A stretch of DNA of 64,000 bases from assembly GCA_015179125.1 (NCBI GenBank), contig WHVA01000185.1:62001-126000 (forward strand). The letters are read 5' to 3'. The stretch comes from Gautieria morchelliformis (taxonomy: Eukaryota; Basidiomycota; Agaricomycetes; Gomphales; Gomphaceae). Positions 1-64,000 of this stretch are shown here, one piece after another (positions within the stretch are counted from its first letter, which is position 1; each line of letters opens with the position of its first letter). The position numbers and the translations under genes were made by a program. The notes under the pieces are model-generated. The model saw only the letters and a program-made list of their open reading frames with translations, was not told the origin of the DNA and did no database searches.

Positions 1-2
1 AC

Positions 3-1054
3 GAGTCGATCCTCCCCTCCCTACAACGGCCGGATGCAGCTCAACACTTCGACACAGACATCGCAGAGAACAGGGAGGCCTCTAAGGATGGGGACAGGGA
101 TGACAGCGCGGATGTAAAGATATATGCAGACGGCTCTGGGGTAGAGGGAGAGGCAGGGGCGGCCGCGGTCCTATACAGGAGAGGGAGGAGGGTAGCAGCG
201 CTGAGGTACCACTTGGGCTCGCTGTCTGATCGACATACGAGGCGGAGGCAGTTGGAGTGTCCCTTGCGCTGGAGCTCCTGTCGAAGGAGAGGGACGTCCG
301 GTCGGCGACCGTCCTGCTGGACAACCAGGCGGTCGTTCAGTCAGTGTGCCACATAAAGCCCAGACCAGCCCAGCACATCATGGACCAGGTCAACAATATG
401 GCCAACACAGCGGCTAGACCAACGCGGCGGCGCAAGCTTGAGCGCAGGATCACGTGGATATCAGGACATGATGGGGTAGAAGGCAACGAGGTGGCGGACG
501 CAGAAGTGAAGGAAGCAGCAGGGGGCAACTGCAGCCTGACAGGTGAGTTGCCAGCATACTTGCGCGGGGGACCACTGCCGCGCAGCATAGCAGCTGCGCG
601 ACAACAGTTCAGAGCGGGCCTCAGACAAGAATGGAGGAGGCGATGGGTGACATCGCCCAGATACGCCAGGCTGGTCAAGATCGACAGTGCCATTCCCTTG
701 GGAAAGTACAACGACATGATGATGGAGTTCACCCGCGCTCAGACGAGTTTGGTCACCCACCTAGGCACGGGACATGTTCCACTCAACAGCCACCTCCACC
801 GGATCAAGAGGACGGCCTCGCCCCTCTGCCCGGCGTGCGGACAGGCGGACGAAACAGTGCACCACTACCTGTTCGACTGCCCCGCACATGAGCACGCCAG
901 ACACGCGGTAAGAAGGAAGCTGGGCAGCAAGGCAAAGTCAGCGAAGGTACTCCTGGGGAGCAAAAAGGGACTGGTTGCGCTGCTATGCTTCGCGGCTGCC
1001 ACGAAACGGTTGACTGGAGTATTCGGTGACGTCACTTATCATACCCCTAGTTAA
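3..1054 (+). pseudogene. LINE ORF2 C-terminus: RNase H and zinc-binding tail, frameshifted
   Basis: The product is the end of a LINE polyprotein that removes RNA from the cDNA hybrid during target-primed reverse transcription. Two frames are needed. From 3 to about 235 the frame reads through the first catalytic site (YADGSG, near 123). From about 238 it continues in another frame with the expected second site (YEAEAVGV). A 1-nt indel near 230-238 therefore breaks the RNase H. The remaining acidic residues are present at LLDNQ (near 320) and in GVEGNEVADAEVKEA (near 475-515), so all four DEDD positions can still be located. A C-x2-C...H...C finger (CPACGQ...HHYLFDC, near 830-880) follows, as is usual after RNase H in these elements. 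The ATG at 257 is only an internal methionine, not a real start. The identification is secure; the copy is defective. Confidence 0.85.
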
Positions 1055-1529
1055 AGAGATAACTACCTATCAGACAGACGCTAGCGGGTCAGAGCACAAT
1101 GGAGACGCCCCACCGTCACACCCACACCAATAGCTCGGGCAACGGCGTGGATAGACTCGGCGTAGCGGGGATGGAAGGATCAAGCCCTTCGCGATGGACA
1201 AGGCGGCACGGCACCACACCACGGGCTGTCTTTTATTTCTTTTCAGCTGCGGCGCTCTCACATGTCGTGCAGGCTCGCTCAGGCGGCCGAGCACTTACGA
1301 AGTCAGACACATCACATGTGCCCAACAACCAGGGAGAGAGAATACCTTACCTCACAAGAGGGTGGGGCGGCGACCGGGCCGACGGGGGAGTAGGACCGTC
1401 GTCGGTGCAGCCGCCCGCCTGGGGACGCAGCGGGTAGGGAACCTCAGGGAGCGAGGAGGAAGGCCCACCCTGTTATAGGTACTTTGCATGTAGCGACCAC
1501 CATATGACTTCCTGAGGTCGTATAAAATG
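1055..1529 (+). other. LINE 3' untranslated region
   Basis: This is GC-rich sequence between the ORF2 stop and the poly(A) tail. A TATAAAATG string lies directly before the A-tract. Short open frames here have no recognisable domains. Confidence 0.6.
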
Positions 1530-1553
1530 AAAAAAAAAAAAAAAAAAAAAAAA

Positions 1554-3180
1554 CCCCGCACCAGCCCCAGGCAGGACCCACCCCGGGACCCACACCCACA
1601 CTAGGACCCAACATAGGACCCGTGATGGTGACAGCCCGCGGCGTAGGCGCAGCGAGAGGGGGATCGTGTTCGAGCTGTGGTTCGGGGTTGTGTCTGCATG
1701 TGGGTGGGGAGGCGGCGACCCCGTGGCCTGGTAGGCGTGGGCGTGCTGCGTGGGCGTGGGCGGGGGCGGGGGCGGGGGCGGGGGGAGCATGTGCGAGGGG
1801 GTGGGGTACGCGTTGGGCGTAGGCGCGGGTCCGTCGCAGTTCCAGGTCACGAGTGGCGTGGCGGGCGGGTTCACGAAGACCCGGCTCGTGCATTTGCCGA
1901 CGTGGCGGCGGCGGGGTTTGGGGGGCTCTGCGAGGGCCTCGGTAAGGGTAAGGGTGCGGGTAAGGGTGCGGTGGCGGCGACGGTGGTGGGCGCGGGGAAT
2001 GGGGCTTGCGTAGCGTGTGTGGCGCTGCGGGTGCAGCTGTAGTTGTCGTGGGTGGTGGCGGCGTGTGGGTGTAGGGGTGCAGGGATGAGTGGGACGACAC
2101 GCGCACGTGCTCACGTGCGTCGCGTACGCGGCTACCAGGCGAGACATACAGCATCGCCAAGACACATCGACGTTGGTCGCGCTCTCCAGCCCCAGCCCCA
2201 GCCCCTGCGCAGCTTCGCGGAGGCTCGTCCACGGACCCCGCCACGCTACTCGCGCGCACGCGCTCCCCGCCGACATGACACAGCCGTTCGGCCGCGGGTC
2301 TGAACTCCCGCGCGGGAGCCGCCTTGAAGTACTCCCGCCGTCTTGGGTGTTCGGTGTCATCGCACGTGCGCCCGCCTGTGAGTGCGCGCAAGCCACCTTC
2401 TCCGCCGCCGCCCTCGTCGCCGAAAAGCCGACCCACGCGCCGCCGCCGCGCTCACGCTCCAGGTGCCTATTCTTCTCGAGCTCTCCCCGCGCACACGCCT
2501 CGCACGGGCAGCGCGCGTCCTCCGCGAGGAAGCCCCTGGGTCGCGGTGGGCGTGCGTGTCGCGCGGGAAGAGCCCACCACGGGGTGGGAGGGCGGTGCAT
2601 GATGAGGGGCGGGAAGGTGGAGTCTAGGGAGCAGCGAGTGGCGCTTGGTAAGCCACATGAGGGACTAGGCAACGGGACCTACCATCCGACTCTCCAGGGT
2701 CCGTGTTTGTGTCTGGGTCTCATGCTGGCCGATGGATCATGGCGAGACGTAGTCGAGGAGGCAGTAAACCCGTCATGCAGGATGGACGGCCGGTTTATAT
2801 GCAAAGGGAAATACCGTACACTCCGCTCGTTCCTCTTGCCTTTTCTACACCCGGCACATACGCCCACACACCACCACTGGCAGACACACCGGAAACATCA
2901 TGAGAAGGTCATGTCCGTGCGCTGGAGAGGACGGTGGGTGATAAGAAGCCTGGGAGGGGAGACTGTTAGTGTCATGTGAGGGGAGGTGAACCAATCGCAG
3001 TGGACGGGTAAAATGCGTGGTAATGCCGTAAAAGAATAGGGAGTAGAGGGAGGACATGTGCGTACCATGCAACGGCGACGTCAGGGTTTGTCCGTGTCCG
3101 TGTCTGTCATGCGGCTCGTTGTAACTGCCGGGTCGGTGTGCATGTTTGTCTTTGTTTGGTGGGTTCCTGAGGTCGTCGCG
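1554..3180. other. GC-rich low-complexity stretch, no gene recognised
   Basis: The sequence just after the LINE tail contains degenerate copies of a GGACCCA unit (1560-1620). Long G- and C-runs follow (for example a GGGGGC repeat near 1750-1790 and a GGTAAGGGT repeat near 1940-1975). Several long open frames overlap on both strands at 1444-2980. Their products are dominated by Pro, Arg, His, Ala and Gly and have no domain, so I treat them as by-products of base composition. The part from about 2980 to 3180 is less biased and shows nothing. Confidence 0.5.
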
Positions 3181-4329
3181 CACGACGAAGCTACACTTCG
3201 CTCAGGATTATCAGTATCCCGTCGATAAGTGTTTACGAAGTTCGATGGAGATTTTCTGGGTATGTGAATAATGTTGTTTATATTTAACTCTGGATCCAGC
3301 CAGTTACCAAGGGAGCTAACATGATTCGATCACGACAGGTACAATTTTTTCCAATCTCAATAATCGAATGGCTGCGAAAACATGCCAGACGTCCAATACT
3401 TATTTTAATGACTGCAAAAACAAGCAGATGTCCAATACCGTTTATTCTGGCTAGGTTGCACTGTCGCCATTCTAATACTATCATACTAAACAAAACTGCA
3501 ACGTCGCAGATCATCTCAGTAGCTTCCTGGGCTTTCCTGGGCCACCGAGCACAGTTCTGCATCACCGTCATATGCGATACACCGAAAGCACAATATCGCG
3601 GTTACTATGTCGTTCTGCCCCAGGTCGAAATTCGATGGTCTCTACATATGACCTCTTCTCACCTCGTACAGGACATGCTTCCAAAATGAGAATCGTCTCG
3701 TGTCCCCATATTCAGCAACATTGACACGAGCTGATATCTCTACTGAGATTATCCAGCATCGCTATAGAATTACAGCCACGTGCAAACTCTGTGCATTGAG
3801 CTGGACAGCCTAGATCTCTTATATCATCTCGCTTCTCGGGTTCTCATCTTCATAAGTAACACACTGGAGATGGGACATCTTAATACACATCAATTAGCTT
3901 TATCGCAGTGTTTTTGTGTGCCGTTATGCTGACACTTCAGTATGAGTCGTCAATGAGTGCTAATTGTGCTCACACAACGACGCGTTTTAAATGGATTTTG
4001 GAGACCATTCCGCCCAGGAAAATCGGATGTAATAACCAATTCCTGGCAGGCCCCAGTTACCCGCCCGAGCAGCTAACTATACTTATCCGATGCTTCTACA
4101 TTGTATTACTAGCTTTAATTCTTTTACATATGATGTTCTTCTATCAGACCCATCCGCATCGCAGATTGTGCCATGCTTCGGTACTGATATAGGCTGCTGT
4201 GAATATCTGTTGACCTGGCAGCACCCATGGCCAGAATCTTACATATAGACCTTCGCGGTGCTACTCCAACCCTACATCGCTACTCAAAACTTAGTCCCTC
4301 ATCTGCATTCTAGTTTTTCTTCTCATATC

Positions 4330-6087
4330 ATGTCTCAGGCGGACCCCTCGGCTGAAATCCTCGCGCTATCAGACAAGTATGTACTTACTTTACTTAGTAC
4401 ATTGAGTTGGATGCAGAAGAACTTACCTGAACTAGCTTTGCGCTCAACTCTAGCACCTTCGCAGCGCTTGGTATGTGTACATGGCCCCTCTCTAATTCCA
4501 CAATTTCCATAACTGGTTATACAGCACTGCTCGTCTATGACACTCTTCTCACACTGCCATCGGAGATCAAGCACATTTGGTGCCAGAGCATCAAAATTGG
4601 CACTGTTCTCTATTTATTCGCTCGTTACCTGCCCATGGTTGGGTTTCTTCTTAGCGCATACCTCGATTTATCTAACATGTCCATTGAGGTATATTATGAC
4701 AACACTCTCATGTGTAACACCCTTACTGATTGGAATGAGTACCTAGTATGACTTGTCTTCTTTATGAAGAAACAACCTAGAGACTCATATGTTATGTGTG
4801 AAGGAAATGTAATTCTCTAGTTCACCTAGTTGCTGCTTTACAACTTCCATCTCTGATTGGTGTACAGGGTGAGTGATTATACCCCTATATTTCTCAGGCA
4901 GAAGGATCAACACATTTTATTGTCTAGGCCTTCTGCTAGCTCGCACCTATGCCATTTCCCATCAAAATCAAACAGTTTTAGGTGTCCTTGGGCTGCTTAT
5001 TCTTGGTGCTATTATCATTGGAGTGGTATGTCCCTATGCAGACTTGGTATAAATAGCATAAATTCATTTCACTGCATATAGTATGTGTCTGTTTTGAACA
5101 ACTGCAATCTCACTGGCTCACAAATTAATACAATACCCTTGTCAGTACTGACTAGGACTTTCTGCCTAGATTAACACTAACAATTCTTCAGGTGTAAGGT
5201 CTAGGGGTCTGTATTTGTCCCATTTGTCTCTGAATACCTTTGACAGTGGCCACCATGACGATGTTGCTGTAATCCTTTTTGACACTGGAGTTGTGATAGT
5301 AACCATTCTGAGCTCAATTCAAACCCTGAGGGTTTGGTGGAAAGGTGAGATTTGGCATAGGAATTCTCTCATTAGTCTCATGATGTACCAAGGTGAGCAT
5401 ACAACATATCCATTATAATGAACATATCACTAATATACAGGTAAGGCTTTGCCAGATATGGGTATGGAATATTATCCTTATGATATTTCATAGGTATAAT
5501 TCATATTTTTTTCAGCTTTGTACTTACCATTACTGTAGCTGATGCTATCACAGTAAAGGTCTTGTTACTTATAAACATGTTGAGCTTTGAGAGCTTACTC
5601 AGTCTTCTTTTACATTTCAGGTATTGAGGGTATGTAAGGGACTGATCATGTTATACAAATGGCTAACTTCAGCTGCTTTATGTTATAAAGCAAAGCATTG
5701 GTGGTGTCTTGGGCTGGCTTCAGAACAGGTATCTTCTCAGCAAGTTGAGAACAAGACATATGATTGTACTAACAGTGCACAAACAGCTTCTCAGCAATTA
5801 TCATCTGCCGGTTCCATCTAACTCTCAAAGAGAGACACAGTCGACTTAACAGCCCCTCATTACGTTCTTTTTCATTCAGCAGCTTCTATGCAGCCAGACA
5901 AAGTGTTCACAATGCTATAGTGGCTGAATTCGGGAACCCTGACTTGAGCCAGGAGGATTTTAATGCTGAGAATTTGGAGGACAATGTGGCTGATCAGGAA
6001 GGCCAGCAGTCACCTGAAGAGGCTGGGTCAGCTGGGATAGAGTTGGATGAGTTTCCTCCCATTACTGGTGGTCCTGGAGAGGTATAA
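4330..6087 (+). CDS. DUF6533 family membrane protein, multi-exon, possibly decaying (copy 1)
   Basis: This encodes a probable multi-pass membrane protein of the basidiomycete DUF6533 family, whose function is unknown. The start is ATG 4330. A 59-nt intron at 4377-4435 (GTATGT...ACTAG, with a CTGAAC branch-like site) joins 47 nt of exon 1 in phase to exon 2 at 4436. Exon 2 then carries the domain signature: ALLVYDTLLTL, then EIKHIW, then LYLFARYLP. Later exons are recognised from homology to copy 3. One covers about 4930-5030 (LARTYAI followed by a hydrophobic segment GVLGLLILGAIIIGV). Another covers about 5250-5392 (DDVAVILFDTGVVIVTILSS). A third starts near 5517, and the final acidic exon covers about 5880-6087. 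Their exact borders are not certain. The frame ends at TAA 6085-6087 where the other two copies read on for about 20 more codons, a one-base nonsense change. Expression is unproven. Confidence 0.55.
4377..4435 (+). other. Intron 1 of DUF6533 copy 1
   Basis: The 59-nt GT-AG intron is the only pair near here that joins the ATG exon in frame to the DUF6533 exon. The equivalent 50-nt intron in copy 3 (44205-44254) also restores the frame, which supports both calls. Confidence 0.65.
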
Positions 6088-6589
6088 ATGGCCAGGAAGA
6101 TCGCCTCTGGTGAGCAGTTAGTGTCTCTTTCAGGCACTGGTTAATGGTTCAGTAGGATATGGAAGAATGGCAGAAGCTTAATGACAGCTTCCAAGCTAAT
6201 GCATCATAACCATGATTCCAATACAAACACACTAGCAGAGCAACATACAGCAACTTATGTGGCTATATGCTCACTCTGGCACCCATACACTCAACACCCA
6301 TAGATACATATATATTCTGCAACATTTCGAATTTGACTTTCTTCATAATTTATTATTACTGTGCTTTGTGAAAATATTGTTGGGGCATACCATACCACAC
6401 CATGTCGAGCCATCTTACATCAGGGCTCAGCATGCATCAGTGTCAACTAACATCCAACACACAAATATGTGAAATTATAGCATCGATAATAATGGTCAAC
6501 ATACCATTCATTGCATGCAGTAGCCTGTCCTACTGTCCAGGATATGGCTCTTGGCATCTGAGATGGTATTCTGTTTGGCAGAAGCATAC
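6088..6589 (+). other. 3' flank of DUF6533 copy 1, no gene seen
   Basis: The sequence to about 6340 is shared with the downstream flanks of the other copies (35700-35960 inverted; 45960-46080 and 46550-46600). The rest is AT-rich and shows no coding or RNA feature. Confidence 0.5.
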
Positions 6590-6895
6590 TGTAAGGACCC
6601 GGCCTTTGGCCGGTTACTTACCGGTACAACCTTTTTCTGAGCCCGAGCCTTGTGATACTCGTGCCCAAGTACTGTGATTCTAAGCCTGAGCCCAAGCTCA
6701 TATCCGAGCTTGATCCCATGCCTGAATCCCCTTAGTTACCTATCCTGTTCCATCATGCATCATTAGTATATTGGCCTCACCCTGATTCCGCCGTATATGC
6801 TCGCCCCTGACCCCTACTCTCGCCCGTATATAAACCCCTTGTATGCATTCCTACTCTTCAGTCTGAAAATCAACTACCGTACTCTTGATCCTTAG
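6590..6895 (+). repeat. Old LTR, first part (split by Gypsy-1)
   Basis: This begins TGTAAGG. After Gypsy-1 is removed together with one copy of its CTTAG duplication, it continues at 14825-15018, which ends CCTTACA, the exact reverse complement of TGTAAGG. The reassembled LTR is about 500 bp. A TATATAAA box lies near 6835. No target duplication is visible around the outer ends. Confidence 0.65.
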
Positions 6896-7556
6896 TGTTA
6901 CATATCGAGATTTCCGTTAAGTCGGAACTGGAAAGGACAGCGGCTTCAACTTATAGGTTGCGCCCCCAATGAACTATCATCCTAGGTATTTCGGAAATGA
7001 GTCGGAAGTCGGAAAGTACTGAACTAAAGGTTGGTCCGAACTTGAGTCAGAACTGAGGCGGAAGGCGGAAGACGGAAGGCAGAGAGACAGAGGTCTTGCT
7101 AGACTCGCTGTGCTAAGAACAGGAGATGGAGCGAAGGAAATCAAGTATCGAAGGCGATTATCTGATTGCAGAATAACAGACATACATGACAGGCTTTTAT
7201 ACAAAGAGCTGAGACAACAGGTAATAGGATGGTACTAAGCAAATTCCGGGGGAAGCGGAAGTCGAGTAGACAATGCGTGGGAACTAACTAATTGGGAACA
7301 ATGGGACTACAAGGGGGGTTCAGGGTAAGGTAAAACAATGGCAAAGAACAAGGGGTCGGGAAAACATATCTGACAACGAAACACAAGGAGGGCCCGACAT
7401 ATGGTCTTGATGAACGGTGAGGTGGGTCCGGTGGGTCCGAGTAATAGAGTCGAAATAACAAGGGAATAGAACAATGGGCGGAATGTCAGAAATATCGGAG
7501 GGGCGGAAAGTGGTGCGGAACTGAAGATCGGAAGTCGGAAATGAATGGTCGTAATA
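6896..7556 (-). repeat. Gypsy-1 3' LTR
   Basis: This is a 661-bp direct repeat of 14159-14819. The termini are TGTTA...TAATA on the plus strand; the second terminus is mutated from TAACA. It contains clustered CGGAA direct repeats near 7000-7080 and 7440-7550. Confidence 0.9.
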
Positions 7557-7676
7557 GTATCTCCCTTCTAAGGTCGAGCCCTGCGAGACCACAAGTCGGA
7601 TCACGTGACCTGTGAACAAACACGTTGGAGTTCGAAAGATAGGTGGGAAGCAAACACGTCTTCGTCTTCATCCAAC

Positions 7677-8902
7677 ATGAGCTCCCAACCTGACCTCGCT
7701 AAAATGACCAGCGCTGAAATGAAGAAATATTTTGACGATCTTCTTGCACAGAAGGAGGTGGCGGAAAAGCAAGCGGCCGAGGAAGCTGCGCGGAAAGAGA
7801 AAGAACGGCTGGAGGAGGAGCGCAGGGAGAAGGAGCGCAATGAACAGGAGCGTCGGGACCAGGAGCGGAAGGAGAAGGAGGAAAGGGACCATAAACGCCG
7901 CGAGGAGGAGTCGCGCCTCTGCGAGGAACAGCGGAAACAGGACGTGGCCAAAAAAGCTGCGGAAGACAAGGCCACGGCGGAAAAGGCGGGAAAGCAAAGG
8001 GTGAGTCGGAAACGTCGTTTGCGTAGTTCCGAGGCTGACAGAAAAAACTGCCAGAAGATTGTTGAATCCGAATCCGAGGCGGAATCGGAAAGCATGGCAG
8101 AAAGCACGCCGTCCCCGTGCTGAATCTTGTGGCGGAGCGGAAACGGAGGGCGGACGAATTCCAGCAGGCCAAGAAGAACAAGCTGGCCCACATGGTGGAT
8201 CTCCGGGAATTGGGACCGGAGAATCCCACAACGTGGAAACGGAAAACGAGGGACGATGAAGAGGAGAAAGCCCCTTGCGACACGTGCGAGGTCAAGGGCC
8301 TGGAATGCGGGTGGTCGGAAAATCCACGGGAAACGGCCTGCGAACGGTGCCACGACAAGAAAAGGCGCTGTGTTGTGGATGGGTGTTCCGCGAGGGTGGA
8401 GCATAAAAGGCGAAAGGTTGAGACCGAGGGGCCTGAAACCCCTAAGTCGAAACCGGGACCGAGCGGAAAAAAGGTGGTGGAAGGATTTCCGGTGACCGGG
8501 AATTCGGACACAGCGGTACTCAACCGCTTCAGCATGGTGTCACCGTTATTTGACATCGCCGGGTCGTTGAGGGGAATCCGGAGAACACAACGCGGGATCT
8601 GGAATCTTCTTGCGGAGATGGCAGAAGTTCAACAACAACAGTTGTTGTCTTTTCAAAACCAGATGACCGTCATGTCGATGGTCTTGGAACAGGTGAAACT
8701 GGAGTTCCGGTGGCGGAACGATGTGCTCCAGGACCGCATGGAGTTGCGCATGCGGGAGCAGGAGAACGAGGCGGAAGCGGGTTCGAGTCGAGTGGCGGAT
8801 ATGAGGGTGGAGACGGAGTTGGTGAATGTGCCGATAGGGCATGCGGAAGAAGGTCCGGAAGCGGAGAACGAGGGCAAGGGGGAAACAATGAGGGAGGACT
8901 AG
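7677..8902 (+). pseudogene. Antisense accessory ORF of Gypsy-1: coiled-coil protein with Zn2Cys6 cluster, one frameshift
   Basis: This gene lies on the strand opposite gag-pol, between the pol stop and the 3' LTR. The likely start is ATG 7677 (MSSQPDLAKMTS). Residues from about 25 to 110 form a very charged Glu/Lys/Arg helix, probably a coiled coil, followed by an acidic Ser/Glu run. A 1-nt shift at about 8095-8120 separates the two halves: the first frame stops at 8123 and the second is open from before 8117 to 8902. At 8276-8371 the second half has C-X2-C-X6-C-X10-C-X2-C-X6-C with basic residues between the last two cysteines. This is the exact spacing of fungal Zn(II)2Cys6 DNA-binding domains. 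A second helical region with a QQQQ run (about 8600-8760) and an acidic tail follow. Family knowledge: such clusters bind DNA at CGG triplets. Inference: an element-encoded regulator. A partial second copy is at 17657-17884. Confidence 0.75.
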
Positions 8903-9032
8903 GTGTCGAGAATACTTGTAGAATATTTCTTGAAGTGTCGGAAAATAGTATAACGGAAAATTAATCGGAAATGTTGTGTGACTTAAGGACTGTAAGAAAA
9001 CAATGGGGTATCGGAAATGAGGTTGGAAATGA

Positions 9033-10262
9033 CTAAGGTGCGGAAATGGGGCCAGGCCTATCAGGATAAGATTTGTGGAAATCAGAGATGAGGTCAGAGG
9101 CGTGGTCAAGTTCCGTGGCGGAAATCCACGAGGTCTCTTCGTCGGTGTTTTCGTAGCCTGCCCACTTGACTAGGTACTGGAGTTCGCAGCGGTATCGTCT
9201 GTTGAGCTTGGAGTTGAGAATTTCCGAGATCTCGTATTCCGGTTCTCCGTCGATGATGACTGGCAGAGGCGGAGGTTGTTCTCGATTCGGAATTGTATTC
9301 GGAACTGCGGGCTCAAGCATGGAGCCGTGGAATACCGGATGTACTGCGTGCATATTGTCAGGAAGTCTGAGAGTGACAGAACAACTGCCGGCCTTAGCGA
9401 TGATCTCGTAAGGGCCAAGGTATTTTTCAGAGAGCTTCTTCGAGGGACGAGTGGTGCGGAAGTTTTCAGCTTTGACAAAGACTTTGTCGCCTATCTCGAA
9501 TGCCGGTTGCGGAAGACGTTTCCGATTGGCGGAAGTTTGATATCTCTTTTGGGCAGCGGAAATGTTCTCTCGGAGGTGCTGGTGAAGGTCGTCGAGTTCC
9601 ACAACGAAATCTCGGGCTCTTGCAGAGGCGAGGTCGTGTTCAGGGTGGATGGCGAGATTCGGGTGGTAGCCCTTGTTGGCGTAAAAGGGTGAAATTCCGG
9701 TGGTGGCGGAAGGCGCATTGTTGTAAGCAAATTCCACGAGTGGAAGGAGGTCGGACCAATTGCTGTGTTGGTAGTTGCAATAGACATGGAGATACTGCTC
9801 AAGGGTCTGATTAGTGCGTTCCGTTTGTCCGTCTCCTTCGGGATGATAACCGGAAGTGAAGTGGAGCTTCATGTCGAGAGCCTTGCCGAGCGTGCGGAAA
9901 AAGGATGACACGAATTCTGATCCACAGTCAGAAGTGACATGGGAAGGGATTCCGTGCTTGGAAAATACATGGAGCACGAAGAGTTGTGCAAGCTGGGCGG
10001 AAGTGATGGTGTCGTAGGTCGGAATAAAGATGGACTGTTTTGTCAGGCGGTCAACGATCACTAGAATGGTATCATAACCGGATGACTTAGGAAGTTTCTC
10101 AATGAAATCCATGGATATCGAATTCCACGGTTGTTCCGGGATCAGAAGTTGTCTCAGAAGGCCGTAGGGTTTGTGACGTTGGGGCTTGGCGCGCATACAG
10201 GTGGTGCATGACTTGCAATAGTCTTGGACCATCGTACGGAGAAGGGGCCAAGTGTAGGTACG
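9033..10262 (-). pseudogene. Gypsy-1 integrase and chromodomain
   Basis: This is the C-terminal part of pol. It follows the RT-RNase H frame with only a TGA (10263-10265) between them; a CGA arginine codon is expected there (DII-R-RTYTWP). The zinc-binding start (CKSCTTC) is followed by the catalytic core: Asp in SMDFIEKLP, Asp in TSDCGSEF and Glu in QTERTNQ. The usual Arg of SDRGSEF is Cys here, a CGC-to-TGC type change. The C-terminal chromodomain (EYEISEIL...YLVKWAGY...ETSWI) marks a chromovirus. In this family the chromodomain directs integration to marked chromatin. The frame ends at 9033. The domains are clear; the copy is broken by the upstream stop. Confidence 0.9.
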
Positions 10263-11831
10263 TCAGATTATGTCGAGGGTTTTGTTTTGGCCTTGGTGTC
10301 CTGAGAGTGGGTGATCGTGGCTTTGCTGGAGCACGTGAAGTCGTAGATCATTGGTATCCGGAACGTAGATCCGGGACTTGTACCGGAGAAATCCGTCGGA
10401 ATCGAGGGACCATCCAGGCCTGGTGGGGTCATCGAGGTGGGTTGTGGAGATGGGGTCGGAACGGAGTGTGGAACGGATGTCGGAATGGAGAGACTCGGTG
10501 TCCATAATAACTGAGGCACGGAGTAGCGGAAACTGCAATGCTGTGGCACGCAGGGACGATGCCAGTTGCTCAGTGGAGAATACTGGGCGGAAATTGTGTG
10601 GATTAACGCTGGCATAGTCGCTACTTCCCTCTTTTGGGTAGATGTCCCAACGTCTAGTGAGCGCGTCGGGGTTTGCTCCGAGCTTTCCGGGGCGGAAGCG
10701 GATCACCATGTTGAACTGTGAGAGATATTCCGACCAGAGGACTTGACGGTGAGTCAAAATCTTAGTAGTCACGAAATACTCAAGGTTTTTATGATCCGTT
10801 ACAATGTTGATCAGATAAGTTGGACCTTCGAGGTAGTGTCGCCAGATTTTGAAGGCTTCGAAAATCGCAAGTAGTTCCTTATCGTGGACATCGTAGTTGA
10901 GTTCCGGGGCGGAAAAGGTGCGGGAATGAAAGGCAATCGGATGAATTTCTCCGTCGTTGGGGGAAATGATGGAAAGGATGGCGGCTAGCGCGTAGTCGAA
11001 AGCGTCGGTTTCAAGTACAAGTTGGGCATCAGGAATCCAGAAACCGAGTATGGGAGCCGTAGTGAAGGCCGCTTTGAGGGCTTCAAATGCGGAATGGCAT
11101 TCCAGAGTGAAATTCCATGGAGCACCCTTCCTGGTGAGACGCGTGAGCGGAACGGTAATGTCGGAAAAATTATAAATGAAACGCCGGTAAAAGTTGGAGA
11201 AGCCAAGGAAAGGCTGTACATCCTTAACACGTCGGGGTTCCGGCGATTCTTGAATTGCCTTGACTTTGTCCTCTGCCATGGTAAGGCCCGTAGGGGAGAG
11301 GATGTAGCCGAGGTATTTGACCATGTCGTGATGCCATTCACATTTCTCTGCTTTTGCATAGAGATGGTGTTTGCGTAGACGGCAGAGTACTTCGTGGACA
11401 TGTTCCCGATGTTTTTCTGGTGTGTCGGAATAGATGAGGATGTCGTCAATGTAGACTAGGACGCATACGTCGAGAAGGTCGGAAAATACGTCGTTCATGA
11501 ATCGCTGAAAAGCGGCGGGAGCATTGGTTAGACCAAAAGGCATGACAACCCACTCAAAAGCACCGTAGCGGGTGCGGAAAGTGGTTTTCCACTCATCACC
11601 TTCGCGGATGCGGACAAGGTGATAAGCCTGCCGGAGGTCAATTTTGGTGTAGATATTAGCCCTGCGGGGAGTGTCGAGTAGATCGGAAATGCGCAGAAGC
11701 GGATATTTGTCCTTCTTAGTGAGAGCATTGAGTCCGTGGAAATCGATGCAGAGGCGGAGAGATCCATACTTCTTCTTGACGAAAAGGACCGGAGCTCTGT
11801 GCGGAGACAGCGAAGGGCGGATAAAGCCCAT
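10263..11831 (-). pseudogene. Gypsy-1 reverse transcriptase and RNase H
   Basis: This is an open frame of 522 codons holding the core RT ([25 protein letters not shown], catalytic YIDD within [13 protein letters not shown]) and Ty3-type RNase H ([30 protein letters not shown]). A zinc-binding integrase start ([12 protein letters not shown]) follows. It makes cDNA from the element RNA in the particle. Active-site residues look intact, but the frame is bounded by a TGA at 10263-10265. On its N-terminal side it is separated from protease by further stops and a likely frameshift near 11830-11880. Confidence 0.9.
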
Positions 11832-11871
11832 GTTGAGATGTTCATCGACGAACTCGCAGAGAGTTTGGAGT

Positions 11872-12822
11872 TCACTTTAGGGGCGGAGATGCTCCTTCTT
11901 CCAAATCTATCTTCAGATCGTAAGGTTGATGTTCAGCAGGTTTATTGGCTTTGGCCTTATTGAACACGTCCGGGAAGTCACAATATTCTTCCGGAACTGA
12001 GCTCATGTCGACTGGAGCGGAAGTCGAGGCGGAACGAGCCTTGACTGAAGCCGAATCGGAAAGGTGAAGCTGGAAAATGGTCATATCCTCTTGCCGTTGC
12101 AATACGCGGAAAGCGGTGGCGGAAACGAGCGCAATTCAAGGAGCTTCGAGGGGCAGAGGTGCTAAAGTGGGACCGGAGTGCGGAACTGAATCCACGAGCG
12201 GAGTTGCAGAAGAGGCTTGAACCATCTTTGCGGACGAGGTCGGAATAGACGGAAGTTGATCCGGGGTACGGAACTGTATTTGACCCAATGCCCAGTTAAT
12301 CGACGGATTATATGGGGTGAGCCAATTGTGTCCTAGTACAACGGAACAGCTAGCATCTAGCGGAGTAATGTAAAACGTAACTTCATGGTTGTCCCCAGTA
12401 GCGAAACGGATAGACAGGTCCACGACTTGGGAAATTGCCGTGTTGGATGACCCATCGAAAAGGCGGAGCAGAATTGTTGGAATGTTGCAGGTCGGAAGTT
12501 TATGTTTCAAAACAAAGTCGGAATCGAGGAAACAATGAGTCGAACCAGAGTCGATCAATGCTGTAAACGGGGGTGCCGAAATGGTGTCGGAAGTGAGCGG
12601 AACAGAGAGGGAGTCGGAAGACAAAAGAGCGGATGCGTTGAGTTTAACCTCGTTTGTCGCACGAATGGGGTCAACACAGCCCTCAGCTTGTGCAGAGGCC
12701 AGAGGACTGCTGACTATTTTTTGCATCCGTAGCGGGAGCCGCTTCGGATTTCTCTTCCGTCTTCGCCGCACGGCCCTTGGCCTTAGCGGCGGAAGCGGAA
12801 GCTCAGGTGCAGTCGCGCGCAA
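11872..12822 (-). pseudogene. Gypsy-1 protease and protease-RT linker
   Basis: A retropepsin domain with the active-site motif ALIDSGSTHCFLD lies near 12520-12560, followed by the flap/core region and VVLGHNWL. It would cut the Gag-Pol precursor. The frame is interrupted at 12136-12138, where TGA replaces an expected TGG, and reopens to 11872 as the linker into RT (YCDFPDVFNKAKA). Both interruptions look like decay, not programmed recoding. Confidence 0.8.
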
Positions 12823-12829
12823 CGTGACC

Positions 12830-13881
12830 GCCTTTGCCGCAGAAAAGGCAAAGGTTGTTGTCCATGCGACGCTGGCGTTCTACAGGGGTCAGTTTTCCGT
12901 CCTTCCCAAGTTTGTCGGAAAGGTCCGGAGTGCTCTTCCGGGCATTGGTGTTGGAACCAGAGGCCTGGTTGTTGCGAGGGGTGGAGTTGTTGTTCCGGTT
13001 GCCGGAGTTGGAGCCGGAACTGTTGTTGTTGTTGTTTCCGGAGTTGTTGTTTCCAGAATTGGTCTTCTTTTGTCTTTACCAGACTGCTTGTTGGAAGACT
13101 TGTCGTTCTTGCTCTGGGCGGACGTTTCACGAGCAATCTCGGAGTGTCTTTCCCAGTAGCGTGAATCGATGGATTGGGCTAGGTTGCGGAGATCGGTAAG
13201 GGTGGCGGGTTTTCCGACGCGGGCGATTTCATCCTTGATCCGGGATGGGAGGCCCATGTAAAACTGGCATCAGAGTGCGGCTTCTCCCCATTGGACTCGA
13301 GGAGCGAGCTGCTGGAATGTGACGATGTATTTAGCTATCTTATGAGTGTCTTTCATGCGAAGCTTATCAAGTTCATTTTCCGCATCGGCTTCCATGTCAA
13401 ATGGTCCGAAGTTGCTGCGGAGTTTGGAAACGAAGGTGTGGTAATCGTCAGCCCAGTCGACGAGGGCGAACGGATCCATGAGGGTGGGCTCGAAGTAGTC
13501 GAGCACCGTGCCTCGGAGATAAGAAAGGGCGTAATTGACCTTTCGTTCGTCGTCGGGAAAGGCGTCGGGATGATCGTGGAAGTTGAGTTGAAGCTGGACC
13601 AAAAATGGCTGGAGCTTCTTGGGGTCGGAACCGTCGAATTGATCTGGTTCACGGACTTTGGTCTTGGGGCGTGGTGGTGCTTGGGCCGGGCGCTGAAGTT
13701 GTCTGGCTAGCATGGCGATGGCTTGTGCAAGATCCGGAACTGGAGCAGGCGGAACTGGGTTGGCGGGAATTTGGGTGGGATTGGAGGTGGAGGACCGCCT
13801 GGGGGACCGCCGTGTGGGCCGCCGTGAGGGCCGCCTGGAGGTGGTCCTGGCGGAGGTGGTGGTGGTGGAGCTGGACGTCAA
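12830..13881 (-). pseudogene. Gypsy-1 Gag with CCHC zinc knuckle
   Basis: This is a capsid-like region (PDQFDGSDPKKLQPFLVQLQ, TYHTF-type core, NELDKLRM) that would package element RNA. It is followed by a CCHC knuckle of the form CLFCGKGGHVARDC near 12830-12870. A TGA at 13270-13272 stands where a CGA arginine codon is expected. A short frame change is needed near 12890-12900 to reach the knuckle. The N-terminus is Thr/Ser/Arg-rich. The start at 13881 is the first Met of the frame; an upstream start is possible. Confidence 0.82.
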
Positions 13882-14145
13882 AATGATGCTGCTGTTTGTT
13901 CGCCACTGCTACTCGTCGAATTCCCGTCATAGTCGGGATTGTCGTCGGATTAGCGTCGGGAACGTCTTCGAAACGTGGCGGAATGGCGTCGGAAAGCTCA
14001 TCGTCTGCACGAGAGCTGCCTCAAGGTTCCGCGCGCCTTGGTGCTGCGGACCTGAGACTGCCAAAATAAGAGAGAGCTTTGACAGCTCCTGCTCGAGCTG
14101 AAGTAGCTGTGGTACGAGGAGGCATAGTGATAGTTATCGGGCAGG

Positions 14146-14156
14146 AATCAGATAAT
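14146..14156 (-). promoter_or_regulatory. Gypsy-1 self-priming PBS
   Basis: Read on the minus strand this is ATTATCTGATT, 2 nt inside the 5' LTR. It is perfectly complementary over 11 nt to AATCAGATAAT within the same LTR (14420-14430). It has no resemblance to a tRNA 3' end. This matches the self-primed Tf1/sushi mechanism, where the first 11 nt of the transcript fold back to prime minus-strand DNA. Confidence 0.75.
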
Positions 14157-14158
14157 AC

Positions 14159-14819
14159 TGTTACATATTGAGATTCCCGCTAAGTCGGAACTGGAAAGGA
14201 CAGCGGCTTCAACTTATAGGTTGCGCCCCCAATGAACTATCGTCCTAGGTATTTCGGAAATGAGTCGGAAGTCGGAAAGTACTGAACTAAAGGTTGGTCT
14301 GAACTTGAGTCGGAACTGAGGCGGAAGGCGGAAGACGGAAGGCGGAGAGACGGAGGTCTTGCTAGACTCGCTGTGCTAAGAACAGGAGATGGAGCGAAGG
14401 AAATCAAGTATCGAAGGCGATTATCTGATTGCAGAATAACAGACATACATGACAGGCTTTTATACAAAGAGCTGAGACAACAGGTAATAGGATGGTACTA
14501 AGCAAATTCCGGGGGAAGCGGAAGTCGAGTAGACAATGCGTGGGAACTAACTAATTGGGAACAATGGGACTACAAGGGGGGTTCAGGGTAAGGTAAAACA
14601 ATGGCAAAGAACAAGGGGTCGGGAAAACATATCTGACAACGAAACACAAGGAGGGCCCGACATATGGTCTTGATGAACGGTGAGGTGGGTCCGGTGGGTC
14701 CGAGTAATAGAGTCGAAAGAACAAGGGAATAGAACAATGGGTGGAATGTCAGAAATATCGGAGGGGCGGAAAGTGGTGCGGAACTGAAGATCGGAAGTCG
14801 GAAATGAACGGTCATAACA
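14159..14819 (-). repeat. Gypsy-1 5' LTR
   Basis: This is a 661-bp LTR with perfect TGTTA/TAACA ends, flanked outside by CTTAG (14820-14824). It contains the TATA box and the inferred transcript start. Differences from the 3' LTR are mostly C/T or G/A changes at CpG. Confidence 0.9.
14420..14464 (-). promoter_or_regulatory. Gypsy-1 promoter: TATA box and transcript start
   Basis: TATAAAA on the minus strand (14464-14458) lies 34 nt upstream of AATCAGATAAT (14430-14420). This is normal TATA-to-start spacing, and it places the PBS-complementary 11 nt at the predicted 5' end of the RNA. Confidence 0.65.
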
Positions 14820-14824
14820 CTTAG

Positions 14825-15018
14825 TTAGTTTCTAAGTCTTCACCTCTTAAGCCAAACCTTGCCTCTTATTTGTTTACCTCCGAAGTTGGGACTCATAGGT
14901 AGGGCCACTGCAGCACATAAGCTGAAGCCAAGTCCCACTCCGACCTCCCCATCTGAACCTCACTCCATAACCTCGGACCTTACCTCAGGTTTCGCTCCTG
15001 AGCTCGGTCAGCCTTACA
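14825..15018 (+). repeat. Old LTR, second part
   Basis: This is the continuation of the LTR begun at 6590, ending CCTTACA. The joint with 6895 is marked by the CTTAG duplication of Gypsy-1. Confidence 0.65.
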
Positions 15019-15424
15019 AAGGATTGTATCCTAACACATACTCCCAGACCAGTTTCCCTGATCTGATATGAGAGTGTCTAGCCGATGCTGCACCATCAAT
15101 GAAAAACGTAATCTGTTCCTCTGGTTCAGTGTTGCCACAGCTCATGAAGAGAAGGACTCAGCTGTGCACTGAATCGGCCCATGTGTCGGCCCTATATTGC
15201 AAACACCATGAACCCACGACCCCCTCAAACACCCTGTCTGATGCAAGTATGCAAGACCCTATTGTAATGCCCATGAGTATCAGCAGTGGCCTGGGCGGAG
15301 CCTGCCATCACGTTCAAATGAGTTAAACTGAGGCAGAGCATGCTTACCTGATCATAATGGACACTGATATTCCCATCACACACGTAACATTCCATACAAG
15401 CACAGTGCAGTCTGGTGCAGGGCT
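15019..15424. other. No gene recognised
   Basis: There is no domain, long frame or clear repeat between the old LTR and the LINE ORF1 fragment. Short frames here show no family resemblance. Confidence 0.4.
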
Positions 15425-15728
15425 ATGGGCAAGGCGATGAAAGAGGGTGCTAGGGCTGTTGCAATACTGAGGGTGGATGCGTCCGTGAGAAGCCTAGAGG
15501 AGCAGGTTATGAGCTATGTGGAGAAGAAGGTGGACCCCATCCTGAAAAAGGTGGAGGAGACGACGGATGTGCTCAGAGAAGCCGCCTGTGACACAATAAA
15601 GGCAGCAGACATGGCTACGGATGTCATTGAGACAGGAGCATGAGGCAGGGGAGAGATGGGAATTGCAACTGAGATAACATATGCTGCTGCTTTGAAGGGC
15701 ACAGTACTGTTGGCACACCTGAACATGC
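15425..15728 (+). pseudogene. LINE ORF1 fragment
   Basis: A 72-codon frame (15425-15643) aligns with the middle of the LINE ORF1 at 47808. Both have a KEGARAVAIL / QEGARAIVIL block, a YVEKK / YMEKR block and a helical Ala/Glu/Lys region. After a stop, the frame near 15670-15700 still shows the ITYAAALKG block equivalent to TYAAVLKG. ORF1 products are RNA-binding Gag-like proteins. This is a relic, cut by the LTR starting at 15729. Confidence 0.7.
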
Positions 15729-16537
15729 TGTCAAGATTGGTTTTTGGGTGTTAATATCGCATGTTAGTGAACCTGGCGAATGCCCGAATAGCATGTGCGA
15801 TCTAGCGAACCACCCAGCGAATAGTACCGAAGAGGTAAGGGTTAAGAGGTAAGAGGGTTACTCGAAAAGAGTTCACCCTGATCTACAGTCGAAGTGAAAT
15901 AGCTCATGACATTTGACGATGTAATGTGCAAGGTGTCACGGAAAGGTTGTTTAAGTAGCAACAATCCTTTCGCCAGCGAAGGTGCTCCTTTTGAGCCCTT
16001 TTCCGACAGCACCAATAATAGTACGAAAACTAAGGTAATGAAGGTGAAGTATGAAAACTCGCCAGTGGTGCTTAAGTCCTCCTCTGGTCGAAGATAGGAA
16101 TATACAGGAGAGGACTCAAGACGATGGTCACAGTGAGGTCAAGTCGTGCACAAGGTAGACGTATGATAATTGAACTGGGGGATATACATGCAAATGTAGA
16201 CTAGTTATACCGAATGCTTGTATGATGCTAGCGAATAGGAAAGAGGCCGTCTTGAGTCAGGGTTGGATAGGGGTGTGCAGTCGGGATACAAATAGATGAA
16301 ACACATATACAATAGAATGAAAGAGGAGTGTGAACATGAAACAACGGGGAGGAAAGAGGGTGAAGGTACCAAACACACCTTGAGACCTAGATACATGTTA
16401 CCCTGCATGGACTCTTGGTCTGCTGGGTTGATCCCACATGATCTATGGGTAGGACGTCCCGTGAATGCATTCTGGCCATAGGAACACCCAAAGGGGGTTG
16501 AGTCGAGAAGATGACAAGAAATAAATGGGTCATGACA
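15729..16537 (+). repeat. LTR-like dispersed repeat (TGTCAAG...CATGACA), copy 1
   Basis: This 809-bp copy has TGTCA/TGACA ends. It is recognisably shared with 58963-60460 (same orientation, enlarged by a nested insertion), 23984-24720 (partial), and inverted pieces at 16978-17645 and 48791-49065. It contains no coding capacity. The flanks (CATGC, ACTGT) do not match. Confidence 0.65.
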
Positions 16538-16977
16538 ACTGTATAGTCAAAACTTCAGCGAAGCTAATTCGTCCTACCCTGCAGTGGTACGAGTCCCATT
16601 GAGTCCAACCTGTATGGAGGCTGCAACTGACACTATCCGAATGCGTCCTGAGCATGTGGGTCTGTCATGGAGTGGGAGTTTAACAGATGATGGGTTCTAT
16701 GATGGATGATGGCCCCAACACCTGGGGTCCTGACAGGAATGATGCGAATAGCAAATGCGAAAGCAGTATGGCGACGAATATTTTGGTGAGATATTCGCTG
16801 GTTCGGGAAGTCGTTTGCTGGTTCAGGAGGTCATTCGCTGTGTGTTGAGGGATGATTCTCAGAATAAACAAATCATGACATACGCTTGCCAGAGCCAGAG
16901 CGATAAGTTGCCAGGTACTCATCAACAAAGATCCCAATGCTGACACCAACCCTCTGAGCGAGCTGATGGAACAAGAG
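16538..16977. other. LTR-family debris
   Basis: There is no gene. The end at 16840-16880 (AATAAACAAATCATGACA) resembles the 3' end of the TGTCAAG family, so this is probably a further diverged LTR piece. Confidence 0.4.
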
Positions 16978-17645
16978 TGTCATGACGTGTTTATTTCTCA
17001 TACCCAGATGCTCTGTTCTCCCATTTCTCACTCCCCCTCCATGTTCGTTCTGATCGCCATGGCCGTGTTTGACAACCGATTCTTGCTGTTCGCGCCATTT
17101 ACCATAGCCATGCCGTCAACACACGATCGACGTCTTTGTACCGACTTGGCAGTCATCACCGGCCCTATCACCTCCTCTGCTCAACCTTCTTCCGATGGTG
17201 TTCTGATAATCGGATTGTCATGACTTGTGTATTTCCTGCACCGAGTTATCCCCATTTCCCCTTTCGCCACTCCTCCCCTGTGTTTGCTCGGCTTCACCCT
17301 CCACCTCGACCACTCCTCTCCTATGTCATCTCCATTCGCCCTCCCTCGCATTTCTCTGAACAGCCATTCGCTACTCGCATCATTCGCCAGCAGGCACACC
17401 ATCAAATCACGATCAACATCCCTACCCAGCATGATGGCTCGTCAGTAACTCCATCAGCTTCTCGATCCAACACCCTTTTGGTGTTCATATGAGCAGGGTG
17501 CGTTCGCGGGACGTCCTACCCGTAGGTCGTGTGGGATCAACCCAGTAGGTGAAGAACCCGTGCAGGGCGGTGTATATGCGGGTCCCAAGACATGATTTCT
17601 TGCATAGGTGCCTTCGCCACCTTCACTCTCCGTCGTTTAATGTTC
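16978..17645 (-). repeat. Inverted TGTCAAG-family LTR fragments
   Basis: These start TGTCATGACGTG, the reverse complement of the family 3' end, and a second such end follows at 17217. The segment at 17490-17570 is the reverse complement of the landmark shared by 16400-16490 and 60180-60260. The same two-part structure occurs at 48791-49065. Confidence 0.6.
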
Positions 17646-18465
17646 TCCCTCTTCTCTCACTCTATTGTATGTCTTCCAGTCGTTCCTTCTCTTTCCACGC
17701 AGCTTCCTCGGCCTCGCGTTTTCTCCACCAGCTCCTTTTGCGCGAGCATATCAGCAAAATGCTGCTTCGTCTCGGCACTGGTCATTTTAGCGAGGTCAGG
17801 TTGGGAGCTCATGTTGGATGAAGACGAAGACGTGTTTGCTTCCCACCTATCTTTCGAACTCCAACGTGTTTGTTCACAGGTCACGTGATCCGACTTGTGG
17901 TCTCGCAGGGCTCGACCTTAGAAGGGAGATACTATTACGACCATTCATTTCCGACTTCCGATCTTCAGTTCCGCACCACTTTCCGCCCCTCCGATATTTC
18001 TGACATTCCGCCCATTGTTCTATTCCCTTGTTATTTCGACTCTATTACTCGGACCCACCGGACCCACCTCACCGTTCATCAAGACCATATGTCGGGCCCT
18101 CCTTGTGTTTCGTTGTCAGATATGTTTTCCCGACCCCTTGTTCTTTGCCATTGTTTTACCTTACCCTGAACCCCCCTTGTAGTCCCATTGTTCCCAATTA
18201 GTTAGTTCCCACGCATTGTCTACTCGACTTCCGCTTCCCCCGGAATTTGCTTAGTACCATCCTATTACCTGTTGTCTCAGCTCTTTGTATAAAAGCCTGT
18301 CATGTATGTCTGTTATTCTGCAATCAGATAATCGCCTTCGATACTTGATTTCCTTCGCTCCATCTCCTGTTCTTAGCACAGCGAGTCTAGCAAGACCTCC
18401 GTCTCTCCGCCTTCCGTCTTCCACCATCCGACTCAGTTCCGACTCAAGTTCCGACTTACCTTTAG
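17646..18465 (+). mobile_element. Gypsy-1 family fragment, inverted relative to Gypsy-1
   Basis: This carries the antisense-ORF start region, the short leader and the LTR (17933-18465) of the Gypsy-1 family in the opposite orientation. The LTR breaks off after CCTTTAG, where the hairpin repeat begins. The leader and most of the LTR are nearly identical to 7556-7680 and 6896-7556. Confidence 0.85.
17657..17884 (-). pseudogene. Antisense accessory ORF, N-terminal relic (second copy)
   Basis: This is a 75-codon frame whose first 55 or so codons match the leader and the start of the Gypsy-1 antisense ORF, with the same MSSQPDLAKMTSAE start. It then shifts frame and lacks the zinc cluster. Its changes relative to the other copy include amino-acid replacements in the first helix. 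Confidence 0.75.
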
Positions 18466-18689
18466 GCGGATGCTCACAACTTTTTATTACCTGTAGCTTC
18501 ACCCATTTTATTCTCAGATTATAGAAAAGAAGAGGACGAAAGTATATGCCAATCTTATTGTAGGGCTATAAATAAATTTTCTTTTGTCCCTCCCTGAGCG
18601 GCCGCTCCGCCGAGGCGCCTCTTTTGATTTTTACGCCTCTTCTTATTTTTTCTACCCACTTTTAATATACACTATATCATAAAAACAGC
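18466..18689 (-). repeat. Hairpin/AT-rich dispersed repeat, part 1
   Basis: This is the inverted counterpart of the right half of 59553-60097. It includes a GC-rich palindromic core (GAGCGGCCGCTCCGCC near 18597) beside AT-rich arms. It was split by the Gypsy fragment 18690-19184; diverged remaining sequence is at 19256-19566. Confidence 0.6.
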
Positions 18690-18931
18690 CCTGCGACATT
18701 CCAGACCATGATGAATGACATCTTCCAAGACCTCTCATCATGGAAGGGCATGTGTGTGTGTACCTGGATGACATCCTGATCTTCACCGACACCCTTGAGG
18801 AGCATCACCGACTTCTGCGAATAGTCCTTGAGCGCTTATGGCAGCACAAGCTCTATCTTCGCCCTGAGAAATGCAAATATGACCAAACAAACATTGAGTA
18901 CCTTGGGCTCATTGTGTCACATGGCAAGCCA
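18690..18931 (+). pseudogene. Gypsy (sushi-like) reverse transcriptase fragment
   Basis: The encoded segment contains [11 protein letters not shown], the catalytic [11 protein letters not shown] and LRPEKC...IEYLGLIVS, aligning with the RT of Gypsy-3 near 52300-52520. It joins abruptly to LTR sequence at about 18932. Confidence 0.8.
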
Positions 18932-19184
18932 ATTTCTGACTTCTGCTCTCGGAACAGTGTCGGAAATCAAGCGACTCCCGTAATAGGTGGCATCAAGGGT
19001 CGATAAAGGGTCAGGGAGGTCAGGGGGATGCAGGGTTGATGGCGGGTGCCAAGTGTTGTCCCTGACTGCGCAGTGTAGTATAATACGGGCCCGCTGACAT
19101 CAGGGGTCCTTAGACGTTTCTCTTTAGATTTCCCCTTGTCAGGTGAGAATCCCCTCTCTTGTATACTCTGTTCATTTATACATA
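18932..19184 (+). repeat. Gypsy-3 family LTR, 3' part
   Basis: This aligns with 54980-55215 of the Gypsy-3 3' LTR, including the TATAATAC box region and the GGTCCTTAGAC transcript-start region. Both ends of the LTR are missing. Confidence 0.75.
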
Positions 19185-19255
19185 ACAACCTAGGGACTCA
19201 TATATTCAAAGGAAATGTAATACTATAAGTCACCTAATTGTTGCTTTACAAGTCC

Positions 19256-19566
19256 TTTCTTTCATATATATTACAAATATCTACACAACTACTATAACTC
19301 CATATGGTAGTCTAATACTCTCTCATTATAACTAGTCATACTAATACTCCTACTCATATCTGTTAGAAGTATCTCTCCAAGTATCTGTTACTCTATCTTG
19401 TTGTCTAATACTCTCTCATATGTATATATATCTTCGAGATGTTTAAATATATACAGAATCATCTAATAACATCTATTATTCTCCTTATAAATCCTACTGT
19501 ATATGTTGTTATTAATACTCTTATAGTATATATTATATACTCATATATGCTGTATTACATAACCAT
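19256..19566 (-). repeat. AT-rich dispersed repeat, part 2
   Basis: This is the reverse complement of about 59560-59875, including ATATATTTAAACATCTCGAAG-like sequence. It carries no coding potential. Confidence 0.6.
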
Positions 19567-19570
19567 TATG

Positions 19571-19880
19571 ATTATCCCCCTCAATGTATTGATTTGTGAA
19601 CTAGTGAGATTGCAGTTTTGCAAAACAGACTCATACTATATCCAGTGGAATGAATATATGCTATTTGCATGAAGTCTGGATAGGGAACATACCACTTGAA
19701 TGATAATGCCGCTAAGAATAAGCAGCCCAATAACACCCAAAACTCTTTGATTCTGAGAGGAAATAGCATACGTGCAAGGTAGAAGAAGGCCTAGATAATA
19801 AAATGTGTTGATCTTTCTGCCTAGAAATATATGGTTATAATCACTCACCCTGTACACCAATCGACTATCTGTGCCACGTG
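19571..19880 (-). pseudogene. DUF6533-unit fragment
   Basis: This is a minus-strand copy of the exon with CTYAISSQNQRVLGVIGL, matching the LARTYAI exon of copies 1 and 3 plus surrounding intron. A 70-bp plus-strand piece of the same unit is at 19185-19255. Confidence 0.6.
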
Positions 19881-20281
19881 TATGTTCAGGGACCTGGCGG
19901 AGTTTGGGTGAGTGACACACTGCATGGGCAAATGCCCTCTTGTCCTCTTCTTACGAGACGCTTCCCACCAGCCGCTGCCCAGTCGGCTCAGACTACTTCG
20001 GCAAGGGCAAGAACTCCGTGTCGAAACTCCGCTTCCACACGAATGAGGCCACCGTGAGTTTGCCCATGACACGTCTAGACGCCTTGTACGTGACTTTCCG
20101 GCCCCTCACTGTGAGGGACTCGAAAAGATTTACCATTATATTTTACTTTTTCCAAAGCAGGCTCGACCCAACGATCACAGACATGACAAGTCACAGGGAC
20201 GACTCAGATGTCAGCGGTGACGCCAAGATAGACAATGGCAAATTCAAGTTGACGAGACCTGTTTAACAACCTGGTCTGAGC
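19881..20281 (+). other. Unassigned open region
   Basis: A 108-codon plus-strand frame (19940-20266) has no family I recognise. It ends just before the Gypsy relic and could be a captured host exon. No support beyond openness. Confidence 0.25.
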
Positions 20282-22585
20282 ATGATGGACCCCATCAAGG
20301 TCGCAGGTGTCATGGACTGGCCAACCCCAGCAAATCGCAAGGAGGTGCAGGCCTTCCTGGGATTTGCCAACTTTTATCGCCGGTTTGTCGAGGGCTTCTC
20401 ACATCATGCGCGACCCCTGTTTGAGCTCACCAAGAAGGATGTACAATGGTCGTGGGGTGATCGTGAACAGTAGGCATTTGATGGGCTGAAGCTGCGATTC
20501 ACATCAATGCCGATCCTGCACGTTGCAGATGACAATCAACCATACCTGGTGGAGGCTGACAGTTCATATGTCGCCACTGGTGCAGTCCTGTCCCAGCGAT
20601 CTCCAGATGACGACAAATGGCATCCCATTGCGTTTTACTCAAAGAGTCTCACTCCTGTGGAGCGAAATTATGAGATTCATGACAAGGAGATGCTGGCTAT
20701 TTATTATTCACGCCCTAGAGGAATGGCGACATTTCCCTGAAGGCACTAAGCATCGCATTGAGATCTGGACAGACCACAAGAACCTGGAGTATTTTCGCAC
20801 TGCAAAGAAGCTTAATCGCAGGCAGGCTAGATGGTTCCTCTACTTGTCGCGTTTTGATTTTGAGCTTCACCATCGGCCTGGTGTCACGATGTGCAAGTCA
20901 GATGCACTGTCGTGGCGCTCAGACCATGGGTCAGGATCAGGTGACAACAGCGATTTGACACTCCTATGCCCAGAGCGGTTCATTGTTCGCGCCCTGGAGG
21001 GGCTCACCCTGGTGGGGGAAGAACATGTGATTGTTCGCGATGTGAAGAAGGCATTTGGGGATGGGTCACTAGAGGACGAGGTCGCAGGGGCGGTAAAGAA
21101 GCTGCAAGAGTCTGGTGGGAAATCGCTGGTGTCTGCAGAGTGGGCTGAGATGGATGGGTTGCTCACATTCCGAGGTAAAGTTTATGTTCCAGATGTCCAG
21201 GACCTCAGGTGATGAATTGTCACCCAGCACCATGATTCGCCGGTCGCTGGTCATCCTGGGCAATGGAAGACCCTTGAACTTGTCTCACGAAATTACTGGT
21301 GGCCCCACATGTCACGGTATATTGGTGAGTACTCCAAGATGTGCGATTTATGCCTGCGAACAACGGCACGAAGGCAGCCACCCCGTGGCGAACTCCATCC
21401 ACTCCCTGTCCCTGAAGCTCACTGGGACATGATCAGTGTTGACTTCATTGTGGAACTTCCTGACGCACATGGCTAAAATGCTGTGATGAATGTAGTGGAC
21501 TCGGTCTCCAAGGGGGCACACTTCATCCCCACCAACACCACGATCACTGCAGCTGGAGCAGCGTGACTTTTCCTACACCATGTCTGGAAGCTGCATGGCC
21601 TCCCGCGAACAGTGGTGTCAGATCGTGGGGTCCAGTTCGTGCGCGAATTCACTTGCGAGCTTTATCACCTGCTGGGAATTCGCATCGCAGCCTCCACAGC
21701 GTACCCCCCGCAGACTGACGGGCAGACGGAGCGACTCAATCAAGAGCTAGAGCAGTACCTTCGACTCTTTGTCAATGAGCGACAAGACAACTGGGATGAC
21801 CTCTTGCCCATGGCTGAGTTCCAGTACAACAACCATGTGCATGCTTCCACTTGTCAATCGCCCTTCATGCTAGACACTGGACGGCACCCACGAATGGGCT
21901 TCGAACCGCATCAACCCCCATTGAACCTTGAGTCTGTCAATGAATTCAAGGAACACATGGAGGAGTCACTGTCAGAAGCGAAGTCGGCAATGGCAAAGTC
22001 GAAGGAGGACATGGCAACATACTATAATCGCTGACGTGAACCAGCACCTACATTTTCGCCGGGTGACAAGGTTTACCTCGATGCAAGTGATATACACACC
22101 ACCTGTCCTTCGAAAAAGCTAGCTCATCGGCAACTTGGCCCCTACGTTGTTGAATGCCAAGTTGGGTCACAAGCCTAGCGTCTCCGCCTCCTAAGGTCTC
22201 TGAGTCGCCTCCACCCTGTTTTCCCCGTCATTAAGCTCACTCCTGCTCCATCCGATCCAATCCTGGGTCAGTGACCATCCCCACCACCTCCACCCATCCT
22301 TATAGAGGGCGATGAGCACTTTGAAGTTGAACAGGTGTTAGACAGTCGCATGTGAGCAAATCGCCTCCATTTCCTCATCAAGTGGAAGGGGTATGGCTAT
22401 GAAGAGAATTCTTGGGAAAATGAAGGCGATGTCCAAGCTCCTGACCTCATTGCTGACTTCTACCGTTCGCATCCAGGTGCCCCTCGTCACATTCGCTCCT
22501 TGGAGGCTGTCACCTTTCAGAATCGCATCCCTGTTCCACCAGTGGGACTTCATGCATTGGGTCGCCGCATTCTAGATGGGGGTGA
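20282..22585 (+). pseudogene. Sushi-like Gypsy relic: RT end, RNase H, integrase, chromodomain
   Basis: This is a 5'-truncated pol related to Gypsy-3. It starts inside the RT thumb ([15 protein letters not shown]), then RNase H ([38 protein letters not shown]). The integrase core has Asp in VDFIVELP, Asp in VVSDRG and Glu in QTERLNQELEQYL. A chromodomain (KWKGYGYEENSW) follows. Several stops (for example at 20471, 21475 and 21565) and frame changes make it inactive. It ends in a purine tract and TGTCAGGGG, the start of an LTR. CGGAA/TTCCG is nearly absent: one in 20281-21300. Confidence 0.88.
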
Positions 22586-22690
22586 TGTCAGGGGTTTTAG
22601 GAATAATAGATCAGATATATCAGAATTGACTTATTTGATGACTCAGGGAGTGGGGACTCTTCGTGCACCCCTGTGCACGGTATATGCGTG
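22586..22690 (+). repeat. LTR start of the sushi-like relic
   Basis: TGTCAGGGG follows a GATGGGGGTGA purine tract exactly as in Gypsy-3 (54791-54812), but the rest diverges from the Gypsy-3 LTR. Confidence 0.5.
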
Positions 22691-23172
22691 AGCTGACTAA
22701 CCTCTGTGGGGCGAGTGCGTCACTGATTGATGTAGGTCACGTGACCGAGTCGAGGAAGAAACAGGTGAGAACAGAGGAACTAGGGGTCCGAAGCTCTCGC
22801 TTTCGGAACAGTATAGTGTAGCCAGTTATAGTAGACTCTCAACAAAGAATTAGAGAAATCTATCAACAAATAAGCTCTGTAGCTATCAAACAAGTCTACA
22901 GTTACTTCAGGAGGTGAAACAGCAATTCTGGATTGTTCTGGGTAATATTCTGGATGTTTTGTTTGTACATTTATGGTAGCTACTTATACTAAAATAGTAG
23001 TGACTACCAGTGTTCAAGATAGTGATAGAATGGGTCAGGATAATGTGGAAATGCTCCACAGGCTGCATACAGCTGTGGGGCAGGAACAATGATGGGGATA
23101 CTTGTCCTACTGACAAGTATCTAAGCTGGGACCTTGGAGCAATGTACAAAGCCCCTTTCAACATGTAATACA
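22691..23172. repeat. Dispersed repeat, copy A
   Basis: This is shared with 24835-25303. Landmarks are a GTCACGTGACCG block, CTGTAGCTATCAAACAAG followed by a TACAGT...TTCAGG block, and ACTAGTGTTCAAGATA-like ends. It is probably an LTR by size, but no termini or genes were found. Confidence 0.55.
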
Positions 23173-23552
23173 GCTCGTAATCAGTGGAGCTGGTCAGGGG
23201 AATAGAATAGAATAGAAACCTTGTGTGTCCTGTGCTGTGTGCCTACAGCAGCCTTGGCAAGGCATTTGCCATCTCTGTACCTCTCTCCTGAGGTAGCTAT
23301 TCAGTACATCCATATATAGGACTGTATACTGTAATCTCCATCGTGTCCGATGTCCCTGTATGGGACTATTAGTCCCATAGCAATATTTCTTCTGACCAGG
23401 GCCCAGGTGCCTGCTTTCCAGGGCAGGCACTGTTACTGGTGCATGGATTATTTCTCCCAGATGTTAGCTCAGTTAGATGATTGTATAGACCTTAGAATAA
23501 TGTTTGATATAGCTATCCATTTATTCTAACAAGGGGAACACCAATCACACAC

Positions 23553-23690
23553 TGTGAATTATCGCACGCATTATCGGACTGTGCATTATTGCATGCTTTA
23601 TCGCATGCATTATCGCACTGTGCATTATCACATGCATTATCGCATGCTTTATCGCACGCATTATCGCACACTGCATTATCGCAGCATGTT
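23553..23690 (+). repeat. Minisatellite of GCATTATCGCAY-type units
   Basis: About ten degenerate units of roughly 12 bp lie in tandem without spacers. Variants include GCATTATCGCAC and GCTTTATCGCAT. Confidence 0.8.
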
Positions 23691-23983
23691 GTTGCTGGCC
23701 CCTGAGCTTCTCCTAGCCTTTAGCATCCTTCTGTCTTGTGTTCCGTTTATTTCCCTTCCTGTTCCGGCCCCTTCCGACATCATTCCTTCCTTATCTGTCC
23801 AGCCCTGTTATCGCTGGCGTGATTGCTTATGTAACTCGGGCATTTGGTGATCAGGCTAGCATGCCCGAGTTTGCTTATAGTCGTAGTTAGGTGGAGAAGG
23901 GGTTCCTTAGAGTTTTCTCTTTGGATCCCCCTTCGCCAGTTCGCCGCTTGAGTGTAGAGCGTCTGCCTAGGTTACCCTTATAG
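23691..23983 (+). repeat. LTR candidate related to the Gypsy-3 family
   Basis: It contains CCTTAGAGTTTTCTCTTTGGAT, close to the Gypsy-3 LTR transcript-start block, and ends GGTTACCCTTATA, close to GGTTGCCCTTACA. It also has three TTCCG within about 60 bp. Confidence 0.5.
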
Positions 23984-24251
23984 TAGTGAAGGTGAAGTAT
24001 GAAAACTCACCGGTGGTGCTTAAGTCCTCCTCTGGTCAAAGATAGGACTCTATAGAAGGGCTCAAGACGATAGTCACAGTGAGGTCAAGTTTTGCACAAG
24101 ATAGACGTATGATAATTGAACAGCAGAATATACATGTGAATGTAAACTACTTATACCGAATGCTCATATGTTGTCAGTGAATAGGGAAGAGGCCGTCATG
24201 AGGGTTAGATAGGGGTGCGCAGTCAGGATACAAATAGGTGAAATACATATA
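23984..24251 (+). repeat. TGTCAAG-family LTR fragment (left of fold-back element)
   Basis: This matches 16040-16300 and 59265-59530. It continues after the fold-back element at 24655-24720. Confidence 0.65.
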
Positions 24252-24654
24252 CACTGGAGGCATATAAAAATTTTCTGGTCTGAAAAACTGTTCAAAAGAC
24301 TGTAAAGATATTCCAATTTTTTTTAGTGTTTTTAATGTAAAAAAAATTTTAACAAAATTTTTGTGTTTTTGTTGGAATTTGTTGGGCAAGAAAACTGTAA
24401 AAAAGTTTAAAGTTTTTTGCAGGGTTTTTTATGTGTTTTGTATAAATTTCTTTGTGAAATCACAAAGAAACCCATAGAAAACCCTGCAAAAAACTTTCAA
24501 TATTTTTACAGTTTTCTTGCTTGATAAATTCTAATAAAAACACAAAATTTTATCATAGTTTTTTCATATAAAAAAAACACTAAAAATATTTGGAAAATCT
24601 TTCCAGTTTTTTGAACAGTTTTTCAGACCAGATAATTTTTATATGCCTCCAGTG
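24252..24654. mobile_element. Fold-back DNA transposon relic, CACTA-like MITE
   Basis: This 403-bp AT-rich element is almost wholly palindromic. It has arms of about 200 bp beginning CACTGGAGGCATATAAAAAT and ending with the reverse complement. The uninterrupted paralogous sequence at 16290-16305 shows the empty site and defines a 3-bp duplication, ATA. CACTR termini and 3-bp duplications are typical of the CACTA (En/Spm) superfamily. It has no coding capacity, so it would depend on a transposase elsewhere. Confidence 0.75.
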
Positions 24655-24834
24655 ATACAATAGAAATAGGGAGGAGTGCGAATGTGAAACGATGGGGAGG
24701 AAAGAGGACGAAGGTACCTTATGTGTTTCATCTATTTGTATCCTGACTCCTTTTGGATTAGGATGTTAATTGGTGCCTTTTAACAAATAAAATCTATTGC
24801 TCAGTGGTTGGGACCACTGTGTTCGCCTCTCTTC

Positions 24835-25303
24835 TATGTGCTGACTAAGCCTTTCGAGGTGCGTCCGACATTGATGGATGAGAGTCACGTGACCGTGTCG
24901 ACAGAAGATTGGTGTCGATCCAAGGGATAATCAGATCAAAAGCGTTCGCTTTTAAGGTAATATAGAGTAAACAGTGATAGTGAACCCTCAACGAAGATTT
25001 GGAGTAAACTATCAAGATTTGGGCCCTGTAGCTATCAAACAAGACTACAGTGGCTTCAGGGGGTAAAATAATCGATTCTGGATAATCTCGTTCATACATT
25101 TGTACTAGCTATTTATACTATGTTAATAGTAACTACTAGTGTTCAAGATATTGGACAGATGGGTCGAAAAGCTACTTGTAACTAAGGGGTGACTAATTTA
25201 TAGTCATAAAGTCATGGGGTGATGGAGATAGTGTTAGGATTGTTTAGGCTTTGGGATAGAGATCTGTTCCTAGCATACAAAGTCCCTATCCACATGATGT
25301 TAG
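24835..25303. repeat. Dispersed repeat, copy B (interrupted by Copia copy 1)
   Basis: This is homologous to 22691-23172. The Copia element inserted at its end, duplicating GTTAG (25299-25303 and 31058-31062); sequence after 31062 is the other side of the same target. Confidence 0.6.
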
Positions 25304-25918
25304 TGTTATTGGAGGAGGAAGGACAGTTTCAATCAGGACAATCTCACTTCTCATTTCTCTTATCACTCACCTTATTTTCCCATCATTCCAAGTCGAGTCG
25401 AGGCGCATACATGCGTACCATGAGTCAAACATCGAGTCGAGGCGCAGACATGCGTACCATTGAGTTAAGAGTTCATTTTCATGCCTATTATCGAGTCGAG
25501 TCATCATTCCACTGGTCTGACATCATTTATTGCATCATCTCCATCATTTATGAAGAGATTAGCCATATAGGAGCTGTTGCATCACTGTTGACATCATTAT
25601 GCTCCTATCCCCTAAGTAGCATCATATTTCACATGATTATTACACTCACACATGATTATTTCCCCCTATCCTACACTGCTTAAATACTTGGACTCTAGAT
25701 ACGAATAAACAAGCGACTTAACAATCTTTTTCCCTAGAGCTTCGAGTCATAAGCTTCTTTGGACTATTATTGTTTCCTCCTCAACTCTTATTGCACCAAG
25801 AACATTGCTTAAATCTAGAACTCTAGAACATTGCTCTTATCTCTCACTAGAACACTGCTTGAGATCTTTATCACATCATTATTCACTCGACCCCAACCCC
25901 TTACTCTGATTTATATTA
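25304..25918 (+). repeat. Copia copy 1, 5' LTR
   Basis: It starts TGTTATTGG and ends TTATATTA. A TTAAATA box near 25680 and an AATAAA at about 25703 are plausible promoter and polyadenylation signals. Confidence 0.9.
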
Positions 25919-25933
25919 GATTAAGAGTCTCAT
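25919..25933 (+). promoter_or_regulatory. Copia PBS, complementary to the tRNA-Lys(CUU) anticodon arm
   Basis: The sequence GATTAAGAGTCTCAT sits directly after the LTR. Its reverse complement, ATGAGACTCTTAATC, equals nucleotides about 26-40 of the canonical eukaryotic tRNA-Lys(CUU), as I remember it. It does not match a tRNA 3' end. This implies priming by a 5' half-tRNA, as known for Drosophila copia with initiator tRNA. Confidence 0.7.
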
Positions 25934-25942
25934 CGACTTTTC

Positions 25943-27037
25943 ATGGCCCAACAGATCATGACCGCCCTCCCTCATCCTAAACATGATATCCACAAGTTTA
26001 GGGATATAAAACCAAAGCTGAGTAAGGATAACTGGATGTCTTGGAAGAGAGAGTTGTTGGCTACTTCTCGAGACAGAGGCCTTTACAGAATGATCACAGG
26101 AGCAGATGACTATCCAGATGTCACCAACAGGGCTGTAGTAATCCTCAATGGGGTTGAGACTGTTGGTAATATTCCATTAACTCAACTCCAGGACGAGTGG
26201 CACGACAGGAACAATGTGGCTTATAGCCAAATACTCCTGTGTATTACCCCTGAACTCCAAACAGCCATCGACTCTACTGAATCTTCAGCTATAGCATGGG
26301 AAATCCTGACAAGGAAATTCGAGTCTACAGACCCTAGCAAAATCAGCATCATTCGCACAAGATATGAAAATTATCATATGACCGAAGGACAGTCTGTCTC
26401 CTCCTACCTCACTATAATGAAGGAGTACAGGAATCAATTGGCAAAAATGGGTGAGATCATTGCTGATTCTACCCATGCTGCCACTGTCCTCAGGAATGTA
26501 CCTGAATCCTGGAGGCCTATCGCTCAAACCATCAGGATGATCACTGGGGACATAGATGTCATTGAGGAGAAGCTAGAGGCTCATGAGGCGGATTTAAGTG
26601 CGGTGGAAATATCGAATCAAGCTGCTACGGCTTTTGTGGTACAATCAAAGGGTGCAGGACGACCTAATAACTCTGCATACCCCACCACAAAACCATGGAA
26701 CACCCCCTATCCAACAAATAACAATCAGAGACCATTTTACAACTGCAATAATTGTGGAAAGGAGGGTCATTCAGCTTCAAGATGTTTCGCACCAGGAGGG
26801 GGGCTGGCAGGACAAGACCCATGGGGAGGCAGGGGTCGAGGAGCAAGTGTTGCAAGAGGTGGAAGAGGGGGTATTTGGCCGGGAGGAAGTGGCAATCGAT
26901 CAGCTCCTGTTTGGAACTCTCCAACAGCTGCCTCACAGATGCATCAAACTGTGCCTGCAGGAGCCAACAATTCTTCAAATAATTCTTCAGTGCCATCATC
27001 AAGATTGCCAATGCATCGACAAAGAATATTGTTATGA
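25943..27037 (+). CDS. Copia copy 1 Gag, truncated by frameshift
   Basis: The 364-codon frame begins at ATG 25943, 24 bp after the LTR. It holds the Copia Gag core (DNWMSWKRELLA, WEILTRKF, YHMTEGQSVSSYL) and a CCHC knuckle CNNCGKEGHSASRC at residues about 268-281. A Gly/Arg-rich nucleic-acid-binding tail follows. Gag forms the particle and binds RNA. In copy 2 the frame continues into pol; here one T is missing from AAGATTTGCC (27003-27006). The reading therefore shifts and ends at 27037. The shifted stop overlaps ATGATG of the pol frame. Confidence 0.9.
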   Translation: MAQQIMTALPHPKHDIHKFRDIKPKLSKDNWMSWKRELLATSRDRGLYRMITGADDYPDVTNRAVVILNGVETVGNIPLTQLQDEWHDRNNVAYSQILLCITPELQTAIDSTESSAIAWEILTRKFESTDPSKISIIRTRYENYHMTEGQSVSSYLTIMKEYRNQLAKMGEIIADSTHAATVLRNVPESWRPIAQTIRMITGDIDVIEEKLEAHEADLSAVEISNQAATAFVVQSKGAGRPNNSAYPTTKPWNTPYPTNNNQRPFYNCNNCGKEGHSASRCFAPGGGLAGQDPWGGRGRGASVARGGRGGIWPGGSGNRSAPVWNSPTAASQMHQTVPAGANNSSNNSSVPSSRLPMHRQRILL

Positions 27038-30000
27038 TGGCATATATCTCTGAAGAAGAAGACCAATCCAAAAGTATTGTCTTATCCACAAAGACATCAG
27101 CTCTATCAGCCATACAAGACAGATCTCATATGTGGTTGGTGGACTCTGCAGCATCAAGTCATATATGCGGCAGATTGGAACTCTTTGATGAAATCCACTC
27201 GACTCCTACTATATTGGTCGAGACTGCAAGTGGTGAGGCCTTCGAGGCTAGTCAAAAGGGGACAATTCGCATCACACTTCAAAGTGATGAGTCTATGAAC
27301 CTACCACCCTTGGAGTTGACATTGCAAAATGTCATTTTTGTCCCAAAACTTGATGCCAATCTACTTTCTGTTGGGAGAATGACAACAGCAAATGTAGATG
27401 TGGTTTTCAGTCGAGGGGACACTTCACTGCTCTATAATGGGGAAATTGTTGCAAAAGGAACAAAAATCAACAATTTATTCGCATATATGGCAACATCAGT
27501 TCAACACCCTGTAGAGACTGTGGAATATTCTGGTGAGCCAAGTGAGCTTACACTTTGGCATCATAGGCTTGCACATGCCGCACCATCAACACTGGAGACT
27601 ATGTCGAGGTTGCAGACAGTTGATGGACTCCCTGATGTGGAGGAGGACCAGTACATGAGCCAATGCTCAAACTGTCCCTTTGGCAAGCAGACACGCGCAC
27701 CTTTCAAAAGTACAGAAGAATTGCCAGAGAAAATTGGAGATATCATTTCCTCTGACCTGTGTGGTCCATTCGACGTCTCCATCAATGGCTTTCGATATTT
27801 TGTGACCTGGATTGATCACAAAACTCGCTATGTCAGTATTGATTTCTTGAAGAACAAGGAATGTGCCACTGTTACCAATTCATTCAAGGGATATATTGCA
27901 TGGTTGAAGAAGCAGAAAGGAGAGGATGTGAGGAGAGTGAGGACAGATAATGGAGGAGAATATATGGGGAAGGAATTTCAGAAGTTATGCAAAGACCTTG
28001 GAATCGCTCATCAAACCACTTCTCCCTATACTCCAGAGCATAATGCCATTGCTGAAAGGTACAACAGGACCCTTCAAGAAGGAGCATTAACCCTTCAGCA
28101 TGATGCTGGACTTTCGAATCGATTTTGGGTCTCTGGAGTGCACACGGTCAATTTTGTCAAAAATCGAATTCTGCATCATAGGATCAACAAATCACCTTAT
28201 GAGGCCTTTTGGCTAGTAAAACCAAAGGTGAATTGGCTTCGCACTTATGGCTCCAAGTGCTGGGCCTTGATTCCTAAAGCAACAAGGAGAAAGGGAGATT
28301 ACAAGTCAGTGGAAGGAATATTTGTTGGATATTTCGACAATTCCAAGGCTTACAAGGTCTGGGTTCCACGCACACACACACTGCTGAAGTCCAGGGACGT
28401 TGTCTTTGATGAGCTGAATCACATAGAACGAGTCTCTATTCATGGAACCGATGCAGACGACACACCTACACTCTGGCAACGTGAATCCAGACTCCCTGTT
28501 ATTTTCCAGCCTGAGGAGCCGAGGCCTGTACAGGAATGGCAGTATGATGAAGAATTACCATTCGTTGACAGGACTGATACCACTGGAATATTACAACAAG
28601 TTGAAGAGGAGGAGAAGAAGATAGAGCATGAGGAAGAGATCGAAGGAGTGGAGCTGAGAACAGAGGAAGAAGACAGAGAGGCAGAAGAGGAAGAAATTGA
28701 AGAAGAAATCGCTCCAAAGGATTTTTCCAAAGGTCCATGGATGGATCCATCGAATGTGGAGTATGGAAGAGGAAGGAGACACGCAGCACTGATGAAGGAG
28801 ATGATTGCTATGGCGCATGGGAGGAAGGAACTTGAGGAGGTGGAAGCAGCATTCGTGACTCTTGCAGAGGATGAACCAAGCAACTACAAGGAGGCTATGA
28901 GCTCGGAAAATGCATCACAGTGGAGGAAATCATGCGAGGTGGAATACGACACACTCACAGGTTATTATACCTGGACCCTGGTCGAATGTCCTCCGAACAC
29001 GAATATTATAGGATGCCGTTGGGTTTTCAGAGTCAAACGAGACAATATAGGCGATATAAACAATTTCAAGTCAAGACTAGTGGCACAAGGCTTTTCACAG
29101 GTCCCAGGCATCGATTATCAAGAGACATTCTCCCCCACTATCAGATTAACCTCAATTCGACTCATTCTTGCATTAGGTTGCAAGTACAACCTTGAACTGC
29201 GCCATGTGGATGTAAAGGGCGCATATCTCAATGGCAAACTTGAGGACACTGTGTATATGCGCCAACCAGAGGGTTTTATCAAACCAGGAGAGGAACATCT
29301 TGTCTGCAAGTTAAACAAGGGGATCTATGGGTTGAAACAATCAGGAAGAGTGTGGCACAATACTTTGAGGAAGGAATTAGAGAAGATGGGGTTCAAGGCA
29401 GGGGAAGCAGATCAAACAATGTTTTTCAGGTTTGGAGACAAAGGAGAGGTGGCTGTAGTGGGCTGGTATGTGGATGATGGATTAATGGCTGCAAATTCCA
29501 AGGAAACAATGGAGAAAATGATCAGAGATGTGAGGGGGAGCTTTGACATCCAAGATCTAGGTGAACCAAGCCGGCTTTTGGGAATTCGAATCGTCAGGAA
29601 TCAAGAACTGGGCACCATTCACATTTCCCAACCATCCTTTATCAACTCTATTTCAAAACGATTCGATGTTACAGCTGGACGTGCTACAAACTCACCTATG
29701 GACCCAAACATTGAATTCAGAATCTCCACCAATCCAAATGATATTATGGATATATCTTATTCATCATTGATTGGAAGTCTCAACTACTGTGCAGTGGCCA
29801 CTCGACCAGATATATCCTATGCAGTCAACAAATGTGCACAATTTGCATCCAAACCCAACATCACTCACTGGGAAGCTGCCAAACGAATTCTACGCTACTT
29901 AATCAACACAAAAGAATTTGGCATCACATTCTCAAGTCATGGTGATGGCACAAAGGGATATGCTCATGGACTTGCAGGATTCACAGACGCAGACTTCGCA

Positions 30001-30435
30001 GGAGACAAGGATGATAGGAAGTCTACCACAGGATGGGTTTTTATGTTCAATGGTGGCCCTATCTCTTGGGCATCAAAGAAACAAAATCTTGTGAGCCGAT
30101 CATCAATGGAATCGGAACTGGTTGCAGGATCCTTTGCATCAGCAGAAGGAATATGGCTTATAAGAATGGGAAAAGATTTTCAGCATAACCTTGCTCCCAT
30201 CACCATATTTACCGACAACCAATCCTCCATCGCATTTTCCCAAGACAACATCAATAACAGTCGCACAAAACATATTGATGTTCACTTCCATTATACAAAG
30301 GAACAGATCACCAATGGGAACATCAAACTACATTATATTCCTGCGATGGACAATCCTGCGGACATTCTCACAAAGCCATTATCTCCACGCAAACATCTCC
30401 ATATCCTAGAATTCCTAGGAATACGTCGAGTTTGA
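27034..30435 (+). CDS. Copia copy 1 Pol: protease, integrase, RT, RNase H
   Basis: This is an open frame of 1133 codons, in frame with gag only if the missing T is restored. It has protease (WLVDSAASSHIC) and the integrase zinc region (WHHRLAH...CSNCPFGK). The integrase core has Asp in DLCGPFD, Asp in VRTDNGGEY and Glu in HNAIAERYNR. A long acidic Glu-rich linker covers about 28600-28720. RT includes the catalytic YVDD near 29466, and Copia RNase H has TDADFAGD, SSMESEL and FTDNQSS. It ends at TGA 30433-30435 inside the polypurine tract. All catalytic motifs look intact. It begins ATGATG and could in principle be translated by reinitiation, but a degenerating copy is simpler. Confidence 0.92.
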   Translation: MMAYISEEEDQSKSIVLSTKTSALSAIQDRSHMWLVDSAASSHICGRLELFDEIHSTPTILVETASGEAFEASQKGTIRITLQSDESMNLPPLELTLQNVIFVPKLDANLLSVGRMTTANVDVVFSRGDTSLLYNGEIVAKGTKINNLFAYMATSVQHPVETVEYSGEPSELTLWHHRLAHAAPSTLETMSRLQTVDGLPDVEEDQYMSQCSNCPFGKQTRAPFKSTEELPEKIGDIISSDLCGPFDVSINGFRYFVTWIDHKTRYVSIDFLKNKECATVTNSFKGYIAWLKKQKGEDVRRVRTDNGGEYMGKEFQKLCKDLGIAHQTTSPYTPEHNAIAERYNRTLQEGALTLQHDAGLSNRFWVSGVHTVNFVKNRILHHRINKSPYEAFWLVKPKVNWLRTYGSKCWALIPKATRRKGDYKSVEGIFVGYFDNSKAYKVWVPRTHTLLKSRDVVFDELNHIERVSIHGTDADDTPTLWQRESRLPVIFQPEEPRPVQEWQYDEELPFVDRTDTTGILQQVEEEEKKIEHEEEIEGVELRTEEEDREAEEEEIEEEIAPKDFSKGPWMDPSNVEYGRGRRHAALMKEMIAMAHGRKELEEVEAAFVTLAEDEPSNYKEAMSSENASQWRKSCEVEYDTLTGYYTWTLVECPPNTNIIGCRWVFRVKRDNIGDINNFKSRLVAQGFSQVPGIDYQETFSPTIRLTSIRLILALGCKYNLELRHVDVKGAYLNGKLEDTVYMRQPEGFIKPGEEHLVCKLNKGIYGLKQSGRVWHNTLRKELEKMGFKAGEADQTMFFRFGDKGEVAVVGWYVDDGLMAANSKETMEKMIRDVRGSFDIQDLGEPSRLLGIRIVRNQELGTIHISQPSFINSISKRFDVTAGRATNSPMDPNIEFRISTNPNDIMDISYSSLIGSLNYCAVATRPDISYAVNKCAQFASKPNITHWEAAKRILRYLINTKEFGITFSSHGDGTKGYAHGLAGFTDADFAGDKDDRKSTTGWVFMFNGGPISWASKKQNLVSRSSMESELVAGSFASAEGIWLIRMGKDFQHNLAPITIFTDNQSSIAFSQDNINNSRTKHIDVHFHYTKEQITNGNIKLHYIPAMDNPADILTKPLSPRKHLHILEFLGIRRV

Positions 30436-30442
30436 GGGGGAG

Positions 30443-31057
30443 TGTTATTGGAGGAGGAAGGACAGTTTCAATCAGGACAATCTCACTTCTCATTTCTCTT
30501 ATCACTCACCTTATTTTCCCATCATTCCAAGTCGAGTCGAGGCGCATACATGCGTACCATGAGTCAAACATCGAGTCGAGGCGCAGACATGCGTACCATT
30601 GAGTTAAGAGTTCATTTTCATGCCTATTATCGAGTCGAGTCATCATTCCACTGGTCTGACATCATTTATTGCATCATCTCCATCATTTATGAAGAGATTA
30701 GCCATATAGGAGCTGTTGCATCACTGTTGACATCATTATGCTCCTATCCCCTAAGTAGCATCATATTTCACATGATTATTACACTCACACATGATTATTT
30801 CCCCCTATCCTACACTGCTTAAATACTTGGACTCTAGATACGAATAAACAAGCGACTTAACAATCTTTTTCCCTAGAGCTTCGAGTCATAAGCTTCTTTG
30901 GACTATTATTGTTTCCTCCTCAACTCTTATTGCACCAAGAACATTGCTTAAATCTAGAACTCTAGAACATTGCTCTTATCTCTCACTAGAACACTGCTTG
31001 AGATCTTTATCACATCATTATTCACTCGACCCCAACCCCTTACTCTGATTTATATTA
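30443..31057 (+). repeat. Copia copy 1, 3' LTR
   Basis: This 615-bp LTR shows no difference from the 5' LTR by eye and is followed by GTTAG. Confidence 0.9.
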
Positions 31058-31062
31058 GTTAG

Positions 31063-31670
31063 GATAATAGTCAGTCGGTCGTGTCGTGGAGTTCAAATAG
31101 AAAAATGGAGTTAAATCTGCCCTGCCTAGCATAAATGCTAGGCTTGGTGATGGGGCCGCTGTCTCTGTGCCTTTTCTGTGGGGCAGCTAATTGAGTGTGT
31201 GTACTGTGGATGATATTCTCAAATCACTCCACAGTACCCTGTGCTCCTGTGCAGTCTATTACTCTCTGTGGCGTTTGGTGCCCGCACCCTCTCGGTGCCT
31301 GTGGCCTGGTGCCTGGCGACGTCATGGCCGATGCCATCACTCGATAGGCGCGCTATCCCTGATCGACCGCACGTGGTCGATGCCCGAACCTCTGTACCTT
31401 ACCCGATCTATGGGTAAGGTAGCAAGTTGTAAATTCATGTGCTCGTCGTCTGCGCCGACGTCTGTCGTGAGTGTCATTTCTATCTCTTTGATCTTTTTTT
31501 CTTGTTTTCTTTCTTTATTAGTTTCTTTTATATATAAATGATTTAAAATAGGATAGTTGCGTTTATCACAACAACTCCAACTATGACTTTTCGCTATATT
31601 GGAAGCTGAAAAGATCTGACAAGCCAACCTGAATCAAAATTTTCACATCCCCTCACCTGAGCTGGTTGTT
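31063..31670. other. Distal side of the Copia target; no gene recognised
   Basis: This stretch probably leads from the repeat into the 3' end of the decayed Gypsy-2 (its 3' LTR region on the minus strand). I could not define LTR ends. A poly-pyrimidine segment at 31485-31525 is the only marked feature. Confidence 0.35.
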
Positions 31671-32382
31671 ATGGATTTGGCCACTGCGCAGGCTTGGATT
31701 TTGGCAGCAAAACATGTGGCGGAAAGAAATGCGTCTAAGGCAAAGCCAAGGTCCTCAGGACCAAGTAAGAGAAAAGCGACTGAGGAGTCAGATGAGGAGG
31801 GGGCTGAGGGGCCGGGGCCGAAGAATGCCAAGGTCGCATCAATAAAGCCGTCGGGAGTCATACCAACGGTTGACATCAGCTCTGGGCCGTCGGGGACGGG
31901 GATCAAGGGTTTAAAACCCAACGGGTTGTCCAGAGCCAAGGTCTCCCTGATGCTGAAGGACTTTCTGTCCCAGCAGAACCAGAAATTGGAGCAGAGCAAT
32001 CACCTGCTCCGGGGTGTCCTCAATTTTGTGCAGCGGATCGAGCAGCACAACTCCAGGATGAACAAGCGGCTGCGCTTGTGGACCACAGCGGTGAAAAAAT
32101 GCTGCCTTGTGGTTGGGTTCAGATTTGGGTTGGGGCAGTTTTGATTTGGCTGGGGGTTTGGGTTGAGGTTTGGGTTTGGGAAGTGTGGAAAGGGAAAAGG
32201 AAAAAGAGTCAGAGGGAAAAGAGAAGGGTAAAGGAAAAGAGATAGAGGAAAGAGCGGAGGTGGGTTCGGGTTCAGAGGATGGGGACGAGGATGGTGAAAA
32301 GACGAGGGATGGGGGTTCAGGAGATGAGCGGGATGATGGGGGAAAAGATGTGGGTGAGGATGCTACAATGGAAGAGAACTAG
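31671..32382 (+). pseudogene. Antisense accessory ORF of Gypsy-2 (coiled coil, no zinc cluster)
   Basis: This lies on the strand opposite the Gypsy-2 pol and just beyond its chromodomain, the same position as the Gypsy-1 antisense gene. The first frame (31671-32144) starts MDLATAQAWILAAKHVAERN. It has a basic Pro/Ser/Lys segment, then a predicted coiled coil (LKDFLSQQNQKLEQSNHLL and onward). After a frame change in a GT-rich stretch (32100-32180) a second frame runs to 32382 as a Lys/Glu then Gly/Asp/Glu tail ending MEEN; the Gypsy-1 product ends MRED. No Cys cluster is present. The shared position, coiled coils and acidic ends suggest a common accessory gene; direct sequence similarity is weak. 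Confidence 0.5.
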
Positions 32383-32388
32383 CTAATA

Positions 32389-32639
32389 ATGTTTTTGGGT
32401 TTTCTATCTTATGTAATGTGAATCTTTTTTCTTGGTGTTTTTGTTTCGGGATTGGGATTGGGAACAGAAGTGAAATGAACAGACAGAGGGAAAAGGAAGA
32501 GCCGAGAACTACAAGTGTAGCTATTCGGCAAAACGGCTGAGATAAAACATAGCAAAAGAGTGTTGTGTCTAACTAAGAAAGTGACGTTTAAATGAGTGAA
32601 AGGAAATGGGAGAGCCAAAGCTTGGGTTCAGGGAACCCA
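32389..32639. other. Short spacer between antisense ORF and chromodomain of Gypsy-2
   Basis: This corresponds in position to 8903-9032 of Gypsy-1. No feature is seen. Confidence 0.4.
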
Positions 32640-34660
32640 TGGTCCAGGCTTGGCAGGGTAGGCAGAGTGAAAGTTAGTCATGATCTCGGCCACGTGGCTG
32701 AGCTCGGTTGCAAGGACCCATGACATCTCTTCATCGGTACCTTCATAACCAGCCCAACAGATGAGGTACAGGAGGTTACAGGGTCTACATCGTCGGTTGA
32801 TCTTGGAATCAAGAATCTTGGAAATCTCATACTCTGTCTCGCCGTTGATCTCGACCGGAGGTGGCGGAGACTGATGTTGGGTGCATTTATGCTCCTGCAC
32901 CAAAATCAAGCCAAATAGATTCCACCATTCATATTTCTTTTGATTTTGACTTGAAACCATGCTGACATTCATTCTATGATTTGTCAAATTTTTCTTTGAT
33001 TTTTCAAAACTGTATTTCTATCATGTTCTGTCCAACCGACCCTTTGTGGGTGGTTGTGGACAAGTTTCCTTTCTGAGCTGCGGCTGTTCACCAACGCACT
33101 ACGTTCTATGGGTACTTAGCATGGCACACCATTGCCTCACAGACGCTAAAGCGCCGGCTAGTAGTACATGCACATGAGACACATTTCCCCCCTCTCTCAG
33201 TGACAACTAAATTCACTGAGAGAGGCAAGTAAATTAGTCTTATTCTTCTTCAATTTGTTAACCTAGAAATCCTATAGTGAATTGATTTCTAGGTAGTGTA
33301 TAATATATTTATAGTGACAAGTAAATTCACTGAGAGAGTGAATTGATTTCTAGTCTTCTTTTGAGCACCAAGTCCAGTCCTACTGCCTATAATTCCTGTC
33401 CTCTACAGGAGACGGATGTGGAAGTACGGCGGGCAGGAAACCCCAGCGGATGCCTGAGGTAGCAGCCAACCGCAGTCTCGTTGTGAGCCAGAGGGATGGA
33501 AGGGCCCTACTGGAGGGAACGCTGAACCGGGTGATTAGCTGGATGGGCAAGGGAATGTTGGTGATGGGGTGACGAATTGGATGAAGAAATCAAGAAAATT
33601 ACTTCGAGGCGTATCACACTGACTTTCTCACAAGCACACGGACTCACGCACTTTTCGGATCATTTCACCTCAATGCTGCATGAAATGGAGATTCAGATGG
33701 AACTCAGGGATTCATGGCAAGCTAGGTTTGAGGGGGTGCATCGTATATTGCGAGCTTCTATGCTCGAGGGGTGTGTTGGAGTATTGCGAGCGCTAGAAGC
33801 TACTAGAAGATTAGTAAGCTTAGTCACAGGATACTTAAGCCGAGTCACCGTAGTTAGATTCCTTACGCGTTTGACAGAGCTCAGACAAACACAATTATTG
33901 TTAACTCTCAAGGTCTGCACCGAAAACCTAACAACTGAACCCGGTTTGGAATGGTGCTCGGGATTGCAGGTTTGAGCATGGAGACATGGAAGACCAGGTG
34001 GACTGCCCGAAGGCTATCCAGCAGGCGTAGAATGTCAGCTCGGGATCTGGCCTGGCTTATAATATCAAAGGGACCGAGGTACTTCTCAGCCAGCTTCTTT
34101 GAGGGCCAGGTTGTCCGGAAGAACTGCGCTTTTACAAACGCAGAGGATCCTATCATGAACTCGGGAGCGGGAGCGCAACACACATCGTCCAAGACCTGAT
34201 ACCGAGATTGAGCAAGTTGAATTTGCTCCTCCAGGGTAGCATGTATCTGGTCAAGGTCAACTGCAAAGTCTCAGGCTCAGGAGGATGTGAGGTCCCATTC
34301 GGGGTGAACCATGAGGTTCATGTTGTATCCCTTGTTGGCAAAGAACGGTGATATGCCAGTAGTTGCACTGGGAGCGTTGTTATACGCAAACTCAGCAAGT
34401 GGTAGCAACTCAGACCAATTGGCCTGTTGGTAGTTGCAATACACACGAAGATAATGTTCCAGAGTTTGGTTTACACGTTCGGTTTGACCATCGCCTTCAG
34501 GATGATATCCCGAGGTGAAATGCAGTTTCTGTTGAGAGCCTTACCAAGGGAACGGAAGAAGTGCGAGATGAATTCTGAACCTCGGTCGGATGTCACATGG
34601 CTAGGGACACCGTGCGTCGAGAACACATGCAAGACAAACAGGTTGGCAAGGTCTGCAGAT
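32640..34660 (-). pseudogene. Gypsy-2: decayed chromovirus integrase and chromodomain
   Basis: This is minus-strand pol related to Gypsy-1. From the right come the end of the integrase core with Asp in TSDRGSEF (34580-34600) and Glu in GQTERVNQT (about 34480). Then comes the GPY/F-type region (FVKAQFFRTTWPSKKLAEKY, LGPFDII). After a 1.06 kb insertion (32875-33933) comes the chromodomain (EYEISKIL...LICWAGYEGTDEE...SW). Frameshifts and stops occur near 34530 and 34270. The RT end is missing: at about 34660 the sequence switches to inverted DUF6533-unit DNA. CGGAA is not enriched here. Confidence 0.85.
32875..33933. mobile_element. Solo LTR-like insertion in Gypsy-2
   Basis: This 1059-bp segment begins TGTTGGG, ends CCTAACA and is flanked by a perfect 5-bp duplication ACTGA (32870-32874 and 33934-33938). 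Removing it rejoins the Gypsy-2 reading frame between IPNRVQ and the PPPP stretch before the chromodomain. Internally, a segment with ATTCACTGAGAGAG occurs twice (33210 and 33330). No domain is encoded; the strand is unknown. Confidence 0.8.
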
Positions 34661-35560
34661 GTGACCGTTATTACATCTGATTTTCCTGGGTGGAATGGTC
34701 TCTCTCCAAAACCCATTTAAAACACGGCGTCATGTGGGCACAATTAGCACTCATCTCATGGATGACTCATAGTGAAGTGTCAGCATAATGGCACACGAAA
34801 ACACTGCGATAAAGGTCATTGATGTGTATTAAGATGACACATCTCTAGTGGTTTACTAATGAAGCTGAGAACACAAGGAAGTGAGATGATATGGGAGATC
34901 TAGCCTGGTCAGCTCAATCACCAGAGTATGCATGCAGGTGGGTGTAATTATATAGTGATACTGGATGATCCTGGAAGAGGTCCGTTCCTGTCAACATTGC
35001 CCGATGTGGCGACACGAGACAACTCTCATTTGGGAGGCATGTCCTGTACGATGTGGAAAGAAGTGGTATGAAAGGACTATCAAATTTAAACTTGGAGCAC
35101 AACAACATGGTATCTGCAAGGTTGAGTATTCAGTGTATCAGATGTGACCATGATGCAGAACTGTGCTCGGTGGCCCAGGAAAGCCCAGGTAGCTACTGAG
35201 ATGATCTGCGATGTTGTTGCAGTTTGTTTAGTATGACATTATTAGAATGGCGACAGTGCAACCTAGCCAGAATAAACAGTATTGAATGTCCGCTTGTTTT
35301 TGCAGTCATTAGAATTCAAGTATTGGACGTCTGGCATGTTTTCACAGTCATTCGATTATTCATATTGGAAAAATTTGCACCTGTCATGATTGAATCATGT
35401 CAGCTCCCTTGGTAACTGGCTGTATCCAGAGTTAAATATAAACAACATTATCCACATACCCAGCAAATCTCCATCGAAATTTGTAAACACTTATTGACTG
35501 GATACTGATAATCCTGAGCGAAGTGTGGCTTTGTCGCACGGAGCAACATAAGGAACCCAC
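34661..35560 (-). repeat. Inverted copy of the DUF6533-unit upstream flank
   Basis: This is the reverse complement of about 3181-4040, with many substitutions. On the minus strand it lies downstream of the gene fragment at 35978-36867, so the source locus probably had tandem units. Confidence 0.75.
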
Positions 35561-35977
35561 AAACAAAGACAAACATGCACACTGACTGGGCAGTTACAAT
35601 TAGCAATCACAGGCATGCATACCTGCACACACTGCATGCAGTTCATCTCCCAAGGCCATCCCTGCATATTCCTCAGGATGCAATTCTTGAATCTGCACAC
35701 AAGTAATAATAAGATATGGACAAAGTCAAATTCAAAACGGCACAGAATATATATGTATCTAGTGGTTTGTTGATGGTATGGGTTGGCCAGATTGAGCATA
35801 TAGCCACATCTCTTATGGTGACCAATTTCCAAGTGCTGCAATAAATTAGAAAGGTAGGTTGATGTAAGTTGCTCTGTGTTGCTCTGCCAGTGGGTTTGTA
35901 TTGGAATCATGGCTATGATACATTAGCTTGGATGCTGTCATTAAGCCTGTGCCATTCTTCTGGATCCTACTCAACCA
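35561..35977 (-). other. 3' flank of inverted DUF6533 copy 2
   Basis: This matches 6088-6340. It shows no gene. It preserves the empty site of the solo LTR found at 46089-46546. Confidence 0.5.
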
Positions 35978-36867
35978 TTAACCAGTGCCTGAAAGAGACA
36001 CTAACTGCTCACCTGAGATGATCTGCCTGGCCAGTTCTACATCTCCAGGAAATCTGGTCATGTGAGGAAACTCATCCATCTCTATCCCAGCAGACCCAGC
36101 CTGTTCAGGTGACTGCTGGCCTTGCTGATCAGCCACATTGTCCTCCAAATCCTCAGCATTAAAATCCTCCCGGCTCAAGTGAGGGTTGCCAAATTCAGCC
36201 ACTATAGCATTGTGAACACTTTGTCTGGCTGCTTGGAAGCTGGAGAATGAAAGAGAGGGTAATGAGGGACTGTTAAGTTGACTGTGTCTCTCTTTGAGAG
36301 TTAGATGGAACCGGCAGATGATAATTACTGATAAGCTGGTTATGCCCTGCTAGTACAATCATGTCTTTCTTCTTAAACTGGGGAGAAGATACCTGTTCTG
36401 AAGGTAGACTAAGATGACTTGAAGGCTTGGCTTTATGCCATAGAGCAGCTAAAGTTAGCCATTCTTTTATCATGATCAATGTATTACATACCCTTAATAC
36501 CTGGATGTAAAAGAAGACTGAGTAAGCCCTCAATGCTCAATGGCTTTATGAGTAACAATACCTCAGTTGTGACAGCATTAGCCAAAGTAATTGTAAGCAT
36601 AAATCTAAATATGAATCAACATATGCAATATCATAGGAATATGTTCCATACCCATATCTCCCAAAGCCTTATCTGCAGATTAGTGATATGTCCATATATA
36701 TAAGCAATATTCTGTATGCTCACCTTGGTAAATAACCACACTAACAAGAGATTTCTTATCCCAAATCTCACCTTTCCACCAAGGCCTCAGGGTTTGAATT
36801 GAGCTCAGAATGATTACTATCACAACTCCAGTGTCAAAAAGAATTACAGTAACATTATCAATGACTA
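35978..36867 (-). pseudogene. DUF6533 copy 2, 3' half only
   Basis: This copy keeps the DNVTVILFDTGVVIVIILSS exon (about 36850-36700), the following short exons, and the acidic last exon ending at 35978 (AEFGNPHLSREDF...SLSGTG). The DUF6533 exon is absent: homology stops about 12 bp before the Copia insertion at 36880, so the gene was already broken there. The last exon keeps the longer C-terminus that copy 1 lost. Confidence 0.65.
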
Positions 36868-36879
36868 CGATGTCAGAAC

Positions 36880-37494
36880 TAATATAAATCAGAGTAAGGG
36901 GTTGGGGTCGAGTGAATAATGATGTGATAAAGATCTCAAGCAGTGTTCTAGTGAGAGATAAGAGCAATGTTCTAGAGTTCTAGATTTAAGCAATGTTCTT
37001 GGTGCAATAAGAGTTGAGGAGGAAACAATAATAGTCCAAAGAAGCTTATGACTCGAAGCTCTAGGGAAAAAGATTGTTAAGTCGCTTGTTTATTCGTATC
37101 TAGAGTCCAAGTATTTAAGCAGTGTAGGATAGGGGGAAATAATCATGTGTGAGTGTAATAATCATGTGAAATATGATGCTACTTAGGGGATAGGAGCATA
37201 ATGATGTCAACAGTGATGCAACAGCTCCTATATGGCTAATCTCTTCATAAATGATGGAGATGATGCAATAAATGATGTCAGACCAGTGGAATGATGACTC
37301 GACTCGATAATAGGCATGAAAATGAACTCTTAACTCAATGGTACGCATGTCTGCGCCTCGACTCGATGTTTGACTCATGGTACGCATGTATGCGCCTCGA
37401 CTCGACTTGGAATGATGGGAAAATAAGGTGAGTGATAAGAGAAATGAGAAGTGAGATTGTCCTGATTGAAACTGTCCTTCCTCCTCCAATAACA
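36880..37494 (-). repeat. Copia copy 2, 3' LTR
   Basis: It is a 615-bp LTR, preceded on the coding strand by the GAGGGGGAG purine tract. Confidence 0.9.
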
Positions 37495-37501
37495 CTCCCC
37501 C

Positions 37502-40500
37502 TCAAACTCGACGTATTCCTAGGAATTCTAGGATATGGAGATGTTTGCGTGGAGATAATGGCTTTGTGAGAATGTCCGCAGGATTGTCCATCGCAGGAAT
37601 ATAATGTAGTTTGATGTTCCCATTGGTGATCTGTTCCTTTGTATAATGGAAGTGAACATCAATATGTTTTGTGCGACTGTTATTGATGTTGTCTTGGGAA
37701 AATGCGATGGAGGATTGGTTGTCGGTAAATATGGTGATGGGAGCAAGGTTATGCTGAAAATCTTTTCCCATTCTTATAAGCCATATTCCTTCTGCTGATG
37801 CAAAGGATCCTGCAACCAGTTCCGATTCCATTGATGATCGGCTCACAAGATTTTGTTTCTTTGATGCCCAAGAGATAGGGCCACCATTGAACATAAAAAC
37901 CCATCCTGTGGTAGACTTCCTATCATCCTTGTCTCCTGCGAAGTCTGCGTCTGTGAATCCTGCAAGTCCATGAGCATATCCCTTTGTGCCATCACCATGA
38001 CTTGAGAATGTGATGCCAAATTCTTTTGTGTTGATTAAGTAGCGTAGAATTCGTTTGGCAGCTTCCCAGTGAGTGATGTTGGGTTTGGATGCAAATTGTG
38101 CACATTTGTTGACTGCATAGGATATATCTGGTCGAGTGGCCACTGCACAGTAGTTGAGACTTCCAATCAATGATGAATAAGATATATCCATAATATCATT
38201 TGGATTGGTGGAGATTCTGAATTCAATGTTTGGGTCCATAGGTGAGTTTGTAGCACGTCCAGCTGTAACATCGAATCGTTTTGAAATAGAGTTGATAAAG
38301 GATGGTTGGGAAATGTGAATGGTGCCCAGTTCTTGATTCCTGACGATTCGAATTCCCAAAAGCCGGCTTGGTTCACCTAGATCTTGGATGTCAAAGCTCC
38401 CCCTCACATCTCTGATCATTTTCTCCATTGTTTCCTTGGAATTTGCAGCCATTAATCCATCATCCACATACCAGCCCACTACAGCCACCTCTCCTTTGTC
38501 TCCAAACCTGAAAAACATTGTTTGATCTGCTTCCCCTGCCTTGAACCCCATCTTCTCTAATTCCTTCCTCAAAGTATTGTGCCACACTCTTCCTGATTGT
38601 TTCAACCCATAGATCCCCTTGTTTAACTTGCAGACAAGATGTTCCTCTCCTGGTTTGATAAAACCCTCTGGTTGGCGCATATACACAGTGTCCTCAAGTT
38701 TGCCATTGAGATATGCGCCCTTTACATCCACATGGCGCAGTTCAAGGTTGTACTTGCAACCTAATGCAAGAATGAGTCGAATTGAGGTTAATCTGATAGT
38801 GGGGGAGAATGTCTCTTGATAATCGATGCCTGGGACCTGTGAAAAGCCTTGTGCCACTAGTCTTGACTTGAAATTGTTTATATCGCCTATATTGTCTCGT
38901 TTGACTCTGAAAACCCAACGGCATCCTATAATATTCGTGTTCGGAGGACATTCGACCAGGGTCCAGGTATAATAACCTGTGAGTGTGTCGTATTCCACCT
39001 CGCATGATTTCCTCCACTGTGATGCATTTTCCGAGCTCATAGCCTCCTTGTAGTTGCTTGGTTCATCCTCTGCAAGAGTCACGAATGCTGCTTCCACCTC
39101 CTCAAGTTCCTTCCTCCCATGCGCCATAGCAATCATCTCCTTCATCAGTGCTGCGTGTCTCCTTCCTCTTCCATACTCCACATTCGATGGATCCATCCAT
39201 GGACCTTTGGAAAAATCCTTTGGAGCGATTTCTTCTTCAATTTCTTCCTCTTCTGCCTCTCTGTCTTCTTCCTCTGTTCTCAGCTCCACTCCTTCGATCT
39301 CTTCCTCATGCTCTATCTTCTTCTCCTCCTCTTCAACTTGTTGTAATATTCCAGTGGTATCAGTCCTGTCAACGAATGGTAATTCTTCATCATACTGCCA
39401 TTCCTGTACAGGCCTCGGCTCCTCAGGCTGGAAAATAACAGGGAGTCTGGATTCACGTTGCCAGAGTGTAGGTGTGTCGTCTGCATCGGTTCCATGAATA
39501 GAGACTCGTTCTATGTGATTCAGCTCATCAAAGACAACGTCCCTGGACTTCAGCAGTGTGTGTGTGCGTGGAACCCAGACCTTGTAAGCCTTGGAATTGT
39601 CGAAATATCCAACAAATATTCCTTCCACTGACTTGTAATCTCCCTTTCTCCTTGTTGCTTTAGGAATCAAGGCCCAGCACTTGGAGCCATAAGTGCGAAG
39701 CCAATTCACCTTTGGTTTTACTAGCCAAAAGGCCTCATAAGGTGATTTGTTGATCCTATGATGCAGAATTCGATTTTTGACAAAATTGACCGTGTGCACT
39801 CCAGAGACCCAAAATCGATTCGAAAGTCCAGCATCATGCTGAAGGGTTAATGCTCCTTCTTGAAGGGTCCTGTTGTACCTTTCAGCAATGGCATTATGCT
39901 CTGGAGTATAGGGAGAAGTGGTTTGATGAGCGATTCCAAGGTCTTTGCATAACTTCTGAAATTCCTTCCCCATATATTCTCCTCCATTATCTGTCCTCAC
40001 TCTCCTCACATCCTCTCCTTTCTGCTTCTTCAACCATGCAATATATCCCTTGAATGAATTGGTAACAGTGGCACATTCCTTGTTCTTCAAGAAATCAATA
40101 CTGACATAGCGAGTTTTGTGATCAATCCAGGTCACAAAATATCGAAAGCCATTGATGGAGACGTCGAATGGACCACACAGGTCAGAGGAAATGATATCTC
40201 CAATTTTCTCTGGCAATTCTTCTGTACTTTTGAAAGGTGCGCGTGTCTGCTTGCCAAAGGGACAGTTTGAGCATTGGCTCATGTACTGGTCCTCCTCCAC
40301 ATCAGGGAGTCCATCAACTGTCTGCAACCTCGACATAGTCTCCAGTGTTGATGGTGCGGCATGTGCAAGCCTATGATGCCAAAGTGTAAGCTCACTTGGC
40401 TCACCAGAATATTCCACAGTCTCTACAGGGTGTTGAACTGATGTTGCCATATATGCGAATAAATTGTTGATTTTTGTTCCTTTTGCAACAATTTCCCCAT

Positions 40501-41995
40501 TATAGAGCAGTGAAGTGTCCCCTCGACTGAAAACCACATCTACATTTGCTGTTGTCATTCTCCCAACAGAAAGTAGATTGGCATCAAGTTTTGGGACAAA
40601 AATGACATTTTGCAATGTCAACTCCAAGGGTGGTAGGTTCATAGACTCATCACTTTGAAGTGTGATGCGAATTGTCCCCTTTTGACTAGCCTCGAAGGCC
40701 TCACCACTTGCAGTCTCGACCAATATAGTAGGAGTCGAGTGGATTTCATCAAAGAGTTCCAATCTGCCGCATATATGACTTGATGCTGCAGAGTCCACCA
40801 ACCACATATGAGATCTGTCTTGTATGGCTGATAGAGCTGATGTCTTTGTGGATAAGACAATACTTTTGGATTGGTCTTCTTCTTCAGAGATATATGCCAT
40901 CATAACAATATTCTTTGTCGATGCATTGGCAAATCTTGATGATGGCACTGAAGAATTATTTGAAGAATTGTTGGCTCCTGCAGGCACAGTTTGATGCATC
41001 TGTGAGGCAGCTGTTGGAGAGTTCCAAACAGGAGCTGATCGATTGCCACTTCCTCCCGGCCAAATACCCCCTCTTCCACCTCTTGCAACACTTGCTCCTC
41101 GACCCCTGCCTCCCCATGGGTCTTGTCCTGCCAGCCCCCCTCCTGGTGCGAAACATCTTGAAGCTGAATGACCCTCCTTTCCACAATTATTGCAGTTGTA
41201 AAATGGTCTCTGATTGTTATTTGTTGGATAGGGGGTGTTCCATGGTTTTGTGGTGGGGTATGCAGAGTTATTAGGTCGTCCTGCACCCTTTGATTGTACC
41301 ACAAAAGCCGTAGCAGCTTGATTCGATATTTCCACCGCACTTAAATCCGCCTCATGAGCCTCTAGCTTCTCCTCAATGACATCTATGTCCCCAGTGATCA
41401 TCCTGATGGTTTGAGCGATAGGCCTCCAGGATTCAGGTACATTCCTGAGGACAGTGGCAGCATGGGTAGAATCAGCAATGATCTCACCCATTTTTGCCAA
41501 TTGATTCCTGTACTCCTTCATTATAGTGAGGTAGGAGGAGACAGACTGTCCTTCGGTCATATGATAATTTTCATATCTTGTGCGAATGATGCTGATTTTG
41601 CTAGGGTCTGTAGACTCGAATTTCCTTGTCAGGATTTCCCATGCTATAGCTGAAGATTCAGTAGAGTCGATGGCTGTTTGGAGTTCAGGGGTAATACACA
41701 GGAGTATTTGGCTATAAGCCACATTGTTCCTGTCGTGCCACTCGTCCTGGAGTTGAGTTAATGGAATATTACCAACAGTCTCAACCCCATTGAGGATTAC
41801 TACAGCCCTGTTGGTGACATCTGGATAGTCATCTGCTCCTGTGATCATTCTGTAAAGGCCTCTGTCTCGAGAAGTAGCCAACAACTCTCTCTTCCAAGAC
41901 ATCCAGTTATCCTTACTCAGCTTTGGTTTTATATCCCTAAACTTGTGGATATCATGTTTAGGATGAGGGAGGGCGGTCATGATCTGTTGGGCCAT
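37502..41995 (-). CDS. Copia copy 2 Gag-Pol polyprotein, 1497 aa
   Basis: This is one uninterrupted frame from ATG 41995 to TGA 37502. Domain order: Copia Gag core (residues about 20-250), CCHC knuckle CNNCGKEGHSASRC (about 268-281), Gly/Arg-rich segment (about 285-320) and retropepsin WLVDSAASSHIC (about 400). Next come the integrase HHCC zinc site and D,D,E core, a Glu-rich linker, RT with YVDD, and RNase H. Gag and Pol are fused without a frameshift, as in most Copia elements, so Gag excess would need another mechanism. Every catalytic motif I can check is present. Copy 1 carries the same protein except for a 1-nt deletion after residue about 353. Confidence 0.95.
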   Translation of the reverse strand: MAQQIMTALPHPKHDIHKFRDIKPKLSKDNWMSWKRELLATSRDRGLYRMITGADDYPDVTNRAVVILNGVETVGNIPLTQLQDEWHDRNNVAYSQILLCITPELQTAIDSTESSAIAWEILTRKFESTDPSKISIIRTRYENYHMTEGQSVSSYLTIMKEYRNQLAKMGEIIADSTHAATVLRNVPESWRPIAQTIRMITGDIDVIEEKLEAHEADLSAVEISNQAATAFVVQSKGAGRPNNSAYPTTKPWNTPYPTNNNQRPFYNCNNCGKEGHSASRCFAPGGGLAGQDPWGGRGRGASVARGGRGGIWPGGSGNRSAPVWNSPTAASQMHQTVPAGANNSSNNSSVPSSRFANASTKNIVMMAYISEEEDQSKSIVLSTKTSALSAIQDRSHMWLVDSAASSHICGRLELFDEIHSTPTILVETASGEAFEASQKGTIRITLQSDESMNLPPLELTLQNVIFVPKLDANLLSVGRMTTANVDVVFSRGDTSLLYNGEIVAKGTKINNLFAYMATSVQHPVETVEYSGEPSELTLWHHRLAHAAPSTLETMSRLQTVDGLPDVEEDQYMSQCSNCPFGKQTRAPFKSTEELPEKIGDIISSDLCGPFDVSINGFRYFVTWIDHKTRYVSIDFLKNKECATVTNSFKGYIAWLKKQKGEDVRRVRTDNGGEYMGKEFQKLCKDLGIAHQTTSPYTPEHNAIAERYNRTLQEGALTLQHDAGLSNRFWVSGVHTVNFVKNRILHHRINKSPYEAFWLVKPKVNWLRTYGSKCWALIPKATRRKGDYKSVEGIFVGYFDNSKAYKVWVPRTHTLLKSRDVVFDELNHIERVSIHGTDADDTPTLWQRESRLPVIFQPEEPRPVQEWQYDEELPFVDRTDTTGILQQVEEEEKKIEHEEEIEGVELRTEEEDREAEEEEIEEEIAPKDFSKGPWMDPSNVEYGRGRRHAALMKEMIAMAHGRKELEEVEAAFVTLAEDEPSNYKEAMSSENASQWRKSCEVEYDTLTGYYTWTLVECPPNTNIIGCRWVFRVKRDNIGDINNFKSRLVAQGFSQVPGIDYQETFSPTIRLTSIRLILALGCKYNLELRHVDVKGAYLNGKLEDTVYMRQPEGFIKPGEEHLVCKLNKGIYGLKQSGRVWHNTLRKELEKMGFKAGEADQTMFFRFGDKGEVAVVGWYVDDGLMAANSKETMEKMIRDVRGSFDIQDLGEPSRLLGIRIVRNQELGTIHISQPSFINSISKRFDVTAGRATNSPMDPNIEFRISTNPNDIMDISYSSLIGSLNYCAVATRPDISYAVNKCAQFASKPNITHWEAAKRILRYLINTKEFGITFSSHGDGTKGYAHGLAGFTDADFAGDKDDRKSTTGWVFMFNGGPISWASKKQNLVSRSSMESELVAGSFASAEGIWLIRMGKDFQHNLAPITIFTDNQSSIAFSQDNINNSRTKHIDVHFHYTKEQITNGNIKLHYIPAMDNPADILTKPLSPRKHLHILEFLGIRRV

Positions 41996-42004
41996 GAAAA
42001 GTCG

Positions 42005-42019
42005 ATGAGACTCTTAATC
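42005..42019 (-). promoter_or_regulatory. Copia copy 2 PBS (half tRNA-Lys)
   Basis: This is the same 15-nt site as in copy 1, adjacent to the 5' LTR; on the plus strand it reads as the tRNA-Lys anticodon-arm sequence itself. Confidence 0.7.
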
Positions 42020-42634
42020 TAATATAAATCAGAGTAAGGGGTTGGGGTCGAGTGAATAATGATGTGATAAAGATCTCAAGCAGTGTTCTAGTGAGAGATA
42101 AGAGCAATGTTCTAGAGTTCTAGATTTAAGCAATGTTCTTGGTGCAATAAGAGTTGAGGAGGAAACAATAATAGTCCAAAGAAGCTTATGACTCGAAGCT
42201 CTAGGGAAAAAGATTGTTAAGTCGCTTGTTTATTCGTATCTAGAGTCCAAGTATTTAAGCAGTGTAGGATAGGGGGAAATAATCATGTGTGAGTGTAATA
42301 ATCATGTGAAATATGATGCTACTTAGGGGATAGGAGCATAATGATGTCAACAGTGATGCAACAGCTCCTATATGGCTAATCTCTTCATAAATGATGGAGA
42401 TGATGCAATAAATGATGTCAGACCAGTGGAATGATGACTCGACTCGATAATAGGCATGAAAATGAACTCTTAACTCAATGGTACGCATGTCTGCGCCTCG
42501 ACTCGATGTTTGACTCATGGTACGCATGTATGCGCCTCGACTCGACTTGGAATGATGGGAAAATAAGGTGAGTGATAAGAGAAATGAGAAGTGAGATTGT
42601 CCTGATTGAAACTGTCCTTCCTCCTCCAATAACA
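42020..42634 (-). repeat. Copia copy 2, 5' LTR
   Basis: This is a 615-bp LTR next to PBS and ATG, bounded outside by AGAAC. Frames that run out of it to about 42815 are read-through and not genes. Confidence 0.9.
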
Positions 42635-42639
42635 AGAAC

Positions 42640-43485
42640 TTGTTGTTTGCATCAGTGTCCGTGTATGAGTCTGTGTCAATGAAAAAAAAGGGGATAATGA
42701 GATCCGGACAGAAAGCAAGGAAGGGCGCAAGAAAAATAGTCACCCAAAACCGAAATGGTCCCTTCTTAAATTCCTCAATGACAGGCTGTAAGAAGCGAGA
42801 CACGGTGTTGATCACCAGAGTAGTGGTCGCTCAAGAGGTTCTCTGGACCCATACACAAGTGGAAAGAGAATAAGAGTGGGATGATGACAAGAACGAAAAA
42901 TCATCCGTGAATGACCAGGTAGATGCCGCGAAAGATGAGAGAGTGGATGGTGTGGAAAGGGCGGGTGCGTACCATGCAAAGACAAGCTCTACACATCGTC
43001 CCTCATGATATGACACGACCTCGATTCGGGCTCGCAATGGGAAACTATAATGTCCCCTCTGCTTTCGATCCCCCATCCAAACGAGGCAGTTCTGGCCAAC
43101 CTTGACGAATACTCTAGACCCATCCCTCGTCAGTGTGCACAGAATAGGGTGCCTATCTTGCCTAACAACACTGCAATGTTCCTATCTAGTACCCCACGGC
43201 TCCGCCACAGTCCAAATTCATCGGAGGCGTCCCCAAGATCGGCGGCTCTAAAGCCGGTACGTATGCTTTGACTAGAGCGACGTGTAAGTGACTTAAAGAA
43301 AGTAACAGACTTTCAAGCAAGTACCAAGCAAGTTTCCGCCTGGAACGTCCCGGCTACACTCAACCCTCCCAGGTCTCCAGCGGCGAGGTCGGCTCGTACT
43401 GTGTGACAGGACTGTGACTTTGCCGCCGGAGATGCCGAATATGGGCTTGATATTTCACCCAGGTGGTCCTGGGGGTCGTTGCTGA
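42640..43485. other. No gene recognised
   Basis: Minus-strand frames at 42640-42815 (with a hydrophobic FRFWVTIFLAPFLAFCPDL segment) and 42831-43076 could be remnants of a host exon, but I recognise no family. A short GTGCGTACCATGCAA string is shared with 3058-3075. Confidence 0.3.
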
Positions 43486-44061
43486 CAATTAGAACGCTAG
43501 TGCGCCTGAAAGGAACTACCCTGAAGATGGCATCGGGATCTAGCCGACTCGTAACAATCGAACTATGGACTCAACATCAAACACGTTGCAGATCGCCCTG
43601 GGCTTTCCCGGGGCACCCGGGCACAGCTCTACCATCACCGTCACCGATACACCGAATGCACGTGATCGTGGTTGCTGTCGTTGTGCCCCATGTCGAAATT
43701 GGAGGTCTCTTCATACGACCTCTTCCCACGTCAGGACATGCCGCCAAAATGATAAATTTCTCATCGCCATATCCAGCAACATTGACACGAGCTAGTATGC
43801 CTGCCGAGATCATCCAACGTCGCTTTAGAATCACAGACACCTGCAAACTCTGGCGATTGAGATGGGATCTCCCAATCATCTCGCTTGCTCGTGTTCCCTT
43901 CTTTTTAAGTAATACTCCCGATCTGCTTCATCTTAATAGCCATCAGTGAGTTTAGTCGCAGTTGGTTTTCATGTGCCGTTATACTGACACCGAAGCTTCG
44001 GCATAGATATAGGATGCTGTGAATATCTGATCATCTGGCAGCACCCGTAGCGAGAATCTTG

Positions 44062-44067
44062 TATATA
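44062..44067 (+). promoter_or_regulatory. Possible TATA box of DUF6533 copy 3
   Basis: TATATA lies 91 bp before the ATG at 44158. The aligned place in copy 1 (near 4240) keeps ATATAG, so the element is only partly conserved. Confidence 0.3.
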
Positions 44068-44157
44068 CATACACCTTCCGCGATCTGCTACTCCAACCCC
44101 GCATCGCTACGCAAAACTTAGTCCCTCGTCTATATCCCAGATTTTATTTCTTATATC

Positions 44158-45933
44158 ATGTCTCAGGCGGACCCCTCGGCTGAAGTCCAGGCGCTATCAG
44201 ACCAGTACGTACTTACCGCATTGAGTGGGATGCAGAAGCACTTACCTGAACTAGATTTGCGGTCCACTCTGCCACCGTCGCAGCGCTTGGTATGCGTACA
44301 TATCCCCTATCTAAGTCCATGATTTCCATAGCTTGTTATCCAGCACTGCTCATCTATGACACTCTTCTCACATTGACATCTGAGATCAAGCACATTTGGT
44401 GCAAGACCGTCAAAATTGGCAGCATTCTCTATTTATTCGCTCGTTACACAACCGTGGTTTTCTTTCTTGTTACCATATATGGCAATTTCTCTACCCTTGA
44501 GGTATATTATGACGATGCTCTTGTGACGTCCTTACTAATTGGAACGAGTATCTAGTATGACTTGCATTCTTTATGAAGAAGCAACCTAGAGACTCATGTG
44601 TTTGAAGGAACTGTAATACTCTAAACCACCTAGCTGATGCTTTAGGAGTTCCTTGTTTGATAGGTGCACAGGGTGAATGATTATACCCATATATTTCTCA
44701 GGTAGAAGGATCAACACATTTTATTATCCAGGCCTTCTTCAAGCTCGCACCTATGCTATTTCCCTCCAGAATAAAAGAGTTTTGTGTGTTCTTGGGCTGC
44801 TTATTCTTGGTGCTAATATCATTGAAGTGGTATGTCCCTGTGCAGACTTTGTATAAATAGCATAAATTCATTTCACTGGATATAGTACTTGTCTGTTTGG
44901 GACACCTGCAATCTCACTAGTTCACAATTGAATAAATTGACTTTGTCAGTACTGACTAGGACTTTCTGTTTAGGTTAATACTAACAAATTCTTCAGATGT
45001 AAGATCTGGGGGTCTGTATTTGTCTGATTTGTCTCTAAATACCTTTGACAGTGGCTGCCATTGATGATGTTACTATAATCCTTTTTGACACTGGAGTTGT
45101 GATAGTAACCATTCTGTGCTCAATTCAAACCCTGAGGCAGAAACATGATATTTGGGATAAGAAAACTCTCATTAGTTTAATGATTTACCAAGGTACGTAT
45201 ATACTATATTGCTTATATATATGGACATGTCACTAATATACAGGTAAGGCTTTGTCAGATATGGGTATGGAATATTATTCCTATGATCTTTCATGTCTGA
45301 TTCATATTCAGATTTGTGCTTACAATTACTTTGGCTAGTGCTATCACACCAAAAGTATGCTTACTTATAAACCTGTTGAGCTTCAGAGTTTACTTGGTCT
45401 TCTTTACATTTCAGGTATTGAGGGTATGTAATACATTGATCATGATAAAAGAATGGCTAACTTCAGCTGCTTTATGGCATAAAGCCAAGCCTTCAAATCA
45501 TCTTAATCCCCCTTCAGAACAGGTATCTTCTCAGCAAGTTAATAAGAAAGGCATATAATTATACTAACAGTGCACATACAGCTTGTCAATAATTATGATC
45601 TGCGGCTTCCAGTTAACTCTCAAAGAGAGACACAGTCAAGTTGACAGCCTCTCATCACCTACACTTTCATTCTCCACCTTCCAGGCCGCCAGATGCAGTA
45701 TTCACCATGCCATAGTGGCTGAATTTGGGAACCCTCACTTACAGGATTTTAGTGCTGAGAACTTGGAGGATGATGTGGCTGATCAGGAAGGCCAGCAGTT
45801 GCCTGAAGAGGCTGGGTCTGCTGGGATAGAGTTGGATGAGTGTCCTTGCATGACTGGATGTCCTGGAGATGTAGAAATGGCTGGGCAGCTCACCTCTGGT
45901 GAGCAGTTAGCTTCTGCTTCATGCACTGGTTAA
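44158..45933 (+). CDS. DUF6533 family membrane protein, multi-exon (copy 3)
   Basis: This is the best-preserved copy of the family. Exon 1 (44158-44204) starts MSQADPSAEVQALSD. A 50-nt intron (44205-44254, GTACGT...ACTAG) joins it in frame to the DUF6533 exon (ALLIYDTLLTL, EIKHIWCK, LYLFARY). Later exons by comparison with copy 1 are: LARTYAI-type with hydrophobic VLCVLGLLILGANII (about 44735-44830), DDVTIILFDTGVVIVTILCS (about 45057-45192), a short one near 45310, and a final acidic exon of about 45680-45933 ending at TAA. The start of the last exon and two introns are uncertain. Relative to copy 1, a 4-nt deletion near 44523-44530 would shift frame if that part is exonic. The family is thought to be membrane-embedded; its function is unknown. 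Confidence 0.55.
44205..44254 (+). other. Intron 1 of DUF6533 copy 3
   Basis: This 50-nt GTACGT...CTAG intron with a CCTGAAC branch-like site is at the same place and phase as in copy 1. Confidence 0.65.
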
Positions 45934-46088
45934 TGGTTAAGTAGGATCTGGAAGAACCAGAGAGGTTTAATGACAGCTTCCAAGCTAATGCATCATAATC
46001 ATGATTCCAATACAAACCCACTAGCAAAGTAACATGCAGCAACTTATGTGGCCATATGCTCACTCTGGCCAACCCATACCATAAAAAC

Positions 46089-46546
46089 TGTTGAGACTAT
46101 AAGTCATACTGAGACTCGGCTCTAAATGAGAGCCGAGCCGAGGTTCAGAACAGAGGGCCTGGCTTCAACTTCATAGGTTGTGCCCACTCAGTGTTCCACC
46201 CTAATTTTCGGACAGGGTTCGGCCTTAAGCTGAAGATTGGAATCAATATCAGAACAGAAGAGTTTAGTGTATGATGAGCTAAGTCGATATCTGAACTGAG
46301 GAACTAGTATACAAGATTGGGGGGGTTATATAGGAAAGCAGGGTGCAGGGTCAGGGACATTGATGACCAGGACTAGTGGACAAGGGGAATGAAGGGATGA
46401 ACATATGGGAAACTAACTAAGAAGGGGAATCAGGGGTGATGGAAAGGTACGAAGGGAAAACTGAGGGAACCCGAGTGATCCCGAGGGTTCCTGAGTGACT
46501 ATCAAGGCCAAGGCTTCAGGACTGGACTTGGGAACAGATCGTAACA
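46089..46546. repeat. Solo LTR with target duplication
   Basis: This 458-bp LTR begins TGTTGAG, ends GTAACA and is flanked by AAAAC on both sides (46084-46088 and 46547-46551). The paralogous flank near 35790 (inverted) is the empty site. Internally it shares CTTCAACTT-ATAGGTTG with the Gypsy-1 LTR, so it is from a related chromovirus family, likely in the same orientation as Gypsy-1. CGGAA is absent. Confidence 0.85.
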
Positions 46547-46551
46547 AAAAC

Positions 46552-47514
46552 CCATAGATACATATATATTCTGTGATATTTCAAATTTGACTTTCCTCAT
46601 GAACTGCTGTGACCTCCCTGGATCCGGGTCGATTCTCACTGGGGTTTATCCGTTAGCTTGGATATTCTCGCTGAAATGCGAGTGAATGTCCTCGAGGAGG
46701 GAACAGATAATGTTCTGTGGTTTAAGGCATGTACGTGCTCCACTTATTCTACCCTTGTATCATATTGATATATCATTTTTGTATAGGAAAGGGTCATGAT
46801 GCGGGACGAGATTGTTGAGAGCGTGGTGGTAGCTTATACGTTGTGGTTGTATTCTCACATTAATGGCCTGCCAAGGATGGTGCTACAAGATCCCTGCAGT
46901 GGTCTATCCACCATCCTAAAGGTGGCTGGTATCTTCTGTCTCAAAGCTGATGCAGAGTATTCAGAAGTACAAATGTCCCACACTCTAATTTTATTCCATC
47001 ACAATTAATCTATCTTCCATATTTGAACTCATCAGTGTTCAGTGTTACGGGTGATTGAATTTATTCTAGATCAGTCTGTCTCAAAGCTGTTGCAGCATAT
47101 TGAGAAGTAACTCTATTTTATTCCATCACAATTACATAATGTATCTTTCATACTCGAAAACTCATCAGTGTCCAGTGTCCAGTGTTACCGATGGTTGAAT
47201 TTATCCACATCTGGATTCAGCTTATTCCCAGCAAGTAATAATATGAGCATAAAAGGATACTTATCGGCCACTTGATCAAAATTTAGAGTGAAGCACAGTT
47301 CTGAGACTAGAGCTTTTGCTGGCACATCTGCGTATACTCGTGCACATAGACTGTATGGTGCTCGCATGGAGTATAAATATATGGTATGCTACGCGTGTGA
47401 CAGGAATATCAGTGTGCCACAAAGATAAAAAAGGCTGCCAGAAGATACGTAAAGCGGCATCGCTTTCCCCTCCACGAGATCTTACATGCTTACAGCCTGA
47501 AACCAGATAGTATG
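46552..47514. other. AT-rich stretch with a short tandem duplication; no supported gene
   Basis: A 70-codon frame at 46796-47008 is open but matches nothing I know. The rest is non-coding. See 46936-47213 for the duplication. Confidence 0.4.
46936..47213 (+). repeat. Two-copy direct repeat of about 140 bp
   Basis: Unit 1 (about 46936-47072) and unit 2 (about 47076-47213) share CTGTCTCAAAGCTG, TTTATTCCATCACAATTA and CTCATCAGTG blocks in the same order. Confidence 0.65.
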
Positions 47515-47663
47515 GAGAAGATCCACACCGTAGTGTTTGGGCCCAAGTGGGCCCCGGCTTTCAGCACAAGAACCCGCAGAGCAAGGAGCACGCAATAGAG
47601 GAGATCGCAGGAGAGAGTGCAGATGTGGTGGTATTCTCAGACGGCTCATGCATAGAGGGTAAA
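47515..47663 (+). pseudogene. LINE ORF2 fragment, start of RNase H
   Basis: The frame encodes a KEHAIEEIA block, then VVVFSDGSCIEG, the first catalytic Asp of a LINE RNase H (compare VKIYADGSG at 111-134). It ends abruptly where another LINE 5' region begins. Confidence 0.65.
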
Positions 47664-48790
47664 ACCTTCTCACACGCACCACGACATCCAAAATACCCAT
47701 AATCACTTTTCTCGTGCACACACACACACTAGAGATAGTTAGAGCTCTGAAAACACACGCTAGCTACACCTGTAACGTTCCCCACGAAAAAGGCGTGCAA
47801 AACAACGATGCCACCCACTGTGGACCTGGAGCCGCCTGCCACGTCACAAGGGCAAGGCGGCCGAACGAGAGCAACGGCACAGCAAGGGGGAGCAAAAAGC
47901 AGAACAGACCTAATAGCAGACCTGTCCTTCACCATCCGAACTAGGGAACAGGCCAGATCATTCTTGGACAGACACGGCTACCTCGCGAAGGAAGAAACCC
48001 TCTCCATCGACCAGCTCAGCTATACCCTCCTATCCCTAGCGCACAACGCGACCCCAAAGCCGATGCAAGAGGGAGCAAGAGCGATAGTGATCCTTATGGT
48101 GGATGAGGCTTCCAGAAGCACGGGAACGGCAGTCCTCCAATACATGGAAAAAAGACTCGCACCTGCCTTCAACAGCATAAATGCTCTGCTCAAGACAGCA
48201 AAGGAGGCTATGGATAGAGCAAAGGCAGCAGCATCTGAGGCTCTACAAGCGACGGAGAAAGCACACAACGTGCAGAAAACCAGTGAAGCTAACAGTAGAG
48301 ATGGCGCGGTGGGAGCGACGTATGCGGCTGTGCTCAAAGGTAATGTACCCCAACACTCTAGCGCGAGCAAAGGCCAGAGAAAGCCAAATACTGATAGATA
48401 AAGACCCAGCAGCAGAGAGCAGTGCCCTAGCTGAGTTGACGGAGCGGGAGCTCGTAGCGAAGGCCAATGAGGCGATGGAACGAATTGAACATTTGCGAGG
48501 CAGCGAGGATATTAGGGTCATTGGGGTCAAAAAGCTCGCAAATGGAGGAATAGTCCTAGACCTAAGCAGCCCACAGAGAGCAAGGTGGATACAGGAGCAC
48601 AAAAGACAGTTCCTAGAGAACTTCAGCGAGACGTTGATAGTCAAGGACAGGGTGCTAACGGTCATCATTGAATACGTCCCGCTCAGTCACTCTCCGGAAG
48701 CCATCGCTGAGATGAGGAAGATAGAACGAGACTCTAGAATCCCAGACGGCACCCTCATATCGACGAGATGGATAAAACCAATCCACAGGC
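47664..48790 (+). pseudogene. LINE 5' end and ORF1, frameshifted and truncated
   Basis: After a 144-bp leader, ORF1 starts at ATG 47808 (MPPTVDLEPPATSQ). The first frame (47808-48401) has a helical Ala/Lys-rich region and TYAAVLKG. A 1-nt shift near 48345-48365 leads to the second frame, with LTERELVAKANEAMERI and DIRVIGVKKLANGGIVLDL. This is the RRM/Gag-like region that binds element RNA, and it breaks at STRWIKPIHRR near 48790. There the TGTCATGACG LTR fragment begins. The relative at 15425 shows the family is repeated. It is probably the partner ORF of the LINE type seen at 1-1553, but this is not proven. Confidence 0.75.
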
Positions 48791-49065
48791 GTGTCATGAC
48801 GCGTTTATTTCCCATACTTGCATACTCTATCCTCCCATTTCTCACTCCATTTCCGTGTTCGCTCCGATCGCCCTTGCCCTCTTCGGCAACCGATCTTCAC
48901 TGTTCATGCCACTCACCATAGCCACGCCATCAACGCACGATCGACGTCTTTTGACCGACCTGGTGGTTCATCACTGGTCCTATCACCTCCTCTGCTCAAC
49001 CCTCTTTCAATGGTGTTCCTATGATCAGATTGTCATGACTTGTGTATTTCCTGCACCTTGGTATC
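48791..49065 (-). repeat. Inverted TGTCAAG-family LTR fragment
   Basis: This matches 16978-17255 closely, including the second TGTCATGACTTGTGTATTTC start at 49031. It is cut at GTATC by the Gypsy-3 LTR. Confidence 0.7.
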
Positions 49066-49555
49066 TGTCAGGGGACACCCTGTTTTCCATTTCCAGTTCC
49101 AACACCACACCCAGTTCTGACTCCATTTCCGACTCCGGTTCCGGTTCCGATTCCATCTCCGCCTCCGCCTTCGGAAATGATTCCGCTTCTAGGAGAACTT
49201 CCACCAGTTCTGTTCGCCTTGCCAGTTCCACTCCAATTTCTGAGTTCCACCCTCGGAACAGTGTCGGAAATCAAGCGACTCGCGTAATAGGTGGCATCAA
49301 GGGTCAATCAAGGGTCAGGGTGGTCAGGGAGGTGCAGGGTTGATGGCGGGTGCCAAGTGTTGTCCCTGGTTGTGCAGCGTAGTATAATACGGGCTCGCTG
49401 ACATTGGGGGTCCTTAGACTTTTCTCTTTGGATTTCCCCTTGTCAGGTGAGAATCCCCTCTCTTGTATGCTCTGTTCATTAATACAGACTTTGGATTTCC
49501 CCTTGTCAGTTGTGTGGTAGTGTGATCTCCACAACCAGCCAGGGTTGCCCTTACA
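49066..49555 (+). repeat. Gypsy-3 5' LTR
   Basis: Its left part is a run of TTCCG/TCCG repeats (49100-49180). TATAATAC (49384-49391) lies about 32 nt before AGACTTTTCT. Confidence 0.88.
49416..49425 (+). promoter_or_regulatory. Gypsy-3 inferred transcript start / primer sequence
   Basis: AGACTTTTCT is exactly complementary to the PBS at 49558-49567 and sits at normal distance from the TATA-like box. Confidence 0.6.
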
Positions 49556-49557
49556 GC

Positions 49558-49567
49558 AGAAAAGTCT
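49558..49567 (+). promoter_or_regulatory. Gypsy-3 self-priming PBS
   Basis: AGAAAAGTCT, 2 nt after the LTR, pairs over 10 nt with 49416-49425. In the 3' LTR the partner is AGATTTTTCT (55147-55156), which still pairs through one G-U. Confidence 0.65.
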
Positions 49568-49742
49568 CTTCCCTAGAGGACCGGCAGTTGTACTGCACGT
49601 TGCATTTGCCATAGGTGCGTTCGGAATCGGAGACAGCGACTCAGAGATCGCAACCTCTTCCGCACACACAGCGTACGACAGCCCCTCTTCTTACGTCGAG
49701 TTCCCAACCCCGGAAATCCCATCCCATATTTCTCCTTCCGAA

Positions 49743-50916
49743 ATGGATCCGGACGATCGTCTTCGGAATATGGAGGAGGAATTGACGCGGAACCGGATGA
49801 AGACCGACGCGATTGAAACAGCCTTACAAGCGATTTTGGCTAAGTTAGATATTCCACAAGGTGGTGGAAATGAAATGCTGGATGACCCGGATTTCGGAAA
49901 AGCAGAAGCAGCGGAAGAGAGGGTGTCCTCGAAATTAGCAAAGGTCAAACCCACAACTCCGGCGGACTTTGACGGAGATTGGGAAAAGGGACGCGCATTC
50001 TTCAACACATGCAGCATCTACTTCGCAATTGTCGGGGACCTCTTTCCGAACGACCAGGCTCGGATCCACTGGGCATTTTCCTTTTCAAGTCAGAGCACGC
50101 AGCCCGTTTTGCAAACAAGGTGATCCGACATGAAGCGAAGGGCAAGGGGAACTACTTCCGGGACTGGGATGCCTTCGAGAAAACATTTTCCGACCAGTTC
50201 TGCCCGACAAACAAGCAGCTCACAGCCCTTACGAAGCTCAAGGGGACCAGCTGGTACCAGGCCAAGGATCCAGTCGATGACTACATCGATCGCTTCCAGG
50301 AGCTCATCGACCTTGCGGAGTATGACGACGACAAGACGATCGTCATCAAATTCTGACGAGGACTTGATCCGACACTCCAGAACCAAGTTGCGCTGCTTGG
50401 GGATGGAGCTCCGGATTTCGATGACCCGGAAGGGTGGTACCAAGCTGCGCAGAGGGTGTCCCGGAACAGGGAAGCAAATGAGGCCTTCGTGGAGACAAAC
50501 CGGAACATGACGTGCAGTTCCGCTCGTCCTACTCCACCTGTGCCAAAACCCGGAAGTGCATTCATTCCCACACGGAAAATATTTCCGACGCTTGCTCCCC
50601 TGCTCCTATTAGGAACCCTAGCCCCCCTCCCTCAAAGGGTGGCCCTACCCCGATGGATGTTGACCGCATGCGTGGAAAAGGCCACGGAACTATCACCTGC
50701 TTCCGATGCCGACAACCAGGCCACTATGCTCGCGAGTGCCCCCAAGCCTTTGACATCCGGCTTATGACCACGGAGGAGAAACTCGAGCTCCTTCCAGAGT
50801 TCCTCGCACTCGCGGACATAAGCAGAGTGCCCACTGCGGAAGTACTTTCCGAAAATGCGGAACATGGTCCACCGGAAGCGGAAGATGCGTCGGATTTTGT
50901 GACGCGCAGCGGGTGA
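49743..50916 (+). pseudogene. Gypsy-3 Gag with CCHC knuckle
   Basis: The start is ATG 49743 (MDPDDRLRNMEEEL), with a coiled-coil N-terminus. The capsid core (WYQAKDPVDDYIDRFQELID) is in a second frame after a shift near 50070-50100. A TGA at 50354-50356 stands where CGA is expected (IVIKF-R-RGLDP). A further shift near 50570 leads to the knuckle CFRCRQPGHYAREC (about 50698-50740). It would form the particle; this copy cannot. Confidence 0.85.
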
Positions 50917-51659
50917 GATGTGTGCCCCTGCTGCCTGTACATAACCGGTTTGCCTGTCTTGAAGTAGAGAATGAAAAGCCCCCACTCCCCTCACTTCATA
51001 CAGACCCACCGGATAAAGTCACACAAAAACCAAATCCGACACCCCATCCATCCCGCATCCGCCCTTGGGAGAGACACCTTCCAAAGCGCTATGTTGTTGC
51101 TGCCACCCCTGGCCCCAAGTCACTAGTCATTAAGGTGGAGATCCAGACAACAGATACGGCGGAAGTCAAATTCGGACCCGCCCTTGTCGATTGCAGGGCC
51201 ACTGGTCAGTTTATAGACCAGGACTATGTGGAACGGAACCGACTGACCACGCGGAAGTTGCAACACGCAATCCCGGTGTTCAATGTGGATGGAAGCCCCA
51301 ATGAGGAAGGGTCCATCACGGAGATAGTAGACACAATTCTCCGCTACGATGGACACTCAGAACGCACTTCCTTTGCAGTCACCAGCCTGGGGAAGCAAGA
51401 CATCATCCTCAGGTTTACCTGGCTTCAGGAACACAACCCGGAGATCAATTGGCAGACTCGGAAGGTAATGATGAGTCGATGTCCAGCCAAGTGTCACATG
51501 TGCCGGTCGGAAGTGCGGAAGGAGCGCCAGGAGCAGCGGAAGACCGAACGGCTCATACAGACATGTCGTTCTGGCCCCCATCCACTGCTTGCAGAAGAAG
51601 ACTCCGAAGCGGAATTTGAACCGGATCCCATTTCCAATTCCGATTCCGACTCGGCCTAG
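50917..51659 (+). pseudogene. Gypsy-3 protease region
   Basis: A retropepsin-like domain has ALVDCRATGQFID (codons at 51183-51221) where the family has D-S/T-G-A. The catalytic Asp stays, but the next two residues are Cys and Arg, so the enzyme is probably inactive. Downstream, a CPAKCHMCRSE segment and an acidic tail end at 51659. Confidence 0.75.
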
Positions 51660-51685
51660 AAGACACTCTGGCGGAAGGGGAGCGC

Positions 51686-54600
51686 TTGCTGTATGTAAAC
51701 CTTCCGCCGGAGACGGAACACATCCGCGCCACTGGAAATATTTCGCAGCGCCTTGCTGAAGCCTCCAAGAGACATGATAGAGTGGAGGCGGAAATTCCGG
51801 AGTACCTGCGGGAGTTCGAGGACGTCTTTTCCAAGGAGTCGTTTGATGCCCTGCCTCCATGGAAGCTGTGGGACCACGCGCCATCAAGTTGGAGCCTGGG
51901 TCAAAGCCCACCAACTGCAAAGTCTACCCGCTGTCACCCAAGGAGCAGGTAGAGCTCGATGCATTCCTTGCGGAAAACCTCCGTACAGGGAGGATCCGCC
52001 CCTCCAAGTCACCCATGGCATCTCCGGTGTTCTTCATCAAGAAGAAGGACGGCTCGCTCAGACTTGTGCAGGATTACCGGGCCTTGAATGCGATCACGAT
52101 CAAGAACCGGTACCCTATTCCACTCATTTGGAACTGATCACACAACTCCGCGGGGCGAGGTACTTCACTAAGCTGGATGTCCGCTGGGGCTTCAATAATG
52201 TCCGGATCCGAGAGGGAGACGAGTGGAAGGCCGCATTCCACACCAACCGAGGACTCTTTGAGCCACAGGTCATGTTCTTTGGCCTCACCAACAGTCCCGC
52301 CACGTTCCAGACGATGATGAATGACATTTTCCGTGACATGATAGCAGAAGGGGTTGTCTGCGTCTACCTCGATGACATCCTCATCTTCACAAAAAAATGT
52401 CCGACATCGGGAAGTCGTGCGGAGAGTGCTGGAACGGCTCCGGGAGTACAACCTGTGTCTCAAGCCGGAAAAGTGCGAATTTGAGCGGACGCGGATAGAG
52501 TATCTTGGGGTGATTGTGTCGGAAGGAAAGGTGGAAATGGACCCAGTCAAAGTTTCCGGTGTGTCGGATTGGCCCGTGCCGCGAACAAGAAGGAGGTCCA
52601 GTCCTTCATTGGGTTTGTCAATTTCTACCGGCGGTTCATCAAGGACTTCTCCTGCCACGCCCGTCCCTCTTCGACCTCACCAAGAAGGAGGTTGGATGGC
52701 GGTGGGGAGAGCCGGAACAGGCCTCCTTTGAGAAACTCAAAGAGCTGATCACTTCTGCCCCGGTCCTGATCTTCCCCGACGACTCTCGCCCTTATCGAGT
52801 GAGGCGGATTCTTCCGACACGGCTACCGGAGCGGTCTTGTCACAACAGTCATCGGAGATGGTGGGAGGTGGCATCCGATTGCCTTCTTCTCTAAGAGCCT
52901 CAGTCCGGTTGAGCGGAACTATGAGATCCATGACAAGGAGATGCTGGCAATCATCCGAGCGCTGGAGGAGTGGCGACACTTCCTCGAGGGTGCTCTATGC
53001 CCATTTGATATCTGGACAGACCACAGAACCTCGAGTATTTCCGCACATCTAAGAAGCTGAACCGACGACAAGCACGGTGGTCCCTACACCTGTCCCGGTT
53101 CGACTTCATACTCCACCACCGCCCCGGCCGCACCAGGGCAAGCCCGATGCCCTATCCTGCCACGCGGATCATGAGAGCGGAAGTGGAGACAATGCGGATA
53201 TGACACTGCTCCGCCCAAGTCTCTTTGCAATCCGGCCCTAGAAGGAGTGACTGCAGTTGGAGCGGAAGCGGAAATGCTCCGGGACATCCGGAGGCAGTAC
53301 CGGAATGGAGAGAAGGAGGAGTCGGTGGTGAAGGCAGTGGAGGAACTTCGGAAAGGGCACTCACGGTCTGTACGGGCAGCGGAATGGTCGGAACGTGACG
53401 GGCTGCTCCACTTCAGAGGCAAGGTTTACGTCCCAGGTGGGGAGGACCTCCGCCGCTGCATCATGTCCCAGCACCATGACACACGAGTCGCTGGGCAAGC
53501 TGGCAGGTGGAAGACACTGGAGTTAGTGGCTCGGAATTACTGGTGGCCTCAGATGTCCGCTACATTGGACAGTACGTGAAGACATGTGACCTTTGTCTCC
53601 GAACCAAAGTGCAACGACATCCGCCTGTCGGAGAACTTGTTCCGCTCCTGATTCCCGAATCCCGCTGGGACACCATCAGCGTCGACTTCATTGTTGAACT
53701 CCCGGAGTCTCATGGCTACGACGCGATCATGAACGTCGTGGATTCGGTAAGCAAGGTGTCCCACTTCATTCCGACGCACACGATGATCACAGCCCTCGGC
53801 GCGGCCCTCCTGTTCCTTGCACATGTCTGGAAGTTGCATGGGCTCCCGAAGCAAGTTGTTTCTGACCGAGGTCCGCAGTTTGTCGCGGAACTGACTCGGG
53901 AACTCTACCGCCTGCTCGGCATAAAGCTAGCTACCACCACAGCGTACCACCCGCAGGGTGACGGACAGACGGAACGGGTCAATCAGGAGTTGGAGCAATA
54001 TCTCCGCCTCTTTGTCAATGAGAGGCAGGATAACTGGGATGAGTTACTTCCACTGGCGGAATTCCAATACAACAACCATGTTCATTCCACCATGCAACAG
54101 ACTCCCTTCATGCTTGACTCCGGACGACACCTGCAGATGGGCTTCGAACCACGCCAGGCTGAGTCCTGACTCGAGACGGTCAATGAGTTCCGTGACCGCA
54201 TGGACTCCACCCTTTCGGAAGCCAAGTCTGCCCTCGCAAAGGCCAAGGATGACATGGCAAGGTACTACAACCAACGCCGGGTTCCTGGCCTAGAGTACCA
54301 AATTGGAGACAAGGTGTATCTAGATGCAAGTGACATCCGTACCACACGCCCTTCGCAGAAGCTTGCCCACCGCTACCTTGGGCCCTTCACAGTGACGCGG
54401 AGGGTTGGACGGAATGCATACCGCCTGCGACTTCCGATGTCCATGTCCCGCCTCCACCCCGTCTTCAACGTGGTGAAGTTACTCCCTATGCTTGAGGACC
54501 CAATTCCAGGTCGGAAGGCTCATCCGCCACCTCCGCCGGAAATTGTAGATGGGGAAGAGCACTACGTGGTGGAACGGATCCTGGACAGCCGGTTTGTGCG

Positions 54601-54803
54601 AGGACGACTCCAATTCCTCGTGAAATGGGAAGGGTATGGGTACGAGGAGAATTCGTGGGTCCCGGAGCAAGATGTTTCCGCTCCTGACAAACTCCGGGAG
54701 TTCTATAGGACACATCCAGGTGCCCCTCGCCAAATCCGCTCGCTGGCATTTCAATCCCTTGTGTCCCGTGCTTCAAGGACGCAGCACGCTAGAGGGGGGG
54801 TGA
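51686..54803 (+). pseudogene. Gypsy-3 RT, RNase H, integrase and chromodomain
   Basis: RT motifs are spread over several frames: [16 protein letters not shown] near 52040, [16 protein letters not shown] near 52275, and catalytic YLDD near 52365. RNase H follows ([12 protein letters not shown] near 52917). Integrase (53507-54169) has Asp in VDFIVELP, Asp in VSDRGPQF and Glu in QTERVNQELEQYL. Its frame ends at TGA 54167-54169. The next frame (from 54200) carries the GPY/F region and chromodomain (HYVVERIL, LVKWEGYGYEENSWV) and then runs on into the LTR. At least four frameshifts are needed overall, so it is inactive. Confidence 0.88.
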
Positions 54804-55284
54804 TGTCAGGGGACACCCTGTTTTCCATTTCCAGTTCCGACACCACACCCAGTTCCGACTCCATTTCCGACTCCGGTTCCGGTTCCGATTCCATCTCCGC
54901 CTCCGCTTTCGGAAATGATTCCGCTTCGGGGAGAACTTCCACCAGTTCTGTTCGCCTCGCCAGTTCCACTCCAATTTCCGACTTCCACTCTCGGAACAGT
55001 GTCGGAAATCAAGCGACCCGCGTAATAGGTGGCATCAAGGGTCGATCAAGGGTCGGGGAGGTGCAGGGTTGATGGCGGGTGCCAAGTGTTGTCCCTGGCT
55101 GCGCAGTGTAGTATAATACGGGCTCGCTGACATTGGGGGTCCTTAGATTTTTCTCTTTGGATTTCCCCTTGTCAGGTGAGAATCCCCTCTCTTGTATGCT
55201 CTGTTCATTTATACATACTTTGGATTTACCCTTGTCAGTTGTGTGGTAGTGTGATCTCCACAACTAGCTAGGGTTGCCCTTACA
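54804..55284 (+). repeat. Gypsy-3 3' LTR
   Basis: This is a 481-bp LTR, about 9 bp shorter than the 5' copy by a small deletion near 55045-55070, with scattered substitutions. Confidence 0.88.
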
Positions 55285-55635
55285 GATGAAGCGCCTTAAC
55301 CAAATCAGTTGTTTAGCGCCCTCAGTAAGTGCCATGTATTTGGCTTCCATAGTAGATAATGTGATCGTTTGCTGCTTCTTTGAGCTCCATGTGATAGCTC
55401 CTCTTCCTAGTATAGCCACGTAGCCCCTAATAGATAATGCATTGGTTCTATTGGCATATTCTGAGTCAACGAATATTTCAAGCTCGAGACCAGTGTCTCA
55501 GCTGAAAGTTATTCCATCATCAGGTGATCCCTTGAGGTACCTGAGTACATGTTTGATCACCATCCAGTGCTCGGCTCCATAAGTGGTAGTGAATTGACTA
55601 AGATGTTGTATAGTGTGTCTCGGTTCAAGTTATTG
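55285..55635 (-). pseudogene. Copia family B fragment: RT end and RNase H
   Basis: This is the reverse complement of sequences equivalent to 58740-58960 joined to 60461-60570. On the minus strand it encodes a RYLKGSPDDGITFS-type RT end followed by the RNase H start (VDSEYANRTNALS, AITWSSKKQQTITLS). Here the RNase H is continuous, giving the uninterrupted version of the target used by the insertion at 58963. Confidence 0.75.
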
Positions 55636-57555
55636 GAATTAGAAATTAGGTGCAGGAGACCCAACGTTATCCTCCAAGATATTTCAATGTAGGTGCATGC
55701 AGGAACAACATGATATGCTACAATGGGTGTGAATTCATGCCATGCAAATTGTACTGACAGTACCCTTTGACAAGATGGTTCGCTGCGCATGGTACCCAGA
55801 TAATGGTGAGTAATGAGTAATAAATATAGCAGCGTTAACAGCCTCACCTAGTACATGACCAAATCCATCATCTGCCACTTCCTATGGTCTGAAACTGAAG
55901 CTTCTGAGTCCCACACGATTGTAGCCTCCCCCACCTCTGAATATGCACCACAGCTCCACTCAGCCCCCCCCCCCCCCCCTCACCACACATGCACACCACC
56001 ACCACTCTCTCCTGCTCCACGGAACCAGTTGCTGAACATCACCACTGCGCCGGTGTCAACGTGCCCCCTATCGAAGCCTGGGGAACCCTGACACTGTAGG
56101 AAGCCAGCTGAGTAGAAAATTGCCAACCATCTCCTGTATGCACCAGAGCTTCCATGGGTAGGGCATAGAGGACTTTTAAGAGAATCTAAATCGTATGAAC
56201 TAGTTGTGTCACCCGGTACTTTGCCGAGTCCATTGAGGATGGGCAACATTGCAATGTTGATTTATTAGCATAGGAGTATGTTCGGATTGACAACAATGTA
56301 CATTCTTCTAGGATATATTAGATATCTTTTAAAATGTCAACCCTAACCAAATTCATAGTCTATCATTTGAGCAACTTGTATATTGCAGATATCTTAAATT
56401 TTTTTGAATGTTCTGATATTTTAAAAAAATGGTTGTATGTGCTAAAGCATGGTGTGTATTGAGATAACAGAGCAATTTCAGATAGGATTTGGATGACTAT
56501 ATATTAAAAGTATATATGAAGTTTGTTACATGTATGAGGACAGAATGTAGAGGCTGTTATATTATGGATGGGAGATCAAGCTCTATCCTAGCACTCTTGG
56601 GCTCATACTCATCCATATACACATTACCGCCCGGGATCCATTAGATGCGCATGTGACATCACTCACACACGCATCTTGCCGGTCCCTTTAACCCTGAGCC
56701 AGGTTCCAGGGCCACTCAAGGCACAGATCCGAGATGGAGCGTGGGAGGCACTCCATCGTTCCTGAATGCATACATTGGCTCCACAGTAATATAGAATGAG
56801 CCCCACAGCTTAAGGTACCAGTACCTAATGGACAGATAGGTACATACTCAAGCACCGGTGCGTACATCATGCACCGGCGGCACTGGTTCGCTCCACAACC
56901 CCCTTTCCATCTCTATCTTAGTAGGGGCTTCGTTCCAATTAGTTAAATAGCTAGCTACCGTACAATAACAATCTAGGCAGTAAGAAACTCCATTTGTGCT
57001 ATTGTAGCTGGCTGTATTGAAGCCACAGTTCTCATTGTTTTGGTCTCAGACTCGCTTCAGCCCTTAATTGGTGCTTGAAGACATTTCTCCTTAGTTCCCT
57101 TGACTCCTCATCATATAAGTATGCAGCAGCATGCGCGCCGTGACTTACAACAGAGGCAAGTATGGACCATATGAGTATATGGTAGAAGTATATATGAAGC
57201 TTGTTAGATCTATGATGACAGAATGTAGAAGCAAGCATGGACAATACCTGTACTATATTATTATAGATATGATTAGAAGGTATGTTTAAAATAGTATGCA
57301 TGTATAGTACAAAGATATATAACAATTGATGTTTAGACAATAGGGTATACACCCTTTCCTGGGGGAGCTGCAGACTGTGAGAAAGAACTTTAGGGATAGG
57401 ATTAAGCATGTCTTACAGGTTCTGGGAACTGTCTCAATTGTGATATATTTTATGAAATATAGATTAGCTAAGCTATATATACATATATATGACAGTTATA
57501 AACAACCACCATACTTGATAAGATATAAAGGCTGTTTGTGCACCTTGTCAGCACC
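55636..57555. other. No gene recognised; homopolymer and small repeat
   Basis: It contains a 16-C run (55964-55979) and a direct repeat of about 50 bp (56507-56558 and 57184-57236, AAGTATATATGAAG...GACAGAATGTAGA). The rest is AT-rich. Frames at 55557-55847 and 57032-57409 on the minus strand have no family resemblance, except that the first overlaps the Copia fragment. Confidence 0.4.
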
Positions 57556-57745
57556 AGAGGGTGCACATAGTAAGGGCTGATATATTAATAGACTGGGTCC
57601 TTGATGAGAACCAAGCCCAGAAGGCTGGATCGGCATGGCAGATGGCACTTAAGGCACAACAACATCATAGGCCCAAGAAAGATGGTTCAAGGGCAACAAA
57701 GGGCAAGTGCCAAAATTGTGGCAAGAATGGTACACACTTTCAGTA
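57556..57745 (+). pseudogene. Copia Gag zinc-knuckle fragment
   Basis: The frame has a basic segment then CQNCGKNGTHFQ, the first half of a CCHC knuckle; the last Cys is lost to a frame change in a repeated CTTTCAGTAGG stretch. It is probably from the same family as 58080-60792. Confidence 0.5.
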
Positions 57746-58079
57746 GGTGTGGCAGACTTTCAGTAGGTGCGACTTCCAGGGGTTCAACACACTTTCAATA
57801 GGCATGTCTTTCGATGACTAAGCATGCTTTCGTTAGGCACGACTCGGTAGGTGGTTTTCAACTGTCAATTTGGCCTCGACGGGGCTAGAGTATCAAATCT
57901 GGCCTCAATGGGGCAAGTTTGCATGCAGTTGTGATAGAAAAACAAGACAATGCACAACAGTGGGTTACAACCGCATGAGGGATTAATGCGCATCCAGTAC
58001 TAATTTATAAACTATTCCTCAGTGTCTCAGCTTGACACAATGAGTGACGCCTACATGATGTCACTCACACTTCAACAGT
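57746..58079. other. Spacer; degenerate CTTTCARTAGG repeats
   Basis: Three or four loose repeats of this string lie at 57736-57835. The remainder shows nothing clear. Confidence 0.35.
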
Positions 58080-58962
58080 TTTACTAGCCATTGCAAACAC
58101 GCTCGATTGGGAAATCAAGATGATGGATGTCAAAGGTGCTTATCTCAATTCAACTATAGAAGAAGAAATCTATATGTGCCAGCCCAACGGTTTCTATGAT
58201 GGATCTGGATGTGTTCTAAGAATACACAGGGTGCTCTATGGACTCAAACAATCAGGGTGGGCTTGGCACCAGTGCCTACATGGATTACTACTCAATCTTG
58301 GCTTTCATCAAAGCACAGCCAATGAATGTGTCTATATCAGACAAGATAAGGACTCAATTGAAGTCATATCAGTATATGTGGATGGCTTTGGCTTATTTGC
58401 TGATTTCAAGGAAGGGATGGTCAAGCTCAAGGGGGAGGGAGCTTCATGAAAAATTCCCTATAACAGATTTAGGAGAAATGGAGAAAATTTTGGGAATTAG
58501 GATTGAGAGGAATAGAGAGGAGGGAACACTAACTATGTCCCAAGGACATTACATTGACATCATACTTGATCAATTCAACATGGCAACAGCACATTCCGTA
58601 TCTACACCCCTACACAAGATGATCAAGCTCGTTGCACCCATAGACTCGATGGGTCCAACCACTGAAGTACCTTATGCCAAGGCGATCAGCTCACTAATGT
58701 ATGCGGCACTTAGTACAAGGCCCGATCTGGCTTTTACTATACAACATCTTAGCCAATTCACTACCACTTACGGAGCCAAGCACTGGATGGCGATCAAATA
58801 CATACTCAGGTACCTCAAGGGATCATGTGATGATGGAATAACTTTCAGCTGAGACACCGGTCTCGAGCTTGAAATATTTGTCGACTCAGACTCTTCCAAT
58901 AGAACCAATGCATTATCTATTAGTGGCTATGTGGCTATACTAGGAAGAGGAGCTGTCACATG
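58080..58962 (+). pseudogene. Copia family B reverse transcriptase
   Basis: The RT domain is split in two frames (58080-58449 and about 58430-58852). Motifs: MMDVKGAYLNSTIEEEIYM, VLYGLKQSGWAWHQ, and the catalytic box reads YVDG instead of YVDD. Then come ILGIRIERN, STRPDLAFTIQHLSQF and YILRYLKGS. The frame stops at 58851 and reaches the start of RNase H (VDSDSSNRTNALS) before the insertion at 58963. It is inactive. Confidence 0.85.
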
Positions 58963-60460
58963 TGTCAAGATTGGTTTTTAGGCGTTAATATTGTGTATTA
59001 GTGAACACAGCGAATGCCCAAATGGGTTGTGCAATGAAGTGTGCCGTTCGGCAAATAAGATGAACCAATACATGTTCAGAAGGTAAGAGGGCTGCCCGAA
59101 AGGAGATCACCCTCTCTACAGTCGCAGCGAAGTAGCCCATGATACTTGACAATGTAATGCAAGGCCTCATGGAAAGGTTGTCTAGTAGTGACAATCCTTT
59201 CGCCGGAGAAGGTGCTCCTTTGGAGCCCTTTGCCAACAGCACCAATAATGGTATGAAAGCTAAGGTAGTGAAGGCAAAGTACAAAAACTCACCAGTGGTG
59301 CTTAAGTCCTCCTCTAGATGGTGGTCTATAGGGCTCAAGATGATGGTCACAGTGAGGTCAGGTTCTTCACAAGATAGACGTATGATAATTGAACTGGGGA
59401 ATATACATGCGAATGTAAACTACTTATACCGAATGCTCATATGATGTTAGCGAATAGGAAAGAGGCCGTCTTGAGTCAGGGTTGGATAGGGGTGGGTAGT
59501 CAGGATACAAATAGGTGAAACACATACAATGGAAGAGGGGAGGAGTGCAAAGGATGGTCATGTGATACAGCATATATGAGTATATAATATACATTATAAG
59601 AGTATTAATAACACATATAGGAATATATAGTAGTATTTATAAGGAGAATAATAGATGTTATTAGATGATTCTGTATATATTTAAACATCTCGAAGATATA
59701 TATACATATGAGAGAGTATTAGACTACAAGATAGAGTAACAGATACTTGGACAGGTACTTCTAACAGATATGAGTAGGAGTATTAGTATGAATAGTTATA
59801 ATGAGAGAGTATTAGACTACAATATGGAGTAATAGTAGTTGTCTAGATATTTGTAATATATATGAATAGTTATAATGATATAGTGTATATTAAAAGTGGG
59901 TAGAAAAAATAAGAAGAGGCGTAAAAATAAGAAGGGGTGTTCTCGTCGGCGGAGCCGCCGCTTGGGGAGGGACAAACCTAAATTTATTTATATCCCAACA
60001 ATAAGATTGGCATGTACTTTCATCCTCTTCTTTGCTATAATCTGAGGATAAAATGGGTGAAGCTACAGGTAATAAAAAGTTGTGAGCATCCGCCAAACAT
60101 GAACAATGGAGGGAGAGAGGATGAAGGCACCTATGTAAGAAAACATGCCTTGAGACCTGCATACATGTTACCCTGCACAGACTCTTGGTCTGCTGGGTTG
60201 ATCCCACACGATCTACAGGTAGGACCGCCCAAAAATGTATTCCGGCCATAGGACCACCCAAAAGGGGGTTGAGTCGGGAAGATGATGGGACCAGTGCTGA
60301 ACCATCATGCCGTGTTTGATGGCGTGCTTACTGGCAAATGATGTGAGTAGTGAATAGTCATTCGACGAATTCAGTGAAGAGCGAATGGAGCGAACATAGA
60401 GGTGGAGAGAAGGAAGGGAAAATGGAGGTAACTGGATACAGGAATAAATGAGTCATGACA
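58963..60460 (+). repeat. TGTCAAG-family LTR inserted in Copia family B
   Basis: This has TGTCAAG...CATGACA ends and is 1498 bp including a nested 545-bp repeat. Near-duplicated flanks are ACATG (58958-58962) and GCATG (60461-60465). Removing it rejoins the RNase H sequence, as confirmed by the uninterrupted version at 55285-55635. Confidence 0.75.
59553..60097. mobile_element. Nested hairpin/AT-rich element
   Basis: This 545-bp insertion is absent from the equivalent place in 15729-16537. Ends are roughly inverted (AGGATGGTCA and GGCGGATGCTCA as its partner), and CAA lies on both sides. A GC-rich palindrome (GGCGGAGCCGCC near 59947) sits beside a GGGGAGGGACAAA string. An inverted, interrupted copy is at 18466-18689 plus 19256-19566. 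No coding capacity; class unknown. Confidence 0.55.
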
Positions 60461-60792
60461 GCATGGAGCTCAAAGAAGCTGCAAATGATCACATTATCTG
60501 CTAAGGAAGCCAAATACATGGCACTTACTGAGGGCACTAAACAACTGATTTGGTTAAGGCGCTTCATCAAGGAGCTTGGAATAGATCAAAATCAACCCAC
60601 GTCACTCCAATCAGACAATCTGGGTGCCATCACCTTATGGCATGATATAACATACCATGTCCCTACTAAGCACATCAATGTCGCTTACCGTTTCATCCAT
60701 GAGAAAGTGGCCTCTCACGAGGCAACACTTACATACATACCAACAAAGGAAAATGTAGCAGACATATTCACAAAGGGATTGGATTTACACTA
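60461..60792 (+). pseudogene. Copia family B RNase H C-terminal half
   Basis: Motifs are WSSKKLQMITLSAKEAKYMA (catalytic Glu), SDNLGAITL (Asp), THKHINV-type KHINVAYRFIHE and YIPTKENVADIFTKGL. It ends at TAA 60790-60792 and is followed by the purine tract TTGAGAGGGAG before an LTR. Confidence 0.85.
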
Positions 60793-60851
60793 ACATAGGT
60801 ATTTACTAGGGAAATTAGGGTTGAGAAGAAAGGACTTCTCGTTGAGAGGGA

Positions 60852-61909
60852 GTGTAATTGGGATGATGAGTCAGCCAGGGACGAGCCGGCACGCACATAG
60901 CCAGACATTCGAGAGCATTCTCGACCCCAGGATGCTGGTGCACCGGCATGGCATCAGCACAGCAACAGCTCGAAGCAATTAGTAATATTGGACATCATAT
61001 CTAAGAGTTAAACGCGGGGGGTGGGTGGTTGTGGGCCCGCTGACAAATGCTTGGTCAGCAGTTTGTCAGCGGAGCGTGCGAGCCTACCCGCGGTTTGCGC
61101 CAGTCTTCCGGCTCCAGCGCTGCGCAGCGTTCTGGAGCGTGCGAGCGGCGCAGCCGCGAGCGGTTTACGCTGGTCTGCCGGCTCAGGCGCTCAAAGCAGC
61201 GCTGCGCTGGCAGATCGCTGCGCAGCCAGCCGCTTTGCGCACTCCACCACCACCCTCCTCTCCTCTCCTCTCTGCCCACTACTAGATAGAATAAAAATTG
61301 CGTGAGAGTGAATTAATAGATAGCCTATATAGTGTAGACCACAAAAGATCTCTTCCCAGGGAGGTCTCTGCAGTGAACTATTGGGGTTGACCCCTTCATT
61401 GGGGCAGCTTTTTCTCTGCTAAGGAGCCAGGTAATCATCCCAGGCTGCCTTAGAGGGAGCCACAATTGCATTGCAGTTCTCTTAGTGTTGACTTGCACTA
61501 CTGGTGGCTGAAGAAGACATCTCCCCAGGACCAGGACCAGGACCAGGACCTTTTACTGGAATTATTCCAGTTGGATAGCCGAAGAAGACTTGGATATTTT
61601 CATCAAAAAAAATTCCCCATCCCTTCCTTGGTACATATATTTCTCTGTGGTCTGGTGTGAGCCATCTGACATTTTTTTTTTTTTTTAAAATAGAAATTAA
61701 TAAATTCCCTTGACTTTGCCTAAAAAACAAACTCCCTGTCCCTTCCTTGGTATGTATATATTTCTCTGTGGTCTGGTGTGAGCTGTCTGACATTTATTTA
61801 ATTAGAAATTAATAAATTCCCCTGACTTTGCCCAAGAAAAATTAACAACAACAGCATCTGCTTGCAAATGTAAGTTGAAGTGGGGTAGCTTGATTGTTCC
61901 TCTAAGCTT
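60852..61909 (+). other. Copia family B 3' LTR start, GC-rich repeat, and leader of the Helitron gene
   Basis: TGTAATTGGGATG after the purine tract is the LTR start; its end is not defined. From 61066 to 61215 two imperfect units, each starting GGAGCGTGCGAGC and running through a CGGTTTRCGC block, form a GC-rich repeat. A CCAGGA hexamer repeat is at 61526-61552. At 61603-61845 a segment of about 120 bp is duplicated in tandem (CTTCCTTGGTA...CTCTGTGGTCTGGTGTGAGC blocks). No gene is seen before 61910. Confidence 0.5.
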
Positions 61910-64000
61910 ATGCCTGCATTTCTCAGGGATCCTTCTACTCCAGAGAGAAATTGTCAGCAGGAGCGTGAAAGGGCAAGGGAGGAGCAAGAGGGTCATATGA
62001 CGTCGCCCACTGATCGGAGAGCGCGTGCACTTGCTGCTGCTGCTGTCAGAGCTCAGGACCAGCCTCCCCCTCCACCACAGCCTTTTGCCATCCCTTGCCC
62101 TCCTCCTAGAAGCAATGTCGCTGATCCTTTTCAACAACCTGTGGCTGGGCCATCACGTCCTCCTATCCTTGCGGGGCCACCACATCCTCCTCTGCCTGCA
62201 GGGCCGTCACGTCCTCCAGATCCCAGTCCTGGACAGCAGGTGGCAGCCCTTCGTGCTCAGTTAGCAGCAATCCCAGCAGCACAGCCTGTGAGAATATACA
62301 GGCAGGAGCCTATACGGCCACCTCCCATTCTTCCTGTGGTTGGTTCTGCAGGAATTGCACAGTTGCGTGCTCAGGCTGCTGAGCAGTCGGCTATATTGCA
62401 GCAATTGGGAAGAGGTAGACAGGCAGCTAATCCTCCTGTAGTAGGTTCTGCAGGAGTGGCAGCATTGCGTGCTCAGGCCAATGCAATAAGACCAATGCCT
62501 CCGCTACTCCCTGCGCTTCTGCGGCCTTTTCAGCGACTCCCTGCACCTCCTCAACCTCTTCAGCGACTCCCTGCACCTCCTCAGCCTCCTCAGCCACTCC
62601 CTGCACCTCCACAGCCTCTTCTGCCACTCCCTGCACCTCCACAGCCTCTTCTGCCACTCCCTGCACCTCCTCAGCCTCCTCAGCCACTCCCTGTACCTCG
62701 GCAGCGTCCTCAGCAACCTCCTCCTCCTATTCCACTTGGTCGCTCTAGAATAATTGAGGCAGATGTGCAGCGTCATGATTTGGGTCCCATGGTTGTTTCC
62801 TGCCCTGACTGTAAAGCATTGCACTGGATGGCAGAACGCCTGCAGAAATCCTCAAATGTGCGGCCCAGGTTTGGTGATTGCTGTATACAAGGAAAGGTGC
62901 AGCTTCCAGAGCTGCCAGTGCTCCCTCAGCCATTGAGACGGCTCTTAGAGGGCCAGGACCCTGAGGCCAAACAGTTTCGCAAGAACATCAGGCAGTACAA
63001 TGCTGCATTTGCATTCACTTCCTTGGGAGCCGAGTTTGATCTAGATTTGCTTCGGGAGGGTCGTGGTCCATATGTCCTCAAGCTGCAGGGCGAACTGTAT
63101 CATATTCATGGCTCTCTCATCCCTAACCCTGGGAGGCGGATACAGTATGCCCAACTTTATATATATGATCCAGCATTGGCTTTGGCACAGAGGAACACGC
63201 GTAACCCAGGTCTGTCTCCAACTATCATGGGAGACTTGCAGGAAATGCTCCTCTTATGCAATCCTCATGTTCCCATATATAGACAAGCGGCTGAGAGGCT
63301 CAGAGCTCAGGGACAGAATGGTGAGATCCGGGCTAGGCTCACATACAGGGAACACAGGGATCCTAGGAGGTATAATATCCCTACTGCGGATGAGATTGCG
63401 GTGGTTCTTCCTGGAGATGGCATCAACCCTGAACCTAGGGATGTTATTGTCCAGCTCAAAGGTGGACGCTTTCGAAGGGTATCTGATATGAATCCAAACT
63501 ATGCCTCTCTTCACTGTGTCTTGCTCTTTCCCAGGGGAGAGTTGGGGTGGCAACCTGGTATTCGCTATCGCCAATTACCAGACGGGCGTGAGCGAAGTGG
63601 GCAGGTCACCCAAATTCAGTTCCATTCCTATCGTCTCTTCCAGAGAACAGAAGAACCTACAACACTCCTGCGCGCTGGCAAATTATTCCAGCAGTACATT
63701 GTAGACTCTTGGGCCGCTGCAGAGCAAAGCAGGCTGTGGTGGATCAGGACAAATCAACACACTCTCCGTGCTGAGATGTATAACCAGATGATGGATGCCT
63801 TTCATCGCAATGACAATGACAGAGATCCAAACAACTTGGGCGCAAGATCCATTCTGCCTGCCACATTTCAGGGGGGGACACGGGACATGCAGGAAAACCT
63901 GCAGAACTCTCTGGCCATTTCAAGGAAGCATGGTGTGGCAGATCTCTTTATTACCATGACTGCCAATCCCAACTGGCAGGAGGTATTGGATGCTTTGTTG
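61910..64000 (+). CDS. Helitron Rep-helicase, N-terminal part (continues beyond window)
   Basis: One open frame of 697 codons runs off the window end. Met 61910 is the first in frame. A GTAAGT at about 61870 and TTTCTCAG at 61919-61926 leave open an upstream exon, so the start is provisional. The N-terminus is rich in Pro, Ala and Gln, including six perfect-length decapeptide repeats (LPAPPQPLQR type, 62531-62710). A zinc-finger region characteristic of Helitron proteins follows: CPDC at 62801-62812, FGDCC and GKVQLPELP. After a long conserved region comes the start of the Helitron-like N domain at about 63880-64000 (NSLAISRKHGVADLFITMTAN). The rolling-circle catalytic tyrosines and the helicase lie outside the window. 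No stop or frameshift is seen, unlike most elements here. Confidence 0.88.
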   Translation, partial: MPAFLRDPSTPERNCQQERERAREEQEGHMTSPTDRRARALAAAAVRAQDQPPPPPQPFAIPCPPPRSNVADPFQQPVAGPSRPPILAGPPHPPLPAGPSRPPDPSPGQQVAALRAQLAAIPAAQPVRIYRQEPIRPPPILPVVGSAGIAQLRAQAAEQSAILQQLGRGRQAANPPVVGSAGVAALRAQANAIRPMPPLLPALLRPFQRLPAPPQPLQRLPAPPQPPQPLPAPPQPLLPLPAPPQPLLPLPAPPQPPQPLPVPRQRPQQPPPPIPLGRSRIIEADVQRHDLGPMVVSCPDCKALHWMAERLQKSSNVRPRFGDCCIQGKVQLPELPVLPQPLRRLLEGQDPEAKQFRKNIRQYNAAFAFTSLGAEFDLDLLREGRGPYVLKLQGELYHIHGSLIPNPGRRIQYAQLYIYDPALALAQRNTRNPGLSPTIMGDLQEMLLLCNPHVPIYRQAAERLRAQGQNGEIRARLTYREHRDPRRYNIPTADEIAVVLPGDGINPEPRDVIVQLKGGRFRRVSDMNPNYASLHCVLLFPRGELGWQPGIRYRQLPDGRERSGQVTQIQFHSYRLFQRTEEPTTLLRAGKLFQQYIVDSWAAAEQSRLWWIRTNQHTLRAEMYNQMMDAFHRNDNDRDPNNLGARSILPATFQGGTRDMQENLQNSLAISRKHGVADLFITMTANPNWQEVLDALL
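62531..62710 (+). repeat. Six tandem 30-bp repeats in the Helitron gene
   Basis: Units of CAGCCACTCCCTGCACCTCC type keep the frame and code for ten residues each. They differ by a few substitutions and end in a diverged sixth unit. Confidence 0.85.

Follow-up and report, generated by a model that had tools for sequence, protein, structure and literature searches.

The element at 6896..14819 of the window (the whole 64-kb stretch of DNA analyzed here) raises the question of why an LTR retrotransposon should be filled with one short word, CGGAA, and also carry an antisense gene with a zinc cluster. The preliminary description proposed that the gene product may be a self-recognizing factor for promoter activation or anti-silencing, whose binding site is spread through the whole element.

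Layout of the element

The element, E1, is a Ty3/Gypsy chromovirus with gag-pol on the minus strand. Its minus-strand domains, namely gag (capsid, 13270..13881), aspartic protease (12136..12822), reverse transcriptase with RNase H (10263..11831), and integrase with SH3_Tf2-1 and a chromodomain (9033..10232), follow in the order gag, PR, RT-RH, IN, with the chromodomain ending the integrase. The LTR adjoining the antisense gene (6896..7556, minus strand) and the second LTR (14159..14819, minus strand) are about 98% identical, and the element is flanked by an unstranded target site duplication, CTTAG (6891..6895 and 14820-14824).

CGGAA saturates coding and non-coding DNA of E1

We counted CGGAA together with TTCCG along the window. 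About 20 occurrences had been claimed for 9001-10000, and we found 19. The high density reported beyond that interval was also present, at 9-22 per kb over 7001-15000, and there were 0-3 per kb over most of the remaining window. E1 held 128 sites in 7.9 kb; on its plus strand there were 100 CGGAA (16.9 expected under a dinucleotide model) and 28 TTCCG (7.8 expected). The LTR at 6896..7556 contained 13 CGGAA and 2 TTCCG, including direct arrays, one already described at 6992-7077 (starts at 6992, 7003, 7010, 7059, 7066 and 7073) and another at 7479-7540 (starts at 7479-7536).

The gag-pol coding sequence (4,056 nt) had 57 CGGAA sites, and codon-preserving shuffles gave 18.4, placing CGGAA first among all pentamers; the excess thus survived the control that had been suggested for it. 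It also survived comparison with unrelated genes: in a pool of 12 control ORFs from the window, CGGAA was depleted and ranked 505. The word was present in all three codon phases, and a different word, CGAGG, had no excess in E1 (15 vs 13.9 in codon-preserving shuffles). The saturation spans coding and non-coding DNA, and its coding share arises mostly through synonymous codon choice. Among copies, CGGAA was retained more often than other CpG pentamers (0.716 vs 0.540, three parts of E1, p=2e-4); the integrase part alone (p=0.11) and the LTR part alone (p=0.12) did not reach significance. That CGGAA in E1 is a motif selected as DNA is well supported.

A conserved, spliced antisense gene

The antisense gene of E1 lies on the plus strand in the interval from pol to the 3' LTR; the place of such a gene relative to pol and LTR was read directly in E1, L051 and L052. 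The E1 gene had been described as a single open frame at 7677-8902. Instead, it has two exons and an intron, and the window copy is frameshifted, with a 34-nt gap near 8113 relative to kin copies. Exon 1 (7677..8000) encodes many charged residues. From the alignment of copies, the intron extends from 8001 to about 8054 (GTGAGT...CCAG); the donor GTGAGT stands directly 3' of exon 1 in 30 of 31 aligned copies, and the intron begins with GTGAGTCGGAAA in 24 of the 31. Exon 2 (8055..8902) encodes a zinc cluster, a basic linker, a long coiled coil and an acidic tail, a plan that suggests a protein of the small-activator type.

Fungal Zn2Cys6 binuclear clusters have the spacing CX2CX6CX5-12CX2CX6-8C. 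The cluster of E1 (8276..8371, plus strand) reads CX2CX6CX10CX2CX6C and fits this spacing, as had been recognized. Of 31 copies, 29 have this pattern inside an open frame, and its six cysteines are invariant across 15 chosen copies, 14 of which matched Pfam Zn_clus (PF00172) at E<=1 (best 6e-4). The scores, 19.1 bits for the first E1 member and 15.5 for the window copy, lie below the Pfam cut-off of 21. AlphaFold2, run on the single sequence, modeled the coiled coil with confidence (helix 142-234) and the zinc region with low confidence.

The gene is under purifying selection: 120 of 146 scored matches had no internal stop, and the median dN/dS was 0.18 (405 of 406 copy pairs). It is also the fastest-diverging part of E1, with a dS of 0.56 vs 0.16 for the integrase. 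No relative of the protein turned up outside the species at E<=1e-3 (1153 candidates) or in viral contigs, and a profile built from 15 copies likewise had no match in other species (E<=0.01, 7998 candidates). A reverse transcriptase query matched 7836 of 8000 scored candidates from other species at E<=1e-30. Overall, a conserved antisense gene of DNA-binding type in E1 is well supported.

A second family carries the same word without the gene

A second Gypsy family in the window, E2 (49066..55285, plus strand), is about as CGGAA-rich as E1, with 86 sites in 6.2 kb, and is missing from the preliminary description. CGGAA again ranked first among pentamers (51 vs 18.6 in codon-preserving shuffles), and a copy with a full ORF, L046, had 73 vs 19.1. 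Retention among E2 copies was 0.931 for CGGAA vs 0.799 for other CpG pentamers (p=0.002), and the two orientations occurred in similar numbers.

The six-cysteine pattern was absent from every frame of the window copy of E2. A wide cysteine-pattern scan of all 20 E2 loci gave three hits, each in flanking DNA beyond E2. One of these is a gene of the type found in a further family, F3, beside the E2 copy in L050. L056, taken up as a candidate fourth family, proved to be an E2 copy plus flanking DNA. E2 probably uses the E1 protein in trans.

A sister family has its own gene and its own word

F3 is 69-75% identical to E1 in reverse transcriptase and integrase and carries an antisense gene of its own at the matching position. 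The protein has the cluster CX2CX6CX15CX2CX6C in three copies (L053, L054 and the one next to E2 in L050). The plan is the same with a longer middle, and because x15 lies outside the Zn2Cys6 spacing we call it a six-cysteine cluster. The F3 protein did not match PF00172, and BLASTP detected no significant similarity between the E1 and F3 antisense proteins. Of 199 matches to the F3-type gene, 150 were listed, and 127 of those had no internal stop.

In gag and pol of F3, CGAGG was in excess over codon-preserving shuffles (62 vs 27.2) and CGGAA was near expectation (17 vs 14.9). Where E1 and F3 have identical peptides in reverse transcriptase and integrase, CGGAA occurred 14 times in E1 vs 3 in F3, and CGAGG 2 vs 13 (Fisher p=2e-4). 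At identical peptides, codon choice spells each family's own word. The words are imperfectly exclusive, since the hexamer TCGGAA is in excess in F3 pol (14 vs 4.7) and peptides identical in E2 and F3 contain CGAGG 5 times in E2 and 4 in F3. That every element of the genome shares one word is ruled out, as neither F3 nor the Copia element of the window is CGGAA-rich.

One check suggested earlier was whether motif density falls in family members without the antisense ORF. E2 is saturated without the gene, and in one F3 copy, L052, the cysteine cluster is gone but the motif is kept. Because of these two cases, gene presence is no guide to the density of an individual copy, and the notion that it fixes the density of each copy is ruled out.

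CpG retention

The ratio of observed to expected CpG was 1.09 in E1, 1.20 in L051 and 1.03 in F3. In the Copia element of the window, which we take to be younger because its LTRs are identical, it was 0.44, and the word of the Copia LTR was not enriched in the Copia ORF. Motif-rich elements thus hold CpG near expectation and the younger Copia does not, which weakens youth alone as the cause of high CpG. A further family, G (L055), has a weak motif (CGAAG, 15 vs 5.2), a broken antisense frame and a CpG ratio of 1.16 in pol, so strong saturation is unnecessary for CpG retention.

A private reader and its word

At least two related Gypsy families of fungi, E1 among them, have a spliced antisense gene in the interval from pol to the 3' LTR, coding for a short protein with a cysteine cluster, a coiled coil and an acidic tail. 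The explanation we favor, with a probability of roughly one half, is that the antisense proteins may be family-specific, self-recognizing anti-silencing or activating factors, VANC-like by convergence, with a site spread through coding sequence. The original proposal of a self-recognizing factor is partly supported by the selection of the motif as DNA, the conserved gene and the gene and word of F3; E2 and L052 count against a simple version of it. F3, in which antisense cysteine-cluster gene and motif both differ from those of E1, lends support to the VANC-like prediction that each factor has a motif of its own. The link between factor and motif draws on these two families, E1 and F3, the two pairs compared, together with known zinc-cluster biology.

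Each antisense protein would bind its own family's word at many points along the element, so that the element is recognized as self. The bound protein might keep the chromatin of the element open and poor in CpG methylation and drive its expression while hardly affecting host genes or rival families. A more elaborate version is tentative: LTR families within a single fungal genome would each write a private barcode along their full length, codons included, and a fast-evolving antisense cysteine-cluster reader would mark self, block CpG methylation of the body and spare host genes. New pairs would arise by co-evolution when families divide, and families lacking the gene, E2 among them, would pirate a barcode to gain a share of the protection. 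With two reader-word pairs in one genome, the idea can be tested directly through an exchange of words and proteins.

The antisense protein could instead bind the motif as a plain activator of transcription from its own LTRs; the body sites would then be extra enhancers, and anti-silencing would play no part. The dense direct arrays in the LTRs and the activator-like plan of the protein would suit this possibility. We regard it as somewhat unlikely, because LTR sites would suffice, leaving the saturation of integrase, reverse transcriptase and protease coding sequence superfluous, and because promoter activation does not need CpG retention over the whole element.

It is doubtful that host DNA-binding proteins read the words, each family having adapted to a different host factor and the antisense proteins acting otherwise. 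E2 has CGGAA without a gene, and CGG-containing sites are described as typical of host Zn2Cys6 factors (PMC5559640, PMC5468973), but a host reader leaves unexplained why E1 and F3, so similar in reverse transcriptase and integrase and each with its own antisense protein, differ in word. CGGAA is also depleted in the control ORFs.

A role of the motif in RNA (packaging, translation or escape from small RNAs) would suit the strong strand bias, 100:28 in E1 and 71:21 for CGAGG in F3. We think this very improbable, given the similar numbers of both orientations in E2 copies and the orientation bias also described for VANC21 sites, which are DNA sites (PMC5735166). A mutational, codon-usage or codon-pair artefact is hardly credible: codon usage alone accounts for about one third of coding sites (18/57), and the excess over codon-preserving shuffles, in three phases and in LTRs, the depleted control ORFs and the different words of sister families in one genome speak against it, the shuffles and the differing words ruling out codon usage as such.

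Comparison with known systems

HBZ of HTLV-1 is a regulator of DNA-binding type encoded by a spliced antisense gene that starts near the 3' LTR. The E1 gene is likewise spliced, of DNA-binding type and near the 3' LTR; unlike E1, HBZ is a bZIP protein and comes without motif saturation.

The VANDALs of Arabidopsis are DNA transposons that encode the VANC anti-silencing proteins. As described in two accounts, VANC motifs are short, dense in their own family, rare elsewhere and often in one orientation; they lie mainly in non-coding tandem repeats, related families have different factor-motif pairs, and an unrelated element, AT9TSD1, bears the VANC6 motif (PMC5735166, PMC10398659). E1 and F3 each have an element-encoded candidate factor and a word of their own, enriched in the family (CGGAA, CGAGG) and rare over most of the window, but CGGAA is common to E1 and E2, much as AT9TSD1 bears the VANC6 motif. 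E1 differs in being an LTR retrotransposon with an antisense gene and a zinc cluster, and in that its word also saturates coding sequence, largely by synonymous choice, as in gag-pol. We liken E1 and F3 to VANC and VANDAL as systems that may work alike, not as members of that group. The papers cited here report sequence-specific transposon anti-silencing from one plant group, namely the VANDALs; if our reading is true, the phenomenon would extend by convergence to retrotransposons and fungi, and a retrotransposon would have a DNA-binding site spread through its coding sequence.

DNA transposons of Agaricomycetes and other fungi are described as bearing TET/JBP dioxygenases (PMC12730594). There, too, fungal elements are proposed to bring their own escape from methylation-based silencing, but through an enzyme rather than a sequence-reading protein, and on DNA transposons rather than LTR elements. 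A search of this genome gave no Tet_JBP match, but its control queries were equally silent, so such enzymes may still be present.

Antisense ORFs between pol and the 3' LTR are reported from plants (gene23 of maize Grande, rice RIRE2, Silene Retand); in many elements all or most copies retain them, and nuclear location and a regulatory role are suspected for some. The review lists no function for them and no clear resemblance to known proteins (PMC7264820). An additional antisense ORF, brtn, is also described in Boty of Botrytis (PMC8365987). The E1 gene has the same place and orientation as the plant ORFs. Unlike them, the genes of E1 and F3 encode a cysteine cluster, and a matching DNA motif runs through the whole family; together these suggest a function, and, if our reading is true, one is thereby suggested for LTR-element antisense ORFs, long known yet unexplained.

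The CGGAA word is over-represented and retained in two Gypsy families

E1 is a Ty3/Gypsy chromovirus (6896-14819) with gag-pol on the minus strand, LTRs that are about 98% identical, and CTTAG at each flank. Of the 120 best hits listed with its reverse transcriptase, those carrying a species name come from Pleurotus, Pisolithus, Trametes, Armillaria and Moniliophthora, among others, which makes an agaricomycete host probable; the host genome assembly is 122 Mb.

E1 contains 128 copies of CGGAA or its complement (100 CGGAA and 28 TTCCG, compared to 16.9 and 7.8 expected from a dinucleotide model). The preliminary description had called the element saturated with this word, and the claim held under a codon-preserving check. 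There were 57 sites in the gag-pol coding segments compared to 18.0 (s.d. 3.6) when synonymous codons were shuffled, and 0 of 2000 shuffles had a count as high. Over all pentamers, with strands merged, CGGAA was the most enriched both in E1 and in E2, a second saturated Gypsy family (window copy, 49066-55285). It ranked 505th and was depleted (9 vs 29) in a pooled control set of 12 window ORFs of at least 200 residues outside the elements tested, some of which overlap and some of which are perhaps non-genic.

Sites occur in all three codon phases and are preferentially retained. Among E1 copies, CGGAA was retained at a frequency of 0.716, compared to 0.540 for other CpG pentamers (three E1 parts; 39 and 535 sites; p=2e-4); among E2 copies the values were 0.931 and 0.799 (86 and 1398 sites; p=0.002). 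The difference was also found in exon 2 of the antisense gene alone (p=0.014); retention was likewise higher, not significantly, in the integrase tail alone and the LTR alone (p=0.11 and 0.12). The motif is real and under selection as DNA.

E1 carries a selected antisense gene

The zinc-cluster ORF previously placed opposite gag-pol belongs to a conserved gene with six cysteines; the gene is split into two exons, and in the window copy a 34-nt gap shifts the reading frame. The donor is GTGAGT in 30 of 31 aligned copies. A genome search with exon 2 gave 146 scored matches (699 candidates), 120 of them stop-free, a count that takes no account of frameshifts. The encoded protein combines a zinc cluster with a basic linker, a predicted long coiled coil and an acidic tail. 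The six cysteines were unchanged in all 15 chosen copies, and 14 of the 15 matched Pfam Zn_clus at E<=1, with tabulated scores under the Pfam cut-off. In 29 of 31 copies the cysteine pattern lies in a frame that is open, and across these 29 the median dN/dS was 0.18 (405 of 406 pairs, which are non-independent). This is a real, selected gene.

The antisense gene (8117-8902 and loci L001-L051) is much more divergent between copies than their LTR and integrase. Exon 2 is 74-86% identical to the window copy, and the LTR and integrase mostly 90-94%. With the window copy as reference, median dS was more than three times higher in the gene (0.556, 30 copies) than in the integrase (0.164, 23 copies), and dN/dS was 0.22 for both. 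This pattern suggests module exchange, or older alleles retained in the pool.

A sister family has a different antisense gene and a different word

F3 (copy at L052) is a sister family of E1: the two share 68% DNA identity along 2.8 kb of pol, and 357 of 521 reverse transcriptase and 299 of 397 integrase residues are identical. Its antisense gene also has two exons and lies, like that of E1, between pol and LTR, and BLASTP found no significant similarity between the two antisense proteins (best E 0.72). The F3-type gene had 199 genome matches and was stop-free in 127 of the 150 listed. The cysteine spacing at two loci (L053 and L054) is C-x2-C-x6-C-x15-C-x2-C-x6-C; a third such gene adjoins an E2 copy (L050), and exactly the cysteine-cluster stretch is absent from L052.

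The most enriched pentamer in F3 gag and pol was CGAGG (62 vs 27.2 in codon-preserving shuffles), with CCGAG equally enriched (58 vs 23.5). By the same measure, CGGAA had no excess in F3 (17 vs 14.9) and CGAGG none in E1 (15 vs 13.9). There is some blur between the words, as the hexamer TCGGAA was over-represented in F3 pol alone (14 vs 4.7).

At identical reverse transcriptase and integrase peptides, the E1:F3 counts were 14:3 for CGGAA and 2:13 for CGAGG (Fisher p=2e-4). The corresponding L051:F3 counts were 9:3 and 2:7. For E2:F3, CGGAA was 7:1, but CGAGG was 5:4; between E2 and an unsaturated window relative (20.7-22.6 kb), CGGAA was 11:1. Because the counts differ at identical peptides, the words are written largely by synonymous codons.

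Family G, a Gypsy family at L055 (G000:C225:180700-183700), has an excess of CGAAG/GCGAA and a broken antisense frame, the start of which looks by eye like E1 exon 1.

E2 has the word without the gene

The E2 family is large: a search gave 33 matching stretches, and the 24 that are full length have 94-100% identity. One copy (L046) has a single 1429-codon ORF with 73 CGGAA sites, compared to 19.1 in shuffles. The six-cysteine pattern was absent from every frame of the window copy, and a scan of 20 E2 loci found it solely in flanking DNA. E2 thus speaks against a strict pairing of gene and motif. The window copy has lost 24 sites common to most other copies; 20 of these now read TGGAA or CAGAA, the signature of CpG decay.

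E2 and F3 copies adjoin like sequence (L056:1-187 and L052:7815-8001, 91% identity over 187 bases), and a shared insertion preference is possible. A degenerate Gypsy element at 19900-24200, related to E2 at 66% DNA identity, has its own over-represented 7-mer, GCGATAA/TTATCGC (9 vs 0.2 expected), and modest enrichment of ATCGC and GCGAA in its coding fragments.

The saturated elements retain CpG

CpG observed/expected was 1.09 in E1, 1.20 in L051, 1.03 in F3 and 0.82-0.92 in E2. Seven other window stretches gave 0.37-0.62 in six and 0.92 in the GC-rich one at 1-3 kb. The Copia element, present at 25.3-31.1 kb and at 36.9-42.6 kb, had a ratio of 0.44, although its identical LTRs make it younger than E1. 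In coding sequence with both words masked, the ratios were 0.93 (E1), 1.13 (L051), 0.92 (F3), 0.73 (E2) and 0.38 (Copia). The ratio was also high (1.12) in the pol of family G, whose word is weak; CpG retention is therefore no proof of an effect of saturation. The host genome has three DNA-methylase-like matches. The CpG values fit, indirectly, with the elements having escaped CpG methylation historically.

The two Copia copies (25302-31058 and 36877-42634) lie on opposite strands, are 99.98% identical over 5.8 kb, and carry GACTCGA words chiefly in their LTRs. Their CpG is strongly depleted despite their youth.

Comparison with known systems

We found a selected motif, a selected antisense gene, CpG retention, and two pairs of antisense gene and word, which is a small number. 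The antisense protein may bind the word of its own family, and its effect could be anti-silencing or activation. Literature on antisense or additional zinc-cluster ORFs in Gypsy elements and on transposon-encoded factors in fungi, covered by title or abstract and with subscription journals mostly outside coverage, gave no description of such a system among the papers listed. Zinc-cluster proteins with sites of this kind are known: Pho7, TCG(G/C)(A/T)xxTTxAA, and AmyR, CGGAAATTTAA (PMC5559640, PMC5468973). VANC proteins are the anti-silencing factors of Arabidopsis VANDAL transposons. VANC6 motifs are reported in the unrelated element AT9TSD1, which is demethylated in VANC6 lines (PMC5735166), a precedent for E2, which has the motif but lacks the gene.
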